From a virus: DNA of 27,684 nucleotides. Under the pieces are notes generated by a model. It searched no databases. It was not told the DNA's origin and saw only the letters and a list, made by a program, of their open reading frames with translations. Positions 1 to 27,684 of the stretch are shown in pieces (position 1 is the first letter of the stretch; every line of letters begins with the position of its first letter). The translations under genes and the position numbers were made by a program. Where the stretch lies: IMG/VR virus record IMGVR_UViG_3300047274_000088, positions 1 to 27,684 of that record. The stretch is one strand, 5' to 3'.

Positions 1-1366
1 ACTTAGTATTTGAAATGTAATCATCTGTATATCCTAAATTCTTTAACGAAAATCCTATCTGTCCAGGCAAGCCTAGTCTATCACTATTTTGTGCCGTTGT
101 ATTAAACTCGTTTGCTAACTCGGTTGCAATCGTATTGTCTAAATGTTGGTTTTTCCAATTGATTTTGGGATTAGTATGATCCGTATTGATTTCGGTATAA
201 CCGTAATCTTTAAAATTTTTACCCAATTCGCTGTTGAAGGGTACTGCTTCATTTTTATATAGGCTTAACCCATGAAATATAAACGTATGTAACGGGATAC
301 TACTATCCATTAGTTGATTAAAAGTATGGCGCATGGAGTCTATTGGTTCTTCCGGTAATCCTAATATAAAACTCCCGTGCATTGTTACTTGATTACCATA
401 TCGTTTACGTATTTGTTTTATAGTATTGATTTGTTTTTCCCTATCAAATCCTTTACCAATTATAAGTCCAGTACGTTTATTAAGTGTCTCTATACCAAAA
501 TAAATCCCACGCAAGCCAATCTCATATAACTTATCAATCAATTCATTGTTCTGTGCGATTAAATCTAACCGTGTATAGGCCCAAAACTTGGGTTGAAAGG
601 TCAATCGTTTGATCGTGTTGTGTAATATATTTAATTTATATGTACTATCATTGAATGTATCATCAAGTATATAAAAATTAGATACACCAAACTTGTCATA
701 GCTTGATTGCATTTCTTCATATAAGATATCACTGTGTCTAATAAAATCTAAGTTCTGTTTTCCATTCAATGGATAACTACAAAACTTACATTTAAAAATA
801 CATCCACGTGCTATCTCTAATGGTAATACCTTATCATTTGTTCTGTTATCAACAATTGTAATACCATATAAATTTTTATAGCTATTGACTAGTGGTATGT
901 TATTTTTTAAATGATTGGCAATAGATAGAATACTGACTTCTCCGTATCCAATCACACTATAATCTATGTTCTTATCATTTAAGTTAGCGTGTGCCTTTGT
1001 ACCGCCTACTATAATTTTACAATTATAATGTCTGGACTTAATGTGTGTGATAACTTGATTCTCAAAGTCAATACCTTGTGGCATCACACCTGATAGTATT
1101 GAACTATATGTCAGTGACCCGTCACTATTAACAGAGTTTAATGTGCTGTTAAAAAAGGTCGTACTGAATCCTACAAATAGCGTATTGATTGATACTGATT
1201 TATCAATAACCTGTTTAATTTCGTCTAAAGTAAATGCATGTAGGTGATCTATAACTAAACAAGAGTATCCTTGTTGTCGTAGAGTATTAGCAATCTTATA
1301 TGCCCCGATTGCTTTATAGATAGTTACTGTATCTGTTACGTCAGTAAAAATTACTGCATCATACAT
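1..1366 (-). CDS. B12-binding-type radical SAM protein (C-terminus cut by window edge)
   Basis: An open frame of 455 codons reads without a stop from an ATG at 1366 to the left window edge, so the C-terminus is missing. The N-terminal ~180 residues have the alternating strand-helix pattern of a B12-binding (Rossmann-like) domain (strand ...CKIIVGG near 116-122), but I do not see the cobalamin-ligand motif DxHxxG. The radical SAM core starts at GCIFKCKFC, whose C189, C193 and C196 form the CxxxCxxC that binds the 4Fe-4S cluster. The sequence GLRGIYFGIET further on fits the barrel. Such enzymes do methylations, methylthiolations or rearrangements; the substrate here is unknown. The start codon overlaps the stop of the upstream gene (TAATG), showing translational coupling. 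The family call is firm; any specific reaction would be a guess. Confidence 0.85.
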   Translation of the reverse strand, partial: MYDAVIFTDVTDTVTIYKAIGAYKIANTLRQQGYSCLVIDHLHAFTLDEIKQVIDKSVSINTLFVGFSTTFFNSTLNSVNSDGSLTYSSILSGVMPQGIDFENQVITHIKSRHYNCKIIVGGTKAHANLNDKNIDYSVIGYGEVSILSIANHLKNNIPLVNSYKNLYGITIVDNRTNDKVLPLEIARGCIFKCKFCSYPLNGKQNLDFIRHSDILYEEMQSSYDKFGVSNFYILDDTFNDSTYKLNILHNTIKRLTFQPKFWAYTRLDLIAQNNELIDKLYEIGLRGIYFGIETLNKRTGLIIGKGFDREKQINTIKQIRKRYGNQVTMHGSFILGLPEEPIDSMRHTFNQLMDSSIPLHTFIFHGLSLYKNEAVPFNSELGKNFKDYGYTEINTDHTNPKINWKNQHLDNTIATELANEFNTTAQNSDRLGLPGQIGFSLKNLGYTDDYISNTK

Positions 1367-1635
1367 TATTTCTTTTTCTTAGGTTCTTCATCAAAATTTA
1401 CTAATCGTGACACACCTTTGTGTTTAGTAAACAAGTGGTCAGTATACTTACCGTCAATCTTTAATGGTAAATCTAAATGAATATGTAGTATAGGTCCTAT
1501 TTGGTCACTGATAACAGTGTCATTGCCGACACTTCCAATCCAACGAATCTTTCCATGCATACCGGTAACTCTAGCCATAAACTCATATTTAGGTTTGTAA
1601 CGATTCTTTTCAAAGTATTCAGCGAGACTTGCCAT
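1366..1635 (-). CDS. Small conserved-type phage protein, unknown function
   Basis: 89 residues, soluble, no membrane segment, ending in a lysine run (EEPKKKK). I chose the ATG at 1635 (MASLAEYFEKNR) rather than the in-frame TTG at 1662, because ATG is the usual start here and a GGGG purine stretch lies just upstream. It overlaps the end of the gene before it by 17 bp and its stop overlaps the start of the radical SAM gene. The sequence resembles small uncharacterised proteins I recall from marine T4-like phages, but I cannot assign a function. Confidence 0.7.
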   Translation of the reverse strand: MASLAEYFEKNRYKPKYEFMARVTGMHGKIRWIGSVGNDTVISDQIGPILHIHLDLPLKIDGKYTDHLFTKHKGVSRLVNFDEEPKKKK

Positions 1636-1915
1636 TCTTTTGCCCCAAGTAAAACATACCAACTTTTACCATTGCTTCAGCATGGTCCGTATCTTTAGGA
1701 AGAATGACACTATTACCTTCTTGTAAATCTTTATATTGTTCTACAAATGGTTTAATACTATGTTCATAGATTTGACTCATTGTTAGATATAATCCATTAC
1801 GCTCATCAGGTGTCATGCCTGCAGTCCAAGGAGGATCATTTGGATCCTTGTCTAATCCATAATCGTGCCGATATGTATAGCACATATCAGTGATAATTTC
1901 TTCACGGGTTTTCAT
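1619..1915 (-). CDS. Small phage protein, unknown function
   Basis: 98 residues, mostly helical and acidic at the N-terminus (MKTREEIITDMCYTYRHDYG), with a short proline-rich turn (NDPPWTAGMTPDER). There is no signal peptide, membrane segment or metal motif. Its ATG overlaps the stop of the radical SAM gene upstream by four bases (ATGA), so the two are probably cotranslated. Function unknown. Confidence 0.7.
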   Translation of the reverse strand: MKTREEIITDMCYTYRHDYGLDKDPNDPPWTAGMTPDERNGLYLTMSQIYEHSIKPFVEQYKDLQEGNSVILPKDTDHAEAMVKVGMFYLGQKNGKSR

Positions 1916-3051
1916 GGTAACTTTCCTAACACACTACATGTGTCTTTCAATAGATTATAAAATTCGGGTAATGACTCACTAAATCTTTGATTTCTGTGCT
2001 CATCAATAGTTATTATATACTGAAATGATTTTTCTAGCAAATTTTGGTTGTCCTCTCCAATCATATAGCTTAATATCTGTTGTGAGTGTGGATCAATCAA
2101 TTTGTTACTCAAGTACTCTTTTGTATTTTTGCTCAAAATGTTGACACTGTAATAATCTGGTCTAAACACCATACCTATAAAAGGTTTGGGAAGTTGCTCA
2201 TCTCTACACCATTGTAAAAAATCATCAACATAGAATATGTTAAATATGCTTAGTGTATGTGAAATACTTAATTGTAAATTAGTGTACTCTTTTTGTTTGT
2301 TTTGATATGATTTAATATTGTCATATACCTCTGACCAAACACCGGGCCATCTTGTATATTCATATACTTTGTGTGTGCCATCAATGCTCAATTGCATATC
2401 AATTTTTTTAAATTTATTCCATCTAGACCAGAATCTTTCATCCGGCATGATAGTGCAATTTGTAGTATAATGTATGGTTACGTTTTTAGCATTATGTTCA
2501 ATTAAATAATCTAAATATTCTAGGTGAGTTTCTATGCCTGTGACAAATGGTTCGCCACCGGGGACCTCAATCAATATTAGATTATCTGATATACTTTTGA
2601 TATTTTCAAGGAAGTTTTCTTCTGCATAATACCTATTGTGCGGCCATGATTTAGTTTCAGGAAACACCTCTTTTAGTTTTTGTTCTTCTGAAAGCCAACG
2701 ACTGCTTGCATAACTTCTGCAACTTCTACAAGCTAGATTACATATGTTGCCAAAAGGAACGCATAATGCTTTTATGTGACTTAGATCAGGAACTGTTTCT
2801 TCAAAAACGTATTTCCAATCACGTTGTCTTTTAGATTCAACATTTACAGATTCATCTTTCCAACATCTACTGCATCCAACTGGTTTCTTACCGTCAATAA
2901 AATCTTGTTTAAGTTGTGCTAATTCATCACTTGCTAAATAATCTTCCAGTGTGTTGGCAATAATATTGGAATATTTACAACATGGTCTAAAATCATGTTG
3001 CACTCCTATATCAATACCAACCCAGGGATAATAGCAAATATTGTCGTTCAT
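1912..3051 (-). CDS. Radical SAM protein, SPASM/twitch type
   Basis: 379 residues. The radical SAM core begins at NICNLACRSC, with C104, C108 and C111 in CxxxCxxC spacing, followed by a PGGEPF motif near 155 that helps bind SAM. An unusual N-terminal extension carries further cysteines: C6, the pair C24-C25 (RPCCKYSN), and C60/C63 (GCSRCW). These are reminiscent of the auxiliary cluster sites of SPASM and twitch domains, but they sit before the core rather than after it. Enzymes of this class often modify peptides or sugars. The gene overlaps both neighbours by four bases within a run of very small genes and lies two genes from a second radical SAM gene. The family is clear; the substrate is not. 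Confidence 0.85.
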   Translation of the reverse strand: MNDNICYYPWVGIDIGVQHDFRPCCKYSNIIANTLEDYLASDELAQLKQDFIDGKKPVGCSRCWKDESVNVESKRQRDWKYVFEETVPDLSHIKALCVPFGNICNLACRSCRSYASSRWLSEEQKLKEVFPETKSWPHNRYYAEENFLENIKSISDNLILIEVPGGEPFVTGIETHLEYLDYLIEHNAKNVTIHYTTNCTIMPDERFWSRWNKFKKIDMQLSIDGTHKVYEYTRWPGVWSEVYDNIKSYQNKQKEYTNLQLSISHTLSIFNIFYVDDFLQWCRDEQLPKPFIGMVFRPDYYSVNILSKNTKEYLSNKLIDPHSQQILSYMIGEDNQNLLEKSFQYIITIDEHRNQRFSESLPEFYNLLKDTCSVLGKLP

Positions 3052-3254
3052 ATGGTATTTAGTTGAAATTTTTTCAGATATTTTCTGGCTAATGAATAAT
3101 CTTCTACCACCGGCTCATCTAAGATTTTACGATATTCTATAATGATTTCCATAGCATAGGCTTTGTCTTCATCATCTAATGAGTTCCACCATACTAACAA
3201 TTCGTCTGGTGTTTTGTTTAAAATATATTGTAGATTGTTGTAATCTCTATTCAT
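3048..3254 (-). CDS. Small acidic protein, unknown function
   Basis: 68 residues, acidic and predicted helical (DDEDKAYAMEIIIEYRKIL). It overlaps both the preceding gene and the radical SAM gene after it by four bases (ATGA), the layout of a real cotranslated phage gene. No recognisable motif. Confidence 0.65.
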   Translation of the reverse strand: MNRDYNNLQYILNKTPDELLVWWNSLDDEDKAYAMEIIIEYRKILDEPVVEDYSLARKYLKKFQLNTI

Positions 3255-3532
3255 TTTAAGTTCTCCAATTCTTTTTTCAGTCTATTGTGAAAGCTATCTT
3301 CTCCGTCATCACCCGATATTAGCCAGTCAATACGCTGTGTATAGATATGTGCTTGGCGCAGGATCAATAAAGCCTTTTTAAATTCTTCAATTGTTTGAGG
3401 TGCGAAATGACAACCTTTTCTATCACCCCACTGATCTTTTTCTTCACTATCATTGTCAATGATAAGTTGTTCTACTTCATCGGCAATGTTACCAATTTCC
3501 CATTGCTTGTATTGGAAATGTCCGCCACTCAT
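3251..3532 (-). CDS. MSGGHF-type small phage protein, unknown function
   Basis: 93 residues beginning MSGGHFQYKQWEIGNIADE, a start that recurs in small uncharacterised phage proteins. The middle is acidic (DNDSEEKDQWGDRKG) and the C-terminal half is helical (ALLILRQAHIYTQRIDWL). No catalytic motif is visible. The start lies two bases downstream of the preceding gene's stop. Confidence 0.7.
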   Translation of the reverse strand: MSGGHFQYKQWEIGNIADEVEQLIIDNDSEEKDQWGDRKGCHFAPQTIEEFKKALLILRQAHIYTQRIDWLISGDDGEDSFHNRLKKELENLK

Positions 3533-3533
3533 A

Positions 3534-3761
3534 CTAATCTCCTAGTTTTTCCCAAACAAATTCTGATTCTTTCATATATGCTACAGGTTGTAACCAACCA
3601 TTTTTCACAGCTTCCATAATCATTGATTTATATTGTCCTGGACAGTCATTACTAATTTCAAAGGCAGCACGTGGCGCCATAAAAATTCCATTATCAATCT
3701 GAAAGTCAGGATCATCCTTTCGTATTGTTTTAATAGTTTTGTCAGGTGTTGTGAAGGTCAT
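3534..3761 (-). CDS. Small phage protein, unknown function
   Basis: 75 residues. A conserved-looking centre (GIFMAPRAAFEISNDCPGQY) is followed by a helix and a WLQPVAY strand. It resembles proteins I recall as uncharacterised in cyanophage-type genomes. Its ATG overlaps the upstream gene's stop by four bases. Confidence 0.65.
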   Translation of the reverse strand: MTFTTPDKTIKTIRKDDPDFQIDNGIFMAPRAAFEISNDCPGQYKSMIMEAVKNGWLQPVAYMKESEFVWEKLGD

Positions 3762-4090
3762 TCACTATACTCCAAAGTAATATAATCTGTATCTTCCGGC
3801 ATAACTTCAATCGTAAGTTCTTCACTTTTGTTTATAAAGTTATTTAACACACTTTGTCCATAGCCTGAAGTTCCGTAACTATTGATATGACAACGATATA
3901 CTGATCCACTAGATCCGATAAATTCATAGAAGTTATTAACTAAATTTACTTTGGTAATACCTGAATTCATTTGCCAGGAATCACTACCGATGTATCCTCC
4001 ATACCAACAAGCGAATACTCGGTAATGTGTTTCGTTAGATTGGTTAGTAATCTTAATTACTACCCATTTATCTGGAGTATTGACACTCAT
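3758..4090 (-). CDS. Protein of unknown function, beta-rich
   Basis: 110 residues, rich in Gly, Ser, Tyr and Asn with alternating hydrophobic residues (HYRVFACWYGGYIGSDSW), suggesting a beta-sandwich or barrel. No signal peptide or membrane segment. It overlaps both neighbours by four bases. Function not recognised. Confidence 0.65.
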   Translation of the reverse strand: MSVNTPDKWVVIKITNQSNETHYRVFACWYGGYIGSDSWQMNSGITKVNLVNNFYEFIGSSGSVYRCHINSYGTSGYGQSVLNNFINKSEELTIEVMPEDTDYITLEYSE

Positions 4091-4404
4091 TTTTCTTGGT
4101 CAGATAATGTTGTAAAAAAGTTTTTAACTTTTGTGTCAGCATCCCAAGATACGGTATAGTCGTTGTCTTTATCACACAATGACAATGCCTCATCATACGT
4201 AACTACACGATGGCTGACAATCTGTTCACCAAGATATTCTTGGCTAAATTCCTTTGCCGCTTGCATTGTTACTGTATCCAACGCCCATAATGTTTTGTCA
4301 TTATTATAGTCATCAGTACCTACAGGCACTTCGACCATATACCGTTGACGGAATGTACTAACACACTCTACAAGAACCCATTGTGTTTCTTCTTTGTTGC
4401 TCAT
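4087..4404 (-). CDS. Protein of unknown function
   Basis: 105 residues, acidic. An N-terminal strand (QWVLVECVSTFRQRYMVEVP) is followed by helical segments. It overlaps the nuclease gene upstream and the next small gene by four bases each, so all are in one transcript. No motif recognised. Confidence 0.65.
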   Translation of the reverse strand: MSNKEETQWVLVECVSTFRQRYMVEVPVGTDDYNNDKTLWALDTVTMQAAKEFSQEYLGEQIVSHRVVTYDEALSLCDKDNDYTVSWDADTKVKNFFTTLSDQEK

Positions 4405-5399
4405 ACTAAATTACCTTTGTAGGGACTGTTCAACCACTTGCTGTAGATTTCAGCTTGGTCACTAATTTTAGTCAACTCATACTTACCGCAAAATTTCATA
4501 AAGTGTATGCCGACCTGAGGTGTTGTATCTACCCGAACACTCTCTTTAATTCGTGAGTCAACCAAATCTTTGATTTCTTGAGGTTGTGCAGTCAAATCAA
4601 TCAATACACGATTTCTTTCGTAATCATCTTTTACACGATGTTCAACTTCATTATGGTCTACCCAACGTTGCAACATCATATTATTCCAATTAAAGCCTTG
4701 CTTGTGCCTATCAGCATAAGCCTCAGTCAATCCAACTTTGTTCTTAGTACCTTTCTCACGTACCCCGGGATAAGCACTGAACACATTGTCACTACTATCA
4801 CCACGCATGCACTTCATAAAAAGATGCCACTGCGGGTCACCTAGTAGTTTGGGTTCTTTAGTTTTCTTGTCTACAACTAATCTACCCTTTTCATCATGGT
4901 ATCCTTCGAGGGTAATGAATTGATTTGTGATACCGTTGTATTGGTGCACATTGTCACTAATAAGTTGAATGTAATCAGTATCAGAACTAATAATGTAATG
5001 CGTGTCATTTGGATGTAAGTGAACGAAACGGGCAATCATATCATCAGCTTCAGCCCGTTCGTGCCTGAGTACTGATACGTTTGTTTTTTCTTTTAGAAAC
5101 GTAGTGAACTTTTCATACGTATCCCAGAACATTTCATTTTCTTCTTTTTCAGCTTCAGTCTGTGATAGTGCATCTACTACACGATTTTTCTTGTAGGGCT
5201 CATAATGATCCTTACGCCAGCTACGGCCTTCTAAGCAGAACACTACGTGATCAGCTCCAAACTTGCGTACAACTTGATTGACTGATGCAAGTGTAAGATG
5301 TAGTGCCATTCCAATCTTCTCCCAAGTATCACTATTGCGTGAAGCAATGTGTCGTGCCCGAAAGAATGTATTTGCAGTGTCAATTAAAATGTATTTCAT
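4401..5399 (-). CDS. rnh: 5'-3' exonuclease / RNase H, T4 Rnh (FEN) type
   Basis: 332 residues from the chosen start. Flap-endonuclease family signatures run in order: ILIDTANTFFRAR with the metal aspartate D7, the arch-like segment LEGRSWRKDHYEPYKK near 56-71, AEADDMIARF with E117, D119 and D120, SSDTDYIQL with D140 and D142, and CMRGDSSDN with D201 and D204 before the helix-hairpin region PGVREKGTK. In T4 this enzyme removes RNA primers and short flaps from lagging-strand fragments with polymerase and clamp, both encoded in this window. I prefer the ATG at 5399, because GGAAT lies just before it and the protein then opens directly with the first core strand. The in-frame ATG at 5426 lies deeper in the upstream gene and lacks a purine-rich site. 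A bacterial pol I-type 5' exonuclease is the alternative assignment. Confidence 0.85.
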   Translation of the reverse strand: MKYILIDTANTFFRARHIASRNSDTWEKIGMALHLTLASVNQVVRKFGADHVVFCLEGRSWRKDHYEPYKKNRVVDALSQTEAEKEENEMFWDTYEKFTTFLKEKTNVSVLRHERAEADDMIARFVHLHPNDTHYIISSDTDYIQLISDNVHQYNGITNQFITLEGYHDEKGRLVVDKKTKEPKLLGDPQWHLFMKCMRGDSSDNVFSAYPGVREKGTKNKVGLTEAYADRHKQGFNWNNMMLQRWVDHNEVEHRVKDDYERNRVLIDLTAQPQEIKDLVDSRIKESVRVDTTPQVGIHFMKFCGKYELTKISDQAEIYSKWLNSPYKGNLV

Positions 5400-5925
5400 T
5401 TGATTCCAATAAGTATTGATAATCATCAGTATACACTACTTCTGAATTAATGTCAACTATAGGATTAGTTACTTCTTGAAAAGAACATTGATATTTGTCC
5501 CAAGCCTCACCCATAGGATAGAAATTCTTAAAAGTAATTTTGATAGGGTGTGGACTTTTTCTATAATATGATGGTGGAATAACCATAAAATATAGTTTCC
5601 TATTTTTGTCACCGGGTCCAACCATACATACACGTAAATGTCCGGTTTTATTTTCTACATTACCAATAGTAGCTTGAAATACACCACTCGTATATCTAAC
5701 TGCGGTAGCAAATTTAGCATCAGTACCATCAGCAAAATCCTTATACCAAGCGTTAGCTTTTAGTCGTTTGGTAAAAGGCATATGTTTTTCAAGGACCTTT
5801 TCCCAAAACATTCCTTTATTGTTGTCGGTCTCAAGTATCCTTTTTAATTCGTGTTCTTTAATAATAGTGTGTTGATCCTCATATAGATTATCAACTAATT
5901 GGTGTAGAAATTTTGGTTCAAACAT
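5380..5925 (-). CDS. Protein of unknown function (nuclease-like fold possible)
   Basis: 181 residues. The N-terminal ~60 are helical and charged. The middle looks like a beta-rich core: a TDAKFATAV strand, QATIGNVENKTGHLRVCMV, then KLYFMVIPPSYYR. An Asp followed by an E-x-K (ENK) in that order is loosely compatible with a PD-(D/E)xK nuclease, but this rests on three residues and is weak. It sits between the RNase H-type gene (20 bp overlap) and a small T4-like gene (TAATG overlap). Function unknown. Confidence 0.6.
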   Translation of the reverse strand: MFEPKFLHQLVDNLYEDQHTIIKEHELKRILETDNNKGMFWEKVLEKHMPFTKRLKANAWYKDFADGTDAKFATAVRYTSGVFQATIGNVENKTGHLRVCMVGPGDKNRKLYFMVIPPSYYRKSPHPIKITFKNFYPMGEAWDKYQCSFQEVTNPIVDINSEVVYTDDYQYLLESNEIHFN

Positions 5926-6335
5926 TAACTTACCTCTGTACGGCCATCACCTAAGTTTTTAGTACGGACCACTCGTAAATCACGGTTTGTAGGATCAGCT
6001 TGTTGTTGTTCATATACTTCTAATGCGATATTTCTACAAACAGTTTGGAACCAACGATCCACCAGTATATCATCTGTATCACTATCTTTTTGTTTGTAAC
6101 CTGCACGAATTAAATTTAGAATAAACTTATCATTCCAATCTAATTCAAATGCACCGTTATTAACATCATTGGGGTCAAGCTCCATACTTAGAATGTTAAC
6201 GTATGGCTCCCCAGCCGCCGTTGCTTTCTCTTTAGCAGTAAGTTCGGGTACAACTTTCTTTTCTTTAACCTTCTTAGGTGCAGGCTCAGATTTAACTTCT
6301 GGCTTCTTAAATAAATTCTTTAATTTTTCAAACAT
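5925..6335 (-). CDS. Small T4-like phage protein, unknown function
   Basis: 136 residues. A short amphipathic N-terminus (MFEKLKNLFKK) leads into a Lys/Pro/Glu-rich linker (residues ~13-32) and a compact domain containing AGEPYVNILSMELD, ELDWNDKFI and a final RVVRTKNLGDGRTEV strand. This layout matches a conserved uncharacterised protein I recall from T4-like cyanophages. The ATG has an AGAGAG site within the end of the UV endonuclease gene, which it overlaps by 16 bp. Confidence 0.7.
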   Translation of the reverse strand: MFEKLKNLFKKPEVKSEPAPKKVKEKKVVPELTAKEKATAAGEPYVNILSMELDPNDVNNGAFELDWNDKFILNLIRAGYKQKDSDTDDILVDRWFQTVCRNIALEVYEQQQADPTNRDLRVVRTKNLGDGRTEVS

Positions 6336-7348
6336 TTGTATCTCTCTAATAATTTAAAGCTGGCAAGATTCTTTGCCTTTGATTCACACATCATATCAAA
6401 ACTATCAATGAATGTCAATGCCCAATCGTTCACCGCTTCGTTCCAATAGTAATCACTATGTGCTCGAAGTTTCTGTTTACTGTACCCTGCTTCAATCAAC
6501 GCATCATGGGCGGGACGTTCGTGTCGGGAGTGTTCAACAAGACAATCTTCCCTACTGACAGAATAGTGTAAAGTAGGGCGAACACCACGCCAACTGTCAA
6601 TGACCCTCTTAACACGGTCATCAGTAGGTTCGATATATTCTCCTTCACGTATCCAGTGATGGTGTATGTCCATGACCGTAGGTACGAGGTCAGATAATGA
6701 TAAGCAGTCAGTAAGTCCATGTGTGTATTCCTCATTTTCTAGTGTTAGTGTGTTTCTCGCTTCTGGCGATAATCTATTGTATACATCTCTAATGCCTTGT
6801 GGGCCTCTACGTCCTGAAATGTGTACGTTTACTTTGAAGTCTTGAAAACTTTTGCCATAGCCTAACCAACGAACCATGTCACAATGATATTCAAATTCTT
6901 CAATACTCTTATTTACTACCTCGTCACGGTCGCTTGCTAAAACTACGAATTGGTCAGGGTGAAAGCTAAGACGAACATCATTAGCACGTGCTGTTTCACC
7001 AATGGGTGCCATCCAACGTTCTAAGCTATTCTGTACATCTGTACTATGCCAAAAGTCTTTGTACTCATCCATAGTATAAAAACTAAACATATCACTAGTC
7101 AAGCGAACCATACGTAGTTCGGGTTCTAGTGTAGCAACACGTTTAACAAGTGCGTGAGTATTCATAATATTGCGTTTAGCAACATCCATAATCTTTTCTT
7201 CTACGACACTACGACTATTACGCTTTGCCCACGCTTGTGTAGTGCCACCTGTGTTAAGACCTTCGGCTGAAACAATCTCACCTTTGTGATTGATTTCTGC
7301 CCATTTACAAGCGAAACCGATACGCTTGATTGACTGATTTGTGTGCAT
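6320..7348 (-). CDS. uvsE: UV damage endonuclease (UvdE/UvsE family)
   Basis: 342 residues, close to the family's usual length. It has a TIM-barrel organisation with metal-ligand motifs in order: LSFHPDQFVVLAS (130-138), FKVNVHISG (171-179), LTLENEEY (201-208) and MDIHHHW (226-232). UvdE nicks DNA 5' of pyrimidine dimers and other lesions without a glycosylase, starting an alternative excision repair. For an aquatic phage this plausibly repairs sunlight damage after infection. It is the first gene of its minus-strand run and has a good sigma70-type promoter at 7379-7407. Catalytic residues look complete. Confidence 0.9.
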   Translation of the reverse strand: MHTNQSIKRIGFACKWAEINHKGEIVSAEGLNTGGTTQAWAKRNSRSVVEEKIMDVAKRNIMNTHALVKRVATLEPELRMVRLTSDMFSFYTMDEYKDFWHSTDVQNSLERWMAPIGETARANDVRLSFHPDQFVVLASDRDEVVNKSIEEFEYHCDMVRWLGYGKSFQDFKVNVHISGRRGPQGIRDVYNRLSPEARNTLTLENEEYTHGLTDCLSLSDLVPTVMDIHHHWIREGEYIEPTDDRVKRVIDSWRGVRPTLHYSVSREDCLVEHSRHERPAHDALIEAGYSKQKLRAHSDYYWNEAVNDWALTFIDSFDMMCESKAKNLASFKLLERYKCLKN

Positions 7349-7362
7349 AGATAGACCAAAAT

Positions 7363-7370
7363 GATAAATA
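7363..7370 (+). promoter_or_regulatory. T4-type late promoter box for the plus-strand pair
   Basis: GATAAATA matches seven of eight bases of the T4 late consensus TATAAATA. It lies about 55 bp upstream of the first plus-strand gene, in the right orientation. Late expression would fit gene products that carry capsid-targeting peptides. There is no compensating -35 box in this direction, as expected for gp55-type late promoters. Confidence 0.5.
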
Positions 7371-7378
7371 ATAGATGT

Positions 7379-7407
7379 AGTGTAGCATACCTACGCAATA
7401 AAGTCAA
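7379..7407 (-). promoter_or_regulatory. Sigma70-type promoter for the UvdE operon
   Basis: On the minus strand TTGACT (-35) and TACACT (-10) are separated by exactly 17 bp, with a TG one base before the -10 box (extended -10). The predicted start is about 25 bp before the UvdE ATG. Both hexamers are identical to those of the promoter before the dsbA-like gene at 27023-27051. Confidence 0.75.
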
Positions 7408-7425
7408 CTATTTACGGATACCACT

Positions 7426-7980
7426 ATGAAAATTACTGAAGTACTAACAGAATCAAGCAAGATTTGTCCACAATGTGGAATGAGAGGTTGCACTTGCAAA
7501 CCTGGAACTTGTAAATGCAAACCGAAGCCCGGTTACCCAAAGAATATTGATGAAGCCGCAAACCCAGCACAACAAGCCGCTATTGCTATTAGTATGAAAA
7601 AGGCTGGTAAGAAGCCAAAAGATATACAAGAAGAAGATTTAGATGAGGATTGGCAAAAGGTCAACAAAAAAGACAAGACTGACGGTATGAGTAAAAAGGC
7701 CGTTAGTGCTTATCGTAGAGAGAATCCAGGATCTAAACTAAAGACTGCTGTTACTACTAAGCCTTCAAAACTAAAGAAGGGTAGTAAAGCCGCTAAACGC
7801 CGTAAGTCATTCTGTGCCAGAATGAGTGGAATGAAGAAGGCTCACGCAAGTGCTAAGACTAAACGAGATCCGGATAGCCCAATCAACAAAGCACTACGCA
7901 GATGGAATTGTGAAAGTGTACAACAGATGGAAAAATTGGTAATGATTGCTGAACAGAAAATCAGAAACCTTAAGAAATAA
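7426..7980 (+). CDS. Basic Cys-rich DUF6321-like protein with putative capsid-targeting peptide
   Basis: 184 residues, strongly basic. The first nine residues, MKITEVLTE, followed by Ser, resemble the T4 internal-protein targeting peptide (MKTYQEFIAE) cut by the gp21 prohead protease after (L/I)xE. Next comes a cysteine knuckle with C14, C17, C22, C24, C29 and C31 (CPQC...CTC...CKC), which could hold zinc. The C-terminal half contains SAYRRENPGSKLKTAVTTKP and KRRKSFCARMSGMKK, the hallmark of the DUF6321 family as I remember it. It is the first of only two plus-strand genes. The likely product is a DNA-associated protein packed into the head. The family and packaging role are inferred from motifs; the biochemical function is unknown. 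Confidence 0.75.
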   Translation: MKITEVLTESSKICPQCGMRGCTCKPGTCKCKPKPGYPKNIDEAANPAQQAAIAISMKKAGKKPKDIQEEDLDEDWQKVNKKDKTDGMSKKAVSAYRRENPGSKLKTAVTTKPSKLKKGSKAAKRRKSFCARMSGMKKAHASAKTKRDPDSPINKALRRWNCESVQQMEKLVMIAEQKIRNLKK

Positions 7981-7981
7981 C

Positions 7982-8659
7982 GTGAGAGCAAACGAATTCA
8001 TTAGTGAAGCTATTAGCCGTAGAGACTTACTTAAAGGTGTAGCGGGTGCCGCCGTGTCGGGCGCTACTGGTTTAGCTAAAGCAGGTGAATATCAAGATTT
8101 AGAAACTATAAAAAAACAACCTGACGTTTGGATGCCTAGATTTGAACAACTGCAACAACGCAGTAATGGTATGTTGGGTAAGTTAATGCGAGCCGCCGGA
8201 TCAGAATGGGCACAAAGACTAAAGGGTACAAAAGTTCTTGTTATGTCGAATGACCAATGGGTTCAAGGAAATGCTGACAATCGCACTGTCAGTCTTGACC
8301 TAACTGTGTTTTGGGATGCTCCCGATTCCACACTGGCATTTGCTATAGCACACGAACTGGGACATATTGCCCTAGCACACGGTGTTCAGCCTGATCCTGG
8401 GAAAGCACGTCAGGAAGAAATGGATGCTGACGATTTTGCTATTAGGTTATGTAGAGCTTTGGGTTACAACAAAGTTGAGATGTTCAAGTTCTTGCACCAA
8501 AAACAATCTGATTACGACTTTTACAATAGTATAACTAAACTGCCTAATAGCAGTCATCCCAGTTATGACAAACGTATCAATCGTGCAGGTCAAAAAGGAT
8601 TTCAGTTGTCAAAAGGTGGAGTTAAACAAATGAATACGCTAATGACACACTTAGCATAA
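7982..8659 (+). CDS. M48-type zinc metalloprotease with capsid-targeting-like and Tat-like signals
   Basis: 225 residues from a GTG start. The GTG lies one base after the upstream stop and gives the N-terminus M-RANEFISE; the upstream TTG start is unlikely. The metalloprotease motif HELGH is at 124-128, a third zinc ligand is probable at E147 in EEMDAD, and SSHPSYDKRI near 191-199 fits the M48 C-terminal pattern. Two N-terminal signals are stacked: RANEFISE followed by Ala resembles a prohead-protease cleavage site, and SRRDLLKGVAGAAVSG...LAKA (12-34) matches a twin-arginine signal with an AKA signal-peptidase site. An attractive but unproven reading is that the protein is packaged, injected and then exported by the host Tat system. 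It could instead be a periplasmic or envelope protease made during infection. Confidence 0.8.
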   Translation: MRANEFISEAISRRDLLKGVAGAAVSGATGLAKAGEYQDLETIKKQPDVWMPRFEQLQQRSNGMLGKLMRAAGSEWAQRLKGTKVLVMSNDQWVQGNADNRTVSLDLTVFWDAPDSTLAFAIAHELGHIALAHGVQPDPGKARQEEMDADDFAIRLCRALGYNKVEMFKFLHQKQSDYDFYNSITKLPNSSHPSYDKRINRAGQKGFQLSKGGVKQMNTLMTHLA

Positions 8660-9484
8660 CTAAATCTTCAATAACTGATCCATAGTATATAGATTACGCA
8701 TATAGGGTGACACATTTTCTAGCACACTGCTAGCAACGTCACCCTTTCTTCTTGGGCCGTATTTTACATCAATATCAATATTGTTTACTCCCATAAACTT
8801 ATTGACAATCTCTTTTACAGTATATCCTACACCGTGACCCAAACATTCTATACCATTACTGGGTTTCTCAATAGCTTGTTTCAATGCGTCACATATCTCG
8901 TTTACGTGTACATAATCACGCACACAAGTGCCATCAGGTGATACTTCATAATCATTACCAAATACAGTAAACTCTTTTGATTGCATAGCCATAATTAAGT
9001 TGTACATTAACCCATCGGGGTTAGTGGGAGCAAAGCCTTCGCTTCCAATAACATTATAAAATCTAAAGATTGTATATGGTATTTGACGATGAGTTGTACA
9101 ATATTCTTTCACTACGTCCTCTGCCGCACGTTTACTGATACCATAAGCACTCTCACAATCTTGTGCGGCACCTGTGCTTGCAAAGATAAAGTTCTTTGTC
9201 TTAATCTTGTTTAGTACATTCATTGTACCATTCAAATTAGTAATATAGTATTGAATAGGTTTCTGTTCACTTTCACCTACATTAACTAATGCGGCTAAAT
9301 GAATAACACAATCAAATTCATCTTCTAAACTAAACGGTCTATTGATATCACAATGATAGAATGTATTAGGTGATTCTTGTGGTTCTACTTTATCTAATCC
9401 ATACACCTGATATTCACCCTTCAGCATCTTAGTAAGATGTGAACCAATATAACCACTGTTACCTGTAATTAAAATCTTTTTCAT
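8660..9484 (-). CDS. NAD-dependent nucleotide-sugar epimerase/dehydratase (GalE-like)
   Basis: 274 residues, somewhat shorter than GalE. The N-terminal NAD-binding motif is GNSGYIGSH (8-16), followed by CVIHLAALVNV, the catalytic YGISK (Tyr-x-x-x-Lys) near 118-122, and the late DGTCVRDYVHV segment typical of UDP-sugar epimerases. It would interconvert or dehydrate a nucleotide sugar in the cytoplasm. Its start overlaps the stop of the adjacent glycosyltransferase gene (ATGA), so product and consumer are probably linked. It converges with the plus-strand protease gene with no spacer. Exact substrate not determinable. Confidence 0.85.
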   Translation of the reverse strand: MKKILITGNSGYIGSHLTKMLKGEYQVYGLDKVEPQESPNTFYHCDINRPFSLEDEFDCVIHLAALVNVGESEQKPIQYYITNLNGTMNVLNKIKTKNFIFASTGAAQDCESAYGISKRAAEDVVKEYCTTHRQIPYTIFRFYNVIGSEGFAPTNPDGLMYNLIMAMQSKEFTVFGNDYEVSPDGTCVRDYVHVNEICDALKQAIEKPSNGIECLGHGVGYTVKEIVNKFMGVNNIDIDVKYGPRRKGDVASSVLENVSPYMRNLYTMDQLLKI

Positions 9485-10830
9485 AATCCTTCAAACAGAC
9501 TTAATGCTGTTTCTTCCTCTACTGGTTTGTATGACGGGTCTTTGCTTAAGTATGTGTCAGTATCAGTATAATACACGCTTAAAAACTTATGCTTATTGCC
9601 TAACACACTTTCAAAATCTTCCCGTGCTAAATGCTTACGATTTAGTTCTGTAATGTAATCACTATACTTAACTGTTTCATATGTATTAATCTTAGCGGAA
9701 TTTGTATTGCTACGTTTACCTGCAAAGTTATCTAAGAAACTAACCCATCCTTGAGCCACCTCATTATCTAATTTACGTACATAATCCAATGCCTCCTCTG
9801 ATTGTAGGTCACAATATATGTCTACAATAGTCTCAGCGGCATCTTTAATGTTGACTTTATGAAAATATTTTGCATTGAAGTTATCACTCCAATCTTGATT
9901 GTCTAGTACTACACAAGGCATATGACCAAGACATTCTAAGAAAGCAAATGGATAGTTCTCACGCAAACTCGGCATAAAGAATACACCGCTACTACGAATG
10001 AAATCTACTTTCTCTTGTCCTGTAATACCTGCACGAATTTCGTAGTCAGTAATACCCGCCTCTGCAAAAGCTTTTTCAAACTTCTTAGCACCGTTACTGT
10101 TTGTCATTACCTTGCAAGGTAATTTACATTCTTTCATTACACGAATGTATGCTTCGGGGTTCTTTCCTTCTTCCCATCTTCCAATAAATAGTACACCTTT
10201 ATGCGATCCTGTATATAGTTCTAGCAACCCGCGCTCACTCATAGGCATACGCAGTAAAGCACAGTTTGTTGCACCAAACTTAGTAAGTTCATCAATATTC
10301 TTTTGACTTTGTGTACCAATAATGATATCAGTAAACTCCATATGTTTGTTATAGAAGTTGTGATAGCTATCCAAGAATACGTCACTACCTTGACTCTCAC
10401 GGAAAATCATACTATGTAAGTGTGTGTAAAATACAACAGGAATATATTTATTGACTGTCATTGCATAACTTGCAGTCATTGCTTCCTGTGTGTTGCATAC
10501 AATCATATCATAGACATTAGTTTCAAATGCTTTTAAAATACTTTTGCGGAAGTTAATAATTTTCTCAAAGTTAATTGTATCGCTAAATGCAAACGTAGCA
10601 GTATGGTCGCTGTATCTTAGTGGTTCATCCGGATAGATAATATTAGCACCCAATGAAATAATCAGTTCGCTAAACTCATTAGTAGGAGCTTTGTCTAACA
10701 CAATATCAACTTTCCAGCCAATACGACCGCACATCTCAGTGAAGCCTTTAGCAAAACTTCCTATTCCTCCGTGAGGAATAAAATGTTGGTCACTAATTAA
10801 AAAAGCAATTCGTTTATTGTATAATTTCAT
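9481..10830 (-). CDS. Glycosyltransferase, GT4-like (GT-B fold)
   Basis: 449 residues. The N-terminal domain opens with IAFLISDQHFIPHGGIGSFA, the glycine-rich acceptor-domain start of GT-B enzymes. The donor domain contains GVLFIGRWEEGKNPEAYI near 213-230 and FFMPSLRENYPFAFLECLG near 295-313, where the Glu-rich E-N-Y-P-F-A-F-L-E pattern binds the nucleotide sugar. The C-terminal ~90 residues after the GT core have no recognised motif. It follows a 57-residue gene by a four-base overlap and precedes the epimerase gene by the same. It may decorate the virion, phage DNA or host surface; the sequence does not say which. Confidence 0.85.
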   Translation of the reverse strand: MKLYNKRIAFLISDQHFIPHGGIGSFAKGFTEMCGRIGWKVDIVLDKAPTNEFSELIISLGANIIYPDEPLRYSDHTATFAFSDTINFEKIINFRKSILKAFETNVYDMIVCNTQEAMTASYAMTVNKYIPVVFYTHLHSMIFRESQGSDVFLDSYHNFYNKHMEFTDIIIGTQSQKNIDELTKFGATNCALLRMPMSERGLLELYTGSHKGVLFIGRWEEGKNPEAYIRVMKECKLPCKVMTNSNGAKKFEKAFAEAGITDYEIRAGITGQEKVDFIRSSGVFFMPSLRENYPFAFLECLGHMPCVVLDNQDWSDNFNAKYFHKVNIKDAAETIVDIYCDLQSEEALDYVRKLDNEVAQGWVSFLDNFAGKRSNTNSAKINTYETVKYSDYITELNRKHLAREDFESVLGNKHKFLSVYYTDTDTYLSKDPSYKPVEEETALSLFEGL

Positions 10831-11000
10831 TTATCTTCCACTATTGGCACATCTTGCCATTCAGTCCAATTAAGCTTTTTAGCGAAGCTACCGTTTGTAG
10901 TAGTTGTACTATAATCTGTAACTTCACTTTGTGTTCTATATTGTAACACTTGTTCAGGTCCGTCCCAACCAGGACGTACAAGATATCTTAATTCATACAT
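10827..11000 (-). CDS. 57-residue protein of unknown function
   Basis: A short gene beginning MYELRYLVRPGWDGPEQV and ending WQDVPIVEDK. The ATG at 11000 has a strong GAGGT site eight bases upstream, and the stop overlaps the glycosyltransferase ATG (ATGA), both typical of real genes in this operon. Strand-rich, soluble, no known motif. It fills what would otherwise be a 170-bp gap. Confidence 0.7.
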   Translation of the reverse strand: MYELRYLVRPGWDGPEQVLQYRTQSEVTDYSTTTTNGSFAKKLNWTEWQDVPIVEDK

Positions 11001-11004
11001 ATAT

Positions 11005-11226
11005 TTACCTCGTTAGTTTCCATATAATATGGGCATTCTTATCGTGCCATCTATACTCAAGGATAGACTCACCGGGCCCAGTGATAATCCTAGTCATGCG
11101 ATAAGCCTTCTTTAACCAAATACGTTTACCAGTTAAATAACAAGTTTCAGGTAACCAAGCAAATTTATACTCGGTACCTATCATCATTTTACTATAGAAC
11201 GAATCGTATGATTCTGTTTGCGGCAT
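11005..11226 (-). CDS. Small protein of unknown function
   Basis: 73 residues from the ATG at 11226, which overlaps the queE stop (TAATG) and has GGGGAA upstream; a GTG four codons earlier is less likely. The sequence is aromatic and basic (YKFAWLPETCYLTGKRIWL ... EYRWHDKNAHIIWKLTR) with the look of a small beta-barrel. Function unknown. Confidence 0.65.
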   Translation of the reverse strand: MPQTESYDSFYSKMMIGTEYKFAWLPETCYLTGKRIWLKKAYRMTRIITGPGESILEYRWHDKNAHIIWKLTR

Positions 11227-12074
11227 TAAGTTCCCCACTCATTTTTAAAGAGAGGTACTTGCAGTCTATCACTATAACGATAACCACGGTTCATTGCTTC
11301 TATAGCAACATTCTTAGCATTTAAGTTATACAACGATTCTACACCACCGCATGGCATAAAGTATACTGGACCTCGAAATCCACCTTTTCTAAACTCTTGT
11401 ACTGCTTTATCTGCTTCAATTGCATCTTCTTTACTAGCAATAACAAACTTCAAATACACAAAGCCAACACTTTCATACTGACGAATGATACTAGGACAAA
11501 TTGCTTCACTCCACTTCTCACCACTGATACTTAGTTTAGGACTAACGCTAAATGTTAGTGCATTCTTTTCCCTGTTAATCTTCCATTGTTGTAGATAGAT
11601 TAATAAGTCTTGACTTAGTTCTTGTGTACCATTAGTTTCAAATGTAATCTCTTTGAGTCCCCTCATCTTCTCGTTTGAAAGTAAGTCAGGATACGCTCTT
11701 TGCCAGCCAAGAAGAGGTTCACCACCTGTGATGACAAGATGCTCATCCATCCAACGACTGTGAGGAAGTATATCCATAATGCTGTCAACAATACTATCGG
11801 TAGTAAGAACAGGACTAAGATGTTTAAACCTAGGGTCCCAACTTGCGTAGCTATCACATCCAGTACTGACCAACGGCAGTTTTTTATAATCATCATAATA
11901 GTGAACCCTTGCGGCAATATCTTCTACTTCTTTACTCACTTCACCTTTAGGCATGCCGAAGCCTGCACATGTAAAGTTACAACCAAATGTTCTTAGGAAG
12001 ATACTTGGTACTCCGATATATCGGCCTTCTCCCTGTATACTATAAAAAAGTTCACTTACTTTGATGTTTGCCAT
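11226..12074 (-). CDS. queE: 7-carboxy-7-deazaguanine synthase, phage-type with split cluster motif
   Basis: 282 residues. QueE is a radical SAM enzyme that rearranges 6-carboxytetrahydropterin to 7-carboxy-7-deazaguanine (CDG). The N-terminus KVSELFYSIQGEGRYIGVPS matches QueE closely. The cluster motif is unusual: C32 and C36 are in GCNFTC, but the third cysteine is C73 in GCDSYASWDP, which matches the CDTxYxWD segment that normally follows directly. About 34 residues are therefore inserted into the cluster loop. VITGGEPLL near 114-122 is the SAM-binding glycine motif. It works downstream of folE (17271) and queD (15832), supplying base for DpdA. The ATG has an AAGGAA site and lies inside the end of the HNH gene (23 bp overlap). 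Confidence 0.9.
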   Translation of the reverse strand: MANIKVSELFYSIQGEGRYIGVPSIFLRTFGCNFTCAGFGMPKGEVSKEVEDIAARVHYYDDYKKLPLVSTGCDSYASWDPRFKHLSPVLTTDSIVDSIMDILPHSRWMDEHLVITGGEPLLGWQRAYPDLLSNEKMRGLKEITFETNGTQELSQDLLIYLQQWKINREKNALTFSVSPKLSISGEKWSEAICPSIIRQYESVGFVYLKFVIASKEDAIEADKAVQEFRKGGFRGPVYFMPCGGVESLYNLNAKNVAIEAMNRGYRYSDRLQVPLFKNEWGT

Positions 12075-12594
12075 TAATATGTTCCTTCAAATCGTTCATT
12101 GATATATAGAGTTTTTCACAAATGAATCCCTCTTTCTTTCTTTTACTATCAGGTAAGCACCATCCCCTGATCGTAGTCTCGTGCACCTCATAATGTTTAG
12201 CCGCATGTCCCATTGAAGGGAAGATACCATCAGGAGTAGTCACAAGCATTTTCCAATTAGGTCTATCATCGTGTGTGATACGTTTAATTGAATCTGAAAC
12301 TTTAGGTACATCATAGTCTCTCTTTAGATATTCTACAGCATTTAATAGATTTTGTAAATCATCTTGGAACTTTCCAAGAGCCATATTACAATTGGTACAA
12401 AGTAATCCTCTTACTCTTTTAGTAGTATGACAATGATCCACAGCTAAATCTCTGTTACAAATATCGTGTTTTCCGCAAATAGCGCATCCATGATTTTGTT
12501 CGTGTAACATTGCTTCATATTGATCGGCATTTATTCCAAATGCTTTCATTAATTCTGACCTATTGCTATTCAATGTTTTTTGCTTTATCATCAT
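12052..12594 (-). CDS. HNH endonuclease, recombination endonuclease VII type with NUMOD-like tail
   Basis: 180 residues. Residues 37-75 carry the endonuclease VII signature: zinc cysteines C37/C40, the D53-H-C-H catalytic centre (AVDHCHTTKRVRGLLC), and C66/C69 (CTNCNMALG). Residues ~123-160 (GIFPSMGHAAKHYEVHETT) match the NUMOD-type helix-turn-helix of homing endonucleases, which T4 gp49 itself lacks. This favours a free-standing homing-type endonuclease over the junction-resolving gp49. The second ATG (12591) is better spaced from the AAGGAG site. A perfect late promoter box lies just upstream, and the 3' end overlaps queE. It sits beside a queE remnant, consistent with past gene conversion here. 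Confidence 0.8.
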   Translation of the reverse strand: MMIKQKTLNSNRSELMKAFGINADQYEAMLHEQNHGCAICGKHDICNRDLAVDHCHTTKRVRGLLCTNCNMALGKFQDDLQNLLNAVEYLKRDYDVPKVSDSIKRITHDDRPNWKMLVTTPDGIFPSMGHAAKHYEVHETTIRGWCLPDSKRKKEGFICEKLYISMNDLKEHINGKHQSK

Positions 12595-12608
12595 TATCTC
12601 CTTATATG

Positions 12609-12616
12609 TATTTATA
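12609..12616 (-). promoter_or_regulatory. Consensus T4-type late promoter
   Basis: The minus strand reads TATAAATA, an exact match to the T4 late promoter consensus, about 15 bp before the HNH gene start and followed by an AAGGAG ribosome site. Transcription from here would also read through queE. The distance implies a very short leader. Confidence 0.65.
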
Positions 12617-12651
12617 CAAGGTGACGGTAAAGTAGCAAATAACCTACGCCT

Positions 12652-12843
12652 TTATTCAACTCCGAAATGTATTAGAATATTTCCACCAATCCATTCGCAT
12701 TTGTTCTCATCAGCAACATCAGCAACTCGGGCACATTCCTTAACAATCAACTCGGCGAATCGTTCAATTGCTTTATATCTGTCATAGGGGCTATTAAATT
12801 CTTTGTCCACCTGTTCGGCAAGTAGTTTAATTCGTTCGTTCAT
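12652..12843 (-). CDS. Small FAELIVKEC-family paralogue
   Basis: 63 residues: MNERIKLLAEQVD at the N-terminus, FAELIVKECARVADVA in the middle and a terminal HFGVE. This three-part pattern recurs in five genes of this block (12652, 12840, 13656, 13972 and 14270). Likely an all-helical small protein. No enzyme motif; function unknown. It overlaps the next gene upstream by four bases. Confidence 0.7.
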   Translation of the reverse strand: MNERIKLLAEQVDKEFNSPYDRYKAIERFAELIVKECARVADVADENKCEWIGGNILIHFGVE

Positions 12844-13130
12844 TCTTCAACTCCGAAATGTTGTTTAATCTCCGCCATACATTGTGTGCCACCATTCAAC
12901 CAGGTATCAACACTTTCTGGAACAGGGTCGCTGATAACTTGTTCACAACACCCTATACATTCCTTCACAATCAACTCGGCAAATACTGTTTTTACTTTTT
13001 CTACTTGAGTCAAAGAAAGACTGGAATAAGTATCGGGTACTACACGATCCAATGCTTTACCCCAAAGTTTATCAATTGTAGATAACTTTGGGAAGTCAAT
13101 AGGATTACCTGTGTTTGTATAATGTGTCAT
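12840..13130 (-). CDS. FAELIVKEC-family paralogue with extended N-terminus
   Basis: 96 residues. The first ~45 (MTHYTNTGNPIDFPKLSTID) differ from the other family members, which begin MNERIK or similar. The rest follows the family: VFAELIVKECIGCCEQV and a terminal IKQHFGVEE. It overlaps both neighbours by four bases. The chimeric N-terminus suggests domain shuffling within the array. Function unknown. Confidence 0.7.
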   Translation of the reverse strand: MTHYTNTGNPIDFPKLSTIDKLWGKALDRVVPDTYSSLSLTQVEKVKTVFAELIVKECIGCCEQVISDPVPESVDTWLNGGTQCMAEIKQHFGVEE

Positions 13131-13354
13131 TCTATATCCTGATTAAAGTAGTGAGTGCGAATGGTTGAGTCATCTTCTCCACGCTGAAGTCTGCTGAGTG
13201 CATCAATCAAGGCAGGGATAGTTCGCCGATCAAAGTTGAACTTGACGGCTTCACCTAAAAAATCATAATTGTGTATTTGAATACTCACAATGAGTCTATC
13301 ATCACTCATTGTGATGTATGGTGTTCCGTCTGGCCGACAAATCTCAACTTTCAT
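13127..13354 (-). CDS. Small protein of unknown function
   Basis: 75 residues, not a member of the neighbouring paralogue family. Strand-rich N-terminus (MKVEICRPDGTPYITMSDD, LIVSIQIHNYDF) and a helical C-terminus (IPALIDALSRLQRGEDD). Four-base overlaps on both sides support it as real. Function unknown. Confidence 0.65.
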   Translation of the reverse strand: MKVEICRPDGTPYITMSDDRLIVSIQIHNYDFLGEAVKFNFDRRTIPALIDALSRLQRGEDDSTIRTHYFNQDIE

Positions 13355-13659
13355 ACATTTCCTAATCCTATTCTTGAATAACCCAACTTGGATTTGATTT
13401 CCTTACGATCTCTATTCTTCTCTGGCTTCCAGGCTCTTGGATCAACTGTTTCGCCAGTAAGCACATAACGAAAGTCTGGATCATAGACCATGCGACCTGA
13501 TAATTTCCATATTGGTTCACCGTTATATGGAAAAATACAACCACGGCACATGCACCAACTCCAGCCCTTGTCAGTCATTACATTGCCGTTGACTGTGCCT
13601 ACATATTTGACTACATTGCCTTTATACATTTCTCTAACGGCTTCGTGATAGTCAATCAT
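13351..13659 (-). CDS. Small protein of unknown function
   Basis: 102 residues with an aromatic, cysteine-containing centre (GWSWCMCRGCIFPYNGEPIW) and a basic C-terminus. The three cysteines are too close for a classic zinc finger. It overlaps both neighbours by four bases and belongs to the same transcript as the paralogue array. Function unknown. Confidence 0.65.
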   Translation of the reverse strand: MIDYHEAVREMYKGNVVKYVGTVNGNVMTDKGWSWCMCRGCIFPYNGEPIWKLSGRMVYDPDFRYVLTGETVDPRAWKPEKNRDRKEIKSKLGYSRIGLGNV

Positions 13660-13883
13660 TCTTCAACTCCGAAATGTTGTTTTACAGATTGTTTGATGTG
13701 TTCAATCAGTGCCCGGTCTCGATCAGTTTGGAACACCTCTGTATGTGCGTCAGTGATATCCAACATTTGATGAACAATCAACTCGGCGAACTTTTGATAA
13801 GAAAAATCATCATAATAAACCCAATGTGCTGTTTCAATCTTGGCACCTGCTTGAATGGCAAGTTCATCAATTCGATTGTTCAT
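13656..13883 (-). CDS. FAELIV-family paralogue
   Basis: 75 residues: MNNRIDELAIQAGAKIE, then KFAELIVHQMLDITDAH and a terminal VKQHFGVEE. Same three-part layout as the genes at 12652 and 13972. Coupled by four-base overlap to a 31-residue membrane peptide gene upstream. Function unknown. Confidence 0.7.
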   Translation of the reverse strand: MNNRIDELAIQAGAKIETAHWVYYDDFSYQKFAELIVHQMLDITDAHTEVFQTDRDRALIEHIKQSVKQHFGVEE

Positions 13884-13975
13884 TTGTCTAATCCTCGAAC
13901 AAATAGACTGCCCACCATTGCCAGCAAGAATAACAATCCAAGACCGATAGCATAAACTATTAAAAATTCAATCAT
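13880..13975 (-). CDS. 31-residue single-pass membrane peptide
   Basis: A tiny gene reading MIEFLIVYAIGLGLLFLLAM, then VGSLFVRGLDK. One hydrophobic segment (about residues 3-26) is followed by a basic end, so it probably spans the inner membrane once. Four-base ATGA overlaps with the genes on both sides are the main support that it is translated. It could act in superinfection exclusion or lysis timing, but nothing in the sequence proves that. Confidence 0.65.
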   Translation of the reverse strand: MIEFLIVYAIGLGLLFLLAMVGSLFVRGLDK

Positions 13976-14220
13976 TCTTCAACTCCGAAATGTTCTTTTA
14001 ATACTGCACTGGCTTCATAATCTACATATTCGTCCAGTGCAACCTCTTGAGTAATCTCAAAGCCTTCTACAAGCATCATACATTCCCTGACAATCAACTC
14101 GGCGAACTTTTCAAACTGCTCAGTACTACCAAGAATCTGAAAAGGCTTTGGCGGGTTTGTCATAAAAGATTCAACTTTGAGACCAGCCTGTTCAGCAAGT
14201 TGTTTATATCGTTCGTTCAT
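13972..14220 (-). CDS. FAELIV-family paralogue
   Basis: 82 residues: MNERYKQLAEQAGLKVESF, then KFAELIVRECMMLVEGF, then a terminal VLKEHFGVEE. The start codon overlaps the end of the queE remnant just upstream, whose last bases (AAGGTGAG) seem to serve as its ribosome site. Function unknown. Confidence 0.7.
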   Translation of the reverse strand: MNERYKQLAEQAGLKVESFMTNPPKPFQILGSTEQFEKFAELIVRECMMLVEGFEITQEVALDEYVDYEASAVLKEHFGVEE

Positions 14221-14270
14221 ACCTCACCTTGAATGCTGTAAAATAGTTCTGATACTTTTAAATGACTCAT
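14217..14270 (-). pseudogene. queE: Remnant of a second queE (first 17 codons)
   Basis: The minus strand encodes MSHLKVSELFYSIQGEV then stop. Residues 4-15 (KVSELFYSIQGE) are identical to residues 5-16 of the intact QueE encoded at 11226-12074, while the DNA of those 12 codons differs at about ten positions, all silent, including a serine AGT/TCA switch. This is therefore a piece of a diverged queE allele and not a recent copy of the local gene. It is joined by overlaps to the genes on both sides. Confidence 0.8.
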
Positions 14271-14464
14271 TATTTACCAATTTTTATATTAAAATGTTTA
14301 AGAATAACTTCACCCCAAGTGCCGCCACCTTGTTTATAAATGTGATTGACTTGTTTAGCACAGTCTCTAATTATTAACTCTGCAAAATGTTCATAACGTT
14401 TTTCATCCATTATGTCATCACGTTGAGCAGATTGCTCCCATAGTTCTTTAATTTTTTTGTTCAT
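14270..14464 (-). CDS. Divergent FAELI-family paralogue
   Basis: 64 residues: MNKKIKELWEQSAQRDD, then HFAELIIRDCAKQV and ILKHFNIKIGK. It is the most diverged member of the array and lies on the far side of the queE remnant, so it may be the original copy. The stop overlaps the remnant's ATG (TAATG). Function unknown. Confidence 0.65.
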   Translation of the reverse strand: MNKKIKELWEQSAQRDDIMDEKRYEHFAELIIRDCAKQVNHIYKQGGGTWGEVILKHFNIKIGK

Positions 14465-14481
14465 AAGTCACTAATTATAAC

Positions 14482-15171
14482 TTATTTTCTATCACCAAAC
14501 AACTGTAATAGGTTAATAAACAAGTTGATAAAGTCCATATATAGAGTTAGTGCGCCACGAACTTCAGCAACATCACTGACTTGTACACTTAGTTCTTCAC
14601 GGATCTTTTGTGTGTCGTAGGCTGTTAAGCCAAGAAAGATAATGATAGCTAATGCACTGATAACCATTTGCATAACGGTACTGCCAATAAAGATGTTAAC
14701 AATACTGGCAATGATGATAGCAATCAATCCCACAAACATAAACTTTCCAACACTATCTAAACTTTGTTTAGTAAAATATCCATAGCCGCTCATCACACCA
14801 AACAGTATTGCCGCACCCATAAATGCTGACACAATACTACCCATAGTAAATACAGCAAAGATTGTAGCAAAGCTCAATCCCATTAATGCCGCAAAACCAT
14901 GTAAGCATAGTTGTGCTACACTTTTACTTGGGTTATTGGCTAGTACCATAGCAACACCAAAGATAGCCGCAAGTGGTGATAATATTACAATCCATTTAAT
15001 CCAGCCTGTAAAAAAGAATGCCAATAACTCTGGACTAGTGCCTACAAAGTAACTAACAAACATTGATACAATAACAGCGAGACTCATATGTCCATAGACA
15101 CGACCCATTGCTGAATTGATTTCGCTTGCGGAACGATATGACGTTCCATTTTCATAAGTTGTTTCAAACAT
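14482..15171 (-). CDS. Bax inhibitor-1 / YccA-YbhL family membrane protein
   Basis: 229 residues. A short cytoplasmic N-terminus (MFETTYENGTSYRSASEIN) is followed by about seven hydrophobic segments. The motifs fit BI-1: MGRVYGHMSLAVIVSMFVSY at the first segment, HGFAALMGLSFATIF in the middle, and LTAYDTQKIREE followed by ALTLYMDFINLFINLLQLFG at the end, the family's best-conserved part. Bacterial members act as pH-sensitive calcium leak channels or FtsH-associated proteins. A phage copy could change membrane ion balance or proteolysis during infection; that is inference. It ends 17 bp before the paralogue array. Confidence 0.85.
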   Translation of the reverse strand: MFETTYENGTSYRSASEINSAMGRVYGHMSLAVIVSMFVSYFVGTSPELLAFFFTGWIKWIVILSPLAAIFGVAMVLANNPSKSVAQLCLHGFAALMGLSFATIFAVFTMGSIVSAFMGAAILFGVMSGYGYFTKQSLDSVGKFMFVGLIAIIIASIVNIFIGSTVMQMVISALAIIIFLGLTAYDTQKIREELSVQVSDVAEVRGALTLYMDFINLFINLLQLFGDRK

Positions 15172-15181
15172 AGTTTTCTCC

Positions 15182-15832
15182 TTAAAATTTATTTGATGCT
15201 AATACGATTTGACAAATATGTTCTAATCGTTCAATGTGTTCAAAAGCACGCCATGGACTTGTATCTATAGCAACAACTCCGTGTCCTTTGATACCTACAA
15301 TATCGTAAGCAATATTGCCTTTATTGTCTAATTGTAACATCTTATGGCACTGGTCTGCAAGCTCTTGACTAATCGGAGGCACGTCTCCTACATTGGGTGC
15401 TACCTTGGTGTAACGATTCAATTCTGGAAACGCTTTGCTAATAGTGCTTAAATCAATACCGGCGTGCATTGCCGCAATACAATAAGTAGGGTGTAAATGA
15501 ACTACAACTCTTACATCATCACTGTGCTGACCCATTTCTCGTTGTAAGCCAAAGTGTAGTGGTATTTCTCCACTAGGTTTTAGCTTCTCACTAATGTCTG
15601 TATATGCCAATTCTTTCCAAGAATAGTATGGTTTAGGAGGTTGGTCATAGTAGCCTTGTTCAATGCCAATCTTCTTAAACTGATCTGGTTGCATGGTCTG
15701 CTTACGCACACCACTGGGAGTGATATAGAAATGATCCCGGTCGTGATGACGAATACTTACATTGCCATCACGACTGGTAATCCAGTTGCGTCTATATGCT
15801 TCAACTAACGTATCGCAAATTGTTTCTAACAT
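15182..15832 (-). CDS. Class II aldolase/adducin-family protein
   Basis: 216 residues, the usual length. It shows SRDGNVSIR (20-28) as the substrate phosphate loop, the catalytic glutamate in PSGEIPLHF (E89), zinc histidines in VVVHLHPTYC (H112, H114) and GIKGHGVVA (H184). Members include fuculose- and ribulose-phosphate aldolases, epimerases and methylthioribulose-phosphate dehydratase; the sequence does not pick one. It overlaps queD by one base (TAATG) and would be transcribed from the queD promoter. It probably supplies or removes a sugar phosphate for the glycan genes nearby. Confidence 0.8.
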   Translation of the reverse strand: MLETICDTLVEAYRRNWITSRDGNVSIRHHDRDHFYITPSGVRKQTMQPDQFKKIGIEQGYYDQPPKPYYSWKELAYTDISEKLKPSGEIPLHFGLQREMGQHSDDVRVVVHLHPTYCIAAMHAGIDLSTISKAFPELNRYTKVAPNVGDVPPISQELADQCHKMLQLDNKGNIAYDIVGIKGHGVVAIDTSPWRAFEHIERLEHICQIVLASNKF

Positions 15833-16314
15833 TATGCAAACTCTCCGTCTTCCCTATGACCACCACGACCTGCCATATTACTGTCAGTCTCACGAACCTC
15901 TACTCTACAGCACCATACACGCTTTGCTTCTTCGCTACCACAGTTAGGCAAGAAGATTGTGTTAATGTATTCATATAAGAAGTCAGCAATACCTTCACAA
16001 CCAGTACGTTCTACCTCTGTAATCTTTGCTAGTTTCAAACGACCTAGTTCTAATAGATGTTCACGCATCGGGTCATCTTGTGCGACTAGTAGAGTATGGT
16101 CAAACCATTCTTCTAGTTTATCTTTGAGTGGGCGTAATCCACCGAAGTCGGTTACCCAGTTACGGGCATCTAATGTATCGGCCTCAAACTCAAAGTGAAA
16201 ACTCATAGCATAACCATGAATTAAGTTACAATGACTGTCAGCACGCCATTGACGATATGCGACAGGACCTATTTGTCTGTATGTCTTTGTTGAAAAGAAT
16301 TTTTTGTTTGCCAT
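15832..16314 (-). CDS. queD: 6-carboxy-5,6,7,8-tetrahydropterin synthase, QueD type
   Basis: 160 residues. QueD turns dihydroneopterin triphosphate (from FolE) into 6-carboxytetrahydropterin. Motifs in order: SHCNLIHGYAMSF with the catalytic Cys C29 and His H33, VTDFGGLRPLK (DFG near 56-58), FDHTLLVA (D72, H73), TGCEGIADFLYEYI with E107, and VEVRETDSNMA with E141. The usual HGH zinc motif reads HGY (Y35), so one ligand is replaced or comes from H28. The substitution may be a phage-lineage feature. It is the first gene of its transcript, with a strong promoter and an AGGAG site. Confidence 0.88.
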   Translation of the reverse strand: MANKKFFSTKTYRQIGPVAYRQWRADSHCNLIHGYAMSFHFEFEADTLDARNWVTDFGGLRPLKDKLEEWFDHTLLVAQDDPMREHLLELGRLKLAKITEVERTGCEGIADFLYEYINTIFLPNCGSEEAKRVWCCRVEVRETDSNMAGRGGHREDGEFA

Positions 16315-16332
16315 GAATTTCTCCTATGTTGT

Positions 16333-16361
16333 ATTATAGCATAGGCAGCAGAATTTGTAAA
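16333..16361 (-). promoter_or_regulatory. Sigma70-type promoter for queD, with dyad over the -10 box
   Basis: TTTACA and TATAAT are separated by exactly 17 bp, with an extended TGC before the -10 box. The -10 box sits inside an inverted repeat, CCTATG...CATAGG (16323-16328 and 16340-16345), which might be an operator. It lies in the 75-bp gap before queD. Confidence 0.75.
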
Positions 16362-16389
16362 GCGGGATGATGTCCAAAGACCGCTATAG

Positions 16390-16863
16390 TTATTTATTAA
16401 GAGTGTTAATAATCTGGGCATCAGCTACCCGTTTTCTTAAACTTGAGCTACTGAAACTGTGGTCACGACCATTGAATACAAGTTCAATGCCACGTTCTCC
16501 GCCTTCATATCTTCCAGTAAACTCTTTTTCGGCATACTCTACACCTAGTATCCGAACATCTAATGGTAGAATAAGTAGTAGGTCGATAAGGTCCTGTTCA
16601 GTTTGATATACAACTACTTCATCAACATAGCGACAAGCCGCAAGTTGAATCTGTCGTTCTACGATACTTTGAATGGGTTTGTTCTTAGTATCAGGTCTAT
16701 CAATAGTTGGGTCAGTTTGTAATCCACAAATTAAATAATCGCAATGATTCTTCGCCTCACTTAACATAGCAACGTGACCTGCGTGTAATAAATCAAATGT
16801 ACTGAAAGTAATGCCAATCTTTTTACCTTGTGCTTTTAGTTCTTTAATGTGATTGAAAATCAT
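16390..16863 (-). CDS. Nucleotidyltransferase, cytidylyltransferase (TagD/RfaE-C) type
   Basis: 157 residues from the ATG at 16863, which overlaps the preceding stop (ATGA) and has a GGAGA site; a start six codons earlier is less well placed. The nucleotide-binding HxGH motif is HAGH (27-30) after GITFSTFDLL, and RDHSFSSSSLRKR (133-145) is the second nucleotide-binding segment. Such enzymes activate sugar or polyol phosphates with CTP or ATP. A second enzyme of this type, fused to a cupin, is encoded at 19654. Substrate unknown. Confidence 0.82.
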   Translation of the reverse strand: MIFNHIKELKAQGKKIGITFSTFDLLHAGHVAMLSEAKNHCDYLICGLQTDPTIDRPDTKNKPIQSIVERQIQLAACRYVDEVVVYQTEQDLIDLLLILPLDVRILGVEYAEKEFTGRYEGGERGIELVFNGRDHSFSSSSLRKRVADAQIINTLNK

Positions 16864-17096
16864 TTTGAAAGAGTTCTCCACATTTTAGTTTGGTCGTGTT
16901 CTTTTAAGAATTCATCCTCACCAACAAATGTGGGAGCATCACGCATAATCTCATCTAACAACCACTTGATACGATGCAAGTCTTTTTTGATTTCAAATTG
17001 ATTGTAACCATCATTGTAATTACTATGTAATTCTACACCACTCATATAGATTTGATGATGTACGCTATTGTAATCCATTTGTTTACGCATTCCCAT
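16860..17096 (-). CDS. Small protein of unknown function
   Basis: 78 residues. The ATG at 17096 has GGGAG seven bases upstream, inside the end of the DHFR-like gene, so I keep the longest start. The sequence contains [20 protein letters not shown], suggesting a helix pair. Aromatic and charged, no known motif. Confidence 0.65.
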
Positions 17097-17274
17097 TATT
17101 CAACTCCCATAATTCAAGAGCCTTTGCAGGATAAATTTGTACAGAACCTTTTTCTGTATGACTCTCAACTGCATATCCTTCGGGCGTTAACTCAGTTGAA
17201 TATGTACCCACTACTTTACCGTGCCATTCTGAACCAGACACTTTTTTAACCATATCACCTAATTTAAATTTCAT
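17083..17274 (-). CDS. dfrB: Type II (R67-like) dihydrofolate reductase homologue
   Basis: 63 residues. From GDMVKK to the VQIYP segment it aligns with the R67 plasmid dihydrofolate reductase as I remember it, including [10 protein letters not shown] and GSVQIYP. The active-site loop V-Q-I-Y is intact at 45-48, with S44, K11 (R67 K32), W17 (W38) and Y25 (Y46) also kept; R67 W45 is Thr here. The disordered N-terminal tail of R67 is absent. R67 is an SH3-like tetramer that reduces dihydrofolate with NADPH. The ATG at 17274 overlaps the folE stop (ATGA), tying it to pterin synthesis. Activity is unproven: it could be a related SH3-like protein with another role. Confidence 0.75.
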
Positions 17275-17957
17275 TTGCAACCTTTGTTAGCAATTTGTAA
17301 GAACTCACTACGTGCCGCAGGATCTGTTTTAAAACCACCACCTAAACGACAAGTGACAGTACTACTACCGGTATCTTCAACACCACGTGACTTAACACAA
17401 TAGTGTTGTGCGTCAATCATAACTGCAACATCTTCTGTATCAAGGATGAACTGTAAGGTGTGAAAAATTTGCTCTGTTAACCTCTCTTGGATCTGAGGCC
17501 TTTTGCTAAAATATTCTACTATACGGTTGATCTTACTAAGCCCAAGAACTTTTTGTTTAGGGACATAAGCTACAGTAGCCAATCCGTCGATGACTACAAA
17601 ATGATGTTCGCAGTTAGATTGAACATTAACATTACGCTCTACAACCATTTCGTTGTATTGCATCTTGTTGTCAACTGTTGTACATTTAGGGAACGCATCG
17701 TAATCAAGCCCCCAAAAGATTTCGTTGACATACATCTTAGCGACACGTTTAGGTGTTTCTGTTAGGCTATCATCATCTAGGTCTAGACCCATTGTTTCCA
17801 TAATAGCTTTGAAATGACCTTCAATCTTTTCAATACGATCCTTACGATCACCTAAATCAATTGTATCGTCAATTGGCGTTTCTACGCCCATATTTAATAG
17901 ATGTAGATGAACTTTTTGACCCAACTCAGGGTCGCATTTTGTTTTATTATAACTCAT
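17271..17957 (-). CDS. folE: GTP cyclohydrolase I
   Basis: 228 residues from the ATG at 17957, which is chosen because AAAGGAAGG lies just upstream; an earlier start would add 19 residues that look non-coding. FolE opens GTP to dihydroneopterin triphosphate, the first step to CDG. Signature segments: [19 protein letters not shown] (C116 and H119 zinc, H118 catalytic), [23 protein letters not shown], and [20 protein letters not shown] with C187. It feeds QueD and QueE; folate is the alternative use. It overlaps the DHFR-like gene by four bases. The leader holds a perfect inverted repeat. Confidence 0.93.
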
Positions 17958-17992
17958 AGATAACCTTCCTTTGTGATGGTTTTGTTTTGACA

Positions 17993-18016
17993 TTGTGTTA
18001 CCGTTGTGTAACACAA
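17993..18016. repeat. Perfect inverted repeat in the folE leader
   Basis: Arms TTGTGTTAC and GTAACACAA (nine bases each) surround a six-base loop. It lies 36 bp before the folE ATG, just downstream of a late-like box. There is no T-run, so it is not a typical terminator; an operator or a 5' mRNA hairpin is more likely. Confidence 0.7.
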
Positions 18017-18017
18017 G

Positions 18018-18025
18018 TATTTATC
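18018..18025 (-). promoter_or_regulatory. T4-late-like box upstream of folE
   Basis: The minus strand reads GATAAATA, seven of eight bases of the late consensus, overlapping the stop codon of the preceding gene. The same TGATAAATA string precedes the plus-strand pair at 7362-7370. The placement is plausible for folE but the match could be chance. Confidence 0.35.
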
Positions 18026-18254
18026 ACTTTGATTTAGCAACTGATTTTTTTGATTTAGCTTTAACTGCGGGCTTTGTATTGGCAAGTTCAACACTAGCGC
18101 AGGCTTCACGTACCTCTTTAACTAATGCATCCCAATCCCATTCTAATTCAGTACGACCATCAGAGTAGGTAGACACAGTTAAGTGACTACCTACTAGTAT
18201 GGAGTCTGGCAATGAACTAACTTCTTCAAGTTGAATTTTCTTGCGAGTTGCCAT
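18024..18254 (-). CDS. Small protein with Lys/Ala-rich tail, unknown function
   Basis: 76 residues. The body (SLPDSILVGSHLTVSTYSDG, ELEWDWDALVKEV) is followed by a basic C-terminal tail (KPAVKAKSKKSVAKSK, about 61-76) that looks like a histone H1-type tail and may bind DNA. It follows the Hc1-like gene by two bases, so the two may act together. Function unknown. Confidence 0.65.
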   Translation of the reverse strand: MATRKKIQLEEVSSLPDSILVGSHLTVSTYSDGRTELEWDWDALVKEVREACASVELANTKPAVKAKSKKSVAKSK

Positions 18255-18256
18255 AT

Positions 18257-18451
18257 TTAAGCCTTAGCTTTTGCTTCTGCACGTGCGGCTTTTTCTGCTG
18301 TAATTTCGTTACGGCGAGCCTTAACTGCTTTAGCTAACTCTGCTAATGCTTTTCGGGCACGTGTACCAGCGGCTGCATTGCCTTTGTTAAACTTATCGTT
18401 CTCGGCATTGTATGCCGCTAAACTAGTTTCAATATCATTTTGTGCGCTCAT
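18257..18451 (-). CDS. Histone H1-like (Hc1-type) protein
   Basis: 64 residues from the ATG at 18451 (AAGGAG upstream), preferred over an in-frame start nine codons earlier. The segment KGNAAAGTRARKALAELAKA (about 23-42) matches the core motif of the Hc1 histone-like family as I recall it, and the C-terminal part is Ala/Lys/Arg/Glu-rich. Hc1-type proteins bind and compact DNA without clear sequence preference. In a phage it may organise the genome or affect host transcription. Confidence 0.7.
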   Translation of the reverse strand: MSAQNDIETSLAAYNAENDKFNKGNAAAGTRARKALAELAKAVKARRNEITAEKAARAEAKAKA

Positions 18452-18461
18452 AATTTTCTCC

Positions 18462-19661
18462 TTAATATTTTGCTTCACGGGTGTGTTTGCGATAATCAGA
18501 ATCCATACGCAACCATTGTTGTCCTTTGCCTTCTAATATATCACAAATTCTATCGATTGTACCATCAGTCCAATCACTTATCTTACCCTGATTTACGTGC
18601 GGGTGATGTAACATATTATATAACTTAATTGTTGCATCTTCAACACTCCAGGGCGTATATAATCTTGTATAGTCATTCGCAAATGTTTCTGGGAAACTGC
18701 GATATGCAGGATACAATACATTACAACCTAATGCATCTGCTTCACTTACTGTATTACTTACCCAATCTTGTAACGCACAGTTAAACAACACTCTTGTATC
18801 ATTTAGTAATTCATAATATGCGTTCTTATCAAGGTCCTCGAATACACGCAACAATCCACGATTTTGCATATCTTGTGTACGCTTCATATAACTATCGTTG
18901 TTGCTTTTTAGTTTACTACCACTGAACACACAGAATTCTACACCACGATATACACCATAACGATCCTTTTCACCATATCGTTTAAAGAATTCTTCAATCA
19001 CATCCATATAGAAGTCTGGTTGTTTTTCTTGATCCCATCTAGCACTAAATGCAATACGCATCTTGCGTTCATCGAATGGCTTAATGTCGTTGTTTATACG
19101 ACTACGTACTTCTTCTTTACCAAATGCTAAGCCTGAGATATTGTAGATCGGAGCACGCCAACCCGCAATCTTCATATGCATAACCATTTCTTCGTTTGAA
19201 GCAAGTACACCGTCACAAAAACTATCTACCATCTTCTCATAGTGACCCATGAACTCACTCATACCCCATACGTGTACGAAATCATCAGGGTCAATACTTT
19301 GTGCTAGACAGCGAACAAAAATCTTAGGACGACTTGTGATCGGGATCTGTTTCATAATGTAGGGCAATGATTCAATGCCCGGCTGAAACATATCTTCAAA
19401 ATAAACTATATCACCTGCGCCTACATCGCCCTGCTTCATCATCTTAACTAGATTCATTAGTTGACTCATACCAAAGTATGTGCGACCATGAGCATCTAAT
19501 ACTTGACCAGTAACAATAGCTTGGTCATTACTTAATGTTTCGCCCGGGACAATAACATAGTTAATGCCCCTGCGTTTAAATACACTTTCATTCCAGTCTT
19601 GTAACTGTAGTGTGTATCTTGCTTTGTAAGGCTCAAGGCCCATGTAAAATAGTTTATGCAT
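18462..19661 (-). CDS. Glycosyltransferase, GT-B type
   Basis: 399 residues. The C-terminal donor domain is recognisable: RIAFSARWDQEKQPDFYMDV near 223-242 and the later VSNTVSEADALGCNVLYPAY near 313-332, which follow the GT4-type pattern of a first donor-domain strand and an E-x(n)-E nucleotide-sugar loop. The N-terminal half (LFYMGLEPYKARYTLQLQDW) is less familiar and may hold a specific acceptor site. It overlaps the bifunctional nucleotidyltransferase gene by eight bases, suggesting it uses that product. Distinct from the glycosyltransferase at 9481. Acceptor unknown. Confidence 0.75.
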   Translation of the reverse strand: MHKLFYMGLEPYKARYTLQLQDWNESVFKRRGINYVIVPGETLSNDQAIVTGQVLDAHGRTYFGMSQLMNLVKMMKQGDVGAGDIVYFEDMFQPGIESLPYIMKQIPITSRPKIFVRCLAQSIDPDDFVHVWGMSEFMGHYEKMVDSFCDGVLASNEEMVMHMKIAGWRAPIYNISGLAFGKEEVRSRINNDIKPFDERKMRIAFSARWDQEKQPDFYMDVIEEFFKRYGEKDRYGVYRGVEFCVFSGSKLKSNNDSYMKRTQDMQNRGLLRVFEDLDKNAYYELLNDTRVLFNCALQDWVSNTVSEADALGCNVLYPAYRSFPETFANDYTRLYTPWSVEDATIKLYNMLHHPHVNQGKISDWTDGTIDRICDILEGKGQQWLRMDSDYRKHTREAKY

Positions 19662-20415
19662 TTTGTCGTTTAATATCTTCTTCTACACATTTCTTACCAT
19701 ATTGAATCTCAACGATTTTACAAGGTTTACTAAATGTGTTAGTTAACTGATGCCACTCATCAGGCTTAATAGTGATTGTATCATGTTTACTTAGAATTGT
19801 CTCAGTCACTTCACCCGTTTCAGCGTACCCACGTAGCTTACATTTACCCTCAGTAACAATCCAATATTCACTGCGCTTACTATGTTTCTGCATACTGAGA
19901 GATTGTTTTGGTTCTACTGTAAGTTCTTTTACCTTAGTACCATCTACTTCGTGCAACACACGATAGTATCCCCAATCACGTTCTGTTTTGGGTGCTTTCC
20001 AAGTGTCGAGAATCCAACTACTTGAATTTACCTTGTCTTCCCCACCTACACTAAAAACGAATTCGATGTTATTGTCATCGATATCCATTTCTGGAATGTT
20101 ATCACTGGTTCTATCACCACCATTAGCAAATACAATAGTTGCTTCTGGATAGTTTTCTCTAATTTGTCTAATAGCATCTTTGGCAGTATCGTCACTATCA
20201 TCAAACAATAACAATGCATCAGGTGTATCTAATGCTGAAGTTACTGCTACACGCTCACCTAGTGGCAAGAATGGTCTACCTTTTTTACGAGACAACCAAG
20301 CATCGCTATTAAGACCGATGACTAGCATATCTCCTAATTTTTTTGCCGCATTGATATATGCGATATGGCCGCTATGTAGTGGATCAAATCCACCTGTGAT
20401 TAATACTACTTTCAT
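19654..20415 (-). CDS. Nucleotidyltransferase-cupin fusion (sugar activation)
   Basis: 253 residues from the ATG at 20415, which overlaps the previous stop (ATGA) and follows GAGGA; a start seven codons earlier is less likely. The N-terminal ~140 residues form an HxGH nucleotidyltransferase (GGFDPLHSGHIAY, HSGH at 14-17; KVNSSSW near 128) as in RfaE/HldE C-domains. Residues ~150-250 form a cupin like the isomerase half of ManC: QSLSMQKHSKRSEYWIVTEG and KPDEWHQLTN hold the metal residues. One protein would thus activate and isomerise or bind a sugar phosphate. It precedes a glycosyltransferase gene. Substrate not determinable. Confidence 0.8.
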   Translation of the reverse strand: MKVVLITGGFDPLHSGHIAYINAAKKLGDMLVIGLNSDAWLSRKKGRPFLPLGERVAVTSALDTPDALLLFDDSDDTAKDAIRQIRENYPEATIVFANGGDRTSDNIPEMDIDDNNIEFVFSVGGEDKVNSSSWILDTWKAPKTERDWGYYRVLHEVDGTKVKELTVEPKQSLSMQKHSKRSEYWIVTEGKCKLRGYAETGEVTETILSKHDTITIKPDEWHQLTNTFSKPCKIVEIQYGKKCVEEDIKRQNA

Positions 20416-20612
20416 GGGCGCATATCCTCTGCCCATTGATCTTTAGCCCACTTGCCGGCTAATTGTTTTTGATGCTGACGATATGCGAAAACACGCATAT
20501 CATACAGTGTTGATTCGTCAAACTTGTAACCATAGTCTTGACAAAATGTCAAGTAATTTTCAAGGTCCTCAAATAGTTGTTGAACACGTGGGTTAGATTG
20601 TTGTTTTGCCAT
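20412..20612 (-). CDS. Small protein of unknown function
   Basis: 66 residues, helical, aromatic and Gln-rich (RVQQLFEDLENYLTFCQDYG ... FAYRQHQKQLAGKW). It resembles a small protein I recall as uncharacterised in T4-like cyanophages. It overlaps the fusion gene by four bases. Function unknown. Confidence 0.65.
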   Translation of the reverse strand: MAKQQSNPRVQQLFEDLENYLTFCQDYGYKFDESTLYDMRVFAYRQHQKQLAGKWAKDQWAEDMRP

Positions 20613-20625
20613 TTTATTAATTCCT

Positions 20626-21081
20626 TTAAATAGCTAGTGATTGATAAGGTTTGTTTGTATTATAGACAATCGTAGCACCATTCTCATTATCTTCTGATAC
20701 TTGAATAACAATATTACGATCTGGATATCGAGTTGCAATGACTTCATAGAGGTCATCACTAATCATTTCACAACTTTTGTAATCCAACGCAAGAATGCCT
20801 TGAGAATATTGATTCTCTAACCATCGCTTGAACTGAATAAACTCAATATCACGGTCGTTGTGAAACACTTCAATAGACACTTCAAAATGAAAGATGTGTC
20901 TATGTGGAGTTGCTAGAAAGCTAACATCATACTCATCACCTGTTGCCAGATTAGGGTCTGTTGCTGCCGCTGGGTATTTATGAATACCTTCTTTTTGAAA
21001 ACGTACAAAGATTGTGCGAATTGCGTGTTGCTTAATACGATTGCGTTTTTCGAATTCTGCTTGTGTTTTTTGTTCAATCAT
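20626..21081 (-). CDS. QueD-like T-fold protein without the catalytic cysteine
   Basis: 151 residues. Segments in order match the QueD/PTPS layout: TPHRHIFHFEVSIEV (HxH at 60-62, where QueD has HGH), RDIEFIQFKRWLENQ (78-91; QueD has DFxxLK), KSCEMISDDLYEVI (102-115; QueD has TxENLAxxI) and IQVSEDNENGA (126-136; QueD has VxVxET). There is no cysteine before the first His motif, so it is unlikely to do normal QueD chemistry. It lies one small gene from dpdA and may process the deazaguanine base or bind it. Assignment to the T-fold superfamily is by eye. Confidence 0.6.
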   Translation of the reverse strand: MIEQKTQAEFEKRNRIKQHAIRTIFVRFQKEGIHKYPAAATDPNLATGDEYDVSFLATPHRHIFHFEVSIEVFHNDRDIEFIQFKRWLENQYSQGILALDYKSCEMISDDLYEVIATRYPDRNIVIQVSEDNENGATIVYNTNKPYQSLAI

Positions 21082-21290
21082 CTATCATCTCCTAAATCTA
21101 CTGTGTTATGGTCATTGTCCCATTGAGCACGAATCATCATTCTAAGTTCTTTATTGTACTTGTCTTTGGTTTCTTTTAAATCAGATAATTTTTTAGTGTC
21201 TGTTGAACTGTTCTTTTCTAATTGAAAGATTTGATTATCTAACAGTCTAACTGATTCTTCTAGTGTCTTAATACGATTTTTATATGGCAT
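21078..21290 (-). CDS. Small coiled-coil protein, unknown function
   Basis: 70 residues, mostly one helix with a heptad pattern (IKTLEESVRLLDNQIFQLEK ... LSDLKETKDKYNKELRMMI) and an acidic end. It sits between dpdA and the QueD-like gene, overlapping the latter by four bases. It may be a partner subunit; no motif is visible. Confidence 0.65.
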   Translation of the reverse strand: MPYKNRIKTLEESVRLLDNQIFQLEKNSSTDTKKLSDLKETKDKYNKELRMMIRAQWDNDHNTVDLGDDR

Positions 21291-21291
21291 A

Positions 21292-22842
21292 TTATTCCCC
21301 TAATATTTTAGAAATTTCATCATCACTATCTTCAATGATTTCTTCAAACTCTGGTTCATCTTTTACATCAAAGAGTTGGTCAAACATTGTTAATGCATTC
21401 ATTGTTTTCTTACCACTGATACCTTGACTACCTGATTGAAACTGCATCCATAGTCTACTGTTTTGATTAATTAAATCAATACTTTCCTGTTTAGTTTTCT
21501 TACTGAATATTTCATCAATAACATCCTTAAACAATACACGTTCAAATTGTTCATTCATCAACATTTTAGGTACTACACCTTGTTCATATTGACGATTGGC
21601 TTCTTGTACTGCATTCATATGCATCCATACATTATGACTTTGAATCAATGTATAACTCAATGTATCCCAACTTGTTTTAGTTTCTTTACCGTGCTGACCA
21701 ATAAATCCTTGACCACGATAACACATATCCTTAAGCACTAGTTTATCAGTTACTGGACTATCTGTAAAGATTTTATGGATACCTTCAGCCAATACAGCAT
21801 CACGATATTTACGATTATCATTAGCATAACTTTTCTTTTCAGCAGTCTTTTCCATACTATATGACCATTTCTTATTATGCTCAATACTAGTATTGAAATA
21901 TGCTAAACCTTTAGCCGCACTAAAGAATGGGCTTGCACAGTCAAATGTAATTTGTAGTTTAGGGTTATGATACTTTCGAATAGCTTTCTGAATATCAGTA
22001 AACAATACAGCATACTCTAAGATACTTGTACCCAAACAGTGAATCAAATCGTGTTTACCTTCTACCAGTAAACCATCATATATAATATCAACCATTCGTG
22101 TTAGCATCAAATGAACATCAATCTTATTCTGACCACCGAATGCCCAACCATTAAAATGATTGTCTGGATACTGATTTGGATCACAATACTTTTTCATTTC
22201 AGCATACCAATCGTCACTTTGTTTATGTGTACGACCTTGTAATACATTTAAGAACTTACATTTACCCGAACGATTATTAATAAAGTATTCGTTATTGATA
22301 TGAGTAGCACTAATAGCTTCTTCGATAGTACTGATACCGTGAAGACTGACACCATTCTTATCTTTCATATGAAAGGTAGTTAATGACTGTGAAGGAATAT
22401 CAAGGACCATACCATAGTCCATATATGTGTCCATCCAGTTCAATACTGCTTTACGCTTTACCATAGCTTTGGGACAGTTAGGGTCTTTCCAATCAGCTGG
22501 CCATTGACCTTTAAGAATCTGAAACCCACCACTGTCACCTAACATAAACGTACCAGCTTCACGTTCTCTAATGATACTTTCACTAGGATCGTTTTTAGTA
22601 GTATCTAAGTTTGCGTGACCAGCACTGTACAGTCCCCACTTATAATAGTAGAGACCTTCTTTGCTATTAAGAAAGTTTAATTTCTCCACATCACCATTAA
22701 ATTGTGCAGGGATACGTGCAGGATCAAAGTACTGTTCACCTTTACGTTGTTTACCCAAGCCAGCAATATAGAAACTACTGACTGCGGGTAAGAACAATGC
22801 CCAATCTGGGTTTTGTTTTTGTGATAGATTGTCTTGTTCCAT
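21292..22842 (-). CDS. dpdA: DpdA-type DNA-guanine transglycosylase
   Basis: 516 residues, longer than bacterial tRNA-guanine transglycosylases. TGT-type motifs in order: MLGDSGGFQILKG (D103-Q108, base-recognition loop), MVLDIPSQS (145-152), FLNVLQGRT with QG at 202-203, WAFGGQNK (233-240), and FDCASPFF near 300-307, where D301 is the likely nucleophile. I do not see the zinc CxCxxC of tRNA enzymes, and the acidic C-terminal tail (about 490-516) is unlike them, both consistent with DpdA, which replaces guanine in DNA by a 7-deazaguanine. FolE, QueD and QueE supplying its substrate are in the same window. Which DpdA subfamily it belongs to cannot be told here. Confidence 0.87.
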   Translation of the reverse strand: MEQDNLSQKQNPDWALFLPAVSSFYIAGLGKQRKGEQYFDPARIPAQFNGDVEKLNFLNSKEGLYYYKWGLYSAGHANLDTTKNDPSESIIREREAGTFMLGDSGGFQILKGQWPADWKDPNCPKAMVKRKAVLNWMDTYMDYGMVLDIPSQSLTTFHMKDKNGVSLHGISTIEEAISATHINNEYFINNRSGKCKFLNVLQGRTHKQSDDWYAEMKKYCDPNQYPDNHFNGWAFGGQNKIDVHLMLTRMVDIIYDGLLVEGKHDLIHCLGTSILEYAVLFTDIQKAIRKYHNPKLQITFDCASPFFSAAKGLAYFNTSIEHNKKWSYSMEKTAEKKSYANDNRKYRDAVLAEGIHKIFTDSPVTDKLVLKDMCYRGQGFIGQHGKETKTSWDTLSYTLIQSHNVWMHMNAVQEANRQYEQGVVPKMLMNEQFERVLFKDVIDEIFSKKTKQESIDLINQNSRLWMQFQSGSQGISGKKTMNALTMFDQLFDVKDEPEFEEIIEDSDDEISKILGE

Positions 22843-23213
22843 TAAACTTTTACTTCTTCTTTTAACAATGTTTGAACAATTTTAATTTGTTCTTCTTTGT
22901 CTTTGATTTGATTTACAAGGTCTTTGATAGCTGGACTAGTTTCTGCTAATCGTTCTAATTCAAGTTCTTCATTACGCTTTTTTCGTGCCCACTCTAACAA
23001 GCTAACTGCTTCATCACTTAAGTTTATATTAGCGTGCTGTGCTGAAAGAATAATCCAAGTACTACCATCATACACTTCTATGTTCTGATTATTAGGATTA
23101 TATCGCATATTACCTACACCGGGTGCATTGCTATAGTTACCTATATAAGTAGATCCAGGATTACCACCTGATACATTTAAGAATGGACTACTAGAGTGTA
23201 TGCTCTTAATCAT
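22842..23213 (-). CDS. Small protein with structural-protein-like N-terminus and coiled coil
   Basis: 123 residues. The N-terminal half is Gly/Asn/Ser-rich with YIGNYSNAPGVGNMRYN and NNQNIEVYDGSTWIIL, a pattern I associate with phage tail or adhesin-like strands. The C-terminal half is a long charged helix (SLLEWARKKRNEELELERLA and onward). The stop overlaps the dpdA start and the gene start overlaps the sliding clamp stop. Possibly structural; function unproven. Confidence 0.6.
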   Translation of the reverse strand: MIKSIHSSSPFLNVSGGNPGSTYIGNYSNAPGVGNMRYNPNNQNIEVYDGSTWIILSAQHANINLSDEAVSLLEWARKKRNEELELERLAETSPAIKDLVNQIKDKEEQIKIVQTLLKEEVKV

Positions 23214-23941
23214 TTTGCGTTAGCTGGCAATAGATATGTGTATGTAGCTAGACCTGAATCTACTGTGATTTCTGTCGCACCTGCATCAGCGATACGAACT
23301 TTCTTATCACCAGGCAAGTCCATAATAGCTAAGAACACTTTAACTGGCCAGTTCCAAGCTTTGTTTAATGAGCCAGTAACACCTGGTTGAAACACAAAGT
23401 TACCACTGTGAGTTGATGGGTCACCAAAGTTAACTTTCAAGTCACCGTTAACTGTTGAGAATGTAAAATGTTCTTCTTCACTATTAGCACTTGCTTGTTT
23501 CTTTAGTCGTTGAATACCTGCAATAGTAGGTTCAAACTCAACATTCCAAGTAGTACCCTTGAATGTGACAGTTTTAACTTTTTCTTCTACGATTGATTTA
23601 GTCATCAAACGATAGTCATTCACAAATGAACCGTCCTTTGTTTCAAAGTGAATAGTACTAGGTACATCGACACCATCACGATTAGTACGTAATACAGAGA
23701 TTTTAGCGTGTTCATCATAGTCATCAAAACCAAGAATAGTTTTGAGTTTAGTTAAGTTAGGCATACCGAACACACCGATGAAGTCACTGATTGGGCTATT
23801 CAATACTCCTGATACAATAACAGTTTTCTTTTCTGAAATTGCGTTGATAGTTGTCTCGGTATCAGTACCTGAAACTTTAATTAAGTCTACATCACCTAGA
23901 CCGTTAGTGTGTGTAATTAAATCTTGTAAATAATCTTTCAT
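23210..23941 (-). CDS. 45: Sliding clamp, gp45 type
   Basis: 243 residues, slightly longer than T4 gp45. Composition and strand pattern fit a trimeric clamp: an N-terminal DLITHTNGLGDVDLIKVSGT, VIVSGVLNSPISDFIGVFGM near 40-60, NLTKLKTILGFDDYDEHAKI, and a final TYTYLLPANAK. The clamp tethers the polymerase to DNA and in T4-like phages also activates late transcription. The polymerase gene lies just upstream. RBS AAAGG before the ATG. Overlaps the next gene by four bases. Confidence 0.88.
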   Translation of the reverse strand: MKDYLQDLITHTNGLGDVDLIKVSGTDTETTINAISEKKTVIVSGVLNSPISDFIGVFGMPNLTKLKTILGFDDYDEHAKISVLRTNRDGVDVPSTIHFETKDGSFVNDYRLMTKSIVEEKVKTVTFKGTTWNVEFEPTIAGIQRLKKQASANSEEEHFTFSTVNGDLKVNFGDPSTHSGNFVFQPGVTGSLNKAWNWPVKVFLAIMDLPGDKKVRIADAGATEITVDSGLATYTYLLPANAK

Positions 23942-23982
23942 GTTTTTCCTTTGTATACCTATTTAGGCAGTTTATGTTGTAT

Positions 23983-24011
23983 ATTATATTATATTTTATT
24001 GCGTAAAGCAA
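23983..24011 (-). promoter_or_regulatory. Promoter candidate for the sliding clamp gene
   Basis: TTGCTT and TATAAT are 17 bp apart in the 77-bp gap between the polymerase stop and the clamp start. The gap is extremely AT-rich (TATAATATAATATA), so other -10 registers are possible. Confidence 0.5.
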
Positions 24012-24018
24012 TAGCAAT

Positions 24019-26736
24019 TTACCCGAAGATGAATAAATCATCAAATGTACTATTCGTATCTGTACTACTACGAATATCCCAACCAAGTACTCCTAACAAG
24101 TTATCAATCTTTTCATCAACCAATGTTTGTTCCATTGCTTGGTCATCGAATGGTAACTCTGTGAACCATTTTGGTAATCGTAATTCGTCAACAGGATATG
24201 CGACACTGGTAAAGCCTAATGGATTAGGTTTTAGTTTGCAAACAATAACCTTCATACCATCAATAATCTTTTGACTATATTGGTCACTATTCACTCTACG
24301 CAAATAGTTGTAGTTGAGAGCGGCTCTAACGTGACCGGGCATATTAGCACGACCTGTACTACTCTTAGACTCTAAGTCACCATAGTATGTAAGTTTGTTT
24401 ACACCTTTAGGGGAACCTTTAGTCCAACTATCTTGTGCAGTCAATACTCGTTTAAAGTCTTTGATAGCTTCAATAACTTCATCACGACCCTTACCTTGTT
24501 GCAGAACCATTTGTAATACATTCATTAAGAATTCTTGTATGTATTTAGGAGTATCAGCACGTTTCAAATCAAGACCCATAGCTTTGATATCACCAAGCTT
24601 ACCATCTTTATCTTTACGCTTACCTTCTTTGTCAAAGATATTAATAGCATAACGTTTCTTAACAATAAAGATAGCACGATCACCAATCAGTTCACGACCA
24701 GCTTTAATGATTGCACCATTCTTACGAGGAGCGTGAAAGGCCTTCTCCATAAATGCGGGAAAACTTTCATTTGCTTGGTCTGCAATACTATCGTATAGCC
24801 CGATACAAAGTTCTTTGTCCCACACTAACTCACCTTTTTCAATTTGTGGCTTGAGTGTAGGATAAGCAGTGAAGTAACAACTATCAGTATCACCATATAC
24901 AATTGCATTGCCTTCGTGTGAATAAGAACCTTCAACTGATTCATTGATTGTACTCATCATATGACGAACAATCTGCCGACCACTTAGTGTAACACTTTGA
25001 CCTATACGCTTATCATAAAAACGACAATGCTCATTCAATAGTGCACCATATGCTGAGTTCAATAAAATCTTACGAACAAGTTGTCGCTTATCCCAATATT
25101 CTCTATCTTCAGTAGTAGTTGATTCTTTCAGCTTCTTCTGCATTTCTTTACGATCCGAGTACCAACGTGTTAATAGTCCAGGAACAATACCTTCTTTTTC
25201 ATAAGTAAAGATTGTGCCATTAGCACTAAGCATCCAGGGCTTATGACTATCAAATATCATCTTCCAAACTTCTGCGGCACTCATTTCTTCAGTACGACCA
25301 TCTTCAAAATCAACAGTAAGAATAGTACCGCGTTCTTGATTCATAATCGCAGTGTACTCTAACGCACCAAATAGGTTCTCCCACAGTATAGCACCAGTAA
25401 CTTCATCGTCACCTTCTTTATAGCGTTTCTTCTCACTTGCTAAACGAAGGCCCTTGTCTTTCATATACTGGTCTGTGATTGTCTGTCTGATTTGAGCAAC
25501 GATGGTTTCTCCGCCCATGTTAAGGGCTCGAATAACCGAGGGATAGAGCGAGTTAATGTCAACTGCACCGACCCATTCGTGCATTCCTCTTTTCGGCGTA
25601 GCAACAAAGGCACCTGCCGCTTGCTGGATTTCTTCTTCATTTTCAACCTTTCGTTTTTTATCTGGAACAACAAGCCCACGTTCGTGAGCCTCATTAAAAA
25701 TTGCCATCTCAATCATTGCCACCGAACCCATTACTGTTGGAAGTAATACTGTGTTTTCGTGTGCAAGTTGATTAGCCAATTCTAAAAACTTAAGTTTGTT
25801 GTGAATCTTCACCAACAACATAGTATCTTGTCTATTGTATTCAATGAACTTTTTAAAGTCTTTGTTATACAATTGGTCAAGAGTACCTTCATATTGTGTT
25901 TTGTTCTCACCGACTTCCATCTCACCGATAGAATCAAGTTTGTAACTATGGCGTGATTCATAGTTATACTTTTTGTACAACTGTAGATAGTCCAAGTGAA
26001 TACGACCTACCAAGTCATAAGTTGTTTCACTCTTACCGAATCGTTCGTATTCTCTAGCTTTAGGCAATTGACCCATCAAGCAAAACTTGCGTGTGTCATC
26101 TTTACTCATCACACGTGTAACACGATTGACCATATAGGGTATATCATAGCCCTCTGAGTTCCAGCCAGTCAATACATCAGCATCTTCAATGAGTTGAAAG
26201 AAAACGTCAAACATTTCTTTTTCAGTTTTGAATAGCATTGTATTCTCAAACTCATTAGTGATTTCTTGGGCTGTTTCACTGCTCATATGTTTTGGAGCAA
26301 TCACTAATGTAATACATTGGTCTAGCCAATCTAAGTAACAACTGATAGCAGTTACAGGATTGAATGGATCACTGGTAGGACTGAATCCTTTCTCAGGATC
26401 AAAGTCCACTTCAATGTCAAAGAAGCAAGTATGAAGTTTAGGCGCATCTACCTTAAGATAGTTTTCTGATAGACAACGAAAGACTACGTTAACATCACTT
26501 TCAAATAATTTCTTACCTGAATGAATGCGTCTTTCCTTTTCAAACTCTTGTCGTTTGCGAGTACTAAAACGACTGACTGGATCACCATAGATACTACGAT
26601 GCTTACCCTTAGGGTCAGGATAATACATTACATAGTTAGTAGGGTATTCTTTGTATTGACGCTTGCCGTTACTATCCCGTTCTACCACGTAGATACGATC
26701 CTCATCCCTGCTGTGAATAGCGTCAACGTAACTCAA
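24019..26736 (-). CDS. 43: Replicative DNA polymerase, family B (gp43)
   Basis: 905 residues, uninterrupted and near T4 gp43 length. Exonuclease motifs: FFDIEVDFD (D107, E109), VLTGWNSEGYDIPY near 188-201 and EYNRQDTMLL near 299-308 (D304). Polymerase motifs: VDINSLYPSVIR (392-403), KILLNSAYGALLN (556-568) and YGDTDSCY (614-621). The last residues, TFDDLFIFG, form a clamp-binding peptide like that ending RB69 and T4 polymerases. It replicates the phage genome with the clamp encoded next. The gene follows the DsbA-like gene with a four-base overlap and shares its promoter. All catalytic residues seem intact; no intein or split is seen. Confidence 0.97.
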   Translation of the reverse strand: MSYVDAIHSRDEDRIYVVERDSNGKRQYKEYPTNYVMYYPDPKGKHRSIYGDPVSRFSTRKRQEFEKERRIHSGKKLFESDVNVVFRCLSENYLKVDAPKLHTCFFDIEVDFDPEKGFSPTSDPFNPVTAISCYLDWLDQCITLVIAPKHMSSETAQEITNEFENTMLFKTEKEMFDVFFQLIEDADVLTGWNSEGYDIPYMVNRVTRVMSKDDTRKFCLMGQLPKAREYERFGKSETTYDLVGRIHLDYLQLYKKYNYESRHSYKLDSIGEMEVGENKTQYEGTLDQLYNKDFKKFIEYNRQDTMLLVKIHNKLKFLELANQLAHENTVLLPTVMGSVAMIEMAIFNEAHERGLVVPDKKRKVENEEEIQQAAGAFVATPKRGMHEWVGAVDINSLYPSVIRALNMGGETIVAQIRQTITDQYMKDKGLRLASEKKRYKEGDDEVTGAILWENLFGALEYTAIMNQERGTILTVDFEDGRTEEMSAAEVWKMIFDSHKPWMLSANGTIFTYEKEGIVPGLLTRWYSDRKEMQKKLKESTTTEDREYWDKRQLVRKILLNSAYGALLNEHCRFYDKRIGQSVTLSGRQIVRHMMSTINESVEGSYSHEGNAIVYGDTDSCYFTAYPTLKPQIEKGELVWDKELCIGLYDSIADQANESFPAFMEKAFHAPRKNGAIIKAGRELIGDRAIFIVKKRYAINIFDKEGKRKDKDGKLGDIKAMGLDLKRADTPKYIQEFLMNVLQMVLQQGKGRDEVIEAIKDFKRVLTAQDSWTKGSPKGVNKLTYYGDLESKSSTGRANMPGHVRAALNYNYLRRVNSDQYSQKIIDGMKVIVCKLKPNPLGFTSVAYPVDELRLPKWFTELPFDDQAMEQTLVDEKIDNLLGVLGWDIRSSTDTNSTFDDLFIFG

Positions 26737-26999
26737 AGTGTTTTGCCCACAGTTTCCAAGATAGTGTTGAGTTCATCATGGTCTTTGTTAGTCTGACCGA
26801 GACTTGCCTTGTGAGCAATCTTAATTGCCTTCTTCAATGTAGAAGCTTTGATTTCAAGTTCTTCTGCGACTGCTTTGATAGTGTCGTTTAGTCCACCATT
26901 CAATGTGTCAATCTCATGTAGGACTGTCATGCCCTCATTGACCAATTGAGTTAGTTTTAGTTTTGCTTCACCGTTAAAGGTTCTGTTATAATCTGACAT
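26733..26999 (-). CDS. dsbA: DsbA-like small double-stranded DNA-binding protein
   Basis: 88 residues, the length of T4 DsbA, all-helical. It contains EAKLKLTQLVNEGMTVLHEI and DTIKAVAEELEIKASTLKKA, the latter like a helix-turn-helix, and matches proteins annotated as DsbA in T4-like cyanophages as I remember them. T4 DsbA binds late promoter regions and enhances late transcription. This is not the periplasmic thiol oxidase of the same name. It is first in its operon, before the polymerase gene, with a good promoter and AAGGAG site. Confidence 0.75.
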   Translation of the reverse strand: MSDYNRTFNGEAKLKLTQLVNEGMTVLHEIDTLNGGLNDTIKAVAEELEIKASTLKKAIKIAHKASLGQTNKDHDELNTILETVGKTL

Positions 27000-27022
27000 A
27001 GGATCTCCTTAAATAATTAGTT

Positions 27023-27051
27023 AGTGTACTTGAACTGCGTAGAGAAGTCAA
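27023..27051 (-). promoter_or_regulatory. Sigma70-type promoter for dsbA and DNA polymerase
   Basis: TTGACT and TACACT are 17 bp apart, the same hexamers and spacing as at 7379-7407. The -35 box overlaps the last bases of the tilS gene. About 24 bp separate the -10 box from the dsbA ATG, with AAGGAG between. Confidence 0.8.
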
Positions 27052-27644
27052 GTATTTTGCTTACCTTCTACAATCTTCTTGACCAAAGTATGTAAGCCTG
27101 GGTTAACTCGTAGTGCATGTGGCATCAATTCATTGCGAATGTAATTACGGGTATAGCGTGAGTTCTTGTTTGATTCATCCTCAATCCAAGGTACATTATG
27201 GCTTTCGCACCAATAGATGAATTCTTGTTTACGGGTAGTTAAGAAAGGGCGTAATACATTGTTGCGTGTTAATGGAATGACTTTAGGTGTACCGTTAAGT
27301 GCTGAATGGATATATGTTTCAACACAATCGTCTAAGTGATGACAAGTGATGACCGGTCCAAGTCCACTTAAAAAATCATAGCGTTCTCTACGCCAATATT
27401 CTTCTTGACTTTCTTTACTACCCTTTTGACTGCGAGGTGAGCCGTATAGCATAACAATATTACGTTCACCACAATATCTGGAAACAAACTCACTGGCTTT
27501 TTCACCGTTTTGTGTTCTGTGATTAAAATGAGCAATAGTAACTTCGTGCTTGCGACTTAGAAAGTCAACAACTGCCATACTATCAACACCACCGCTACAA
27601 GCGACTGTAATTTGTTTGGGTAAAGGAACGGTTAGCTTAATCAT
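27048..27644 (-). CDS. tilS: Short tRNA(Ile)-lysidine synthetase (TilS), PP-loop domain only
   Basis: 198 residues, versus over 300 for most cellular TilS; the C-terminal tRNA-binding domains are missing. The PP-loop SGGVDS is at 17-22, followed by TIAHFNHRTQNGEKA, CHHLDDCVET (101-110), LRPFLTTRKQEF (131-142) and NVPWIEDESNKNSRYTRNYI (150-169), all typical of TilS and not of QueC. TilS puts lysine on C34 of tRNA-Ile(CAU) so that it reads AUA. No tRNA gene is seen in the window. An in-frame TAG lies directly before the ATG, so the start is fixed; no ribosome site is present and the promoter implies a leaderless message. Confidence 0.82.
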   Translation of the reverse strand: MIKLTVPLPKQITVACSGGVDSMAVVDFLSRKHEVTIAHFNHRTQNGEKASEFVSRYCGERNIVMLYGSPRSQKGSKESQEEYWRRERYDFLSGLGPVITCHHLDDCVETYIHSALNGTPKVIPLTRNNVLRPFLTTRKQEFIYWCESHNVPWIEDESNKNSRYTRNYIRNELMPHALRVNPGLHTLVKKIVEGKQNT

Positions 27645-27664
27645 CTATGCATTATAGCATAGAT
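27643..27664 (-). promoter_or_regulatory. Extended -10 promoter inside a perfect palindrome, before tilS
   Basis: TGCTATAAT on the minus strand (27651-27659) sits within perfect eight-base arms, ATCTATGC and GCATAGAT, flanking the TATAAT. Six bases separate TATAAT from the ATG, so transcription would start at or near the start codon. A -35 box is weak (TTTCAA). The queD promoter has the same CTATGCTATAAT core. Confidence 0.6.
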
Positions 27665-27684
27665 ATTTGTTTATTGAAATATAT

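What the first reader, a model, noticed from the sequence alone, without database searches (positions are those of the whole stretch)
7426..8659. Two plus-strand genes share a capsid-targeting-like N-terminus: candidate injected internal proteins
The only two plus-strand genes encode N-termini MKITEVLTE|S and (M)RANEFISE|A. Both resemble T4 internal proteins (MKTYQEFIAE|A), cut by the gp21 prohead protease after (L/I)xE. One is a basic Cys-rich DUF6321-like protein, the other a metalloprotease. A late-type box (GATAAATA, 7363) precedes them. Their common strand, common tag and late box suggest a packaged effector cassette delivered with the DNA.
Basis: partly seen in the sequence, partly recalled or inferred. 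Interest (0 to 1): 0.82.

Follow-up and report, generated by a model that had tools for sequence, protein, structure and literature searches.

The report
Phage genes tagged for head packaging
Two neighbouring genes of an uncultivated giant virus of bacteria carry the short "pack me into the head" tag of phage T4, and their relatives look like strings of host-attacking modules that the virus's own head protease could cut apart, one of them with a signal for export across the bacterial inner membrane.

Summary
The window's only two plus-strand genes both start with M[KR]xxE(V/F)(L/I)xE|[SA]; shuffling predicts 0.04 such genes, two are seen. The window is a fragment of a T4-type jumbo phage. Records with 93-97% identical polymerase carry a complete T4-type prohead set, gp21 protease included, and their capsid protein has the same kind of site, LLAE|S. 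The tag precedes at least 34 unrelated families. In the cultured cyanophage S-CREM2, five of six proteins matching the T4-derived tag are in the published virion proteome. A DUF6321 protein is there too, though without the tag.

New relative to the finding: these proteins are modular. The same modules follow either the N-terminal tag or an internal [LIVM]xE junction. The metalloprotease carries a Tat export signal that starts 2-4 residues after the cleavable glutamate in 11 of 11 sequences examined. One relative fuses both window proteins into one chain. Best reading: prohead-packaged, protease-released effector modules, one addressed to the host periplasm. Packaging is likely; internal cleavage and Tat export after injection are inference. 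No experiment was done on this phage.

The parts
7363..7370 (+). GATAAATA, candidate late-promoter box 63 nt upstream of gene 1
   Evidence: only enriched NATAAATA variant in G018/G019; recurs at 63-64 nt from several tagged starts; pooled p = 0.003
7426..7980 (+). Gene 1: tagged DUF6321 protein (184 aa)
   Evidence: dN/dS 0.04 against L001
7426..7452 (+). Capsid-targeting-like tag MKITEVLTE, predicted cut after E9
   Evidence: gp23 of G018/G019 has LLAE|S
7453..7554 (+). Cys-rich module SSKICPQCG...NIDE, ends at predicted junction IDE|A
   Evidence: absent in L004-L008 and L010, where the tag is followed directly by AANPAQQ
7555..7647 (+). AANPAQQAAIA module, ends at predicted junction LDE|D
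   Evidence: the same module follows tags and internal xE junctions in relatives
7648..7977 (+). DUF6321 module DWQKVNKKDKTDG...
   Evidence: PF19846; preceded by xE in every complete context listed
7982..8659 (+). Gene 2: tagged Tat-signal M48-type metallopeptidase (225 aa, GTG start)
   Evidence: dN/dS 0.12-0.16
7982..8008 (+). Capsid-targeting-like tag (M)RANEFISE, predicted cut after E9
8009..8083 (+). Tat signal AISRRDLLKGVAGAAVSGATGLAKA, predicted signal-peptidase site AKA|GEYQ
   Evidence: TIGR01409 19.9 bits, cut-off 16.7; PF10518 E 0.0027, below its cut-off; AxA conserved in relatives
8084..8656 (+). Metallopeptidase domain, HELGH at 8351-8365 and EEMDADDFA
   Evidence: PF01435 E 1.3e-8; invariant HExGH and downstream E/AD positions; weak structural match to E. 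coli BepA

Best explanation
Both genes encode internal head proteins of a T4-type jumbo phage. A 9-residue capsid-targeting sequence takes each protein into the prohead core. The phage's gp21 protease cuts after the tag's (L/I)xE and, in gene 1, probably also at the internal junctions IDE|A and LDE|D. The mature modules stay in the head and enter the next host with the DNA. In gene 2 the same cut leaves a protein starting AISRRDLLKG, a Tat signal, so the injected, folded metallopeptidase could be exported by the host's Tat system and trimmed at AKA|GEYQ into a periplasmic, BepA-like protease. A plausible but untested role is editing envelope proteins, for example against superinfection or an envelope-linked defence. 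The DUF6321 module, basic and Cys-containing, would act in the cytoplasm, perhaps on nucleic acid. Shown by sequence: tag, modularity, glutamate at the junctions, Tat signal, gp21 in the clade. Shown by published experiment, in a relative only: virion presence of tagged proteins and of a DUF6321 protein. Inferred: cleavage, injection, Tat export in the new host, and substrates.
For: Tag enrichment, including T4 internal proteins recovered as positive control and none in T7. At least 34 unrelated families behind one tag. gp21 in the clade and a matching gp23 site; other gp21-bearing records show FLSE|A, ILNE|T, LME|A, ITE|Q in gp23. S-CREM2: 5 of 6 T4-consensus-tagged proteins are in the published virion proteome, p = 0.0004 after removing known structural proteins; the DUF6321 protein gp137 was detected too. 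Junctions: modules that follow a tag are preceded by E in 31 of 54 internal contexts, against 0-13 of 54 at the seven other upstream positions; 8 of 12 module families have a majority of E. DUF6321 is preceded by xE in every complete context listed. The gene-2 module follows FISE|, ELAE|, KVSE| and PVDE| in four contexts. E lies 2-4 residues before RR in 11 of 11 sequences from three module types. L356/L358 fuse tag, Tat-M48 and DUF6321 in one protein. Negative control: four complete podophage genomes without a gp21 match have DUF6321 with no tag and no xE junction.
Against: No proteomics exists for this phage or its near relatives. S-CREM2 is a distant T4-like cyanophage, its authors note that non-structural proteins may be CsCl contaminants, and its DUF6321 protein has no N-terminal tag. 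The junction contexts are related, so its p value is not literal, and 23 of 54 contexts lack E, many where the alignment slides by one or two residues. xE is a short motif and some junctions may be plain linkers. The nucleotidyltransferase-led protein of G018 holds the Tat-M48 module but no tag. A protein with the uncut tag might also be Tat-competent, so cleavage need not control export. The late box is weak. The gene-2 structural model is poor (pLDDT 63).
Confidence: 0.72

Rival explanations
1. Packaged internal proteins with a T4-like tag, but cut only once. The internal xE junctions are ordinary linkers between domains of a multidomain (polyvalent-type) effector, which is injected whole.
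For: Known T4 internal proteins are cut once, after the tag (PMC9026906). Polyvalent phage proteins are often transferred as long chains (PMC5512222).
Against: E is concentrated exactly at position -1 of exchangeable modules, DUF6321 is always preceded by xE, and podophages without gp21 lack it. T4 gp22 and gp67 are cut at several sites.
Confidence: 0.25
2. The Tat-bearing proteins (M48 and GH19 types) are late enzymes exported in the producing cell to weaken the envelope for lysis; the tag is incidental or only marks late genes.
For: Tat signal passes the curated cut-off. Two other tagged proteins pair a Tat motif with a GH19 muralytic domain.
Against: The tag is kept even where Tat is absent (L347, L352; L348 is similar but degenerate) and in a relative only 30% identical (L356). 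A lysis role would not need a cleavable (L/I)xE. Tagged proteins are virion-associated in S-CREM2.
Confidence: 0.1
3. The tagged proteins are prohead core or assembly proteins (like gp67/gp68) that are cut up and lost, not host-directed effectors.
For: A small tagged protein lies beside gp21 in G018 (352493). T4 IPIII also has a role in head morphogenesis (PMC9026906).
Against: The payloads include enzyme domains: M48, GH19, NUDIX, SET, superoxide dismutase, GNAT. They vary between close relatives and lie far from the capsid cluster.
Confidence: 0.08
4. Chance resemblance of two short N-termini.
For: The motif is only 9 residues long.
Confidence: 0.02

Closest known systems
T4 internal proteins IPI/II/III and the capsid targeting sequence (MKTYQEFIAE|A), cut by gp21 after L/I-x-E (PMC9026906; injected anti-restriction roles in PMC12373910)
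   Same: Short N-terminal tag starting MK/MR, hydrophobic pair, x-E cleavage position, unrelated payloads behind one tag, gp21 in the clade
   Different: Nine rather than ten residues; enzyme payloads; multi-module chains with repeated xE junctions; a Tat signal immediately after the cut. No similarity to IPI-III beyond the tag was seen.
Polyvalent proteins of phages and conjugative elements (Iyer et al. 2017, PMC5512222)
   Same: Multi-domain, mosaic, predicted to enter the host with the DNA; ART-like, peptidase and nucleotidyltransferase-like modules; the authors draw the analogy to polyproteins
   Different: That paper invokes embedded peptidase domains for release and finds them mainly in portal-terminase phages; here a tag plus junctions matching a separate prohead protease. 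The paper says T4-family ARTs are not in genuine polyvalent proteins.
BepA/YfgC and other bacterial M48 peptidases
   Same: HExxH metallopeptidase; Foldseek's best hit is BepA (probability 0.99, E 0.024)
   Different: Tat signal and phage tag in front, much shorter than BepA, weak overall similarity (NF052400 16.3 bits against cut-off 570)
Virion-associated proteins of cyanophage S-CREM2 (PMC10665884)
   Same: SAM hydrolase, kinase, NMNAT and hypothetical proteins carry MK.(F/L)..F(L/M).E tags; a DUF6321 protein is detected
   Different: The passages read do not mention the tag; a different T4-like lineage

Membership tests
T4-type internal (capsid-targeting) proteins | N-terminal ~10-residue targeting sequence ending in L/I-x-E before a small residue | tested here: met
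   LTE|S and ISE|A; enrichment over shuffles
T4-type internal (capsid-targeting) proteins | gp21 (Peptidase_S77) prohead protease in the same phage | tested here: met
   Not in the fragment itself; present in G018 and G019, the nearest large records
T4-type internal (capsid-targeting) proteins | Same cleavage specificity as the capsid protein of that phage | tested here: met
   gp23 of G018/G019: QLLAE|SS, a predicted site
T4-type internal (capsid-targeting) proteins | Presence in the mature virion, cut after the tag, and ejection into the host | not testable with these tools
   Only indirect: S-CREM2 mass spectrometry of tagged proteins and of a DUF6321 protein
M48 peptidase | Family profile match and HExxH with downstream E/AD ligand region | tested here: met
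   PF01435 35.4 bits, cut-off 20.3; invariant residues
M48 peptidase | M48 fold | tested here: inconclusive
   Model pLDDT 63; best hit BepA but E 0.024
Tat substrate | Twin-arginine signal: (S/N)RRxxLK, hydrophobic stretch, AxA | tested here: met
   TIGR01409 over cut-off; PF10518 18 bits is under its cut-off 22.7
Tat substrate | Tat-dependent export | not testable with these tools
   needs an experiment
DUF6321 | PF19846 match over cut-off | tested here: met
   46.3 bits, cut-off 28.5
Polyvalent proteins | Two or more functional domains in one chain, delivered with DNA | tested here: inconclusive
   Gene 2 has one catalytic domain and gene 1 one recognised domain; relatives L356, L106, L136 and L141 are multi-domain; delivery untested

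The most novel reading that the evidence does not exclude
In T4-type jumbo phages the prohead protease doubles as a polyprotein-processing enzyme: one capsid-targeting tag carries a string of exchangeable effector modules into the head, gp21 cuts them apart at xE junctions, and in some modules the cut itself uncovers a Tat signal, so the phage addresses different injected effectors to the cytoplasm and to the periplasm of the next host.
Probability: 0.4. Interest if true: 0.88.

Novelty: new variant of a known kind. Interest (0 to 1): 0.72.

Why it matters
[quoted passage not shown] The tag-plus-junction rule is a simple sequence test that predicts packaged effectors and where they are cut, in genomes full of unknown genes, and it already agrees with one published virion proteome. 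If the Tat reading is right, phages deliver effectors to a chosen host compartment, which none of the papers found in the library searches describes.

Tried and rejected
Peptidase_S77 was searched in the window and in mid-sized relatives G001-G011, G013 and G016 without a hit; these are fragments, so this was not taken as absence. P0002 has no tblastn match in the phage isolate collection and no usable PDB sequence match. Atu_ph07 was tried as an isolate with published virion proteomics: it has gp21 but only one convincing tagged ORF (MKTLQDYLTE|S at 85148, annotated with a later start), and its protein list is in a supplement that could not be read. The first late-box count with all NATAAATA variants (17/38 against 327/1594, p = 9e-4) was replaced by the stricter GATAAATA-only count; gp23 itself has no such box within 150 nt. 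The DUF6321 model (pLDDT 76, pTM 0.55, all helical) gave no structural match, so no fold-based function is claimed. An ART-like reading of the G009 tagged proteins rests on motifs seen by eye only; for the one tested, Pfam and PDB sequence searches found nothing. PADLOC matches of gene 2 to peptidase_U41, Lit and CapP cover only the HExxH region. The T4 positive control recovered two tagged internal proteins, not all three. With the jumbo-clade 9-residue pattern, T4 and S-CREM2 give no hits, because their tags are one residue longer.

Full report
WHAT THE WINDOW IS. The window is a 27,684-base IMG/VR fragment. Its family-B DNA polymerase (24019-26736, minus) is nearest among isolates to the jumbo phages Phosso, Atu_ph07 and RaK2, at 43-49% identity. 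It is 97% identical to one in a 524,565-base record (G018) and 93% identical to one in a 348,701-base record (G019). These two records were used to ask what the rest of such a genome holds.

THE OBSERVATION. The two plus-strand genes, their coordinates and N-termini are as described; the other plus-strand ORFs overlap minus-strand genes. With the pattern M[KR]xx[polar][hydrophobic][hydrophobic]xE, shuffled N-termini give 0.04 tagged genes in the window against 2 seen, 0.34 against 12 in G018 and 0.24 against 6 in G019. Over all fetched loci a similar pattern followed 77 of 3616 candidate starts and none of 8404 internal methionines. The pattern was derived while looking at these sequences, so the independent test is the T4-derived one below. 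Both genes are under purifying selection.

THE TAG IS SHARED BY UNRELATED GENES. 125 distinct tagged proteins fall into at least 34 families by BLAST of the bodies. Pfam finds DUF6321, GH19, DUF6934, NUDIX, superoxide dismutase, SET, amidoligase, M48, GNAT and LysM among them. Some marine examples (MKTFKQFISE|A) look almost identical to T4's MKTYQEFIAE|A.

THE PROTEASE. Peptidase_S77 (gp21) is present in G018, G019, Atu_ph07, RaK2, Phosso and T4, and absent in T7. In G018 and G019 it sits in a row of portal, acidic core protein, gp21, scaffold and gp23. The gp23 N-terminus reads ...KKQLLAE|SS, a predicted L-x-E|S site like gene 1's LTE|S. In four other gp21-bearing records gp23 shows FLSE|A, ILNE|T, LME|A and ITE|Q. 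T4 gp21 is known to cut after L/I-x-E, and the first ten residues of IPIII suffice for packaging (PMC9026906).

EXPERIMENTAL SUPPORT FROM A RELATIVE. S-CREM2, a T4-like Synechococcus phage with gp21, has a published virion proteome in its main text (PMC10665884). A consensus taken from T4's tag alone picks six ORFs in its genome. Five of them are in that proteome: the SAM hydrolase, the kinase, the NMNAT-like protein and two hypothetical proteins (p = 0.005 over all ORFs, 0.0004 with known structural proteins removed). The DUF6321 protein gp137 is also listed (4 peptides); it has no N-terminal tag, but its DUF6321 module follows SSMNE|DW. The authors caution that some non-structural proteins may be contaminants.

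MODULES AND JUNCTIONS. The tagged proteins look like chains of exchangeable modules. Modules that follow a tag in one protein were located inside other proteins. Of 54 distinct internal contexts, 31 have E immediately before the module, against 0-13 at the seven other upstream positions and a 6.7% background; in 8 of 12 module families E is the majority. The contexts are related, so the p value is only indicative. For DUF6321 every complete context listed has xE before DW or GENW. Gene 1 therefore reads as tag | Cys-rich | AANPAQQ | DUF6321, with IDE|A and LDE|D as candidate internal cuts; L004-L008 and L010 lack the Cys-rich module and join tag and AANPAQQ directly. Some relatives have repeated QGVAE|G linkers (L136). 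As a negative control, four podophage genomes without a gp21 match (HTVC023P, HTVC203P, C75C1, HTVC027P) have DUF6321 as a short stand-alone protein with neither tag nor junction.

GENE 2 AND THE TAT SIGNAL. Gene 2 passes the curated cut-off of TIGR01409 and has an AxA|G signal-peptidase-like site. Its module occurs after the tag (FISE|), after an N-terminal domain in L106/L339 (ELAE|) and L012/L350 (KVSE|), and in a nucleotidyltransferase-led protein of G018 (PVDE|). In 11 sequences covering three module types (M48, GH19 and the L013 module) E lies 2-4 residues before RR. In other family members the tag remains but Tat is missing (L347 and L352; L348 similar but with a degenerate tag end), and in L352 the tag is joined at GEYQ, where the Tat form would be cut by signal peptidase. 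So tag, Tat signal and enzyme behave as separate modules. The domain is M48-like; the structural model is poor but its best PDB match is the periplasmic protease BepA.

THE TWO GENES BELONG TOGETHER. L356 and L358 encode one protein with tag, Tat-M48 and, after QLNE|, DUF6321. The window's gene pair is the split form of the same set.

LATE BOX. GATAAATA is the only NATAAATA variant above expectation in G018 and G019. It lies 63-64 nt or 25-30 nt from many tagged starts and is enriched there overall (p = 0.003), but the effect comes mostly from G018. This is weak support.

WHAT IS KNOWN AND WHAT IS NOT. Tags that bring varied proteins into T4 heads are known, and a review of Black's work suggests them as a general device of T4-like phages (PMC9026906). 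Ip genes have been found by their signal sequence in T-even phages, and Ip1-3 inhibit type IV restriction enzymes (PMC12373910). Polyvalent proteins are known (PMC5512222). The library searches found nothing on gp21-type junctions between effector modules or on Tat signals behind a capsid-targeting tag; the library is open-access only, and no paper there mentions DUF6321. The step from sequence to mechanism (cleavage at internal junctions, injection, export in the new host, substrates) is inference.

Noticed in passing
L291:6765-8804 (G018), G018 near 182703 (-), G019 near 292853 (-): Large untagged proteins led by a nucleotidyltransferase-like module (SGSNAAYSYTxHSDLDLHxLV), joined to other modules at xE and ending in a conserved tail ASGYIPSxKQKNDPRFKTALTVDV...SRAGIPPTA; a similar protein (S-CREM2 ORF156) is in that phage's virion proteome.
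   Followed up: partly
L141:8295-9317, L150:16381-17232 (-), L091:6543-7556, L049:4409-5257: Tagged proteins ending in a GH19 muralytic domain; two have a Tat motif right after an xE junction, two have a Sec-like hydrophobic stretch, one with LysM.
   Followed up: partly
G018 (IMGVR_UViG_3300027749_002876), 16719-23433 and 506479-513193: The 524-kb record carries two polymerase genes (91% and 97% identical to the window's) and two DUF6321 loci near its ends; it may be chimeric or join two strains.
   Followed up: no
L112:3455-8278 (-) in G009: Four tagged, partly paralogous proteins with ADP-ribosyltransferase-like motifs (WRG, SQNTxNxYT) by eye; no Pfam match for the one tested.
   Followed up: partly
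window 17271-18014 (-), 15832-16314 (-), 11226-12074 (-), 21292-22842 (-): GTP cyclohydrolase I (confirmed), QueD-like and radical-SAM QueE-like genes and a 516-aa TGT/DpdA-like gene by eye (no Pfam match): possibly 7-deazaguanine DNA modification.
   Followed up: partly
S-CREM2 ORF12, record 7704-10313 (-): Virion-detected Cas9-like protein whose annotated start lies upstream of a tag-like LRFASFMAE|A; its start may be misannotated.
   Followed up: no
L379 (NC_042013.1) gp113, 84393-85061 (-): Annotated start is downstream of an in-frame ATG at 85148 that would add a tag MKTLQDYLTE|S; homologues in G010, G018 and G019 carry the tag.
   Followed up: partly
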